Part shown: piece by piece, positions 1 to 39,901 of the stretch
Layout: every line of letters starts with the position of its first letter
Position numbering within the stretch: position 1 is the stretch's first letter
From: Clostridiaceae bacterium
GTDB taxonomy: Bacteria > Bacillota > Clostridia > Saccharofermentanales > Fastidiosipilaceae
Direction of reading: 5' to 3'
NCBI GenBank assembly: GCA_012520525.1
Contig: JAAYOA010000043.1
Span: 1-39,901 of the forward strand
Length of the DNA stretch: 39,901 nucleotides
The notes under the pieces: generated by a model
The model's database searches: none
Told to the model about the DNA's origin: nothing
The model's input: only the letters and a program-made list of their open reading frames with translations
Program-made: the position numbers and the translations under genes

Positions 1-1
1 C

Positions 2-388
2 CTCCATCCGTCACAAATGACAAGATCCAAAACGTCTACTCCGCTGCCACTGGTAAATGTCGCGCCGTATTTTTTCAGTCAAATGGTAACTGAGCCAAAC
101 TTGGAAATTGTCTGGCCCGAAGATGGTGCCATTGTCAGCCCCATCTTCATGCTCGCAAAAATGAATAAACCTTATGTTAAAGATGTGGCCGATGCCATCT
201 GTTCGACTAAAATTGCAGATATATTCAATGTTGGTGGCAAGTTTCCCGCCACTGCGCCAGGAACTCAAAATTTCCTCAAGGCAGACCAGCGCCTGATGTT
301 TGCAGGTTGGGATTATTTAAATAGTCATGATATCGAAGCCGAATTGGCCCAGGCTGAAGAGTTATTTCACCAGACTTCAGTCGTGTGA
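2..388 (+). CDS. ABC transporter substrate-binding protein, C-terminal part
   Basis: An open frame enters from the left edge without a start codon and runs 128 codons to a stop, so only the C-terminal lobe is seen. The text around PEDGAIVSPIF, followed by a long amphipathic helical stretch, resembles the C-terminal lobe of periplasmic-type solute-binding proteins of the iron/polyamine (AfuA/PotD-like) group. It precedes a GTPase gene and an ABC ATPase gene on the same strand, which supports a transporter or metal-handling context. A strong hairpin without a U-tract follows. The substrate cannot be told from this fragment, and the family call is moderate because the N-terminal lobe and signal peptide are outside the window. 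Confidence 0.55.
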   Translation, partial: LHPSQMTRSKTSTPLPLVNVAPYFFSQMVTEPNLEIVWPEDGAIVSPIFMLAKMNKPYVKDVADAICSTKIADIFNVGGKFPATAPGTQNFLKADQRLMFAGWDYLNSHDIEAELAQAEELFHQTSVV

Positions 389-424
389 TAGCTGATCATC
401 GATAATATTTTATACTAAACTTGT

Positions 425-456
425 GCAGCACATATCTGAGTTCAGATCTGTGCTGC
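425..456 (+). other. Strong intergenic hairpin without U-tract
   Basis: Two 15-base arms (425-439 and 442-456) are complementary at 14 of 15 positions with a 2-base spacer. The following bases (CTTACTG) are not T-rich, so it does not look like an intrinsic terminator. It sits between the substrate-binding protein gene and the GTPase gene and may be a processing or mRNA-stability element that sets their relative expression. Confidence 0.6.
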
Positions 457-547
457 CTTACTGAAAACGCAACGTTGTTGCATAATTTTATTTAATTCTG
501 TCATAATGTATGGCATTTCTAATGTCAATAAAAGAAAGGATGTTCCG

Positions 548-1243
548 ATGAATCTCGTCATCGTCTCCGGTCCGCCTTCATCTGGCAAAACATCGGTAAT
601 TTTGAAAACTTGTGACGCTCTCAAAAACAGCGGTCACCGCGTTGGCGTCGTCAAATTCGACTGTTTGCACACCGATGACGACAAACTCTACGCTGCCTAC
701 GGTATTCCCGTCAAAAAAGGTCTGTCAGGTGCCCTCTGCCCTGATCATTTTTTCGTCTCTAATATCGAAGAAGTTGTCCAATGGGGCATCGAAGAGAAAT
801 TGGATATTTTAATTTCGGAATCTGCCGGGCTATGTAACCGTTGTTCCCCTTATATTAAAGATATTTTATCGGTCTGCGTGATCGATAATCTGTCTGGCAT
901 CAATACACCTAAAAAGGTTGGACCGATGCTGCGGTCCGCAGATATCGTCGTCATCACAAAAGGCGACATAGTCTCCCAGGCAGAACGGGAAGTTTTCGCC
1001 TCCCGAGTCGGCCAAGTTAATCCCCGTGCCTTGACCATGCACGTTAATGGTCTAACAGGACAAGGTGCTTACGAGCTATCTACGTTGTTCTATAAAGACG
1101 ATCTTAATTTAGACACCGTTAAGGGGATGACTTTGAAGTTCCCCATGCCGGCCGCCCTCTGTTCCTATTGCCTAGGAGAAACAAGGATTGGCGACGAATT
1201 CCAACAAGGTAATGTTCGAAAAATGAATTGGGAACAAAATTAA
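548..1243 (+). CDS. P-loop GTPase of the HypB/UreG/CobW type with two CxxC motifs
   Basis: A 231-residue protein starting at the ATG that follows AGAAAGGATGTTCCG; an upstream in-frame ATG at 506 has no good ribosome site. The P-loop is GPPSSGKT at residues 8-15 and a TKGD motif (137-140) fits the G4 base-recognition element. There is a CxxC at C96/C99 just after the switch region and a second CxxC at C205/C208 near the C-terminus. This layout resembles metallochaperone GTPases such as HypB, UreG and CobW that drive nickel, cobalt or zinc insertion. It lies 17 bases before an ABC ATPase gene and after a substrate-binding protein gene, suggesting a metal-uptake or metal-insertion module. The exact metal and client are unknown. 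Confidence 0.7.
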   Translation: MNLVIVSGPPSSGKTSVILKTCDALKNSGHRVGVVKFDCLHTDDDKLYAAYGIPVKKGLSGALCPDHFFVSNIEEVVQWGIEEKLDILISESAGLCNRCSPYIKDILSVCVIDNLSGINTPKKVGPMLRSADIVVITKGDIVSQAEREVFASRVGQVNPRALTMHVNGLTGQGAYELSTLFYKDDLNLDTVKGMTLKFPMPAALCSYCLGETRIGDEFQQGNVRKMNWEQN

Positions 1244-1260
1244 GTGAGGCAGTAAAATCT

Positions 1261-2262
1261 ATGAATATAAAGACACAAACCTGTGGCGAACTGCTCGCCA
1301 GTTACCGCTGGATCGCTGATTTTTTTACCGAAAATCATTTGGATCTGGAAACAGCTAAAAACCAAACCATGTCGGACTATTTAGCCAGCATTGCTGACGA
1401 ACAGCTGGAAGATCTGGCCCTTGATCGTGATAAGGTATTATCGGACTTCATCACTTTTGTCACTCAGATGCGTGAATTATTAGGCGAAACTGCCGCCAAC
1501 CGCGTGGACAAATTGTCCATCCTGCCAGGCTTGAACAAAGAAGGTGAACCCGAAGGCTTTGACCGCATCGACCTATACCCATCGGAAATCATTTCCATCG
1601 TCGGTCCTACCGGTTCGGGCAAGTCTCGACTGTTACAAGATATCGAGTGGACAGCCAGCGGTGACACACCGACGCGTAGGCGCATTCTCATCAATGACGA
1701 AGTACCCGACCTGAAGTGGCGCTTTTCGGCCAATAATAAACTTGTGGCTCAGCTATCACAAAATATGAACTTCGTCATGGATTTAACTTGCTATGATTTT
1801 CTTAGCTTACACGCTCAAAGTCGTCTCGTCCAGGACGCCGAATCTGTTATTCAACGAATCCTTGAGGCAGCCAACGAACTAGCCGGCGAACCCTTCTCGC
1901 CGCACACCCATGTAACCGCCCTATCAGGCGGTCAGTCCCGGGCACTCATGATTGCTGACACAGCAATTTTAAGCACTTCGCCGATCGTCCTCATTGACGA
2001 AATCGAGAATGCGGGTATCGATCGAAGGAAAGCTCTGAACTTACTGCTAAGTAAAGAGAAAATTGTCCTCATGGCGACCCATGATCCTACCTTGGCCTTG
2101 ATCGCCGACCGCCGTCTGATCATCTCCAAGGGAGGCATAGCAAATGTCTTAGACACTACTGACGCCGAACGAAGAGTACTGAGTGAACTCGAGATCTACG
2201 ACCTGAAGGTTCAGACTTTGCGCCGCAAGTTGCGCTACGGGGAACGAGTAGATTCACTTTAA
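1261..2262 (+). CDS. ABC-type ATPase with an N-terminal extra domain
   Basis: A 333-residue ATPase. Walker A GPTGSGKS is at 115-122, the ABC signature LSGGQ at 221-225, Walker B VLIDE at 243-247 and an H-loop MATHD further on. The first ~100 residues are not part of the ABC fold; they begin like small helical redox-associated domains (TCGELLASY...), which I cannot assign firmly. An in-frame TTG at 1228 would overlap the GTPase gene; the ATG at 1261 behind GTGAGG is preferred. No permease is seen in the window, so it could serve a transporter encoded upstream or act as a soluble ATPase in metallocofactor assembly, as the methanogen AtwA-type proteins do. The second idea is inference. Confidence 0.7.
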   Translation: MNIKTQTCGELLASYRWIADFFTENHLDLETAKNQTMSDYLASIADEQLEDLALDRDKVLSDFITFVTQMRELLGETAANRVDKLSILPGLNKEGEPEGFDRIDLYPSEIISIVGPTGSGKSRLLQDIEWTASGDTPTRRRILINDEVPDLKWRFSANNKLVAQLSQNMNFVMDLTCYDFLSLHAQSRLVQDAESVIQRILEAANELAGEPFSPHTHVTALSGGQSRALMIADTAILSTSPIVLIDEIENAGIDRRKALNLLLSKEKIVLMATHDPTLALIADRRLIISKGGIANVLDTTDAERRVLSELEIYDLKVQTLRRKLRYGERVDSL

Positions 2263-2393
2263 AGTATGGATTACTGTCCTAAAAGCAACCTTCAAAACCT
2301 TCATCTAAATTATAGATAAAATCCCACGACATACGTTATTTTTGCTGTTAAAATGTCTGCTCCGAATCGCAATTGAATCTTCTCTAATTGTAA

Positions 2394-2451
2394 AAAGACT
2401 GTCCTTTACACGATCTTAGAGCGTGATAAAGGGCAGTCTTTCATTATTTTT
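2394..2451. terminator. Bidirectional intrinsic terminator between convergent genes
   Basis: A long near-perfect stem (arms 2394-2412 and 2422-2441, AAAGACTG...CAGTCTTT) is followed on the plus strand by CATTATTTTT. On the minus strand it is followed by TTTTTACAATT. It separates the ABC ATPase gene from the convergent cbiK gene and can serve both. Confidence 0.85.
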
Positions 2452-2512
2452 GCAATTGATCTTGCGCAGAGATTTGTCTGCAAAATTATAGATATCTTAA
2501 AACTAAGCTCGT

Positions 2513-3283
2513 TTACAAAATAACCTCTAGGTGATCTAAATACATCTGGCGAATACCATCATACTCACCAAGACCTCTTACAATCGCCTCTGCTTCATAA
2601 CCTGCATCTTTAATAATATTTAACCAACTCTCCGGATCATCTGGATCCGCCATATCATTTTGGGCGTGGTCACCAGCTACAAGAAGGAGCGGAGCAATGT
2701 TGACCTTTTTGTAATTGCCTTCTTTTAAATATGCAAGAACATCTTCTACTTCTGGGTAACCCTCTACTGTTCCAACGTAAATATTAGTGTGTCCTAAAAT
2801 TTTAAATTCATAATCTAAGGCAGGATAAGCAGCGTTAATAGGATGACCTGTACCATGCCCCATGAGAACTAAGGCTTCGTCTTTTCCCCGTGGATAAACT
2901 TCATTAATAACCTCTGCTAAGCGCCGATAATCCTCCGGCGCATACATCAACGGCGCCCCAATTTTTATTTGCTTGAAATTAGCCCGTTCTTTTTCAATCT
3001 GTCGGCGCATTTTATGGTACTCATCACCTGGGATGAGATGGGTGGGCTGGATGGCGACCGATTCAATCCCCTGAGCAGCTAAAGCCTGCAATGCTAACGT
3101 GGTATTGGGAATTTCGAGACCGCTCTTGCTTAGTTTGCGTCGGATCATCTCACTTGTATAAGCTGTCATTACAGTGTATTCAGGATACTTTTCTCTGACA
3201 ATCGCTTCGATTGCATCGATTGTTTTAGCTCTTGTTTCGGGAAAACTGACACCAAAACTGACTAATAAAATTGCTTTGTTCAT
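2513..3283 (-). CDS. cbiK: Anaerobic sirohydrochlorin cobaltochelatase
   Basis: A 256-residue protein that inserts cobalt into sirohydrochlorin in the early-cobalt (anaerobic) route to cobamides. The metal-binding and catalytic residues known from Salmonella CbiK (two His and one Glu) are all in place: H143 in MGHGTGH, E174 in VGTVEGYP and H206 in AGDHAQNDM. The N-terminus AILLVSFG is typical and there is no signal peptide, so it is the cytosolic form. It has its own upstream region and a shared terminator, so it is a single-gene unit. The methyleneglutarate mutase encoded further right needs adenosylcobalamin, which gives this gene a likely role in the same metabolism, although other B12 genes are absent here. 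Confidence 0.93.
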   Translation of the reverse strand: MNKAILLVSFGVSFPETRAKTIDAIEAIVREKYPEYTVMTAYTSEMIRRKLSKSGLEIPNTTLALQALAAQGIESVAIQPTHLIPGDEYHKMRRQIEKERANFKQIKIGAPLMYAPEDYRRLAEVINEVYPRGKDEALVLMGHGTGHPINAAYPALDYEFKILGHTNIYVGTVEGYPEVEDVLAYLKEGNYKKVNIAPLLLVAGDHAQNDMADPDDPESWLNIIKDAGYEAEAIVRGLGEYDGIRQMYLDHLEVIL

Positions 3284-3327
3284 TAATATTAACCCTCCTT
3301 TTTATGCAGAGTAACATATATTGTGCG

Positions 3328-3382
3328 AACTAAATGTGCGTTGGGTTAGCAACTAAATGTATCCGTATGTCTGCATATTATA
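3328..3382 (-). promoter_or_regulatory. cbiK upstream region: -10 box and tandem 10-base repeat
   Basis: On the minus strand a perfect TATAAT lies at 3377-3382; no convincing -35 precedes it. Just downstream of the expected start site, AACTAAATGT occurs twice (plus-strand 3328-3337 and 3351-3360), 23 bases apart, about two helical turns. TATCCGT/ACGGATA arms (3360-3366, 3404-3410) flank the -10. I see no cobalamin-riboswitch core. The remaining ~290 bases before the nitroreductase gene hold no gene. Confidence 0.45.
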
Positions 3383-3476
3383 CATCATGCAGTGAGTTAT
3401 TTTACGGATAAAAAGCGGTTAAAAATGGCTTTAAATAGATATATTTTATCCATTCAACATCTTTGACCTAATGCAT

Positions 3477-3505
3477 TTAATAATAACCTATTAATTTTCT
3501 ATAAT
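3477..3505 (+). promoter_or_regulatory. Candidate promoter of the nitroreductase gene
   Basis: TTAATA (3477-3482), a 17-base spacer and a perfect TATAAT (3500-3505) form a sigma-A-like promoter pointing at the nitroreductase gene about 100 bases downstream. Confidence 0.5.
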
Positions 3506-3604
3506 TTTCTACAGAAACAGAAGATGTATTTCCTTTTGTGTTAAACTAATAAGGAATTAAATGATTAGATATAAATGAAATTTTATATGGAAAGTGAGCT
3601 AAAT

Positions 3605-4177
3605 ATGGGAATAATTGATTCTTTGGCCAAGCGCCGTTCTTATTACGACATTAACCGCAATTTGCCGGTAGACATAGACGAGGTTATTGATGTCATTGAT
3701 CAAGTCACCGAACTTGTACCCGATGCTTTTAACATGAAAAGTTCTCGCGTTGTCGTTGTTACTGGTTCTAATCAAGATAAATTATGGGATAAGATTTTTG
3801 ATGTTTTTGAAGGTAAAGTTCCGCGCGAGAAAATTGACGGTTTCAAAGCGGGAAGTGGCACAATCCTTTACTTTTATGACACCGATGTCGTGTCAAATCT
3901 ACAAAAACAATTTCCTAGTTACGCCCACAATTTTCCGGTTTGGGCAAACCAGGCTGTCGGTATGTTGCAGCTAAGTATTTGGACGGCTTTGCGCGAATTA
4001 GAAATCGGCGCTAGCCTTCAGCATTATAATCCAGTTATAGATGAGGCAATAAAAGAGATGTTTGACCTGCCTGCCAGCTGGTCTTTAAATGCGCAAATGC
4101 CTTTTGGTGGCATTGGCAGTGAACGCGAACCCAAAGAGCCAGAAAACATTCGCGACCGCGTTCTTATTTTTAAATAA
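3605..4177 (+). CDS. Nitroreductase-family flavoprotein (Frm2/HBN1-like)
   Basis: A 190-residue FMN-dependent oxidoreductase-fold protein. The N-terminus SLAKRRSYYDI is the RRS motif that contacts FMN phosphate in this family, and the central VPDAFNMKSSRVVVV and C-terminal MPFGGI segments match the compact Frm2/HBN1-like subgroup. Substrate is unknown; such proteins reduce nitro compounds or quinones with NAD(P)H. I chose the ATG at 3605, behind GGAAAGTGAG, because it gives the usual family N-terminus. ATGs at 3575 and 3587 are in frame and possible. It is monocistronic, with its own promoter and two hairpins downstream. Confidence 0.85.
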   Translation: MGIIDSLAKRRSYYDINRNLPVDIDEVIDVIDQVTELVPDAFNMKSSRVVVVTGSNQDKLWDKIFDVFEGKVPREKIDGFKAGSGTILYFYDTDVVSNLQKQFPSYAHNFPVWANQAVGMLQLSIWTALRELEIGASLQHYNPVIDEAIKEMFDLPASWSLNAQMPFGGIGSEREPKEPENIRDRVLIFK

Positions 4178-4212
4178 GTATTAAAATGCATCCTATCTAT
4201 AATCACTAATTT

Positions 4213-4260
4213 AGTGCCGCTTTCGTTGAAAATACTCAACTAGGCGGCACTTACTTTTTA
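4213..4260 (+). terminator. Terminator of the nitroreductase gene
   Basis: AGTGCCGC (4213-4220) pairs with GCGGCACT (4244-4251), with an inner GTTGA/TCAAC stem, followed by TACTTTTTA. Confidence 0.75.
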
Positions 4261-4266
4261 TAAACG

Positions 4267-4301
4267 AAATAAGCTCGATCCATTGACGGTCGAGCTTATT
4301 T
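4267..4301. terminator. Second, bidirectional terminator
   Basis: A perfect 12-base inverted repeat, AAATAAGCTCGA (4267-4278) and TCGAGCTTATTT (4290-4301), with an 11-base loop. T-rich sequence flanks it on both strands, so it probably ends the convergent aminotransferase transcript and backs up the nitroreductase terminator. Confidence 0.75.
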
Positions 4302-4357
4302 TAAGAATAATATGACAAAATATTAGTAGTCCATTTGTTTAAGCAGCTGAGCTCTGC

Positions 4358-5650
4358 TTATTGGGACAAATAATTTTCAACAGCAGCAATTTTTGCACAC
4401 GTACAAAAGACACGGATTGCAGTTTCAAGTTCTTTTATCGTAGGATATGACGGAGCAATTCGGATATTGCTATCATGGGGATCCTTGTTGTAGGGATAAG
4501 TCGCTCCCGCTCCCGTCAAAATGACACCTGCATCTTTACACATAGCGACAACCTGTTTGGCCGTTCCCGGCTGCAAGTTAACACTAATAAAGTAGCCACC
4601 GAGGGGCTTGTGCCAATCGGCTATATTAAACTCACCCAGTTCTTCCTGGAGAACGTCCAACACCAATTCAAACTTCGGGCGCAAAATGGTGGCATGACGC
4701 TTCATAAGTTCTTTGACGCCCCCAGCTTTCTTTATGAGTTGTGCTTGGAATAGTTGACTCATTTTATCCGGACCTATGGTCTGGAATTTCAGATTACTGA
4801 GATACCAGTCTATATTTGATTTAGAACCAGCAATAGCACCAATGCCTGCATTTGCAAACGTCATTTTCGACGTAGATGCGAATACTAAAACTCGATCAGG
4901 ATAACCTGCTTCTTCACTGAGAGCCATGATATCTAACAGGTGACCTTGTTTAGCAGGATCGTCGTACAGATGATGTACACAATATGTATTATCCCACATG
5001 ATCAGGAAATCATCCGCCGCTTTCATTTTAGCTAGTCTACGAGTAGTCTCTTCATCGTAGACATAACCATCTGGATTGGAATACTTAGGTACACACCAGA
5101 TACCTTTGATGCTATCATCGGCAGCACAGAGACGCTCTACTTCGTCCATATCCGGACCATTCTCTGTCATCTGAACAGGCACTAATTCGAAACCAAAATG
5201 TTCGGTTACAGCGAAATGGCGATCATATCCAGGCACAGGACAGAGAAACTTGCGGTCTTTGATCTCGTACCAAGGTTTCGTTGCTCCCGGTCTCAATTGG
5301 GTCATACTATAAGAAATGACATTAAACATCAATTCTAGGCTGGAATTACCCAAGGCGAGAATTTTATCTGAATCAATTTCCATCATCTCCGAAAAGATCT
5401 CCCGCATCTCGGGCAACCCTTCCAGAATTCCATAATTTCGACAGTCTGTACCATCTTTTGATTCAAGTTTTTCGGTCTCTTCTATGACTTTAAACAAAAA
5501 ATCCTCTGTCATGTCCATTTGGTCACATGACGGCTTGCCACGAGCCATATTTAAATTAAGATTCTGGTCCTTAAATTTTTTATAGTTAGACTTTAATTCA
5601 ACTAAAGTCGTCTCTAGCTGTGTTTGATCCATATCTTTATATGAAAGCAT
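4358..5650 (-). CDS. Class I aminotransferase, aspartate aminotransferase-like (group Ic)
   Basis: A 430-residue pyridoxal-phosphate enzyme. The PLP lysine is K262 in STSKMTFANAG, with the cofactor-ring Asp in IMWDNTY (~220) and the substrate-binding Arg region near the C-terminus (SNIRIAPSYP). The N-terminal MARGKPS and the insertions fit the PF12897 group, whose members act on aspartate/2-oxoglutarate. The start at 5650 is set by AAGGAGG seven bases upstream; a longer frame start lies inside that ribosome site and is rejected. It has its own promoter and terminator. The role is probably nitrogen transfer from glutamate, consistent with the glutamate dehydrogenase gene elsewhere in the window. 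Confidence 0.85.
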   Translation of the reverse strand: MLSYKDMDQTQLETTLVELKSNYKKFKDQNLNLNMARGKPSCDQMDMTEDFLFKVIEETEKLESKDGTDCRNYGILEGLPEMREIFSEMMEIDSDKILALGNSSLELMFNVISYSMTQLRPGATKPWYEIKDRKFLCPVPGYDRHFAVTEHFGFELVPVQMTENGPDMDEVERLCAADDSIKGIWCVPKYSNPDGYVYDEETTRRLAKMKAADDFLIMWDNTYCVHHLYDDPAKQGHLLDIMALSEEAGYPDRVLVFASTSKMTFANAGIGAIAGSKSNIDWYLSNLKFQTIGPDKMSQLFQAQLIKKAGGVKELMKRHATILRPKFELVLDVLQEELGEFNIADWHKPLGGYFISVNLQPGTAKQVVAMCKDAGVILTGAGATYPYNKDPHDSNIRIAPSYPTIKELETAIRVFCTCAKIAAVENYLSQ

Positions 5651-5688
5651 GGGTTCGCCTCCTTGTAGTAAAAGTAGCATTGAAGCCT

Positions 5689-5717
5689 ATTATGCTATTG
5701 CAAACACCAAATTGCAA
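5689..5717 (-). promoter_or_regulatory. Candidate promoter of the aminotransferase gene
   Basis: On the minus strand TTGCAA (5712-5717), a 17-base spacer and CATAAT (5689-5694). The ~150 bases further upstream are very A+T-rich with several TGCA/TTGCAA elements and contain no gene. An 11-base TGCAAGTTTCA (5713-5723) is repeated upstream of gdhA. Confidence 0.5.
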
Positions 5718-5858
5718 GTTTCAAGTCAATATTTTTCATTCATTTCTGCATTTTAACGAAAAATAAGGTAATTTTTGCAAATTTATAATGCATTTTTGCA
5801 TTTCATTTTTATACTGCTTGCGAAATTTCATTATATGAAAGATATCGTTGAAATATTT

Positions 5859-5898
5859 AAGTAAAATAAAAGAGGATTCGCAGAAAGGCGAATCCTCT
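5859..5898 (-). terminator. Terminator of the nicotinate gene set
   Basis: AGAGGATTCG (5871-5880) and CGAATCCTCT (5889-5898) form a perfect 10-base stem with an 8-base loop. On the minus strand it is followed by TTTTATTTTAC. It lies about 90 bases after the stop codon of the last gene of the nicotinate operon. Confidence 0.88.
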
Positions 5899-5985
5899 AG
5901 AATAATTCTTCTGTTCAGTTAAAAATTCAAACTATCAATCGCAGTTCACATCAGTTGAGAACACTTCACTGTGATCAACCGCTGC

Positions 5986-7389
5986 TTAGTCGACGAGTAC
6001 AATCTGAAGTTTTTCGGCAGCTTTCTTTGCCTCTTCCAATGAGGGGGTTGCATCGCGCAGAACGAGTCGACCACCGCCACGGTTCAATGTATCAACCATA
6101 GCTGTCATCTTATCGGTCTCTATTGTAATCTTTTGGATCGATTCTTCTTTACCCTCAACTATGTCAATTTCAATGCCCATTTCTACTGCCTTTTGAACTG
6201 ACACATTATACATCTCATAGTCAGATGTAGGTGCACCAAAGACAGCACCCATCACGATGCCAGGAATGTTGATGGCGCGGCGGGCAAACAATTCTGGATA
6301 AAGCTCAATCGTCAATTTTTTGATGTCGCCTTCGATTAGCTCGTGGCAAATGCGGGCTGCGTTGGTCGGAGAACCGACGGCCTGGCTGCTGCCGCCTACC
6401 ACTGCATCACCAAATGTTTCAACGATGGAACGAGTACCCGTGGCCAGCTTCTTGGCAATATCGTCCGCTTTTTTGAGGGTCTCTTCGATATGTTTCTTCT
6501 CGCCTTCCTTAACTTCGTCTGAAACAAGAGCTTCTACGTGATCTTTGCGTTTGAAGAAGGGTTCCATGAATTCAACCACAGTCGGAACGACGTGACGAGC
6601 AGATTCCACGTGAACTTCGCTTGCCATGGCCAGCATGACATCGAAGGGAACGTTGACATCCATATCGACGCTCATTAACAATTTAGCTGAGAACATACCG
6701 ATCATGATCGCACCGTCAACGTGGGTTGTGCAGAGTGCAGGTACGAGAACACGAGGCGTACAGGGAACTGCAATCGTCGGGGAAATAGCAATGACCATTG
6801 CTTTTTCCATCTGTTCAGGTGTACCGCCGTACATGGCAACTGTAGCTGCTGCGACAGTCGGTGCGCCGGCACCAAAGCCTTCCATATTACAGCCGGTCGT
6901 CACTTTTCCGACACGGAAAAGACCACCAATTTTAATCATCAAAGCGCCAATTTCAGCAATCTTTTCGCGGTCATAGCCGTTAACCATCATTGCTTTAATA
7001 AAGCCAGAATAGGGGCAGCTATCGCCGGTGCCTGCACAGGGGCGCAAACCTACACAATGATTACCAACTTGGGCAGCTAATGTATAGAATAAGGCATCAT
7101 CTAAAAATTTATCAGAAAAGAACTTGGTGCCTTCTGTCTTGTTAAGTTGGGTTGCGATCGTTCCGAGCAGAATACTTTCACCGCCATCGGCACCGATTTC
7201 AACTGCCTTAAGGTTATGCTCATATTCAACCATAACCAAGTCAAGAATCTCTTCACGACTGCGGCCGGACAGAAGCATTTCTTCTTCAATCACAACGTCA
7301 GTTACAGGAACATTGTGCTCAGTTGCAATGCGCACCATTTCTCCAACAGTTAATGGCATCGTATTACGAATGGTTTCTTGTAAAGTCAT
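5986..7389 (-). CDS. hmd: 2-(Hydroxymethyl)glutarate dehydratase, [4Fe-4S] serine dehydratase-like
   Basis: A 467-residue protein related to the alpha part of bacterial [4Fe-4S] L-serine dehydratases. Candidate cluster ligands are C112, C118, C125 (HCVGLRPCAGTGDSC), C167 (TTGCNMEGFGAG), C210 and C220. In Eubacterium barkeri a serine-dehydratase-like gene in the nicotinate cluster is predicted to dehydrate 2-(hydroxymethyl)glutarate to 2-methyleneglutarate. Here it is the only candidate for that otherwise missing step. The C-terminal third ends with a GGGRLVLRD motif and may be an accessory domain. It is the last gene of the operon, behind a GGAGGGAGAG ribosome site and an 11-base-arm palindrome. 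The substrate is assigned by context, not shown by sequence. Confidence 0.82.
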   Translation of the reverse strand: MTLQETIRNTMPLTVGEMVRIATEHNVPVTDVVIEEEMLLSGRSREEILDLVMVEYEHNLKAVEIGADGGESILLGTIATQLNKTEGTKFFSDKFLDDALFYTLAAQVGNHCVGLRPCAGTGDSCPYSGFIKAMMVNGYDREKIAEIGALMIKIGGLFRVGKVTTGCNMEGFGAGAPTVAAATVAMYGGTPEQMEKAMVIAISPTIAVPCTPRVLVPALCTTHVDGAIMIGMFSAKLLMSVDMDVNVPFDVMLAMASEVHVESARHVVPTVVEFMEPFFKRKDHVEALVSDEVKEGEKKHIEETLKKADDIAKKLATGTRSIVETFGDAVVGGSSQAVGSPTNAARICHELIEGDIKKLTIELYPELFARRAINIPGIVMGAVFGAPTSDYEMYNVSVQKAVEMGIEIDIVEGKEESIQKITIETDKMTAMVDTLNRGGGRLVLRDATPSLEEAKKAAEKLQIVLVD

Positions 7390-7403
7390 CTATCTCTCCC
7401 TCC

Positions 7404-7427
7404 ATATTTAGGAATGTTCCTAAATAT
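7404..7427 (-). repeat. Perfect palindrome upstream of hmd
   Basis: ATATTTAGGAA (7404-7414) and TTCCTAAATAT (7417-7427) are perfect inverted repeats separated by two bases, ending just before the ribosome site of hmd. It could be an operator or a short stem controlling translation. No terminator-like U-tract follows. Confidence 0.65.
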
Positions 7428-7490
7428 CATATTTATTTTACTTAGTCAGATCGCTCTCATGCGATGTCCACTGTCTATTTTTAATTTTGA

Positions 7491-7513
7491 CTGCATATCA
7501 AATTGATATGCAG
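7491..7513 (-). other. Hairpin between dml and hmd
   Basis: CTGCATATCA (7491-7500) and TGATATGCAG (7504-7513) form a perfect 10-base stem with a 3-base loop, starting 13 bases after the stop codon of the dimethylmalate lyase gene. On the minus strand it is followed by TCAAAATTAAAAATAG, not a U-tract, so complete termination is unlikely. Confidence 0.6.
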
Positions 7514-7525
7514 CCATTTTAATAA

Positions 7526-8416
7526 TTATTCGTCTTTGATGTTACGACCAGTAGCGTATTTTGCTTCTCTCTCACGGATATCGGGTAAACCAACCATGCG
7601 ATTAAATTCAGGGAACGGGATCATGTCGTCCACCATATTGGCCGTTGTGCCTTCTGCTTTGAGGCGTTTCATGAGATTTGCCATAGCAGCAGCAGTCACG
7701 TAGGTAGAAGCTGTAGGATAAATTACAACGTTGTAACCCAGCTCTTCGAGGCGCTCATTCGGAAGAAGTGGGGTACGACCGCCTTCAACCATGTTGGCAA
7801 TCGTCAGTGCATCAATTTCATCGTTAATGCGCTTCATCTCTTCTTCGCTCTCGGGAGACTCAATGAAGACAATGTCTGCACCGGCTTCAGCAAAGGCCTT
7901 GCCGCGTTTGATTGCTTCATCAATGCCAAGCACTGTACGAGCATCCGTACGAGCCATAATCATGAAGTCCGGATCACGGCGAGCATCAACTGCCGCTTTA
8001 ATTTTTCCGATCATCTCGTCTAGGGGAATAACTTCGCGACCAACCATGTGACCACATTTTTTCGGCATGACTTGATCTTCAAGTTGAATCACGGCAACGC
8101 CGGCTTTTTCATATCCGCGAACTGTGCGGCCTACATTGATCGCATTACCAAAGCCGGTGTCCGCATCTGCAATGACGGGGACATCGCCACAGGCTTCGAC
8201 AAAGCACTCGGCCCGCATAACCATTTCAGAGTAGGTCATCAGACCAACGTCTGGCATACCAAGGTGACTAGCTGATTGACCATAACCGGTCATGTAAACG
8301 GCATCAAAACCTTCTTGACAAATAATTCTGGCTGTCAGTGCGTCGTGAGCTCCTGGCGCAATCAACATACGGCCTTCGGCAAACATCTCTCTGATACGGG
8401 TCGTGTTACGTTTCAT
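7526..8416 (-). CDS. dml: 2,3-Dimethylmalate lyase
   Basis: A 296-residue member of the isocitrate lyase/PEP mutase superfamily. It carries ADADTGFGN with Mg-binding aspartates D84/D86 and the catalytic loop KKCGHMVGRE with C121 and H123. In the nicotinate pathway it cleaves (2R,3S)-2,3-dimethylmalate to propionate and pyruvate, the final step. Methylisocitrate lyase (PrpB) has the same fold and motifs, so the assignment rests on the surrounding pathway genes. The gene follows the GlmL-like gene by 7 bases and its ribosome site AAAGGAG lies inside the end of that gene. A hairpin follows it. Confidence 0.88.
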   Translation of the reverse strand: MKRNTTRIREMFAEGRMLIAPGAHDALTARIICQEGFDAVYMTGYGQSASHLGMPDVGLMTYSEMVMRAECFVEACGDVPVIADADTGFGNAINVGRTVRGYEKAGVAVIQLEDQVMPKKCGHMVGREVIPLDEMIGKIKAAVDARRDPDFMIMARTDARTVLGIDEAIKRGKAFAEAGADIVFIESPESEEEMKRINDEIDALTIANMVEGGRTPLLPNERLEELGYNVVIYPTASTYVTAAAMANLMKRLKAEGTTANMVDDMIPFPEFNRMVGLPDIREREAKYATGRNIKDE

Positions 8417-8423
8417 AATTAAA

Positions 8424-10016
8424 TTACTCCTTTAATTTTCTTTTTTTGGCGGCTTCTCTCTGTTGTCGAAACCATTCTTTATGTTCTTCATCATCATGTA
8501 ATGCTTCTAAATCAAGCTTAGGTGGTTCATAAATAACCGGTTTGGGGCGTTCAATCACTTGTCCCGTAAATTGTTCGGATCGCATAAAGTTAAAAACTGC
8601 ATCCGGATAGTAGAGACCTAAAGTGCCTAAAGCAAAAACGAGATAATGTTTGTCAAATAGGAACTTGGGTTCTGTCGGGAATAATGATGGCCCAGGATCT
8701 GAAAAAGCCCGACCTAAAGTGATTTGATTAAACTCTTCTGCATGGTTGGCAAACATGCCACCGATGCCGAGGACTAATTTGACTTTGCGCAAATCTCTGC
8801 CAACTGGGAATCCCGGCAATACACCTGTATCTGGATTGTATTCCTGAACAATATATCCTGCGTGTCGTTTGAGAGAAACATGGATCGCTGCAATAGCAAG
8901 TGCCTGATCGAGTTTATCTTCCCAATTTGCCTCTGCAATTAGCTCAGTATTCTTCTTGCGTTCGCGGGCGTATTCTTCGATCATTTCAAGATTCTCAAAC
9001 TCAATTTCGTTATCGGGATCAAGAGTATTTACAATCTGTTCCAAAGACTCCGCGCCGACGGCATCGACGATACCTGTAGCACTGACACGCATACCAAGAT
9101 TACCTTCAACCGTTCGATAAGAGGCCTGTTTCTCATTGTTAATAATCAGACCAATTTCCTCGTCCCGTAGATCAGCAACCCCAGGTAAAACCGAGTGTAT
9201 GTCGGTGGTTGCACCACCTACATCGATCATTAAGACATCACCGAAACCTTCTTGATTCCGCGTGCCATTGGCCCAGAGTTCACCTGCTAACAACACCGCA
9301 CCTGGCGTCGGACGAATCTCTTTATCTTCCACAAGATTGACAAGATTCTCCAACCCTTTAGCGTTCGTCAGTTGTTTGATAAATTCATGGTGAATAGCTT
9401 CCCGGGCAGACGTTACATTTAGTCGGTGTATGGTAGGCATGATATTTGGACACACGACAAAATTAACGTCGTGGGTGTTCAGAATTTCAATAACCTGTGG
9501 CTGTGCCTCTTTATTGCAGGCAATGACCACCATACAACTCAATTCTGCCTCAACGATTAATCGCGCATTCTCTACGGCAGATTCAATTTCACCACCATCA
9601 GTACCACCCGCCAACAAAATAATGTCTGGCTTGATCTCTCGCAAGATTTCTAAGCGATAGGTGGGCGAATCCTCGTGAGAAATGACCTCGAGCACTCTGG
9701 CTCCCGCACTCATTGCAACTTCTTTGGCTGCTTTTGCAGTAACTCTAGGCATAAAGCCCATGGCCACCATGCGCAAGCCTCCAGCGGCACTGCACGTTGA
9801 GTAATATTTGACATCATCGGAAATCTCAATCTCTTGTGTTTTAAGTTTTGCCGTCGCTTTGTCGACACCTTCCATGATGTCATTCAATGTGGTCGGTGAC
9901 TGAGCTCTGCCTAGGAAATCCAAGTGATCTTGGTCCAATGCAAAGGCAACCGCTTTTGTATAGGTCGAACCGACGTCATATACGATAATATTTGCTTGCC
10001 TTTTTATTGTTTGCAT
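8424..10016 (-). CDS. GlmL/MutL-like ATPase, putative reactivase of the B12 mutase
   Basis: A 530-residue protein of the MutL/GlmL family of actin-fold ATPases, best known as the gene encoded between the two subunits of glutamate mutase. The phosphate-1 motif VYDVGSTYTKA is at residues 12-22 and a second phosphate motif, MIDVGGATTDIHS, lies near residue 265. The C-terminal ~60 residues are highly charged. It lies between the methylitaconate isomerase and dimethylmalate lyase genes, downstream of the B12-dependent mutase. A role in exchanging damaged cobalamin or keeping methyleneglutarate mutase active is the natural inference by analogy with diol dehydratase reactivases. The ribosome site is weak (AAATAAACGG), so translation may be coupled to mii, which ends 12 bases earlier. 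Confidence 0.8.
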   Translation of the reverse strand: MQTIKRQANIIVYDVGSTYTKAVAFALDQDHLDFLGRAQSPTTLNDIMEGVDKATAKLKTQEIEISDDVKYYSTCSAAGGLRMVAMGFMPRVTAKAAKEVAMSAGARVLEVISHEDSPTYRLEILREIKPDIILLAGGTDGGEIESAVENARLIVEAELSCMVVIACNKEAQPQVIEILNTHDVNFVVCPNIMPTIHRLNVTSAREAIHHEFIKQLTNAKGLENLVNLVEDKEIRPTPGAVLLAGELWANGTRNQEGFGDVLMIDVGGATTDIHSVLPGVADLRDEEIGLIINNEKQASYRTVEGNLGMRVSATGIVDAVGAESLEQIVNTLDPDNEIEFENLEMIEEYARERKKNTELIAEANWEDKLDQALAIAAIHVSLKRHAGYIVQEYNPDTGVLPGFPVGRDLRKVKLVLGIGGMFANHAEEFNQITLGRAFSDPGPSLFPTEPKFLFDKHYLVFALGTLGLYYPDAVFNFMRSEQFTGQVIERPKPVIYEPPKLDLEALHDDEEHKEWFRQQREAAKKRKLKE

Positions 10017-10028
10017 ATTTATAACCGT

Positions 10029-11183
10029 TTATTTCATCAATTTATCTAATTTTGCTTTATCGACATAGACATAGCCTTCCATGACGCGACGAGCAGTCCG
10101 TTGGAATGATGTCTTTTCTACTTTTCCGTCTTTTACAATTGCCTGAACGGGCAGTACACCAGCAGGGTGACCGATGCGGATCGCTTCGTCATCACTGCGT
10201 TCACGCATCACTTCGTTGACAATGGTGCCCTCGATACGCGCTGCTGCACCGGTACAAGCCGTAGCTGTTCCAGCATAAGTTTTATGCAGTACTTGCATGA
10301 ACATCAAACGCGCAACGAAGTCAACATCGTCAGCTTTGATGGTCTCACCGGTTGAGAAACTGACATAATCCTTGGGTTCACGAACCATGCAGATCATCGG
10401 GAAAGCTGGTGAACTGGCTGTAGCATCAGCTTCGTCCTTTGCCATGCCAATCATGACTGTAGCTTTAGCACGCAATTCTTCCAAGTTTTTCAGCAGTTCA
10501 GCATTGCCATCGATCTCAGCAGGTGTTTCGGTGCCATCAATACCCATATCAGATGCGAGAACAAAGACACAGGGATTAGCCACATCGACGATGGAAACAG
10601 TCTTATCGCCAAAAGATGTTTTAATTGTGTCTTTGACATTGCCTGTGGGGAGGGTCTTGCCTGTAGCAGCACCGGCTGTACCTGCAAAGTCCATCCAAAT
10701 TGGAGCCGATGTTCCGGGAACACCAGCGATGCTGCAGTCGCCTGCTACAGCAGCGTGACCATCTCTAACTTCAACTTCGGCTTTCAATATTTTGCCGGTG
10801 TTAGTGTTGTGAATACGGACTGTTGTCACGGGACCTTCAGCATTGACTAAGGATTCGTCGATAGCAAAGGGTCCAACTCCGGACGAAATATTGCCACAGT
10901 TGCCGTTGTAGTCGACCAGTGGAGAATTGATACTAACTTGACCAAATGTATAATCTACATCAGCGTCGGGATGGGTTGACGGACCGATGATCGCTAGTTT
11001 GCTGGTCAACGGATCAGCGCCTGCCAAACCGTCGATTTGACGGACATCGGGACTACCGAAAATTGACAGAATAATTGCATCGCGTTCTTTTTGATCTTTT
11101 GGCAGATCGTTTTCTTTAATGAAAATACCTTTACTTGTGCCACCACGCATGATGACGACTGGAACTCTTAATTGTTCGCTCAT
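10029..11183 (-). CDS. mii: 3-Methylitaconate delta-isomerase
   Basis: A 384-residue PrpF/DAP-epimerase-fold isomerase. It converts (R)-3-methylitaconate to 2,3-dimethylmaleate by moving a double bond without a cofactor. K62 (TSKLAI) and C96 (NGNCGNIS) fall at the positions I recall for the proposed catalytic residues of the E. barkeri enzyme. The N-terminal PVVIMRGGTSKGIF is the family hallmark. It lies between the mutase that makes its substrate and the GlmL-like gene, with a GGGTGAGG ribosome site. A 103-base spacer with a GC-rich hairpin separates it from the mutase gene. Confidence 0.9.
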   Translation of the reverse strand: MSEQLRVPVVIMRGGTSKGIFIKENDLPKDQKERDAIILSIFGSPDVRQIDGLAGADPLTSKLAIIGPSTHPDADVDYTFGQVSINSPLVDYNGNCGNISSGVGPFAIDESLVNAEGPVTTVRIHNTNTGKILKAEVEVRDGHAAVAGDCSIAGVPGTSAPIWMDFAGTAGAATGKTLPTGNVKDTIKTSFGDKTVSIVDVANPCVFVLASDMGIDGTETPAEIDGNAELLKNLEELRAKATVMIGMAKDEADATASSPAFPMICMVREPKDYVSFSTGETIKADDVDFVARLMFMQVLHKTYAGTATACTGAAARIEGTIVNEVMRERSDDEAIRIGHPAGVLPVQAIVKDGKVEKTSFQRTARRVMEGYVYVDKAKLDKLMK

Positions 11184-11241
11184 GACCTCACCCTTTCTAT
11201 TTGGTTATTCCTCTGGTTTATTTATTTTTATAAAGTCGTAA

Positions 11242-11265
11242 TTGCGGAGGCGCAAACCTCCGCAA
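11242..11265 (-). other. GC-rich hairpin between mgm and mii
   Basis: TTGCGGAGG (11242-11250) and CCTCCGCAA (11257-11265) form a perfect 9-base stem with a 6-base loop. On the minus strand it is followed by TTACGACTTTATAAAAA, which is not a continuous U-tract. It may protect the 3' end of an mgm message or reduce read-through into mii. Confidence 0.65.
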
Positions 11266-11286
11266 CACGTATTTATTAAACTTAAA

Positions 11287-13143
11287 TTATTTTTCAAGAC
11301 CGCGTCTCTTGATCTCTTCACTGACCCAAGCTACGCACTCTTCCGGCTTGCTCTCCGGACCAAAGAAGTTGTCAACACTGATGAAGTCGGTACCCTCTTC
11401 TCTGATCTTCTTCTCATACATTGCGTGTTCTTCTTCTTTTTCAGCAATCCGACCGCCGGCAAAACAGACAACTTTATCGCGCAGTCCAAGTGCTTCTAGT
11501 TTCTCGGACACACGGGGGAACAGCGTAATACCAAGACCTAATAAGTTACTGACGCCTACAGCTGTCGCACCTACTTCAGCAGCAACTTCAGCAACAGTCT
11601 CTGGTAAGTTCATACCGCGCAGATAGACGACGTCATAGCCTGCTTTGACAAATGCTTCACGAACGGTGTTAATACCAACAACGTGGGCATCGGCACCGAC
11701 TGTAGCCAAGACTATCTTTTCTTTACGCGTCGGTTTTACATCCGCAATAACTTCGACCTCTTCTGCGGTCAACGTCATCCTCGTCTCATCAACGCCCAAG
11801 GGAGTATAGCCCGGAACATAGCGTTTGATACCGTCCTTGTCGCGATTGACACGAACGTGACGCTTCAAGTCCCAGCCACCAGCTCTCGGACAGTCAAGAA
11901 TACCGCTCTTACCACCATTGACGATCAAGTCGATCAACTCATCATCAGTCCACTGACGCCAGAATTCCGGTGTGATATCTTGTGTAGACAAGCTGTTGGG
12001 TTCGAGGTGTAGACATGCTTCTAATACCGCCAAAGCCTCGTCTATGATCTGTTCTTTGCGTTCTTGGATGCGCGAGTCTTCAATATCAACGGTATATACA
12101 CTATCAAAGACATTCTGAGTACCCCAGATGGCTCTACCCATGGAGTCACCGGTTGGAATACCAACGGACTCTGCAGCCTTTGGACGATAGAAGTTGGCAC
12201 CACCCAATTTTGCATTTACAGCCATACGGGCAAAGTGAGCTGCTTCTGCGATCAAATCACCTGGTGGGTTTTGGAAAGTTTCCGGAACAACGATCAGACC
12301 GTTACTCCAGCAGACTTCTCTGAACACACGCATAACCGCCAAATCTTGGAACATATTGATGCCAGAAATATTCATCTGGATCGCACTGAGTTCCTTGGGC
12401 AGACCAGCGTGAATAGCCAGACCTTCAGCAAGTAGACACATCGCCAAAGCCATTCCATCGGTACCGCCGATGTTGTTCAGATGTTTATGTGAGTCTAATT
12501 GAACGTAAATGTTGTTCTCAGCACAGACTTGCAGCGCTTTGTACCCATTGACAACTTTAGTCTTATAATCATGGATGCCACGACCACCAAAGTGAACGTG
12601 GATGACAGGACCGATGTCAGTGCCGTCAAACCCTGCAATCAAAGCATTGATGATTGAAATATGAGGTGTATCACCCGTCGCATTGATACGAACTGGGTGA
12701 CGGCTACCGCCGCCCATTTGGATGAATTCGCGCTCACCCTTAGGGGTAATACCACCCTTGCCGCGGGACTGCTCAATCAATTCACGACCTTTCAAAGGAT
12801 CAATATGACGGGTCGCTTCCGAGTGAACAAAGTGGAAGACTGTCGTGTCGAATTTTTCTGGATAAGCATACATCTCCAGAGATTCTTTTAAAGTTTCTTC
12901 GGCAGTATTTCTACCCAAAATAGGATTTTGTGCAGGAATACCTGATTCCCTAGCCTTGCGACCCAACTCATAAATACGATAGCCGCTACGCACAACCCCT
13001 GCCACTTCACGGGGATATGGAGCCGGCAGACCTACGACCTCACCATTTTCATCCAAATCCGGCATTTCTACATCAAACGCATCCGCATAGGCACGAATTA
13101 CATCAATGTCTTCTTTAATTATTCTTTTAGTTTTCTCCTGCAT
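11287..13143 (-). CDS. mgm: 2-Methyleneglutarate mutase, adenosylcobalamin-dependent
   Basis: A 618-residue carbon-skeleton mutase that rearranges 2-methyleneglutarate to (R)-3-methylitaconate by a radical mechanism. The large N-terminal part is the substrate-binding barrel. The C-terminal domain from about residue 475 is the B12-binding Rossmann fold, with DxHxxG as D485, H487 and G490 (the base-off/His-on signature), SNLLG at 532-536 and GG at 563-564. The length matches the single-chain E. barkeri enzyme, unlike two-subunit glutamate mutase. It starts behind AGAGGAG, 12 bases after dmdB, and is followed by a hairpin. It is the B12 consumer that gives cbiK and the GlmL-like gene a purpose here. 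Confidence 0.93.
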
Positions 13144-13155
13144 GATATTCTCCTC

Positions 13156-13656
13156 TTATGCCTCTTTATCTATGCCTAAATCAGCTCTAACTCGGGGAAT
13201 CAAACCACCATAAGACAATGTACGTTGTACAGTCTCAGAAAGTGGTGCAAATTCAAACGTTTCACCGTTAACGACCACTTCACCGGTGCTTAAATCAACC
13301 GAGATTTCATCACCATCTTTAACTTTATCAACAACGTCCGCCACAAATACCGGCAAACCAATGTTGATACTATTTCTTCTAAAAATCCGAGCAAAACCTT
13401 GGGCAATTATTAATTTTACCCCAGCTTGTTTCAACGCGTGTGGTGCTTGTTCACGCGAAGACCCACACCCAAAGTTTCTGCCTGCAACCATAATGTCGCA
13501 TGTTTTAATTTTATCCTTAAAATCCAGCCCCGGTGCTCCCGCCATTGCGAAGTTGGAAAGCGTCTCGAAAGGCTCTGCCATTGCATAACCTGGCAAAATT
13601 TGGTCTGTGTCGACGTTATCACCGAGCACGATAACTTTTCCTGAAATCTTAGTCAC
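13156..13656 (-). CDS. dmdB: 2,3-Dimethylmalate dehydratase, small subunit
   Basis: A 166-residue LeuD/aconitase-swivel-domain protein. The motif GRNFGCGSSREQAP (residues 59-72) holds the Ser/Arg residues that bind the substrate in aconitase-type hydratases. With DmdA it hydrates dimethylmaleate to (2R,3S)-2,3-dimethylmalate. It starts with GTG behind AGGAG and lies 15 bases after dmdA. Isopropylmalate isomerase small subunit is the closest alternative; the operon context and absence of other leucine genes argue for DmdB. Confidence 0.88.
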   Translation of the reverse strand: MTKISGKVIVLGDNVDTDQILPGYAMAEPFETLSNFAMAGAPGLDFKDKIKTCDIMVAGRNFGCGSSREQAPHALKQAGVKLIIAQGFARIFRRNSINIGLPVFVADVVDKVKDGDEISVDLSTGEVVVNGETFEFAPLSETVQRTLSYGGLIPRVRADLGIDKEA

Positions 13657-13671
13657 GTCTTTCTCCTCTCC

Positions 13672-14865
13672 TTAAGCGTTCTCTGCACCTGGTTCAACAA
13701 TTTCTCCTTTGACTGCAGATAGAACTGCGGTCAACGGTGAAGCTAAATAGATCTGTGCTTCGGTACTACCCATACGCCCCGGGAAATTCCGGTTTGTCGA
13801 TGAAACGACGACATCGCGCGGTGTAACCAGTCCTTCATGAGCACCAAAGCAAGGACCACAGCCTGGATTCAGCAAAGTTGCTCCAGCGTTGCGAATGACT
13901 TCCGACCAACCTAAGCGGTCCATTTCATTCTGGATTTCCCTCGAAGCAGGGAAAACTAGCATATTCACATGGGACGCAACCTTATGATCCTTTAATACGT
14001 TATAAACTTGTTCCATATCGTTGAGGCGACCATTCGTACAGCTGCCCACGGCCACCTGAGTGATTGGTGTACCGGCGACTTCTGATACAGGTTTGACATT
14101 GACCGGTGAGAACGGACAGGCAATCTGTGGCTTCAGATCAGATAAATCAACTTCCAACGTACGCATGACATCGGTTTCAGGTTCTTCGTCACCGAACAGG
14201 GTAATCATGCTGCCCAATTCGGTACCCATATTGCAGACAGTCATCCGCTCAGCAATAGAGAACTCATTGATGCCGGGGCCTGAAATGATCAAGCCACGAT
14301 CCGTCAAATAGTCAGCGCCAAATTCGGCGGCTAAGAAAAGAATCAAATCCTTTCCGGATACATAGGGAGAAAGTTTACCTGTTAGAACAACATTGACAAC
14401 TTCGGGGACTTCGACATCGAGTTTGCCAGTAGCCATCGCTGCTGCCTGCTCAGTTGAGCCTACACCGATGCCGATGGCCCCGTAGCCGCCACATGTGCAT
14501 GTGTGGGAATCAGCGATTACAACTATATCCCCAGGTTGCACATCAAATTTTTCATGTAGGACCTGGTGGATCACACCCTCGCCTTTTTCAAATAAATGCG
14601 TGCCATAGCGCTCGGCAAAATCTTTCATTTTCCAAACACCCTGACGAGCTTTCTCTGTTGAAGCGGGATAAATATGGTCAACCACCATAAATACCCGATC
14701 CGGGTCGAAGACGCGATCAACGCCAATGGCCTCAAATTGATCGATAGCAATCGGTGACGTAACGTCGTGGGCGCCAACATAAGCAACTTGGCAAGACAAA
14801 TCATCACCCGGCTTTGTTGTCTTTACCCCTGCGGCTTGCGCCAGCCATTTTTCTATACGATTCAT
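13672..14865 (-). CDS. dmdA: 2,3-Dimethylmalate dehydratase, large [4Fe-4S] subunit
   Basis: A 397-residue LeuC/aconitase-type protein. The three cluster cysteines are C276 (VGSCTNGR) and C336/C339 (NPGCGPC), and the nucleating ADSHTCTCGGYGA segment lies at 119-130. It forms the heterodimer with DmdB that hydrates 2,3-dimethylmaleate. Two adjacent ATGs (14868 and 14865) follow GGAGGT; the second has the better spacing. It lies 36 bases after the PTS-IIC-like gene and 15 before dmdB. The leucine-pathway enzyme has nearly the same motifs, so the substrate call depends on context. Confidence 0.88.
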   Translation of the reverse strand: MNRIEKWLAQAAGVKTTKPGDDLSCQVAYVGAHDVTSPIAIDQFEAIGVDRVFDPDRVFMVVDHIYPASTEKARQGVWKMKDFAERYGTHLFEKGEGVIHQVLHEKFDVQPGDIVVIADSHTCTCGGYGAIGIGVGSTEQAAAMATGKLDVEVPEVVNVVLTGKLSPYVSGKDLILFLAAEFGADYLTDRGLIISGPGINEFSIAERMTVCNMGTELGSMITLFGDEEPETDVMRTLEVDLSDLKPQIACPFSPVNVKPVSEVAGTPITQVAVGSCTNGRLNDMEQVYNVLKDHKVASHVNMLVFPASREIQNEMDRLGWSEVIRNAGATLLNPGCGPCFGAHEGLVTPRDVVVSSTNRNFPGRMGSTEAQIYLASPLTAVLSAVKGEIVEPGAENA

Positions 14866-14901
14866 CATTTACCTCCAGGTCCTATAAAATCGTTCTATGT
14901 C

Positions 14902-16032
14902 TTAAAGTGGAAGTTTAACATCTTCTGAAGTAAACCATCCCATTTTGCGGAATAATTGGCCGAACAGCCATGTCAACACGGCAGGCAATACAATACAAAT
15001 TAAGAGCAAGCCGATCCAATCCATGGCTGTCGCTGCCGTGGCAGTCGCACCCATTTCGATGGCGCGCTCACTGGGGGTTGCCCAACCTGCGATAACACCA
15101 ATCGGACCAACCATACCTGATGTACCCATACCAGAAGAGATCGGCGGGCCGTTCATCTCTAGCTTAAATACTAATGTTGCAATTGGACCAGTGATAGCCG
15201 CCGTCAACGTCGGCGGAATCCAAATCCGCGGATTCTTCATGATATTTGGCACTTGTAACATCGATGTACCGAGACCCTGAGCGATCAAGCCGCCAGGTCC
15301 ATTCTCTTTATAGGTCATAACTGCGAAACCAACCATTTGAGCACAACATCCGGCAGTTGCCGCGCCACCTGCCAGACCAACAAGGCCTAGGGCCGCGCAA
15401 ATCGCCGCCGAGCTGATCGGCAATGTCAGTGTAATACCGACGATGACAGATACTAAAATACCCATCAAGAATGGTTGCATGTTGGTTGCCCAGACAATGG
15501 CATTACCAATGGCTGCTGCCACTGCACCAATGCCAGGAGCCCACCACAGTGAGAGACCTACACCAACGAAAATTGTTACTAAAGGTGTTACCAAGATATC
15601 AATCTTCGTTTCCTTAGAAACTAGTTTGCCAAATTCAGCTGCAAAGATTGCAACGATCAGGACAGCTAATGGACCGCCTGCACCGCCGAGTGAGTTCGCG
15701 GCTATACCAACACCAGCCAGTGAAAAGAGTACCAACGGTGCGGCATGAAGTGCATGTCCGATCGCGACAGCCATCGCCGGACCAGTTGCCTGCATAGCGA
15801 ATGCACCCATTTCGATCAAAATCTCGAAAAATTTAGCTTCACCAAATGCATTTGTCAGCTGAACACCAACAGTATTTAATATTGTACCCATCAACAGTGA
15901 TGCGAAGAGACCTAAGGCCATCGAGCCCATAGCATCAATTGCATACCGTTGAAAAGAAATAACAACATCTTTCTTTTTTAAATAACGACCTACTTTACCA
16001 GGTTCTTTTTTTGTTTTAGAATCTTTACCCAT
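14902..16032 (-). CDS. Orphan PTS EIIC-like membrane protein, candidate nicotinate transporter
   Basis: A 376-residue integral membrane protein with about eight to ten hydrophobic segments rich in Gly and Ala, after a lysine-rich cytosolic N-terminus (residues 1-25). It resembles the PF13303 group annotated as PTS subunit IIC, which usually stands alone. No EIIA or EIIB gene or domain is present, so sugar phosphorylation is unlikely. It lies inside the nicotinate operon between hgd and dmdA behind an AGGTGA ribosome site, and it is the only transporter-like gene there. Uptake of nicotinate, or export of an acid product, is the contextual inference. The closest non-transport reading is a regulatory or structural membrane protein of the same family. 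Confidence 0.72.
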   Translation of the reverse strand: MGKDSKTKKEPGKVGRYLKKKDVVISFQRYAIDAMGSMALGLFASLLMGTILNTVGVQLTNAFGEAKFFEILIEMGAFAMQATGPAMAVAIGHALHAAPLVLFSLAGVGIAANSLGGAGGPLAVLIVAIFAAEFGKLVSKETKIDILVTPLVTIFVGVGLSLWWAPGIGAVAAAIGNAIVWATNMQPFLMGILVSVIVGITLTLPISSAAICAALGLVGLAGGAATAGCCAQMVGFAVMTYKENGPGGLIAQGLGTSMLQVPNIMKNPRIWIPPTLTAAITGPIATLVFKLEMNGPPISSGMGTSGMVGPIGVIAGWATPSERAIEMGATATAATAMDWIGLLLICIVLPAVLTWLFGQLFRKMGWFTSEDVKLPL

Positions 16033-16075
16033 TTATTTCACCTAATTTCCATATATTGAATATTAGGACATTAAA

Positions 16076-16954
16076 TTATTTCTCTTGCTGTACTTCCTGC
16101 CAATATTTTACGAGAGCAGATATGTCTAAACGATTCATGCCTGCTGCACGAGCCATTTCATAGACTTGATGTGCCATCGCTGTCATTGGCAGTGGTGTTT
16201 GACTGCTGGTACCAGCTTCGAGAGCTAATCCGATGTCCTTATACTGTAAGTCAATCGCGAAGCCTTTATTGTAATCTTCGGTCATGATAAAGTTTTCCAT
16301 CTTCGCTGTCAGGGCATAACTGTTACCAGAGCTGACGCCAATAATCTCTTGCATTGTCTCCAATGAAAGGTCGTGCTTGAGACCCAGATTAATGGCCTCT
16401 GCCAGAGCAGCCATATTAGCGCCGAGCAATAAATTGTTAACCATTTTAATTGCGTTACCTGCACCATGTGAACCGACGTGGAAGATTTTTTTGCCTAATA
16501 CATTGAGCACAGGCTCAATGATCTTGAAGGCTTCGTCTTCGGCACCAACCATAATGGTCAGTGTTCCTTTAGTTGCACCAGCAACACCACCACTGACTGG
16601 GGCATCGACATAGTGTACGTTTTTAGCTTTTGCTTTCTTGGCCAATGATTTGGATGTGGCTGGAGCGACAGAACTCAAGTCAACAATAACAGACCCTTCG
16701 CGCATATTATTAATAACGCCACCTTCACCACCCATAACTATGTTCAATATTGCTGCATTGGGTAGAGATGTGAAGATAATGTCTGCTTTTTGAGCAGCGT
16801 CTGCTTGACTATCAGCAGCCACAGCACCTTCTGCAACCACCTTGTCTACCGCTGCTTGCACAACGTCAGAAACAACAACCTCGTAACCATTCTTGACCAG
16901 ATTTGTCGCCATGGGACCTCCCATTGCGCCTAGTCCGATAAAACCTAAAACCAT
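16076..16954 (-). CDS. hgd: 2-(Hydroxymethyl)glutarate dehydrogenase
   Basis: A 292-residue beta-hydroxyacid dehydrogenase. The Rossmann motif GLGAMG is at residues 7-12, the substrate motif DAPVSGG at 117-123 and the catalytic lysine is K170 in GNAIKMVNN. It reduces (S)-2-formylglutarate with NADH to (S)-2-(hydroxymethyl)glutarate, reoxidising the cofactor after ring cleavage. D30 at the end of the second beta strand fits NAD rather than NADP. 3-Hydroxyisobutyrate and tartronate semialdehyde dehydrogenases share these motifs; the operon makes Hgd the best call. The ribosome site is GAGGAGATGA. A 175-base spacer precedes it. Confidence 0.88.
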   Translation of the reverse strand: MVLGFIGLGAMGGPMATNLVKNGYEVVVSDVVQAAVDKVVAEGAVAADSQADAAQKADIIFTSLPNAAILNIVMGGEGGVINNMREGSVIVDLSSVAPATSKSLAKKAKAKNVHYVDAPVSGGVAGATKGTLTIMVGAEDEAFKIIEPVLNVLGKKIFHVGSHGAGNAIKMVNNLLLGANMAALAEAINLGLKHDLSLETMQEIIGVSSGNSYALTAKMENFIMTEDYNKGFAIDLQYKDIGLALEAGTSSQTPLPMTAMAHQVYEMARAAGMNRLDISALVKYWQEVQQEK

Positions 16955-17129
16955 TCATCTCCTCTCTTTCTTTGAATTTGTAGTATCCATCGCGCGACTG
17001 TCCATTATGTATAAAAGCATTATAATGAGCCGCGCGACGCACACTAGATTCCTATACTATAAATTTTTATGTAAAGCGAGAACCACTCACTTTAAGCCTT
17101 CAAAAAGTGTTTGATTACATGATCAAAAC
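16955..17129 (-). promoter_or_regulatory. Longest gap inside the operon, possible internal promoter
   Basis: This 175-base spacer between the DUF1185 gene and hgd holds no gene. CGCGCGAC occurs twice exactly 40 bases apart (16991-16998, 17031-17038), flanking a minus-strand TATAAT (17019-17024) with no good -35. Right after the DUF1185 stop codon a weak stem (17110-17115/17122-17127) is followed on the minus strand by CACTTTTTG, a possible leaky terminator. Together these suggest that the pathway's lower half could be transcribed separately. Confidence 0.35.
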
Positions 17130-17711
17130 TTATCTCAAACCATCTTCGCCCTTTACTTCACTAAGTTGGAGACCACCAATCCGAGGATGAGGACGACCAC
17201 CGGTCGTGAAAGCCAGAGCAACGACAATCTCATCCGGCATCGGGGCATCAGGAATGCGAATTTCTATAGCATCGTAGTGAGTACGAACGAATGCTGCATC
17301 CTTGTAGTGAAGTGGAACATCTAATGTTGTACCAGCTGGACCGGCCTTTTTCGCCGAAGGTATGATTGCCTTACCGCCGCCAATAGCAGCCCGCATAGGT
17401 TTACCAAGCTTTGGATGAAGAATAGCAGCACCGTGCTCTAATTCTCCATCGAGACCAATGATTGCACCTTTGCCGTAGTTATGGATCGGATCTCCTTCAA
17501 GCACTTTAACGGCTATTTCAGAGAGATAACCACCGAGATATTCACCAACTTCTGTTAGTTCACCTAGGTCTTCAACATATCTTCCGGCAAATGGATTCTT
17601 GATGATTGCGGCCACATAGCAACGCTTGATCGATTTTTCTAACGCTTTAAAGCCTTCATAACGGATTTCTTCTACATGGGTAACAACTTTTCTAATTTCA
17701 GGTTTTTTCAT
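17130..17711 (-). CDS. DUF1185 'amino acid synthesis' family protein
   Basis: A 193-residue cytosolic protein recognisable as PF06684, a family named from gene neighbourhoods. A structure in the family is, as I recall, similar to the trimeric chorismate mutase/YjgF-type fold. The conserved block GGGKAIIPSAKKAGPAGTTL lies near 111-130, followed by VPLHYKDAAFVRTHYD and a Gly/Pro-rich FTTGGRPHPRIGG near the end. It starts behind AAAGGA. It is not one of the nine known nicotinate-fermentation enzymes, yet it sits in mid-operon between the UPF0280 gene and hgd. A role around the enamine or formylglutarate intermediates is possible but is only inference. Confidence 0.75.
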   Translation of the reverse strand: MKKPEIRKVVTHVEEIRYEGFKALEKSIKRCYVAAIIKNPFAGRYVEDLGELTEVGEYLGGYLSEIAVKVLEGDPIHNYGKGAIIGLDGELEHGAAILHPKLGKPMRAAIGGGKAIIPSAKKAGPAGTTLDVPLHYKDAAFVRTHYDAIEIRIPDAPMPDEIVVALAFTTGGRPHPRIGGLQLSEVKGEDGLR

Positions 17712-17737
17712 AATAAAATCCTTTCTAAGATCTCGGG

Positions 17738-17798
17738 TTAACAGGTCAATTCATATCCTTGGCAAGCGATTATTTCATATATAATCGCAACCTGTTAA
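17738..17798 (-). other. Nested inverted repeats upstream of the DUF1185 gene
   Basis: The outer arms TTAACAGGT (17738-17746) and ACCTGTTAA (17790-17798) are perfect. Inside them GCGATTAT (17766-17773) and ATAATCGC (17781-17788) form a second perfect stem with a 7-base loop. No U-tract follows on the minus strand. The element fills the 100-base spacer between the UPF0280 and DUF1185 genes. Confidence 0.6.
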
Positions 17799-17811
17799 AC
17801 CTATTTTGGCT

Positions 17812-18714
17812 TTATCGCTCCACCATATGGGTAGTGAAAAAGTCATGTGGATGCAATTCTATAATGTCTTGTACAGCAATACTGATGCCTCGCAAAGTAC
17901 CATTATTAAGAAATGGTACTGCAGCTTCAGCAACTTGAGCAGCCGAACGCATCGCATCATCCTTGCTGAGAAGGGGAACAGCAGTAACAACTTCCAAGTG
18001 ACCGATGTCTGTCGTTGGATCAATCTCAGACGCAAGTCTGCGCTCAACCCCAGGCAGCGGCAAAAATGATTTATTTGCCAAGCTGGTCGCCAGAGCATCA
18101 ACTTCGGCTCCAGTTTTGCCAAGCACTGTCACTCCGTTGGCAATTCCTAAAGTTAAACTTCTGCCACCGACACCACTCGTAGCGATACCGCCGATGCCAT
18201 CTTCGCCAGTTATGCGAAGTATGCTGCGGCGACCATCGTGGTGCATATCGTGCAATACGGCCACAGTCAGAGATTCATGGGGAGCTAATCGCAGAGCAAC
18301 GTCACCGCCATTATTGACAAAAATTTTCGTTGCGCCCATTTCAGCTAAGCGCTCTACTAAATAATCGGACATCGCTCCTGCTACCGCCGCCATAGGCGTC
18401 AGCTCTGGATCATTACAATTCATAACAGCTGCGACCATTTTCCCAGGCACTGTATCCTTCGCTATAGCGTCATACTGGGATTGCTTCGACTTATCATAAC
18501 AATCGGTATTGCGAAGTATGGGCAGGTAACGAGTCGTTTCCTCCAACTGTTGGTAGATCGTATCGTAGATAAAAAATTCTAAGTCTGGTACAGGCACATC
18601 GTCGCGCATGACTTTAACAACCATCGTGACGGGACCAAAATCGACTAAATACGACCTATCCGGAAGCAATGAAACGGCCTTCTTTGCCCGTTCTTTTTTT
18701 TCTTCGTTATTCAC
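17812..18714 (-). CDS. UPF0280 family protein, ApbE-like fold, putative flavin transferase
   Basis: A 300-residue protein of the UPF0280 family. Three segments echo the FAD:protein FMN transferase ApbE: VNNGGDVAL (133-141), GIATSGVGGRS (176-186) and EVDALATSLAN (204-214, like the ADALST motif). It has no signal peptide or lipobox, so it is cytosolic, unlike classical ApbE. It starts with GTG only 5 bases after the 6-hydroxynicotinate reductase stop, and the end of that gene (GAAGGT) supplies the ribosome site, so the two are coupled. E. barkeri 6-hydroxynicotinate reductase carries covalently bound flavin, so attaching that flavin is an attractive but unproven role. Confidence 0.75.
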   Translation of the reverse strand: MNNEEKKERAKKAVSLLPDRSYLVDFGPVTMVVKVMRDDVPVPDLEFFIYDTIYQQLEETTRYLPILRNTDCYDKSKQSQYDAIAKDTVPGKMVAAVMNCNDPELTPMAAVAGAMSDYLVERLAEMGATKIFVNNGGDVALRLAPHESLTVAVLHDMHHDGRRSILRITGEDGIGGIATSGVGGRSLTLGIANGVTVLGKTGAEVDALATSLANKSFLPLPGVERRLASEIDPTTDIGHLEVVTAVPLLSKDDAMRSAAQVAEAAVPFLNNGTLRGISIAVQDIIELHPHDFFTTHMVER

Positions 18715-18719
18715 GCGTG

Positions 18720-20243
18720 TTAACCTTCAAACTCTTTTCTAACTTCTTCAACGGGACGAATCTCTGATATATGACCTTCGATGGCTTCGTAGTCTTCCCG
18801 AGTCATTGTATATTCAACCGGGCACACCGTTGCCGGTGTCGGAACCCAAGTAAAGGCCTTATTAACCACTTTTCCTGTGTCAACCATAAAGTTAATACCG
18901 CCACCTGGCATAACAAATGCAGGGGCACCGCCAATCGTCAGGACAGCCTTATTAGCATGGACGGCTTCTGTGATCCCCACTGGGCGCTTACATACGCCAC
19001 CGCGGGCACTACCACCCGTGCCACCGACATACAAGACTGAGGTCGTAGACTGTTGACAGTTATTGGTAATGGTCTGAACAAGTTCCATGGCTTTGTCCGT
19101 CATTGGGATACTCTTGACATCGCCGTCCTCGAGCACTTCAAACATTTCGTAGATCTCGCCCGTTGTATTCGTGACGAGAATCGTCATACCAGGTTTGGCG
19201 AGGTTCATATCGATCGATTTGATTGCATCTCTAGGCGTGGCAATAGTCGTACCGCCAATTCCTTCACCGTGCTCACCAAAATAACGTCCTGCAGAAGAAC
19301 GCGTTGCATTGGGCACAACTCCCGTCCAGGTTAGACCGACTTCCCGACCAGCCAAGTGCTCAGAGAGAAGTCCCACGACATGATGATCAATGACTATACA
19401 TTCGTCCACAGCTTCTTTCATGCGATCTGCGAACAGACCAATGGTGGCACTGCCACAACCGATCCGCATGACACTTTCTTGGACACCATTAATAATGGGT
19501 GCATTGCCATGTTGGACGGTAACCGTAATTTTCTTATTTACTTTAAGAGTAACTTCTTCGCCGTTAGCTAATTCAACGATGGTTCTAGCGACGATAAAGC
19601 CGTCTTTGCCCGTCAATAAATTAGCTCCGCCAATGGCAATCATCTTGGAACCATATTGCTCTGTTTCAACCAGACCAACAATTTTGTTGTCGCGGTATAC
19701 TGGATCGCCTTCTTCTCCAATATAAGTATTGGTATCAAGTTTTAAGGTTACTCCGCTGTAGCTCAAAGGCGCTTCGGTGACAACGGTGACGACTTCAACG
19801 CCATCCCGAATATCAGATACGATATGGGGTGCCGGTCTGATACAAGGATAATTCGATCCTGCACCCACACCGGTAATCAAAGGTTTTTGTAATATTGATG
19901 GGGGATAGGCTTTCTCGCACTTTTCGTTATTTAAAACTAATTTGCGATTGCGCACTAAAGTGCCGCCTTCATTTGTATAACGTTTGCAAGCACCTGTCCG
20001 TCCTTCGGGAATTCGGCATTGCACAGGACAAGATGTACACACCGTTGCTTCGGGACTTGGCTCTGCGGGTTTTTCGATGGCACTAAATGGACAGACACGG
20101 ACGCAGATGCCACATTCAATACAGCGATCATCAACTTCCGCTTTGCGTTTTTTCTCACCGACTGACACTAATTTTAGTGCATTAACGGGACAATTTTTGA
20201 CGCAAATGCCACAGCCAACACATTTATCAGTAATAATTACCAT
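18720..20243 (-). CDS. hnr: 6-Hydroxynicotinate reductase
   Basis: A 507-residue iron-sulfur flavoprotein that reduces 6-hydroxynicotinate to 1,4,5,6-tetrahydro-6-oxonicotinate, with ferredoxin-like electron supply. The N-terminus has two complete [4Fe-4S] motifs (C8/C11/C14/C18 and C41/C44/C47/C51). A third set, C69/C72/C76/C86, could hold the additional [2Fe-2S] cluster reported for the E. barkeri enzyme. That enzyme also contains covalently bound flavin; I do not see the classical FMN-binding-domain SGAT motif here, so the attachment site is unclear. The start follows GTGAGGATTAA. The gene is flanked by ena and by the ApbE-like UPF0280 gene. Confidence 0.9.
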   Translation of the reverse strand: MVIITDKCVGCGICVKNCPVNALKLVSVGEKKRKAEVDDRCIECGICVRVCPFSAIEKPAEPSPEATVCTSCPVQCRIPEGRTGACKRYTNEGGTLVRNRKLVLNNEKCEKAYPPSILQKPLITGVGAGSNYPCIRPAPHIVSDIRDGVEVVTVVTEAPLSYSGVTLKLDTNTYIGEEGDPVYRDNKIVGLVETEQYGSKMIAIGGANLLTGKDGFIVARTIVELANGEEVTLKVNKKITVTVQHGNAPIINGVQESVMRIGCGSATIGLFADRMKEAVDECIVIDHHVVGLLSEHLAGREVGLTWTGVVPNATRSSAGRYFGEHGEGIGGTTIATPRDAIKSIDMNLAKPGMTILVTNTTGEIYEMFEVLEDGDVKSIPMTDKAMELVQTITNNCQQSTTSVLYVGGTGGSARGGVCKRPVGITEAVHANKAVLTIGGAPAFVMPGGGINFMVDTGKVVNKAFTWVPTPATVCPVEYTMTREDYEAIEGHISEIRPVEEVRKEFEG

Positions 20244-20323
20244 TTAATCCTCACTACCTCGCTATCTCACACTATGTCACGGATCGCTCTCTCTCGATCG
20301 TGAACAAATTTAATTATTAAGGA

Positions 20324-20360
20324 TATGTGCCGATGTCCATTTTTTGGTGTTCGGCACATA
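20324..20360 (-). other. Hairpin between ena and hnr
   Basis: TATGTGCCGA (20324-20333) and TCGGCACATA (20351-20360) form a perfect 10-base stem with a 17-base loop. It lies about 20 bases after the enamidase stop codon. On the minus strand CCTTAATAATTAAA follows, not a U-tract. A second imperfect inverted repeat, TCACGGATCG/CGATCGTGA, lies at 20277-20303. The spacer contains no gene. Confidence 0.6.
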
Positions 20361-20380
20361 CTTTCAATCTCTAGCTCATA

Positions 20381-21541
20381 TCAAACAACTTTAGCTTGGC
20401 GCTTTGCGGGAGGGGTATTTCTGCTCTTGGCAGCTTTTACAACACCATCGATCATGATAATACTGATACCTGGAAGATCACCACACTCAAAGGCTTCTTC
20501 TGCTGTATCTGCTATAGATCCCATCGGTGCATCTAGGAATACTAAATCAGCCTCTTTTCCTGGTGCAATACAACTGGTATTGAGCTCATAAACACGAGCT
20601 GTGTTGCCAGAACCCATACAGACAGCCTCTGCACCGGTGACACCACTCATACAAGCCGCATAAGCGATGTTTCGGAGAATGCCTAGAGCCATAATGCCTG
20701 ATCCAGACGGTGAATCATTACCGAAAATAATGCGACCAAGCATACCTTTTTCTTTCGCGCGCTTGGTGACATAGTCAGCAACTTTGAAATTACCACATTG
20801 GACAATCTCGAGAGCGAATTCTGTATTGTCCATTATTTTGTCTACTTCTTCTAAGGAAATAGCAGTCGGACCACCGTTAATGTGGCTGACAACATCAGGC
20901 TCGGTCTCTATAACCATTTCAGCTGTTACAGTCGAGCTGCCCGGTATCGAAGTACCACCCGTATGCATCATAACTTTGAAACCATTTTTATGTGCCCATG
21001 CCACCATAGGTGCAGCTTCAGCTGGATCTTTGACGCTACCGAGACCTACTTCTCCTACGGTCCAGACGCCTTCCGCTGCCAGTTCTTCAAAGTCTTTCTC
21101 AACGAGCCCTTTTTCTAATATCAAACTGCCTGCATGAACTTTAACTCCGGATGGGGGTGCATTCTTGAATGATTTGTGGGCTAGGATTGCCAAAGCTTTA
21201 ACCCCCGAAGGATCCTTAGGACGACCTGGATAGTGACATTCACCCGCACTAATCATAGTCGTCACGCCGCCATGCATGGCGCTGCCGATAAAGTCATGGG
21301 TTTTCTGACGGTGACCGTAGTCTCCTACCGTTACGTGGGCGTGGGAATCAATCAATCCTGGCATGACTGAAGCGCCTGCAGCATCAATAACTTGATCAGC
21401 TTCAATTCCTGCACAGATATCCTCGCCGCCAATTTTATCAATTTTACCGTCTTTAATAACGATGCAAGAACCTTCTAAAACTGGTTCTTCAATATTACCA
21501 CTAAGAATTCTACCGATATTTTTTACTAAGGTTATACTCAT
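20381..21541 (-). CDS. ena: Enamidase
   Basis: A 386-residue amidohydrolase that opens the ring of 1,4,5,6-tetrahydro-6-oxonicotinate to ammonia and (S)-2-formylglutarate. The binuclear metal ligands are visible: H67 and H69 (DSHAH), E164 (GEVGLG), H193 (MHTGG), H220 (SHINGG) and D276 (GNDSPSG). Their numbers agree with my recollection of the Fe/Zn E. barkeri enzyme. A 27-codon upstream extension of the frame is rejected because the ATG at 21541 has an ideal AGAAAGGAG ribosome site and gives the family N-terminus. It lies 46 bases after the rubredoxin gene. Confidence 0.93.
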   Translation of the reverse strand: MSITLVKNIGRILSGNIEEPVLEGSCIVIKDGKIDKIGGEDICAGIEADQVIDAAGASVMPGLIDSHAHVTVGDYGHRQKTHDFIGSAMHGGVTTMISAGECHYPGRPKDPSGVKALAILAHKSFKNAPPSGVKVHAGSLILEKGLVEKDFEELAAEGVWTVGEVGLGSVKDPAEAAPMVAWAHKNGFKVMMHTGGTSIPGSSTVTAEMVIETEPDVVSHINGGPTAISLEEVDKIMDNTEFALEIVQCGNFKVADYVTKRAKEKGMLGRIIFGNDSPSGSGIMALGILRNIAYAACMSGVTGAEAVCMGSGNTARVYELNTSCIAPGKEADLVFLDAPMGSIADTAEEAFECGDLPGISIIMIDGVVKAAKSRNTPPAKRQAKVV

Positions 21542-21587
21542 AATTTGCTCCTTTCTGTGCCATTTTATGAACGTTTTCTTTAATGGC

Positions 21588-21767
21588 TCAATAGACGACA
21601 ACGACGTCATCCGGCGGTGCAAAATCTGATTTTAATGCGCCGCAAATGGGACATACCCAATCATCTGGAAGGCGCTCAAAGGGGCGCCCCGGCTCAATGC
21701 CTGCCTTAGGGTCACCCTTTTGGGGGTCATATATATATCCACATAAAATACATACGTATTGTTGCAT
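21588..21767 (-). CDS. Rubredoxin
   Basis: A 59-residue protein, short enough to be missed by length cut-offs. It has both iron-binding knuckles, C6/C9 ([10 protein letters not shown]) and C39/C42 (CPICGA), the KGDP turn, and [11 protein letters not shown] typical of rubredoxins. It is a one-electron carrier with a single FeS4 site in the cytosol. The ribosome site AAGGAG is well placed. It sits between the molybdopterin subunit of nicotinate dehydrogenase and enamidase, so it may carry electrons from the dehydrogenase or to 6-hydroxynicotinate reductase, or serve oxygen defence. The partner is inference. Confidence 0.95.
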
Positions 21768-21782
21768 CGAATTTCTCCTTTC

Positions 21783-21800
21783 TGATCCATTATTGGATCA
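21783..21800 (-). other. Short hairpin before the rubredoxin gene
   Basis: TGATCCA (21783-21789) and TGGATCA (21794-21800) pair perfectly around a 4-base loop, just upstream of the rubredoxin ribosome site. No U-tract follows. Confidence 0.45.
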
Positions 21801-21846
21801 CAACTATTATTTAAACTCGTGTCTCAAATTATTATTTGCGCTTATT

Positions 21847-24258
21847 TTAACGCTTGCGATTCATCTCTCGAGCGATATCAATATAAAGAATTGGCAGATT
21901 TCCAAAGTGGATGCCAACTGCATTTTCCACAGCGTCAGCACAAGCCGGAATGGTAGGAATGAGAGCCGGTTCGCCGACGCCCTTCGCACCAAATGGTCCT
22001 GCTTCTCCCTCACTCTCAACGATCAGCGGATAAATCTTTGGCGCATCCATCGCAGCCGGGATTATATAATCGGAGAAATTCAAGTTCTTAATTCGACCGC
22101 GAGTCAGTATGACATCTTCGAATAAGGCAAAGCCGATGCCCATGACGACACCGCCTTCGATCTGAGCTTCAACCATTTGTGGATTAACAGCTGTACCCAC
22201 ATCGTGCACCGAAATAACATTTTTCACTTCGGTCTCGTAGGTTTCAACATTAACTTCTAGGTCGACAATAGCCGTCGCATACGAATAGACCTCAAATGGA
22301 ATACCAGACATATCCTTCGGACTCAAATAGGTAGTCTTGGGATTATAGCTGCCTACACCGAGAGCCAACTTACCGATTCGACGCATTTCCATCATCAACA
22401 TTGGATATGTCATCTTGGTATCAGGATCTTCCCGATCCCAAATCTTTCTTTCTCTAAATATTAGACGTTCTGCAGGCACTTTGAGATAATCCGATGCCAC
22501 TTCCATCAATGTTTGTTTTGCCATATAGGCTGCATTTTGTGTGGCTTTACCAGAGATAAATGTTTGTCGGCTGGCCGAGGTCGCACCACCTTCTGGGGTG
22601 ACCATGGTATGAGCATATGTGACATTAATGTCCTCATAATTTAAACCTAATTCCTCAGCACAAATTTGTGCCATAACAGTGGTCGAGCCTTGACCGATAT
22701 CTGCGCATCCCACCAACAGGTTAACGCTACAGTCGCCTAATACTTCGACGAAGGCTCCAGCCGGATTGGGCAGACCGGTATTGCCGATGCCATACCACAT
22801 ACAACCGATGCCTAAGCCTCTCTTCTTATTCGGCGCAGAAGGTTGATAAGTCTCATCGTTAAAGAGCTCATTCATCTTCTCTCTCGCCGCTTCCAAGGTC
22901 TCAACAAAACCCACACTTTCGGTGAGTTCCTGACCTGTCGGAAGAATGGTACCTACGCGATGGGCATTCTTGATCCGCAAATCGATAGGATCCATGCCGA
23001 GTTCACGAGCCAAAGCATTCATTTGTCCTTCGTGGGCAATAGAAATCTGCGGAACGCCAAAACCTCGGAACGCACCAGACATAGGATTATTTGTGTAATA
23101 AAATTCAGCTGTAATATCTACATTCGGCACATAATAAGGACCAGTGGCGTGAACAACCGCCCGGGTAATAACAGCGGGACCATAAGATGCATAGGCACCT
23201 GTGTCTCCCGTCATGTGGATCTTCATTGCCAAGATCGTTCCGTCTTTTTTAGCGCCTGTCTTATAATGCATGGTCATCGGATGTCGTTTGGAAGAAACCA
23301 TGGTTGACTCTTCCCGCTTCCGCACCATCTTAATCGGACGGCCCGTGTGATAACAAAGCAATCCTAAGTGGCACTGGACACCGATATCTAATTTACCGCC
23401 AAAGCCGCCGCCAGTAGCCGCCTGAATAACATTGACCTTGTTGTGAGAAATAGCCAACATATTGGCAACTTCACCGCGGTCAAAGTGGGGGTTCTGGGTC
23501 GACACATAAATTGTCAAAATACCATTGACATATTCTGCGAGACCGGCATCAGGTTCGATAAACATATGGGATTTCATGCCCGAACTGTAGGTTTTCTCAA
23601 CAATGACGTCACATTGTTCAAACGCCGCATCCACATCACCACAGAAGAGGTGTTTAGATTGATGCAGATTGGTTTCGCCGTGAATCTTCGGCGAATCGGC
23701 CTCAGCGGCGCGATCAATTGTTAAAACAGCTTCGATTTCGTCATATTCGATTTCAATCGCATTCAGAGCCTCTTCTACAAGTTCTTCCGTTTCGGCTGCT
23801 ACTAAACAAATGGCATCACCGATACGACGGATCTTATTTTCGACAAGAATGGGCTCATCTTTAATGATAATACCTGTTTGGTTTAACCCTGGAATATCCT
23901 TATAGGTCAACACACAGGCTACACCTGGTATAGCTGCTGCTTTACTAATATCTAAGTGATCAATAAAACCAGCTGGAATTTTACTGCGGAAAACGCCACC
24001 ATACAACATATTGGGACGCTTCATATCTCCCGCAAACTGGGTCTTGCCTATGACTTTCTCATAGGCGTCTTTTTTATTAACATTCTTTCCTAGAACCGAA
24101 AAATCACGGTCTAGGGTTTCTGATTTTTGTGGTTGAGCCGGCACTTCTTGTGGCTCTACCGTCTTTCTCTGTGGCGGTTGTGTCACGACTTTGCTGTCGC
24201 GAACCGAAGTATCAATGGTTGCGGTTGTCTGCTCTGGATTGCGAACATTCTTTTTCAT
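21847..24258 (-). CDS. ndhL: Nicotinate dehydrogenase, molybdopterin subunit (NdhL and NdhM in one chain)
   Basis: An 803-residue xanthine-dehydrogenase-family molybdopterin subunit. It hydroxylates nicotinate to 6-hydroxynicotinate with NdhF and NdhS. Family motifs run in order: GGGFGGK 283-289, GAFRGFG 395-401, the GQGS cofactor loop near 522 and the catalytic-type Glu E763 in GVGEPA. In E. barkeri the same part is split into NdhL and NdhM, whereas here the frame is continuous. The first ~53 residues are a Pro/Gln/Thr-rich extension absent from the usual fold. No in-frame stop or UGA selenocysteine codon occurs, in keeping with the non-selenocysteine selenium known for E. barkeri. The ATG overlaps the ndhS stop as ATGA. 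Confidence 0.9.
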   Translation of the reverse strand: MKKNVRNPEQTTATIDTSVRDSKVVTQPPQRKTVEPQEVPAQPQKSETLDRDFSVLGKNVNKKDAYEKVIGKTQFAGDMKRPNMLYGGVFRSKIPAGFIDHLDISKAAAIPGVACVLTYKDIPGLNQTGIIIKDEPILVENKIRRIGDAICLVAAETEELVEEALNAIEIEYDEIEAVLTIDRAAEADSPKIHGETNLHQSKHLFCGDVDAAFEQCDVIVEKTYSSGMKSHMFIEPDAGLAEYVNGILTIYVSTQNPHFDRGEVANMLAISHNKVNVIQAATGGGFGGKLDIGVQCHLGLLCYHTGRPIKMVRKREESTMVSSKRHPMTMHYKTGAKKDGTILAMKIHMTGDTGAYASYGPAVITRAVVHATGPYYVPNVDITAEFYYTNNPMSGAFRGFGVPQISIAHEGQMNALARELGMDPIDLRIKNAHRVGTILPTGQELTESVGFVETLEAAREKMNELFNDETYQPSAPNKKRGLGIGCMWYGIGNTGLPNPAGAFVEVLGDCSVNLLVGCADIGQGSTTVMAQICAEELGLNYEDINVTYAHTMVTPEGGATSASRQTFISGKATQNAAYMAKQTLMEVASDYLKVPAERLIFRERKIWDREDPDTKMTYPMLMMEMRRIGKLALGVGSYNPKTTYLSPKDMSGIPFEVYSYATAIVDLEVNVETYETEVKNVISVHDVGTAVNPQMVEAQIEGGVVMGIGFALFEDVILTRGRIKNLNFSDYIIPAAMDAPKIYPLIVESEGEAGPFGAKGVGEPALIPTIPACADAVENAVGIHFGNLPILYIDIAREMNRKR

Positions 24259-24731
24259 TTGTTCAACCTCCGATCCCGAGCCAATTCAATCGCTTCTATG
24301 ATTTTTTCATAACCGGTACAGCGGCACAAATTGCCCGAAATGGACCGTTTAATCTGTTCGCGATCCGGCTCTTCATTCTCATCCAACAATGCTTTCGCCG
24401 CCAGTATCATGCCTGGCGTGCAAAAACCACACTGCACGGCACCTGCGTCGATAAAAGCTTGTTGCAGAGGATCTAATTCATCTTCTCCGTGAAGACCTTC
24501 TAACGTCACGACCTCTGTCCCTATGGCCTGACCGACCAAAATTAGACAGGATGTGACAGCTTTTCCGTTAAGAATCACCGTACAAGCACCGCACTCACCA
24601 ACTGAACAGCCTTCTTTAACACTTGTTAGACCTAGATCTTCACGCAAAAAATCTAGCAAGCGACGATTAGGGGCTGTTTCCCGTGAAATCGGTTCACCAT
24701 TGACGGTCATATTGACTAAAATATTTTGCAT
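24255..24731 (-). CDS. ndhS: Nicotinate dehydrogenase, [2Fe-2S] subunit
   Basis: A 158-residue small subunit with two [2Fe-2S] clusters. The plant-ferredoxin-type cluster uses C42, C47, C50 and C62 (CSVGECGAC...C). The second uses C101/C104 (CGFC) and C136/C138 (CRC). It shuttles electrons from the molybdenum site to the FAD of NdhF. I chose the ATG at 24731 behind GAGGGTGAAA; a GTG at 24743 would add four residues. It follows ndhF by 16 bases and overlaps ndhL by 4. Confidence 0.93.
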   Translation of the reverse strand: MQNILVNMTVNGEPISRETAPNRRLLDFLREDLGLTSVKEGCSVGECGACTVILNGKAVTSCLILVGQAIGTEVVTLEGLHGEDELDPLQQAFIDAGAVQCGFCTPGMILAAKALLDENEEPDREQIKRSISGNLCRCTGYEKIIEAIELARDRRLNK

Positions 24732-24747
24732 TTTCACCCTCACTCAC

Positions 24748-25623
24748 TTAAACCAAACCGTATTGCTCTAAAACATCCATCATGCAGCCCTTGGCCAAAC
24801 CGCGAATACCTTCGCGTTTATAAACTACAGATGGTCTGCTGGCAATTGCGGCGTCGATTTCTTCGGTATAAAGCTGCAACACTGGCTCGAGCTCTTCCAT
24901 ATCAAGCTTTTTGCCAATGAGCGCTTTTTCAATTTTAGGTGACCGCATAGGATGTAAAGAAACTGCCCCCAATGTGACACGGGCGTCTTTAATCCTGTTG
25001 TCGCGATCTCGTTCGATTCGCATAGCCGTTGCCAGAACAACAATTGCCAATGATTTACGTTTTCCGAATTTGCGATACGCTGTCGCAAAATTTGAATTTG
25101 CCTGAGGGATTTTGACTTCTATCAATAATTCGTCGTCTTCAATTTGACAACGGAATTTGCCGCGGTTGACGTTAAATTCTTCGATTGACATTTCTCTCGT
25201 TCCACGTTTACTTTGCAAAACGACAGTTGCATCATACGCTAGAAAAACAGTCGGACTATCTCCGGCTACTGATGCAGAAACAACATTGCCACCGACTGTT
25301 CCCAGTTCTCTAATTTGCGGAGAACCCATATAATCTGCCATTTTAGCAATAGCAGGATAGTATTCGCTGATCAATTCATTTTTCTCTAGTGTCGCAAAGG
25401 TGGTATTAGCCCCAATGTGCAACATACCATCAGATTCACTAATATAGTCAAGTTCTTTAAGTTGCGAAATGTCAAGGACATAATCTGGTTTTTTTCCACC
25501 TTCATTTAAGTCGATGATCAGATCAGTCCCACCCGCGATTACGGCAATAGAATCTTGGTGTTGGCTCAATAAATCCAACGCCTCCTCCACTGTCTCAGGC
25601 GAAAAAAAGTTAAATGCACGCAC
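24748..25623 (-). CDS. ndhF: Nicotinate dehydrogenase, FAD subunit
   Basis: A 291-residue FAD-binding subunit of the molybdenum hydroxylase (CO dehydrogenase medium-chain type). The FAD diphosphate motifs are AGGTDL (30-35) and GTVGGNVVSASVAGD (108-122). It passes electrons to NADP in the E. barkeri enzyme. It starts with GTG seven bases after a strong AGGAGG. It is the first gene of the operon, behind a ~170-base leader. Confidence 0.93.
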   Translation of the reverse strand: MRAFNFFSPETVEEALDLLSQHQDSIAVIAGGTDLIIDLNEGGKKPDYVLDISQLKELDYISESDGMLHIGANTTFATLEKNELISEYYPAIAKMADYMGSPQIRELGTVGGNVVSASVAGDSPTVFLAYDATVVLQSKRGTREMSIEEFNVNRGKFRCQIEDDELLIEVKIPQANSNFATAYRKFGKRKSLAIVVLATAMRIERDRDNRIKDARVTLGAVSLHPMRSPKIEKALIGKKLDMEELEPVLQLYTEEIDAAIASRPSVVYKREGIRGLAKGCMMDVLEQYGLV

Positions 25624-25756
25624 TGATTTGCCTCCTAAATATAAGTTGAAACCGGTCTTTCGTTGCGAATCCTGTCTGATAAATACTAGTTTGCAGTGAT
25701 TCGATTAAAATTTACATCATCTCCTTACTTAATAATCTTACTCGAACGTACTTTTG

Positions 25757-25768
25757 TTTGTCGACAAA
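25757..25768. promoter_or_regulatory. Candidate operator in the operon leader
   Basis: TTTGTCGACAAA is a perfect 12-base palindrome about 30 bases downstream of the predicted start site of the nicotinate operon. Related TTTGTC/ATTGTC half-sites lie upstream at 25892-25897 (minus) and 25964-25969 (plus). Their spacing suggests a repressor or activator region, but no regulator gene is in the window. Confidence 0.45.
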
Positions 25769-25801
25769 ATGACCTATATAAACCAATTTATCGGACCGAA
25801 A

Positions 25802-25830
25802 ACTATAAAACATAAACATTTGTTATTCAA
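25802..25830 (-). promoter_or_regulatory. Candidate promoter of the nicotinate operon
   Basis: On the minus strand TTGAAT (25825-25830), a 17-base spacer and TATAGT (25802-25807). Transcription would start near 25795, giving a leader of about 170 bases before ndhF. Confidence 0.6.
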
Positions 25831-26178
25831 TTACAACACGATCTATTAGTGATATTGTGCAGGAAATCATGGAAATTTAATAAAATATGAGACAAAGATT
25901 AATGCTCAAAAAATGACTTTTAAAATTATAAAACTACACCATTGCAACGAGTATCAGCATAAAATTGTCTCAATTTGTTTAAATTTTAGATTTTGTCCAC
26001 CATTTCTAACGTAATCATCTAATATTTAAGTGTTGCAGCGTTCTTACCCCAAACTGCTCATTTATGCTGCGCCTACAAATAATAAAGTTTATATCTTAAT
26101 GTACAATTATATTACTATATTACCATTTAAATTTCACATAAAGTAGAGTATTAATAAATAATTACCTGCATTATATAA
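25831..26178. other. A+T-rich non-coding region upstream of the operon promoter
   Basis: About 350 bases of very A+T-rich sequence without a credible gene or ribosome site. TGAGACAA (25889-25896) and TTGTCTCA (25965-25972) form a distant 8-base inverted repeat. The region probably holds regulator sites and upstream promoter elements. Confidence 0.4.
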
Positions 26179-26241
26179 CAAAATTAAAAATACCCCAGCT
26201 TTCTGTTATCAAAAATTGCGACAACTTAAAACTGGAGTATT
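26179..26241 (-). terminator. Terminator of gdhA
   Basis: Fourteen-base arms (26189-26202 and 26228-26241) pair fully as minus-strand RNA when two G-U pairs are allowed, and are followed by TTTTTAATTTTG. The G-U pairs would be A-C mismatches on the other strand, so it works in the gdhA direction. Confidence 0.88.
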
Positions 26242-26338
26242 ATTATTTGTTTTATTAATTTTAATTAAAAATATTATTATTTTCTTTAGAAAAATTCTAT
26301 CAGCAGGTTTTATTTTTTCTCATTTCGAGGAAAGAGAA

Positions 26339-27679
26339 TCAACACACACCTTGAGCTAACATGGCGTCTTTGATTTTAATAAATCCTGCAATATTTGAAC
26401 CTAAAACTAAATTCTCTGGTGCGCCGTAACGTTCGGCTGTCTCAATAACATTGCGGAAAATATTTTGCATAATACCTTGCAATCTTTGGTCAACTTCTTC
26501 AAAACTCCACGGCATGCGGATTGAATTTTGACTCATTTCCATTGCAGAAGTAGCAACTCCGCCAGCATTTGAGGCTTTACCAACAGAGAAAAACACGCCA
26601 TTGGCCAAAAAGAATTCGGTAGCGTCCAAAGTCGTTGGCATATTAGAGCCCTCGACAACGATGCGACAACCATTTTCAACCAAAGTCTTGGCATCTTCAA
26701 TATCAAGTTCATTTTGGGTTGCACACGGAATAGCCAAATCACAGACTTCGCCCCAAGGTCTCTTACCTTCATGGTAAACAGCCCCTGCAACTTGGTCAGC
26801 ATATTCACTGATCCGTCCACGTTTGACTAACTTGATATCCTTCATCACATCCAGATCAATGCCGCTTTCATCATAAATATAACCGTTGGAATCAGACATA
26901 GTGATGACCTTTGCACCGAGTTGGGTTGCTTTTTCAGCAGCAAATATAGCCACATTGCCGGAACCAGAGATGGCAACTTTTTTGTTGTCCATCGTGTCAC
27001 CCTTATGTCTTAACATTTCTTGAGCATAGTAGCAGACGCCGTAGCCCGTAGCTTCAGTACGTGCAAGAGAGCCACCAAACGATAGACCTTTACCGGTTAG
27101 CGTACCATCATAGTAACCTGTGAGCCGCTTATACTGACCAAACATATAGCCAATTTCACGACCGCCAACGCCGATGTCGCCAGCCGGACCATCGGTAAAC
27201 TGACCGATGTGACGATACAATTCAGTCATAAAACTCTGACAGAATACCATAATTTCATTTTCACTTTTTCCCTTAGGATCAAAGTCGGCACCGCCTTTGC
27301 CACCACCAATCGGCAAACCGGTCAATGAATTTTTGAAACATTGCTCAAAGGCAAGAAATTTCATGATAGACAAATTGACACTGGGATGGAATCTTAAACC
27401 ACCTTTATAAATACCTATTGATGAATTATGTTGCACGCGATAACCCCGGTTAACTCTTACATTTCCTTGATCATCAACCCAGGGAACACGAAAAAGAATG
27501 ACCCGCTCTGGTTCAACAAAGCGTTCCATCAATCCTGTTTTGGCGAGTTCCGGTTCCTGATCAAAAACCGGTTGTAATGATTCAAAAACTTCTTTTACGG
27601 TCTGTAAAAACTCGAACTGGTATGGATCTTTAGCTTCTAAATCTGCATATAGTCCTTTTAAATAAGCATTCGTCAGCAT
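26339..27679 (-). CDS. gdhA: NADP-specific glutamate dehydrogenase
   Basis: A 446-residue hexameric-type glutamate dehydrogenase that interconverts 2-oxoglutarate plus ammonia and glutamate. The catalytic lysine K128 lies in LPIGGGKGGADF and the PAGDIGVGGREIGYMFGQY segment is typical of the small bacterial NADP-type enzymes. The nucleotide-binding fold has GSGNVA. It starts behind AAAGGAG, with an extended -10 promoter upstream and a strong terminator downstream, so it is a single-gene unit. The nicotinate operon next door releases ammonia, which this enzyme could assimilate. Confidence 0.93.
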   Translation of the reverse strand: MLTNAYLKGLYADLEAKDPYQFEFLQTVKEVFESLQPVFDQEPELAKTGLMERFVEPERVILFRVPWVDDQGNVRVNRGYRVQHNSSIGIYKGGLRFHPSVNLSIMKFLAFEQCFKNSLTGLPIGGGKGGADFDPKGKSENEIMVFCQSFMTELYRHIGQFTDGPAGDIGVGGREIGYMFGQYKRLTGYYDGTLTGKGLSFGGSLARTEATGYGVCYYAQEMLRHKGDTMDNKKVAISGSGNVAIFAAEKATQLGAKVITMSDSNGYIYDESGIDLDVMKDIKLVKRGRISEYADQVAGAVYHEGKRPWGEVCDLAIPCATQNELDIEDAKTLVENGCRIVVEGSNMPTTLDATEFFLANGVFFSVGKASNAGGVATSAMEMSQNSIRMPWSFEEVDQRLQGIMQNIFRNVIETAERYGAPENLVLGSNIAGFIKIKDAMLAQGVC

Positions 27680-27712
27680 AGGTCTGCTCCTTTCAAATTA
27701 ACAACTCTGCTT

Positions 27713-27740
27713 ATTCTACCAAAAAACGCAACACTTGCAA
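27713..27740 (-). promoter_or_regulatory. gdhA promoter
   Basis: On the minus strand TTGCAA (27735-27740), a 16-base spacer and TAGAAT (27713-27718) preceded by TGG, an extended -10. TGCAAGTTTCA at 27799-27809 is shared with the aminotransferase upstream region. Confidence 0.6.
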
Positions 27741-27852
27741 TATTTTTTTCAAATTACACAGTAAAAAAGCTTAAAAGTTCCATTTTTTTAAAAATGTATG
27801 CAAGTTTCATTTTTTGAACTTTCATTGTCGCGGTTATTTATATCATTTGACT

Positions 27853-28227
27853 TTAATCCCGCTTCGGTGTGATTTCAATCCAGTAACCATCGGGATCAAC
27901 TATAAAATATAATCCCATTTTTGTATTTTCAAAAATGATGCAATCCATTGCTTTATGGTGGCTATAAGCCGCCTCGTAATCATCGACACCGAAACAAATG
28001 TGCCACTCATTCTCACCCAGATCATAAGCTCGATCGGCGTGATCCCGCAACCAGGTTAATTCTACTTCGTAGGCACCATCTGGATCCGTCAAATAGACCA
28101 ATTTAAAGCTACCATCGTCGGCAGTTTTTTCCCGACTGACTGTTAGATTTAAAGCTTTCTGATAAAATTCAATAGAAGCTTCTAAGTTTCTTACATTAAT
28201 GTTAGTGTGACGAAATTTAAAAATCAT
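27853..28227 (-). CDS. Glyoxalase I-like VOC-fold protein
   Basis: A 124-residue vicinal-oxygen-chelate protein with two beta-alpha-beta-beta-beta modules. Metal ligands expected of glyoxalase I are present as H7, E56, H76 and E118, the last in PDGYWIEI. It could detoxify methylglyoxal or act on a related substrate. The start at 28227 is set by AGAAAGGAAAAGTT; an upstream in-frame ATG would add 19 lysine-rich residues and has no ribosome site. It follows the MBL-fold gene by 60 bases and probably shares its transcript. Confidence 0.82.
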   Translation of the reverse strand: MIFKFRHTNINVRNLEASIEFYQKALNLTVSREKTADDGSFKLVYLTDPDGAYEVELTWLRDHADRAYDLGENEWHICFGVDDYEAAYSHHKAMDCIIFENTKMGLYFIVDPDGYWIEITPKRD

Positions 28228-28287
28228 AACTTTTCCTTTCTGATCTCTTTTTTCTTCATTTTTGGTTTGCATTGTCAATTGCAAAAT

Positions 28288-29127
28288 TTAATCAATCGTC
28301 AGCCACTCCCCTGGTTTTGTCATGGAAACAACCGCTTTAGGAATATGGCGCGGTTTGCGTGTCAACTCTCGGGAAGGCATCCTAGTCACAACATTTTCTG
28401 TTTTGAGAATTTCCAAACAATCTGTACTTTGGTAACACGGCACACCGTAGCGCTCAGCAAGGTAGCAAGGTAATTGATCGCCGCCATTTAGATGCATGGG
28501 TATCATGAATTCTGTCTTTAAATAGCGACAAAACATATCTGCCCCACCATAAGCTCGATTTTGAAGACGTTCGTCTACCGGTACCATCGCTACTTTGATT
28601 TGATCAATTTGGCGCTCTGTCAAATTAGAAGCCATTGTTTTCAAACGAACGCGGTAAAATCGCTCCATCCACTCTGCTTCTCCGTCCTGCCAATCCCAGT
28701 TATTAAGATCTCCAGCATGGTAAATTACACCCTCAGTTGTAGATAGAAGGTACGCCACACCGGCATCATTTGAAGCATAGACAAGTAATTCCTTTAGACC
28801 GGGTAATTCAAGGTCCGATTCACCGATGATCATACCTTCTTCTATGACAATCAAGCGAGATTTTTTTATTTTTTCATGCAAATGGAAATGGATAACTGTT
28901 TCCCTATCTACGACATAAGTCACCGCATCTCCATACTTCTCTGAATAGTGAATGATTTTGGAACTATAGTGGTCACCGTGTTCATGACTGACGAAAAATA
29001 CAATGGATCGATCTTGAATGGAAATTTGGGATAATACAGTTGCTGGATCGCTGTAACAATCAAATATCAATATAGTATCCTTTAATTCCAGTACAAAGCC
29101 ACTATGAAATAAATAGGTTAACTTCAT
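28288..29127 (-). CDS. MBL-fold metallohydrolase
   Basis: A 279-residue metallo-beta-lactamase-fold protein. The metal motif HEHGDH lies at 48-53, with further ligands likely in HAGDLNNWDW and the C-terminal PMHL. The N-terminal YLFHSGFVLEL is common in the UlaG/RomA-like branch. Substrate unknown. Its coupling with a glyoxalase I-like gene could hint at a two-step aldehyde detoxification, but the MBL branch does not look like a classical glyoxalase II, so that is only a possibility. Confidence 0.75.
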   Translation of the reverse strand: MKLTYLFHSGFVLELKDTILIFDCYSDPATVLSQISIQDRSIVFFVSHEHGDHYSSKIIHYSEKYGDAVTYVVDRETVIHFHLHEKIKKSRLIVIEEGMIIGESDLELPGLKELLVYASNDAGVAYLLSTTEGVIYHAGDLNNWDWQDGEAEWMERFYRVRLKTMASNLTERQIDQIKVAMVPVDERLQNRAYGGADMFCRYLKTEFMIPMHLNGGDQLPCYLAERYGVPCYQSTDCLEILKTENVVTRMPSRELTRKPRHIPKAVVSMTKPGEWLTID

Positions 29128-29158
29128 CGTATACTCTTTTCTTTAAGATATGATCATT

Positions 29159-29203
29159 AGTATAAAAAGAGTTCCTACACTATATTGTGACAGGAACTCT
29201 TTT
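29159..29203 (-). terminator. Terminator of the GAPDH-PGK-transketolase operon
   Basis: AAAAGAGTTCCT (29165-29176) and AGGAACTCTTTT (29192-29203) form a perfect 12-base stem with a 15-base loop. On the minus strand the stem runs into TTTTTATAC. It lies 46 bases after the transketolase stop codon. Confidence 0.85.
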
Positions 29204-29248
29204 GTATACAGATTATAACATGATTTTATTACTTAGATTAATTCTAGA

Positions 29249-30214
29249 TTAACCTTTGCTGGCGATAATCTCTTCGACTGTCTTTGCCACATTCTCAGCT
29301 GTTAGTCCATATACTTCTTGCAGGTAATCCTGGGGACCAACTTGACCAAATTCGTCGTTAACACCGACTTTCTTGAGAGGTACGGGACACTCTTCAAGCA
29401 GAACTGCAGAAACAGCGTCACCTAGACCGCCAACGATGTTATGATTTTCCGCTGTAACGATAGCACCGGTCTCTTCCGCACATTTTTTTACGAGTTCAGC
29501 GTCAACAGGCTTAACTGTAAACATATCAACGACGCGCACGTCAAGACCCTTCTCTGCCAGCATATCAGCAGCCTTCATGGATTCACCGACCATGATACCG
29601 CAAGCGATAATTGTGGCATCTTTGCCATCACGGATTATATTGCCTTTGCCGATTTCAAACTCGGAAGAAGGATCATAGATCTGATAGTTATTTTTCCGAG
29701 TGCTGCGGATATATGTCAAACCTTCGCGATCTTTAGATTGTTTCAGCACAGCAGCCAATTCAACTCCGTCAGCCACGTCAATTACTGTAGCGTGAGGGAT
29801 CGCTCGCATCAACGCCATATCTTCGAACGGCATATGAGTACCGCCATTAAATGCAGCGGTGACACCTGCGTCCGAACCGTAGATACGGACATTATTCTTG
29901 GCATAAGCAATGGACAGGAAAACTTGGTCAAAGCAGCGTCTGGAAGCAAAAGGACCGAATGTATGAGCAAACGGTTTCTTACCCATAGCGGATAGACCAG
30001 CAGCGACACCCATCATATTTGCTTCGGAAATACCACAGTTGATAGCGCGAGTGGGATTTTCTTTCCAAAATTTATAGGTACCTGAAGAATTCATTAAGTC
30101 TGCGTCGAGATAGACAACATCCTTGTCTTCAGCTGCCAATTCAGCCAAGGTATTACCAAAAACGTCCTTGTGTGCCTTGGCCTCAATTTCACCGTTGTAT
30201 ATTACTTTAAACAT
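29249..30214 (-). CDS. Transketolase, C-terminal subunit
   Basis: A 321-residue protein with the pyrimidine-binding domain and C-terminal domain of transketolase. ISEANMMGVAAGLS contains the glutamate that activates thiamine diphosphate, and HTFGPFASRRCFDQV and ENHNIVGGLGDAV are family segments. It works with the N-terminal subunit, whose gene overlaps its start by 8 bases, as a split enzyme moving two-carbon ketol units. Split transketolases are common in anaerobes and archaea. It is the last gene of the operon. Confidence 0.92.
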   Translation of the reverse strand: MFKVIYNGEIEAKAHKDVFGNTLAELAAEDKDVVYLDADLMNSSGTYKFWKENPTRAINCGISEANMMGVAAGLSAMGKKPFAHTFGPFASRRCFDQVFLSIAYAKNNVRIYGSDAGVTAAFNGGTHMPFEDMALMRAIPHATVIDVADGVELAAVLKQSKDREGLTYIRSTRKNNYQIYDPSSEFEIGKGNIIRDGKDATIIACGIMVGESMKAADMLAEKGLDVRVVDMFTVKPVDAELVKKCAEETGAIVTAENHNIVGGLGDAVSAVLLEECPVPLKKVGVNDEFGQVGPQDYLQEVYGLTAENVAKTVEEIIASKG

Positions 30215-31064
30215 TAGCTAGCTCCTTTTCGATACCTGCCATGACCTCTTCAAGTTCGGCAAGGCCTTTATTCGTAAAGTCATCATCAATCCTGACGTGA
30301 TGGTTCAACATCATATCCTCGAGATCTTTGACGCCTTTGCCCTTGACTGTTTTGAGAACGATACAAGACGGTTTGTCTGTAACCTTTAAGGCGGCTTCGA
30401 TGGCATCTACGATAGCCTCTATATCATGACCGTCTATAGTCGTTGCATCCCAACCGAAGGACTCAAACTTAGCCGCAATATTTCCCACATCCATGACATC
30501 TTTGGTGTAACCATCCAACTGTTTACCGTTGTCATCGACGAAAGCAACCAGATTGCCGAGTTTGTGTTGATGGGCAAACATAGCGCCTTCCCATACCTGA
30601 CCTTCATTACACTCACCGTCACCGATAAACAGATAAGTTTTACTGTCTTTGTTGTCAAGTTTCTGTGCCAGCGCCATACCCAAAGCGGTCGAAACACCCT
30701 GTCCTAGAGATCCTGTCGTCATATCTACACCAGGTGTCAAGTTGCGATCACAGTGGCTGGGCAGCTTAGTACCAGGCTGGTTCAAGGTTTCGAGCATTTC
30801 CATGGGGAAATAGCCTTTTAGCGCCAACGTTGAGTAGACAGCAGGGCCGGCATGTCCTTTTGAACAGACCATGACATCGCGGTCTGCCCACTTGGGGTCG
30901 TCCGGTCTAATATTCATGACCTTACCATATAATACGGCCAAAGCATCTGCTATAGAAAGTGCACCACCAAGATGACCGAAGCCTCTAATACCAACTTGTT
31001 TAACTGTTTCAATACGTATTTGAGTAGCAAATTTTTGCAGCTCAAGTAATTCTTTTCGATCCAT
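30207..31064 (-). CDS. Transketolase, N-terminal subunit
   Basis: A 285-residue protein with the diphosphate-binding half of transketolase. The thiamine diphosphate motif is GDGECNEGQ near 150, followed about 25 residues later by VDDNGKQLDG. CSKGHAGPAVY and GSLGQGVSTALG are typical substrate and cofactor segments. Its ATG overlaps the pgk stop as TAATG, with AAGGAGG inside pgk, so translation is coupled. Confidence 0.92.
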   Translation of the reverse strand: MDRKELLELQKFATQIRIETVKQVGIRGFGHLGGALSIADALAVLYGKVMNIRPDDPKWADRDVMVCSKGHAGPAVYSTLALKGYFPMEMLETLNQPGTKLPSHCDRNLTPGVDMTTGSLGQGVSTALGMALAQKLDNKDSKTYLFIGDGECNEGQVWEGAMFAHQHKLGNLVAFVDDNGKQLDGYTKDVMDVGNIAAKFESFGWDATTIDGHDIEAIVDAIEAALKVTDKPSCIVLKTVKGKGVKDLEDMMLNHHVRIDDDFTNKGLAELEEVMAGIEKELANV

Positions 31065-32326
31065 TAATTCTGTTCCTCCTTAGAACAAGCCTTTATCATA
31101 GCTTTGATGAGCGGCAAGGTGTTTCCGGTCATAAATTGAACCATAGCACCACCTGCCGTACAAACATAACTAATATTATCAAGGTCGATATATTTTGCCG
31201 CCGACGAGACTGTATCTCCGCCACCGATGACAGAAAAACCATCAGAATCAGCGATGGCCTGCCAACACGCACGAGTGCCATTCTCAAACAGTGTCTCTTC
31301 ATAGACACCAGCAGGACCATTGGCAAACAACGTTTTTGCACCTAAGATAATCTCGCGATAATCCTTTTGCGTTTGTTCGCCTATATCTAGGAAACTCGCA
31401 TCGTCCTTAGGAAGCTCTGATACTGGAATCTCATAACGTACACCATCTACTGCATAGGCCAGATCCCGCGGCATCTCAATGCGATCGCCATACTCTTCAA
31501 GATAGCGCTTCGCATCATCGACAAACACTAGGAATTGTTTACTATTCAGCCAATCCTCATACTGTTTGCCAACTTTAACACCAGAAGCCAACAGAAAGAT
31601 CGCTCCGGTAACACCGGTTGTTAAGATGCGATCGGCTGTTCCCTTGGCTAGTACCTGTTCCATCATACCGAAGGCATCAGAAATCTTAGCACCACCCAAG
31701 ACAAAAACAGACGGATGAGCTGGATTCTCTTGTACCTGACTCAACGTCTTATATTCAGTAAAGAGTAGATCCCCAGCTGCTGTCGGCAACACTTCTTGGA
31801 AAGCAACCATAGACGGTGCAGCTCGGTGAGCCGCTGAAAATGCATCGTTTACATAGCAGTCGACGATCGGCGCTAATTTGCGCACCAGCCAACATTGAGT
31901 CATTTCTTCGGGAGTCAGACTCACAACTTTTTCAAAGTGCGAAATTTCTTCCGTCAAATAGCGCAAGTTACCTAAGATGATTGCCTCACCGGGTGCCAAT
32001 CTCTTAACCGCTTCGATGGCCGCTGGACCACAGACGTCATCGATATAATCGATGCGTATGTTCATCAGGCGACTTAAAATCTCAGCGTGTTCTGCCATTG
32101 AGATTAGATTCTGATAATCTAGTGTGTCTCCTTGATGAGCGATTATAGCTACTTTAGCACCACTATCGAGAAGATATTCAATAGTTGGAATACTCTTCTG
32201 CAGCCGGTTCTCATTGACGATCGCATGGGTCTTGGGATCGATCGGTGAATTTATATCTAAACGCAATAAGACGGTTTTATCTTTGTAGTCCACGTCTCGC
32301 ATGGATTTAATATTTATTTTTTCCAT
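31064..32326 (-). CDS. pgk: Phosphoglycerate kinase, archaeal type
   Basis: A 420-residue kinase interconverting 1,3-bisphosphoglycerate and 3-phosphoglycerate. LLRLDINSPID, AIIAHQGDTLDYQNL, ILGNLRYLTEE and VNDAFSAAHRAAPSMVAF follow the archaeal rather than the usual bacterial pattern, especially the HAEIL segment and AAHR. The ATP-side motifs GPAGVYE and IGGGDT are present. It overlaps the GAPDH gene by 13 bases and the transketolase gene by 1, so all are co-translated. Archaeal origin is an inference from motif style. Confidence 0.9.
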   Translation of the reverse strand: MEKINIKSMRDVDYKDKTVLLRLDINSPIDPKTHAIVNENRLQKSIPTIEYLLDSGAKVAIIAHQGDTLDYQNLISMAEHAEILSRLMNIRIDYIDDVCGPAAIEAVKRLAPGEAIILGNLRYLTEEISHFEKVVSLTPEEMTQCWLVRKLAPIVDCYVNDAFSAAHRAAPSMVAFQEVLPTAAGDLLFTEYKTLSQVQENPAHPSVFVLGGAKISDAFGMMEQVLAKGTADRILTTGVTGAIFLLASGVKVGKQYEDWLNSKQFLVFVDDAKRYLEEYGDRIEMPRDLAYAVDGVRYEIPVSELPKDDASFLDIGEQTQKDYREIILGAKTLFANGPAGVYEETLFENGTRACWQAIADSDGFSVIGGGDTVSSAAKYIDLDNISYVCTAGGAMVQFMTGNTLPLIKAMIKACSKEEQN

Positions 32327-33339
32327 GATCCTAATCCCAAATATTTATTGGTCTCTGCTACACCTTCTTCACGTGTTTTCTGCATGCCACAAGCCGCGCG
32401 AATGGCGTCAACAGATTCTGGAATCGTAATGGATTCTTGAGGAATATGGATACCAAACATGATATCATCGCCGGTCTCGACAATGGAGTTTTCCCAGATA
32501 GCGATTTCATACAAGTCGCCACGGGGATGACCGAGATCACGACCATATTTGAATAACGATGCGTTACCTAAGAAGCCATCTTCAAGGCGAACGATACGAA
32601 TGCGGTCATGCTCTTTGAAGGCCTCAAGAGCCATTTCTTTGGTAATCTTTTGCTTGCCGTGAGCAATTACAGTAATAAAGTGACCGTGGGTAACAGGTGT
32701 ATGAACGAGAATACCGGTTGCGTCTACATGAGGCATAATGGTCATGAGGTCGACAGCTTGATGACTCGGCGCCTGTTCAACCTGCAGTGCGTTGGTCAAA
32801 CCACGATGATAGTCACCAGGGTCAGCCACACGGCGCACGATGGTGATTGCGATGCGTTCAACACCATATTTGCGATCCAAGCAGTCAACTGCACGGATTA
32901 AACCGGTTGTATTGCAAGATGTCAGTTTAAGGTAGTCTTTATCGACACCCTTTTCGAAGTTAGCATATCCATGGAAAAATACATCAGCAACATCATTTTT
33001 CTCGCCACCTTGGAAGACAGCTTTGACACCTAGACGCTCATAAATTTCTTTATTCTTAGCGCCGATACCGCCCGGAGATGAATCTAACATGATGTCAACT
33101 TTATTGCAGAGATCCTCAAATGTTCCTGCTGTGGGGATATCCAATGCATCAAATTTCTCTTTATCAGCACCTGCTACAAGGTACAAATCGTAGGGCATGC
33201 CCTTTTCTTTCAATGCACGAATGGCTAATGTCGGAGCCAAGTCAGCCACACCAACTAACTCCATGTCTTCTTGCCTTGCAACGCCATCTGCTAGACGCTG
33301 TCCAATTGTACCGTAACCGGCAACACCAACTTTAATCAT
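32314..33339 (-). CDS. Glyceraldehyde-3-phosphate dehydrogenase, class II (archaeal type)
   Basis: A 341-residue dehydrogenase. The Rossmann motif GYGTIG is at 8-13 and the nucleophile C142 lies in TSCNTTGL, as in archaeal class II enzymes, where bacterial GapA has SCTTNC. VAGYGTIGQRLADGV and VRRVADPGDYHRG also fit class II, which often accepts both NAD and NADP. It heads an operon with archaeal-type pgk and a split transketolase, behind TTAGGAGGT. This suggests a lower glycolysis/gluconeogenesis module acquired as a block. Confidence 0.9.
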   Translation of the reverse strand: MIKVGVAGYGTIGQRLADGVARQEDMELVGVADLAPTLAIRALKEKGMPYDLYLVAGADKEKFDALDIPTAGTFEDLCNKVDIMLDSSPGGIGAKNKEIYERLGVKAVFQGGEKNDVADVFFHGYANFEKGVDKDYLKLTSCNTTGLIRAVDCLDRKYGVERIAITIVRRVADPGDYHRGLTNALQVEQAPSHQAVDLMTIMPHVDATGILVHTPVTHGHFITVIAHGKQKITKEMALEAFKEHDRIRIVRLEDGFLGNASLFKYGRDLGHPRGDLYEIAIWENSIVETGDDIMFGIHIPQESITIPESVDAIRAACGMQKTREEGVAETNKYLGLGSWKK

Positions 33340-33400
33340 AATTTACCTCCTAATTAAAAATTGTTTGCGGTATGCCACACTCTTTTGCGAATTTATGTAT

Positions 33401-33406
33401 ATTATA
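33401..33406 (-). promoter_or_regulatory. -10 box of the GAPDH operon
   Basis: A perfect minus-strand TATAAT about 60 bases before the GAPDH start; the -35 is not convincing. The 206-base divergent region also holds a plus-strand TATAAT (33482-33487) for deoC, again without a clear -35. Confidence 0.4.
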
Positions 33407-33545
33407 CACAACTGCAACTTCTTTTTCTGTAACAAAATTGAATTTACATCCTATAACAATGCTATTGTATCCTTAAATTATTATAATTACATAATTATAG
33501 TGATTAATTTTATTTAAACCAATGTAGAAAGGGGTTTATATCTCC

Positions 33546-34220
33546 ATGACTGATGAAAAAATCCTCTCCCATATCGATCACACGGCCCTAGCTCCGACAA
33601 CAACGGCAGTGGAAATTGCCACTCTCTGCCGGGAAGCCACCGAGAATGGTTGTGCCGCGGTGTGCCTGCCACCGGCTTATGTCTTTGAAGCTAGAGAAAT
33701 TCTAACTAAACTTCAATCAAAAGTTGCCCTATGTACTGTGATCGGTTTTCCCCTTGGCTACCAAACATCTACCGTGAAAATGATTGAATTGACTCAAGCA
33801 ATTGGCGATGGAGCCGATGAGTTAGACGTGGTCATAAATCTTGGCATGGTAAAAAATAGACGCTGGGAAGATTTGGAGAATGAATTAACCGCTTTGCGCA
33901 CAGCCTGCGCTGGAAAAATATTAAAAGTTATTATTGAAACATGTTATTTGACAGAACAAGAAAAAATCAAACTCTGCCAAATTGTCACAAATGTCAAAGC
34001 AGATTACATCAAAACATCCACAGGCTTCGGCGACGCCGGTGCCAACCTGGAAGATATAGCACTTTTTCGCAATCACCTAGGAAGCAACATTAAGATCAAA
34101 GCGGCTGGCGGCATCCGTACCCGTTCAGATATGATCTCTTTTATAGAAGCTGGTTGCGACCGCATAGGATCGAGCAAAGGGGTTCAGCTATTAACTACTA
34201 ATAATAAAGATAATGCATAA
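33546..34220 (+). CDS. deoC: Deoxyribose-phosphate aldolase
   Basis: A 224-residue class I aldolase cleaving 2-deoxyribose 5-phosphate to glyceraldehyde 3-phosphate and acetaldehyde. The Schiff-base lysine is K156 in DYIKTSTGFG; D94 (DELDVVINLG) and K185 (IKIKAAGGIRT) complete the proton relay. GAAAGGGG lies upstream at a rather long spacing of about 11 bases. It is divergent from the GAPDH operon, which would use its product, and is followed 134 bases later by a phosphohexomutase gene. Confidence 0.93.
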   Translation: MTDEKILSHIDHTALAPTTTAVEIATLCREATENGCAAVCLPPAYVFEAREILTKLQSKVALCTVIGFPLGYQTSTVKMIELTQAIGDGADELDVVINLGMVKNRRWEDLENELTALRTACAGKILKVIIETCYLTEQEKIKLCQIVTNVKADYIKTSTGFGDAGANLEDIALFRNHLGSNIKIKAAGGIRTRSDMISFIEAGCDRIGSSKGVQLLTTNNKDNA

Positions 34221-34354
34221 AGTTCATTTTATATACTGAAACGAACAGCGCAATTAACTTCACACTCCATTATTTTATATGGTTGTTAAACACTAAAAAG
34301 AGCCATCGAGATTATATTCAAGCTTGATAAATATAATTATGTAAGGAGACAACT

Positions 34355-35974
34355 GTGATTCATTTTGGTACAGCCGGCCTGCGTGGACAAATGATTCCCG
34401 GATCAGACGGCATAAATAATGACACCATTGTTTGGGCTACCTTCGGCATAGCAACTTGGCTTAACCAGACTTACACTCAATCGTCAGATCATAAAACACC
34501 TACAGGCGTAGTCATAGCACATGATACCCGACATAATTCATCCTCTTTTGCGGAGATTGCCGCCAATGTTTTGGTCTCCCAAGGCATTCCTGTCTATTAC
34601 TTCGATAAATATCAACCCACACCCGTACTGGTATACACTATTCGCCGACTCAACTGTGCAGCCGGAATTGTCATAACCGCGTCCCACAATCCAAAAGAAT
34701 ATAATGGATATAAAGTATATAATGCCGACGGCATTCAAATAGGAGACGCCGAAGCAGCAATGATCCGAAGCGGAATGGCAGAGGCTGCAGATCAAGTCAG
34801 TGCGACAGATCTTGTTTTCAAATCTTGGAACGAGTTGCCGGACGCTCAACCTGTCGCCTCCCGTCAACTTGATTCTTACCATGAATATATAAATAATCTA
34901 TGGCAGTTGCCCGGGAAGACTACAGATGTCAATATTGTTTATACACCGATGCAGGGTACAGGTGGTAGACATATGATAGAGATTCTAGCCAAAAGTGGTT
35001 TTTCAAATCTGCATCCTGTTTCATCCCAATTCGAACCTGATCCCGACTTTAGTCAAGTTACCTCTCCCAATCCGGAACAACCAGGTGCTTTGGACGAAGC
35101 TTGTCGTTTAGCCTCCTCTCAAAAAACTGACCTTATATTGGCAACAGATCCTGACGCTGACCGAGCTGCCGCAGTCATAATGGATCAAAACAGAAAACCG
35201 GTAATTCTAACTGGAAATGAGCTCGGAGCCATGCTCCTTTACGGACTTTTATATCAATTTACCGAACTAAACACTCAACCCGCCCACCCCGTACTTGTAA
35301 AAACTGTTGTAACCGATGACTTTGCTGCCACAATCGCTAGAGCAGCTGGATTTGAAGTCGTCAACACACTGACAGGATTTAAAAATATTTGTGGTACAAT
35401 TCCTGATTTACAAGCTGCTGGAAAAGATTTTGTCATGGGATTTGAAGAAAGCATCGGCTACGCATTTTTTGATGACGTACGGGACAAAGACGGTCTTGCA
35501 GCTTGCCGAATTTTAGCGGGGATGGCAGCGACTTTCATGGAGAAAAATATGACATTATTTGATGTCTATAAAAAACTTCGTGATACCTATGGGTTCTATA
35601 TTTCTCGCCCTTTCAGTCATTATTGTCCAGGATCCGACGGTCCCCAACTAGCTCAACGAATTGTTGACGCTTTTCGCCAGAATCCACCTTTAATTATAGG
35701 TGACGGCAACCTACAGCGGCTGGAAGATTTCAAAACTCAAAAGATTTATTATTTTGATCAAAAAATCGGAGAAACGAGCCGCATTTCCCACCCCCAACAG
35801 AACCTTCTGAGATTCTTTTATGACAACGGAAATTGGTTCGCCTTGCGCCCTTCGGGTACCGAACCTAAACTTAAATTTTATCTTTACACCGTGGATCATG
35901 ATTTAACTCGAGCCACAGAAAAAGCAAATCAACAAGAAGATTTCGTAAAGGAATTTTTAGAAAAAATTGTCTAA
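34355..35974 (+). CDS. Phosphoglucomutase/phosphomannomutase family protein
   Basis: A 539-residue alpha-D-phosphohexomutase. The phosphoserine loop is TASHNPKEYNGYK, the metal loop ATDPDADR, the sugar loop GFEES and the phosphate-binding C-terminal RPSGTEPKLKFY. It starts with GTG behind GTAAGGAGAC. The specificity among glucose, mannose and pentose phosphates cannot be read from motifs; the position after deoC makes phosphopentomutase activity possible, because some members of this family act on (deoxy)ribose phosphates. Confidence 0.88.
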   Translation: MIHFGTAGLRGQMIPGSDGINNDTIVWATFGIATWLNQTYTQSSDHKTPTGVVIAHDTRHNSSSFAEIAANVLVSQGIPVYYFDKYQPTPVLVYTIRRLNCAAGIVITASHNPKEYNGYKVYNADGIQIGDAEAAMIRSGMAEAADQVSATDLVFKSWNELPDAQPVASRQLDSYHEYINNLWQLPGKTTDVNIVYTPMQGTGGRHMIEILAKSGFSNLHPVSSQFEPDPDFSQVTSPNPEQPGALDEACRLASSQKTDLILATDPDADRAAAVIMDQNRKPVILTGNELGAMLLYGLLYQFTELNTQPAHPVLVKTVVTDDFAATIARAAGFEVVNTLTGFKNICGTIPDLQAAGKDFVMGFEESIGYAFFDDVRDKDGLAACRILAGMAATFMEKNMTLFDVYKKLRDTYGFYISRPFSHYCPGSDGPQLAQRIVDAFRQNPPLIIGDGNLQRLEDFKTQKIYYFDQKIGETSRISHPQQNLLRFFYDNGNWFALRPSGTEPKLKFYLYTVDHDLTRATEKANQQEDFVKEFLEKIV

Positions 35975-36003
35975 AAACTTGATATCAAGTTTTAAACTAC
36001 TAC

Positions 36004-36061
36004 GGCCGACTCTCCTGATTGGTATAAAAACTCAATGCTAGAGGGGTCGGCCATTTATTTT
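36004..36061 (+). terminator. Terminator after the phosphohexomutase gene
   Basis: GGCCGAC (36004-36010) pairs with GTCGGCC (36046-36052); G-U pairs extend the stem on the plus strand. ATTTATTTT follows. The converging ilvE gene may use the same stem, but its minus-strand tail is poor in T. Confidence 0.7.
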
Positions 36062-36088
36062 AAGTGATTAGAAAGGTTAAGCATTAAA

Positions 36089-37162
36089 TTAGGTGACTTG
36101 ATACGTCCAGCCTAACTCATCCTCGGACTTACCAAATTGAAGTCCAGTCAATTTATCATAGAGACGCTGAGCCAGCGGACCCGTTTCACCATTATTAAAG
36201 ACCAACGACTGGTCTTCGTATAAGATTTCCCCGATCGGCGAAATGACGGCCGCCGTACCAGACCCAAATGCCTCGCTGATCCGACCAGCTTTACCTGCTT
36301 CGATCAATTCGGCAACAGCAATGCGGCGCTCGCTAACTTTAATTCCCCAGTGCTGAGCCATCTCGATAACAGAGCGTCTGGTAATGCCATGCAGAACACT
36401 GCCGTTCAGAGCAGGCGTAACGAGTTCGTCGTCAATAACAAAGAATACATTCATTGAACCCACTTCTTCTATGTATTTTTTTTCGATACCGTCTAACCAG
36501 AGGACTTGAACATAGCCTTTGCCTTCAGCTTCTAATTGCGCAAGCAAACTCGCCGCATAGTTGCCGGGGCACTTTGCTTCACCTGTGCCACCACGTACTG
36601 CCCTTATATATTCATCTTCGATGTAAATATTAACAGGCGCCATGCCTTGGGAATAATAAGCGCCAGAAGGAGACAGAATAACCATATATTTATATGTTTT
36701 CGAAACATGGACGCCAAGGTGAACATCTGTGGCAATAATAAAAGGACGGATATAAAGCGACGCACCTTCAGTGTGAGGGACCCAATCCTGCTCAACCTTG
36801 AGTAATTCTACCAAAGCATGCAGCATAAATGTCTCATCAATTTGCGGAATGCCCAATCTGTGATTAGATAAATTGAGCCGTTCAAAATTTAGCTGTGGTC
36901 TGAATAAGCTAATACCACCATCTGGACGACGATATGCTTTCATACCTTCAAATACACCTTGACCGTAATGGAGAATCATACAGGAAGGATCCATGAGCAG
37001 CGGACCATATGGTTTTATAGTCGGATTAATCCAGCCCTTGCCAGACACATAATCCATTTCAAACATGTGATCAGTAAAAACCTGGCCAAAACCTAACTTG
37101 CCCTCATCTTGTGGCTTTTCTTTTGGCTCTAATGCATATATTCTATTAATTTCTGGAAACAT
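36089..37162 (-). CDS. ilvE: Branched-chain amino acid aminotransferase
   Basis: A 357-residue class IV PLP enzyme (BCAT, long form). HYGQGVFEGMKAYRRPDGG is the N-terminal hallmark, the PLP lysine lies in IEKKYIEEVGSMNVFFV and the phosphate-binding GITRRSVIEMA and EAFGSGTAAVISPI follow. It transfers amino groups between glutamate and branched-chain 2-oxo acids. The start follows AGGAGGGG. It is a single gene with its own upstream region. Confidence 0.93.
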   Translation of the reverse strand: MFPEINRIYALEPKEKPQDEGKLGFGQVFTDHMFEMDYVSGKGWINPTIKPYGPLLMDPSCMILHYGQGVFEGMKAYRRPDGGISLFRPQLNFERLNLSNHRLGIPQIDETFMLHALVELLKVEQDWVPHTEGASLYIRPFIIATDVHLGVHVSKTYKYMVILSPSGAYYSQGMAPVNIYIEDEYIRAVRGGTGEAKCPGNYAASLLAQLEAEGKGYVQVLWLDGIEKKYIEEVGSMNVFFVIDDELVTPALNGSVLHGITRRSVIEMAQHWGIKVSERRIAVAELIEAGKAGRISEAFGSGTAAVISPIGEILYEDQSLVFNNGETGPLAQRLYDKLTGLQFGKSEDELGWTYQVT

Positions 37163-37236
37163 CTAATCCCCTCCTAATTCATCTCCAAAACAAATCGCCA
37201 ATTCCATCAAGGCAATTTTAAAATTTTAATGTATCT

Positions 37237-37289
37237 ATTATAGTACAAAAATAAATTTACGCAGCAGGGAATATGCAAATTATTGCATA
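37237..37289 (-). promoter_or_regulatory. ilvE upstream region: -10 box and palindrome
   Basis: A perfect minus-strand TATAAT (37237-37242) lacks a good -35. About 30 bases upstream TATGCAA (37272-37278) and TTGCATA (37283-37289) form a palindrome, a candidate activator or repressor site. No T-box features are visible in the leader. Confidence 0.45.
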
Positions 37290-37328
37290 GTTATCAGCCC
37301 AATTACTGTTGTTCTCTAATCTAAAATC

Positions 37329-38489
37329 TCATTGTACAATGTATAGCTCAAAGCCAGGAGAAAAGGTGACTTGATCCCCCTTTACCCACACTGCTTCGGT
37401 GTCCGGGTACATATTTAATAATTCCATCCCCTCTGCTATCGACATATTAAACAACGCCGTAGTCAAACTGTCAGCCAAACCTGAATCGGGGGAAATAACT
37501 GTAATAGCATCATAATAAGTTGAGGGCGCTAGAGTTGCCGGATCGATAATATGGTGATAACGTTCCCCATCAACGATAAAAAAACGTTGATAAACTCCAC
37601 TCGTAACGACAGCTCGATCCGTTACTCCCACTGTAAACAATAGAGGATCTACTTCATCTCCTGCTAATTCGGTCTCTCCATCACCTTCTAATGATGCCGT
37701 TGTTTCCGATGTAGTTAGTGTAGCAACAGGATTTTGAATACCTATTCGCCATAGTTCACCACCGTCTTTGAAGCCCAAGGTACGTACATTTCCGCCTAAG
37801 CTTAACATGCAAGACTGCAGACCTGAAGCCGCCAATTGTTGAATAATTAGTTCGGCCGCCAAACCCTTGGCACCGGATCCTACATCCAAGGATCCCTGGG
37901 AATCCTTCAATTGTACAGTTTGGTTTTCTGAATCGACAATCACATTTTTAATATCACAGTGGACCGCAGCAGCTTGCAGCGCTTGCAGAGAAGGAGGTTG
38001 ACGGGAGGCTGCAGGTTGAATAGAAGCTTGCTGCCATAATTTTATAACTGGTCCAAGAGCCATGTTGTCAGCTCCCTGACTTATTTCATTTATAGACAAT
38101 GACTGTTCCATAAGAGTGATTATAGCTTCGGGTACCTCTATAGGTTCACCGCCGGCCGAATCATTAATTGTCTTTAAATTAACAACATCGGGATAATTAT
38201 TATAAATATCATATAACTGATGATAGTAAATGAGACGGTCTTCTGCTAAGGAAAAATACTGTTCCGCCTCATTTGAGTCTGATGCATAAATAATCATCGT
38301 GCTAACTGTATCAAAAAAATCGATCCAGGTTCGTTCAAAGCGTTGTAAACTACTATTTTCTGACTCTTCCCTGCTGGCACAACCTCCTAAAGGGAATAGT
38401 ACTCCATAACTAACAACTAAAATTAAAAAAAGAACGATCACACGACGACATATTGACAACCTAGACCATCTTATAATCTTTTTCCTCAT
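37329..38489 (-). CDS. apbE: FAD:protein FMN transferase, lipoprotein
   Basis: A 386-residue flavin transferase that attaches FMN to threonine in extracytosolic redox proteins. The signal sequence ends in lipobox LGGC with C37 as the lipidated residue. Family motifs appear in order: GAKGLAAELI, SLGGNVRTLG, WRIGIQNPV, VTSGVYQRFF, YHHIIDP and ADSLTTALFNM. An inserted Thr/Glu-rich stretch of about 30 residues lies after IQNPV. It starts behind AGGTGA and ends the operon that begins with the NusG-II and Gx transporter genes. No FMN-binding-domain substrate is encoded in the window. Confidence 0.92.
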   Translation of the reverse strand: MRKKIIRWSRLSICRRVIVLFLILVVSYGVLFPLGGCASREESENSSLQRFERTWIDFFDTVSTMIIYASDSNEAEQYFSLAEDRLIYYHQLYDIYNNYPDVVNLKTINDSAGGEPIEVPEAIITLMEQSLSINEISQGADNMALGPVIKLWQQASIQPAASRQPPSLQALQAAAVHCDIKNVIVDSENQTVQLKDSQGSLDVGSGAKGLAAELIIQQLAASGLQSCMLSLGGNVRTLGFKDGGELWRIGIQNPVATLTTSETTASLEGDGETELAGDEVDPLLFTVGVTDRAVVTSGVYQRFFIVDGERYHHIIDPATLAPSTYYDAITVISPDSGLADSLTTALFNMSIAEGMELLNMYPDTEAVWVKGDQVTFSPGFELYIVQ

Positions 38490-38560
38490 ATTTCACCTGA
38501 ACCTATTTTCAAGTTTTCACTTATTTTCGAAAATACACGAACTTGAGTTAAACAAATATA

Positions 38561-39124
38561 TTAAACTGATGTACGCCTGATTTTTGCCAGTACAGGAATC
38601 GTCGCATTTAACAAAACGGCGGATAGCGCCCCTGTTAATGTGCCAAAAATCAACAATACCGGCAACATTGTCATAATCGTTCCAACCGGCAAAAATATAA
38701 GCAACACGACCAATTGTCCAATGTTGTGAAAATTAGCTCCGGTAACACTCAAAACTAACCACGATACCTTGTTTTTAAAAATTCGGTCCAACAGCATCAT
38801 GACAGCTACCGATAGAAGCCCTCCAAAAAGACTCAATCCTCCAGCCAGAAGACCTCTCATAATAAGGGCAAAAAACCCTTTTAAAATGACCAAAATAAAC
38901 GTCTCCCGCCGAGATAAAAATGCTACGCAGTACATGACCACAATATTAGAGAGCCCCAATTTAATTGGAGCTGGCACTGGCAAGGGTGGCAACATATATT
39001 CGACCACTTGCAAAACCAAGGCAATGGCAAACAACATACCAGTGTAAGCAACCCGACTGGCTATTGAGTGTCTTGGGTTTCTGTTGTTGTTTATTTGTAT
39101 ATCTCTTTTGGAATTGGCTTCCAT
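38561..39124 (-). CDS. Gx transporter family membrane protein
   Basis: A 187-residue integral membrane protein of the family formerly annotated as heptaprenyl diphosphate synthase component I (PF07456). PAPIKLGLSNIVV, GGLSLFGGLLSVAVM and SVTGANFHNIGQL are the conserved blocks, and about five to six membrane segments follow a hydrophilic N-terminus of ~25 residues. It resembles ECF-type S components. In Bacillota it is typically found beside NusG-II proteins and ApbE in flavin-based extracellular electron-transfer loci, as here. The cargo is unknown. Confidence 0.85.
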   Translation of the reverse strand: MEANSKRDIQINNNRNPRHSIASRVAYTGMLFAIALVLQVVEYMLPPLPVPAPIKLGLSNIVVMYCVAFLSRRETFILVILKGFFALIMRGLLAGGLSLFGGLLSVAVMMLLDRIFKNKVSWLVLSVTGANFHNIGQLVVLLIFLPVGTIMTMLPVLLIFGTLTGALSAVLLNATIPVLAKIRRTSV

Positions 39125-39166
39125 AAAGTCATGTCTCCGTCTTTGTTAAATCTTAATTTAATTAAA

Positions 39167-39652
39167 TTATTGAATAATATCCGCCTCGTTGGTCTTGGGA
39201 TGAGAGTCGGTCTCAAAATCTCTAATAATGCGCACAACAAAACCGTTAGGCAGACAAGCTGCATAGTCACCGCTACGGGCCAAATGACCCATATGAACAC
39301 AAACTTGATCAGGACAGTTCGAAGCGACAAATGCAATCTGATGATTAGGAAATATCTCAAAAACCACATCGGGGTTCTGGGGATAACTAAATGTCCTCGG
39401 CGTTGCTTTAGTCAAATCAATTTCGTCAATAATCACATTTTCATAATAAATAATAGCTTTAAGGTGATCCGTAGGACGACTCAATGACACATAAAACAAT
39501 AAACCTATTATTAATAATAAAGCAAGGATAAAAAAGATATCTTTTTTATACATCAAAGGTCTCTTTATATGTTCCCGTCGGTCTAAGTCAGGTTTCTTCC
39601 GACAGTTTGAATCTTCACTTAAGATCGTACGTTTTGACAAATCGGTCTTCAC
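39167..39652 (-). CDS. NusG domain II-containing membrane-anchored protein
   Basis: A 161-residue protein with one N-terminal membrane segment (IFFILALLLIIGLLFYV) and an extracytosolic NusG-II domain. The domain carries NCPDQVCVHMG, two cysteines that may form a disulfide or bind a ligand, and ends with CLPNGFVVRI. The first 33 residues are charged and poorly conserved in style. The upstream GTG start has a weak ribosome site, so the real start may be the ATG at 39553, giving 128 residues, the usual length. It leads the Gx transporter and apbE genes from a strong promoter. Confidence 0.82.
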   Translation of the reverse strand: MKTDLSKRTILSEDSNCRKKPDLDRREHIKRPLMYKKDIFFILALLLIIGLLFYVSLSRPTDHLKAIIYYENVIIDEIDLTKATPRTFSYPQNPDVVFEIFPNHQIAFVASNCPDQVCVHMGHLARSGDYAACLPNGFVVRIIRDFETDSHPKTNEADIIQ

Positions 39653-39733
39653 TTTCTACTTAAACTTTAACTGCTAAATCATTAGTTTAAATTTATACAA
39701 CAGTTGCGATTTTAACAAATCCTTTAAAATATT

Positions 39734-39763
39734 ATTATCCTGCGAATTTGTAGACTGTGTCAA
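39734..39763 (-). promoter_or_regulatory. Promoter of the NusG-II/Gx/apbE operon
   Basis: On the minus strand TTGACA (39758-39763), an 18-base spacer and GATAAT (39734-39739), close to the sigma-A consensus. Confidence 0.75.
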
Positions 39764-39768
39764 AGGAA

Positions 39769-39797
39769 TTGTCGCTGTTGTAATAATTTGATATAAT
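39769..39797 (+). promoter_or_regulatory. Promoter of the SRP RNA gene
   Basis: TTGTCG (39769-39774), a 17-base spacer and a perfect TATAAT (39792-39797). Its -35 is only five bases from the divergent -35 of the operon on the other strand, so the two promoters may compete. Confidence 0.75.
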
Positions 39798-39799
39798 AC

Positions 39800-39813
39800 C
39801 TTCACTAGTGAAG
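39800..39813. repeat. Perfect 14-base palindrome at the SRP RNA start site
   Basis: CTTCACTAGTGAAG is a perfect palindrome three bases after the -10 box, covering the predicted transcription start. It could be an operator or a 5' end stem of the primary transcript. Confidence 0.5.
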
Positions 39814-39829
39814 ATGTCATCTCTTATCT

Positions 39830-39901
39830 GAGGTCGAGCATGGGCCTCGTGCGATGTGGCACGTGAACCCTGTCAGGTCCGGAAGGAAGCAGCAGTAAGC
39901 G
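39830..39901 (+). ncRNA. ffs: Signal recognition particle RNA, small bacterial type, 5' part
   Basis: The stretch from 39872, GTCAGGTCCGGAAGGAAGCAGC in two parts, is the nearly invariant SRP RNA domain IV with GGAA tetraloop (39881-39884) that binds Ffh. The 5' arm of the long helix precedes it. The 3' arm lies beyond the window. The exact 5' end is uncertain, between the predicted transcription start near 39804 and 39830. Spacing from the start to the tetraloop fits the ~100-base 4.5S-type RNA, but a longer Alu-containing form cannot be excluded. Confidence 0.9.

Follow-up and report, generated by a model that had tools for sequence, protein, structure and literature searches.

A stand-alone EIIC-like membrane protein of a clostridial nicotinate fermentation operon as a candidate niacin importer

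The known niacin transporter families are NiaP (MFS), NiaX (an ECF S component), and NiaY, and one survey found them in only 25% of B3-auxotrophic gut genomes (PMC6593275). Nicotinate can also be fermented, as in Eubacterium barkeri; in the literature consulted on its nicotinate cluster, no assignment of the transport step was found. A third group of relevance comprises the EIIC proteins, such as PtsG, MalT, and ChbC, which work by elevator-type alternating access.

The window analysed here, i.e., the whole 39,901-nucleotide stretch of a Clostridiaceae contig, holds an operon that encodes the same enzymes as the E. barkeri cluster: Ndh, Hnr, Ena, Hgd, Hmd, Mgm, Mii, DmdAB, and Dml are all present (Table 1). 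With the exception of Ena and Hgd, the enzyme names are presumptive, combining family matches with background knowledge of the pathway. Embedded in the operon, on the same strand and separated by 33 bp from the DmdA ORF and by 43 bp from the Hgd ORF, is a gene for an EIIC-like membrane protein. An earlier, sequence-only reading of this DNA had reported neither EIIA/EIIB partners nor a further transporter in the gene set, and indeed none was found among the operon proteins; parts of an ABC transporter lie at the far left of the window on the opposite strand (SBP_bac_6 at 17-388 and ABC_tran at 1228-2262). We propose, with a probability of about 0.78, that the EIIC-like protein is a stand-alone EIIC-fold carrier that imports nicotinate and that its clade relatives import niacin under the control of NiaR.

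Table 1. Genes of the nicotinate fermentation operon in the window
Feature	Position	Strand	Basis
2-(hydroxymethyl)glutarate dehydratase (Hmd), serine dehydratase alpha chain relative	5986..7389	-	role from operon context
2,3-dimethylmalate lyase (Dml)	7526..8416	-	PEP mutase/ICL family
GlmL/MutL-type mutase accessory protein	8424..10016	-	family match
3-methylitaconate isomerase (Mii)	10029..11183	-	PrpF family
2-methyleneglutarate mutase (Mgm), B12-binding	11287..13143	-	family match; marker of nicotinate clusters
2,3-dimethylmalate dehydratase small subunit (DmdB)	13156..13656	-	LeuD/DmdB family
2,3-dimethylmalate dehydratase large subunit (DmdA), aconitase family	13672..14868	-	role from operon context
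EIIC-like membrane protein (PF13303), candidate nicotinate carrier	14902..16032	-	Pfam, structure model
2-(hydroxymethyl)glutarate dehydrogenase (Hgd)	16076..16954	-	PDB 3cky, 340.8 bits
AA_synth family protein (PF06684)	17130..17711	-	family match
PRK04334-type protein, weak ApbE match, adjoins Hnr	17812..18714	-	family match
6-hydroxynicotinate reductase (Hnr)	18720..20243	-	name from operon context
enamidase (Ena)	20381..21622	-	PDB 2vun, 553 bits
nicotinate dehydrogenase molybdopterin subunit, NdhL + NdhM in one chain	21847..24258	-	family match
nicotinate dehydrogenase FeS subunit (NdhS)	24255..24743	-	family match
nicotinate dehydrogenase FAD subunit (NdhF)	24748..25623	-	family match

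Two of the remaining operon genes, together with a second cluster of the source genome (L087, G000:C119:1-12219), deserve separate mention. In addition to an Hnr paralogue (39-40%), the second cluster encodes two amidohydrolases resembling Ena, a protein of the AA_synth family, and an NCS1 permease; it probably serves a related pathway for a different N-heterocycle. AA_synth is also present in most of the nicotinate clusters read. The PRK04334-type gene adjoins Hnr not only in the window but also in all 18 other nicotinate-cluster stretches with Hnr that were read, and it is absent from the second cluster. The Hnr of E. barkeri carries a covalent flavin, and the PRK04334-type protein could be a candidate flavin transferase for Hnr.

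The EIIC-like protein is the 376-amino-acid product of an ORF with an ATG start and is encoded by the only PF13303 (PTS_EIIC_2) copy in the source genome. It matches this profile with 300.9 bits against a cut-off of 28.9, over positions 2-326 of 327, which bears out its initial description as a multi-span EIIC-type protein within the operon. PF13303 was the sole Pfam family found, with neither an EIIA or EIIB domain detected in the profile search nor a match to any MFS or ECF family, in which respect the protein differs from NiaP and NiaX. An AlphaFold model built from 52 aligned sequences (mean pLDDT 85.9, pTM 0.82) was structurally closest to PtsG (8qsr; Z 15.5, 307 residues aligned, rmsd 4.2), followed by MalT (6bvg, Z 15.2) and ChbC (3qnq, Z 11.7); unrelated rows in the same comparison fell to approx. 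Z 6, and the support from Foldseek alone was weaker (best E 1.7e-3). According to this model, the protein is predicted to adopt a glucose-superfamily EIIC fold across most of its chain, with a likeness to the three permeases that extends over approx. 310 residues and is reflected in the name of the Pfam family. At the sequence level, a phmmer search of the PDB returned no relative, and the profile of the PF13303 family matched that of E. coli PtsG weakly, over 39 columns only, so that catalytic residues are not mappable by sequence. The GITE string, which we take to be a motif of sugar PTS EIIC proteins, is absent from the protein.

The membrane protein PfoR is presumably related to PF13303 and is not known to have an assigned substrate. 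PfoR was once suspected of being a regulator, and the window protein might by the same token be a membrane sensor or regulator instead of a carrier; however, mutating pfoR is reported to have left pfoA expression unchanged (PMC4448169), which contradicts the supposed regulatory role, and an EIIC fold predicted over most of the length speaks for transport. A sensory role is therefore very improbable.

Judging from its Pfam name and predicted fold, the window gene could be an ordinary component of a sugar PTS that found its way into the operon by chance. However, the N-terminal domain of PTS enzyme I (PF05524) had no match in the source genome, which is 92.7% complete, nor in three other genomes with the gene in a nicotinate cluster (G608, G613, and G603) or in four genomes with niaR-linked relatives, although it was found in 10 of the 18 genomes tested. 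Because enzyme I was not found in the source and several host genomes, phosphorylating transport by the EIIC-like protein is unlikely. Moreover, EIIA and EIIB are neither fused to the protein nor encoded in the operon, and the placement of the gene in nicotinate clusters recurs, which makes a chance insertion of a sugar permease hardly credible. Thus, the window protein differs from PtsG, MalT, and ChbC in lacking EIIA/EIIB and GITE, in belonging to a genome in which enzyme I was not found, and in an operon and regulon setting that suits a vitamin rather than a sugar.

To follow the nicotinate pathway in genome scans, the Mgm mutase was used as a marker. It was found in 2 of 391 genomes of the class (the source and G441), in 14 of 398 genomes of the phylum (source included), in 2 of 5 genomes of the family of G790 (both already known), and in 6 of 25 genomes of the order of G918 (five of them new), giving 20 Mgm-bearing genomes in total; G004 (a 3.5 kb contig) and the second cluster of the source genome were left out. 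Looking for the same gene in other nicotinate clusters had been suggested as a check, and the EIIC gene does accompany nicotinate genes in 14 of these 20 genomes: the source, G441, G918, G758, G851, G790, G608, G613, G603 (on a second contig, beside the Ndh, Hnr, and Ena genes), G973, G978, G972, G971, and G969. Across the 398-genome sample, EIIC was present in 9 of 14 genomes with the mutase vs. 71 of 384 without it (Fisher p=3e-4; p=3e-3 without the source genome and one of a near-identical pair). In the tests on this sample, five genomes with weak PF13303 matches only (G734, G756, G800, G892, and G913) were left out of the PF13303-positive count.

On a 156-row tree, the cluster label required seven changes, six of which are made necessary by well-supported branches (SH-aLRT of 95% or more); block inheritance of one cluster does not account for this pattern. 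In the first tree, the window protein grouped with those of G441, G918, G758, and G851 (96% SH-aLRT) inside a 93-row clade (100%) that contains all 29 niaR-linked rows. In the second tree, which included five more cluster proteins and omitted long branches and unsure rows (L160, L169, L175, L189, L196, L197, and L199), the corresponding 96-row clade was still recovered at 100%, and the grouping of the window protein with other cluster members was no longer well supported. The cluster proteins of G603, G608, G613, G790, G969, and G971 lie outside this clade, in the company of PF13303 proteins encoded away from nicotinate clusters.

Each of the six Mgm clusters without EIIC contains, or has nearby, genes for transporters of other families (MFS, NCS1, SSS, or ABC): an MFS transporter related to the aromatic acid/H+ symport family in G939, G921, and G793 (assigned by a domain scan in G939, the other two being homologues of it), NCS1 in G655, SSS in G869, and ABC genes downstream of the cluster in G668. 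The G939 MFS transporter was absent from 22 other genomes tested, the source included. Other transporters also accompany EIIC itself: five of the 14 EIIC-bearing clusters (G758, G851, G918, G973, and G978) contain or adjoin a gene for an NCS1 permease, and an SSS symporter lies approx. 4 kb from the cluster in G441, another many-span protein 2-3 kb from the cluster in G613, and an ABC set resembling an iron or cobalamin importer inside the cluster in G790 (the G668, G613, and G790 proteins were named from sequence only). Because of this company, EIIC need not be the nicotinate carrier in such clusters, and, given the NCS1 permeases and the distant NCS1 homologue in the second Hnr/Ena-like cluster of the source genome, a second nicotinate carrier may exist besides EIIC.

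Carried further, the same observations could mean that nicotinate enters through another carrier and that the role of EIIC is to export, or to exchange, an acidic product or intermediate of the pathway, such as propionate, methylitaconate, or 6-hydroxynicotinate. However, the source-genome NCS1 shares only 26-28% identity with those of the nicotinate clusters and is encoded in an operon with different, paralogous enzymes; moreover, the nearest relatives of EIIC are tied to niaR at loci without nicotinate genes, and distant relatives end nadABC operons, as described below. Product-acid export, which the sequence-only reading had offered beside import, is thus disfavoured, and we regard it as improbable. 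The sequence-only proposal would have been refuted by a dedicated nicotinate transporter elsewhere that renders the gene dispensable or by a tight association of the family with unrelated substrates; neither was found, although the NCS1 genes in 5 of 14 clusters count against it.

Relatives outside the nicotinate clusters also point to a niacin substrate. A scan of GTDB genomes yielded at least 592 relatives, the best 80 of which are approx. 60-70% identical to the window protein and derive mostly from Lachnospiraceae, Oscillospiraceae, and other Clostridia; in none of these best 80 loci is a nicotinate cluster found around the EIIC gene. A gene for a NiaR-like protein directly adjoins EIIC in 18 of the 80. 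Sixteen of these neighbours were counted automatically, and L045 and L047, in which an over-extended EIIC ORF overlaps niaR, were added; a first neighbour parse had left out 11 of the 80 loci, in which an antisense ORF displaced the gene, and the recount took in all 80. The one NiaR-like neighbour scanned contains HTH_11 and 3H domains, the domain make-up of the niacin-responsive repressor NiaR (PMC7713382). Exactly one 3H-domain gene was present in each of the 17 locus genomes (from among the 80) tested for NadA and NiaR, i.e., 15 niaR-linked genomes together with L032 and L054; the last two are without both an adjacent niaR and an exact operator core, and both have NadA.

The exact 10-base core TGTCTTGACA was found between positions -200 and +100 relative to the EIIC start in 21 of the best 80 loci vs. 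0 of 914 control windows of equal size at other genes of the same loci; when one mismatch was allowed, the counts were 34 of 80 and 25 of 914, respectively. It should be noted that TTGACA within the core is a sigma-70 -35 box, an overlap that is allowed for because the 914 control windows serve as the comparison. This core agrees with the published operator of NiaR from S. pneumoniae, TACWRGTGTMTWKACASYTRWAW (PMC5343564), and an identical core precedes niaR in the niaR-nadA-nadB locus of G613. Ten of the 21 exact-core loci lack an adjacent niaR, so that 28 of these best 80 loci have an adjacent niaR, an exact core, or both, and 52 have neither. NiaR operators thus occur at EIIC genes of the near clade, but not at the window gene: no TGTMTWKACA site of the NiaR type occurs in the window, and no 3H domain (NiaR) in the source genome, as expected for a catabolic operon.

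De novo NAD synthesis requires NadA. This protein is missing in 14 of the 15 niaR-linked genomes tested, and in the source genome, G441, G918, and G758; the 398-genome sample includes 12 near-clade genomes, none of which has it (p=6e-5, a value confounded by common descent in a set with many MAGs). Because NadA is mostly absent, near-clade genomes probably need niacin. The trend is confined to the near clade: among distant members (at most 51% identity), 42 of 68 genomes have NadA, and for the whole family an association of PF13303 with NadA loss was rejected (NadA missing in 38 of 80 PF13303 genomes vs. 142 of 318 others, p=0.71). Nonetheless, some distant members (47% identical) are linked to NAD biosynthesis by gene order. 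In G735, G677, and G873, niaR, nadA, nadB, nadC, and EIIC follow one another on one strand with EIIC last; in G735, the EIIC match starts 13 bp after the NadC match, and the stretch between niaR and nadA contains a one-mismatch core in both G735 and G873. In G873 (L209 2816-4539), the nadA and nadB frames are incomplete and run into each other, and niaR, nadC, and EIIC are kept; possibly, this genome has recently lost the de novo route to NAD and retained the carrier.

The linkage to NiaR shows only that expression likely answers to niacin. In the vitamin clade, the transported NAD precursor might therefore be nicotinamide, quinolinate, or a nucleoside, with nicotinate as a substrate confined to the catabolic clade; alternatively, the carrier might accept niacin broadly. 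Two positions could mark such a change of specificity: position 305 (numbering of the window protein) is Cys in all of the best 80 of at least 592 relatives vs. Ser in 9 of 9 nicotinate-cluster proteins, and position 314 is Y/W in 74 of the same 80 vs. I/L in 9 of 9, in a comparison made before G973 was added. However, the vitamin-type residues, Cys and Tyr, occur in the G973 protein, whose gene belongs to a nicotinate cluster; this protein breaks Ser305/Cys305 as a marker of cluster proteins, and the change is thus not required. In addition, the nicotinate operon itself starts from nicotinate. This alternative as a whole appears unlikely, although it deserves more weight than product export.

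Niacin import remains the simplest reading because it accounts for the niaR linkage in gut anaerobes that mostly lack NadA, the position at the ends of nadABC operons, and the repeated placement in nicotinate operons. The suggestion that the protein imports nicotinate by a non-PTS mechanism is likewise supported by the niaR genes and operators beside relatives, the nadABC-EIIC gene order, the recurrence in clusters, and the absences of enzyme I. From this context and from the fold, we infer the substrate, the inward direction, and the manner of transport. A carrier that stands alone and has the glucose-superfamily EIIC fold would bring in nicotinate and so feed the fermentation operon, whereas other members of the PF13303 clade would import niacin as a vitamin and be repressed by NiaR. 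In degraders, which would need nicotinate in bulk, the carrier gene would have been placed in the catabolic operon. Like other EIICs, the carrier would use elevator-type alternating access, probably driven by H+ or Na+ instead of phosphorylation; alternatively, uptake could run downhill, drawn by rapid hydroxylation.

A niacin substrate may not hold for the entire PF13303 family, because distant members have no NadA-loss trend and have mixed gene neighbours without a general niacin link. In a survey of 72 PF13303 loci, three gave no EIIC match by tblastn, and the duplicates L154 and L157 were dropped. Distant PF13303 genes in L158, L177, and L178 adjoin a gene for a glycerate kinase-like protein, two of the three loci also have an upstream FadR/GntR-like regulator, and this branch may have a different substrate. 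In L141, L142, L162, L165, and L187, distant members follow a SelD-like gene, which in three of these loci is preceded by SelA- and SelB-like genes (neighbours in both sets were named by their sequences alone).

Within these bounds, we lean towards the broader view that a clade of PF13303 forms a further family of niacin carriers beside NiaP and NiaX, ion-coupled and working without phosphorylation, that fills much of the transporter gap in niacin-requiring gut Lachnospiraceae and Oscillospiraceae and has repeatedly moved into nicotinate operons. The near clade resembles NiaP, NiaX, and NiaY in its NiaR control, with niacin as the likely substrate. NiaY could be related to the PF13303 carrier; the label "nicotinate-regulated transporter BH3254" perhaps denotes NiaY. 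No paper assigning niacin to PF13303 was found among open-licence papers by title or the start of the abstract.

If this proposal is correct, the PF13303 carrier would explain niacin uptake in part of the remaining niacin-requiring gut genomes, and a widespread orphan Pfam family would gain a function. Annotation from Pfam alone would call such genes PTS components and could predict sugar use, whereas the fold of a sugar PTS permease would here handle a vitamin without phosphorylation.

Follow-up and report, generated by a model that had tools for sequence, protein, structure and literature searches.

The window, by which we mean the whole stretch of 39,901 nucleotides that was analysed, holds a gene for 6-hydroxynicotinate reductase (Hnr, 507 aa, 18720..20243, minus strand) and, directly downstream on the same strand, a gene for a UPF0280/COG2122 protein of 300 aa with a GTG start (17812..18714), which we propose to be a cytosolic flavin transferase with Hnr as its target. 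The two genes are separated by 5 bases, as the sequence-only reading had it, and its suggestion that the end of hnr serves as the ribosome site of UPF0280 is probably right, since a GAAGG (18724..18728, minus strand) lies within the final two hnr codons with the GTG 9 bases further on. No signal peptide or lipobox is seen at the N-terminus of UPF0280. The genes around hnr code for Ndh, Ena, Hgd and, judged by sequence, a mutase, a dehydratase and a lyase, which marks the locus as a nicotinate (vitamin B3) fermentation cluster, and most related loci have these genes around hnr too. A lone PTS_EIIC_2-type membrane protein (14902-16032, minus strand) is found within this cluster and in several related ones, and is a candidate for a nicotinate transporter. 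An 803-aa molybdopterin protein (21847-24258, minus strand) carries both MoCo-binding domains on one chain; in the nicotinate dehydrogenase of E. barkeri these domains are reported to be divided between NdhL and NdhM. The next gene downstream of UPF0280 codes for an AA_synth (PF06684) protein (17130..17711, minus strand) with no assigned role. AA_synth also follows Hnr and UPF0280 in several anaerobes and in plasmid operons, in the latter in two copies, is located near many anaerobic hnr loci and adjoins an Hnr paralogue in the same genome, and it is probably a part of Hnr-type heterocycle breakdown.

Hnr begins with a 2x[4Fe-4S] ferredoxin domain with eight invariant cysteines (20070..20243, minus strand), followed by Cys 69, 72, 76 and 86 (19986..20039, minus strand), all four invariant, which probably hold a third Fe-S cluster. 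The E. barkeri enzyme reportedly contains a covalent flavin, one 2Fe-2S and two 4Fe-4S clusters, and the eight ferredoxin cysteines and four further invariant ones of the Hnr family fit this cluster content; the window protein has the same pattern, suited to two 4Fe-4S clusters and one further cluster. The gene context (nicotinate dehydrogenase, enamidase, Hgd, mutase) is also like that of E. barkeri, so that the identity as 6-hydroxynicotinate reductase has both the cysteines of the ferredoxin and third cluster and the nicotinate gene cluster behind it.

The standard target of ApbE flavin transferases, D-x-x-[ST]-G-A-[ST], was found in 0 of 65 Hnr sequences. A relaxed pattern, [DE]xx[ST]xx[ST], matches 61 of the 65, and [D/E]VVTxxT, whose 1-4-7 spacing is that of the ApbE target motif, is nearly universal in Hnr. 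The window protein has EVVTVVT at residues 150-156 (19776..19796, minus strand; family consensus DVVTVVT), and the positions of T153 and T156 are always Thr or Ser in the family. Our best guess from this motif is that T156 or T153 would be the acceptor of the covalent flavin. Two features of the motif speak against flavin transfer: the GA found in the ApbE target is missing, and the Hnr model places the motif in a beta-strand. The flavin could be attached by an ordinary cellular ApbE, and the genome does have one (37329..38489, minus strand). Its sequence includes a signal peptide, a lipobox and an HHIIDP loop; as an exported lipoprotein it should work outside the membrane and is unlikely to modify the cytosolic Hnr. 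Of 42 Hnr genomes, some of them incomplete, 19 moreover gave no full ordinary ApbE, and with the standard target motif missing from Hnr this explanation is hardly credible.

The coupling of the two genes is not peculiar to this genome. A scan for close loci, with the C-terminal part of Hnr as query and one genome per species, gave 17 loci, and UPF0280 is near Hnr in 14 of the 14 where Hnr exceeds 50% identity, directly downstream in 13 and about 1.3 kb off on the opposite strand in Spirochaeta (L039). Among 148 Desulfobacterota genomes COG2122 lies within about 0.5 kb of 24 of the 28 full Hnr genes, and all genomes with Hnr in this sample (27/27) have COG2122. In alpha- and betaproteobacterial plasmids most of the records with either gene hold both, and in the regions opened the two are adjacent and often overlap by 4 bases. 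These counts rule out chance adjacency and show the expected co-occurrence to be very strong; the pair of Hnr and UPF0280 is conserved and specific. Hnr is however one of two partners, as most COG2122 proteins pair with HcyBio (DUF39, PF01837). In the window's class (196 genomes) COG2122 is present in 28/28 genomes with HcyBio or Hnr, against 0/168 without; 27 of the 28 have HcyBio, and the window's genome has Hnr and no HcyBio. The corresponding figures for Desulfobacterota are 100/103 and 5/45 (Fisher 5.5e-27, a type of value that overstates independence, since the genomes behind the co-occurrence counts are related and some are incomplete). The Fisher values have no bearing on the fidelity of the clades described below or on the fact that the coupling recurs in several phyla. 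Genomes with both partners mostly have two copies of COG2122, and those with a single partner mostly one. Such one-to-one copy number, and the overlapping genes, would also fit a structural or allosteric subunit or an assembly factor of Hnr (and HcyBio) without any flavin chemistry, but the conservation of UPF0280 is centred on an ApbE-like catalytic site, which makes a role of this kind improbable.

The window protein belongs to the UPF0280 family: model NF003322 matches it with 195.5 bits (E 1e-57), short of the 290 bits set as equivalog cut-off, and a family profile search finds 2o34 at 1e-40. In its AlphaFold2 model (pLDDT 93.6) the protein has a predicted ApbE-like fold, and Foldseek finds convincing matches in PDB only to DVU1097 (2o34) and to the ApbE flavin transferases (probability 1.00, best ApbE E 2.7e-5, TM about 0.35-0.50). 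Pfam ApbE matches 11 of 16 UPF0280 members at E <=1 (best 4.9e-6); the window protein reaches 19.8 bits with PF02424, short of the gathering cut-off of 25.6, which some orthologues exceed. Profile-profile comparison of UPF0280 with ApbE gives 97% probability (E 9e-12) over the catalytic half. The motifs NNGGD (residues 134-138, 18301..18315), GIATSG (176-181, 18172..18189) and DALAT (206-210, 18085..18099), all on the minus strand, align with the GG motif, GISTSG and Mg-site Asp and Thr of ApbE, and the conserved D206 and T210 of this DxxxT site align with DAWDT of EcFtp. The conservation of N135, G136, G137, D138, S180, D206 and T210 in nearly all relatives (n=97) is beyond chance. The resemblance to ApbE that had been read from such motifs is therefore backed by Pfam, profiles and fold, and the Mg-site Asp and Thr are kept in the model.

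There are also clear differences from ApbE, Ftp and FmnB (PF02424), with which UPF0280 has the fold and the GG, TSG and Mg-site motifs in common: UPF0280 is cytosolic without a signal, its N-terminal half differs, and the HIIDPxTG loop is deleted, together with the general-base His, an 18-residue stretch of ApbE being missing in the alignment. In V. cholerae ApbE the general base is His257 of this HxIDPxTG loop (PMC12052999). UPF0280 thus departs from the textbook ApbE, and it cannot be taken for granted that it is active. Without the general base, hydrolysis or binding could be favoured at the expense of transfer, and a Treponema ApbE relative hydrolyses FAD according to one report (PMC4767422), so UPF0280 could be an FAD pyrophosphatase or a flavin chaperone, like Treponema Ftp, that hands FMN to an Hnr which attaches the flavin by itself. 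Cells already have cytosolic FMN, though, and the strict fidelity between partners better suits an enzyme that modifies proteins, and we find a role of this type quite doubtful.

The family is not uncharacterised, as was claimed from the sequence. Desulfovibrio needs COG2122 to make homocysteine, and the gene has a fitness pattern similar to that of DUF39 (r = 0.98); the same study held that the homology of COG2122 does not reach the flavin-binding region of ApbE and favoured sulfur transfer (PMC5764234), a view that stands against a flavin transferase. The COG2122 protein MA1715 of Methanosarcina is described as a sulfur-trafficking protein (PMC12068725). In our literature search no paper was found that proposes flavin transfer by COG2122. 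The window protein has the same family and fold as DVU1097 (PDB 2o34), MA1715 and DvMF_0044, with the NGGD, TSG and DAxAT sites in common, but those pair with HcyBio/DUF39 for homocysteine whereas the window protein pairs with Hnr; it also differs from known COG2122 proteins at residue 185, which is R and not H, in lacking a Cys at 178 and in its longer C-terminal part. A tree of COG2122 (n=97) has one deep split by partner, with 100% support and no swaps of partner between the clades: in the Hnr clade 38 of 45 rows adjoin Hnr and none HcyBio, and in the HcyBio clade 29 of 52 adjoin HcyBio and none Hnr. Residue 185 is Arg in every row of the Hnr clade and mostly His in the HcyBio clade, where it could possibly substitute for the missing general-base His of ApbE.

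A rival reading is that COG2122 acts on a ferredoxin-containing partner, be it Hnr or HcyBio, by supplying sulfur to it or by building a persulfide or Fe-S clusters there. The place of MA1715 in sulfide assimilation and the need for COG2122 in homocysteine synthesis (PMC5764234, PMC12068725) point in that direction, as do the ferredoxin domains that work with both partners and the Cys at 178 in 49/52 of the HcyBio clade. The 45 rows of the Hnr clade have no conserved Cys, however, which argues against a sulfur carrier; Hnr transfers no sulfur, and the residues that are conserved are those of the Mg-phosphate site of ApbE. We therefore regard sulfur delivery as rather unlikely.

The genetic coupling, the partner-specific clades, the fold, the Mg site, the absence of ApbE from many Hnr genomes and the lack of a conserved Cys make it the best explanation that UPF0280 is a cytosolic flavin transferase dedicated to Hnr, unproven as this is, and on balance we believe that it is the right one. 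The sequence-only reading had proposed this function, and it withstands two of its own three refutation tests, in that the co-occurrence, the fold and the Mg site stand; the missing His loop, which is our main doubt, and the fact that Hnr is one partner of two weaken it. UPF0280 of the Hnr clade would belong to the ApbE superfamily and work in the cytosol. Produced directly after Hnr from the same transcript, it would bind Mg and FAD and place FMN on a Thr or Ser residue of Hnr, and the covalent flavin would then pass electrons from the Fe-S clusters to 6-hydroxynicotinate. This would explain the intracellular origin of the covalent flavin of Hnr, give a biochemical function to a partly understood family and add to the flavin transferases a cytosolic branch with a new target motif.

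Nicotinate reduction involves no transfer of sulfur, and that COG2122 has a dedicated partner there speaks for flavin rather than sulfur as the theme that its two partners could have in common. HcyBio/COG1900 (L-ASST MA1821; MMP16/ComF) is like Hnr in working with a ferredoxin domain and in having its own COG2122 partner and DVVTxxT, which in the form DVVT[TC][GA]T is nearly universal in HcyBio, and it is unlike Hnr in its chemistry, a sulfur transfer to an aldehyde. With DVVTxxT the two share a motif similar to the flavinylation motif, which suggests a single common function. Homology of the C-terminal domain of Hnr to HcyBio/COG1900 is only suggested by profile comparison: the best segment pairs VDVVTVVTEAPLSYSG of Hnr with VDVVTTGTFGPMCSSG of HcyBio (P 0.013; 5 of 600 shuffles as good), and with a second collinear segment the joint score is above all 600 column shuffles, by a statistic picked after seeing the data. 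A Pfam search gave no match for HcyBio in Hnr, hhalign aligned a motif only, and Foldseek of the Hnr model returned only ferredoxins; no HcyBio structure was found in PDB. An iterative profile search that seemingly joined the two families was an artefact of the ferredoxin part in a fused HcyBio protein. We tentatively extend the idea, as a possibility with the odds against it, to COG2122 as cytosolic FMN transferase for a superfamily of ferredoxin-coupled reductases (Hnr and the COG1900 enzymes of homocysteine, perhaps also coenzyme M, synthesis), with the second Thr of DVVTxxT as acceptor. Many anaerobes and methanogens would then make homocysteine by way of a covalent flavin that has gone unrecognised; FMN would be expected on HcyBio, and the sulfur-carrier idea would be replaced.

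Some relatives deviate from the common arrangement. A divergent MMP16-like HcyBio of Desulfobacterota (L178 1911-4055, G237:C13) has a ferredoxin domain inserted and its own COG2122 directly upstream. Some Hnr-like paralogues have no UPF0280 next to them, which counts against flavin transfer to Hnr. One of these is in the window's genome (G000:C119:1390-3003; L031, L076), with 39% identity and no COG2122 of its own; its neighbours are two amidohydrolases, a cytosine/purine-type permease and AA_synth, and it likely belongs to another heterocycle pathway. No close HcyBio relatives were found on plasmids. On a Hydrogenophaga plasmid (L194) a lone UPF0280 gene (7887-8819) lies 3' of an IS1071 transposase; the record has four UPF0280 matches, and the 16.7-kb stretch viewed has no Hnr. 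Plasmid operons of aerobic Proteobacteria (L192, L193, L195) combine ferredoxin:NADP reductase, Hnr, UPF0280, two AA_synth and an ABC transporter with a molybdopterin dehydrogenase close by, and would represent an undescribed pathway with an Hnr-like enzyme outside fermentation.
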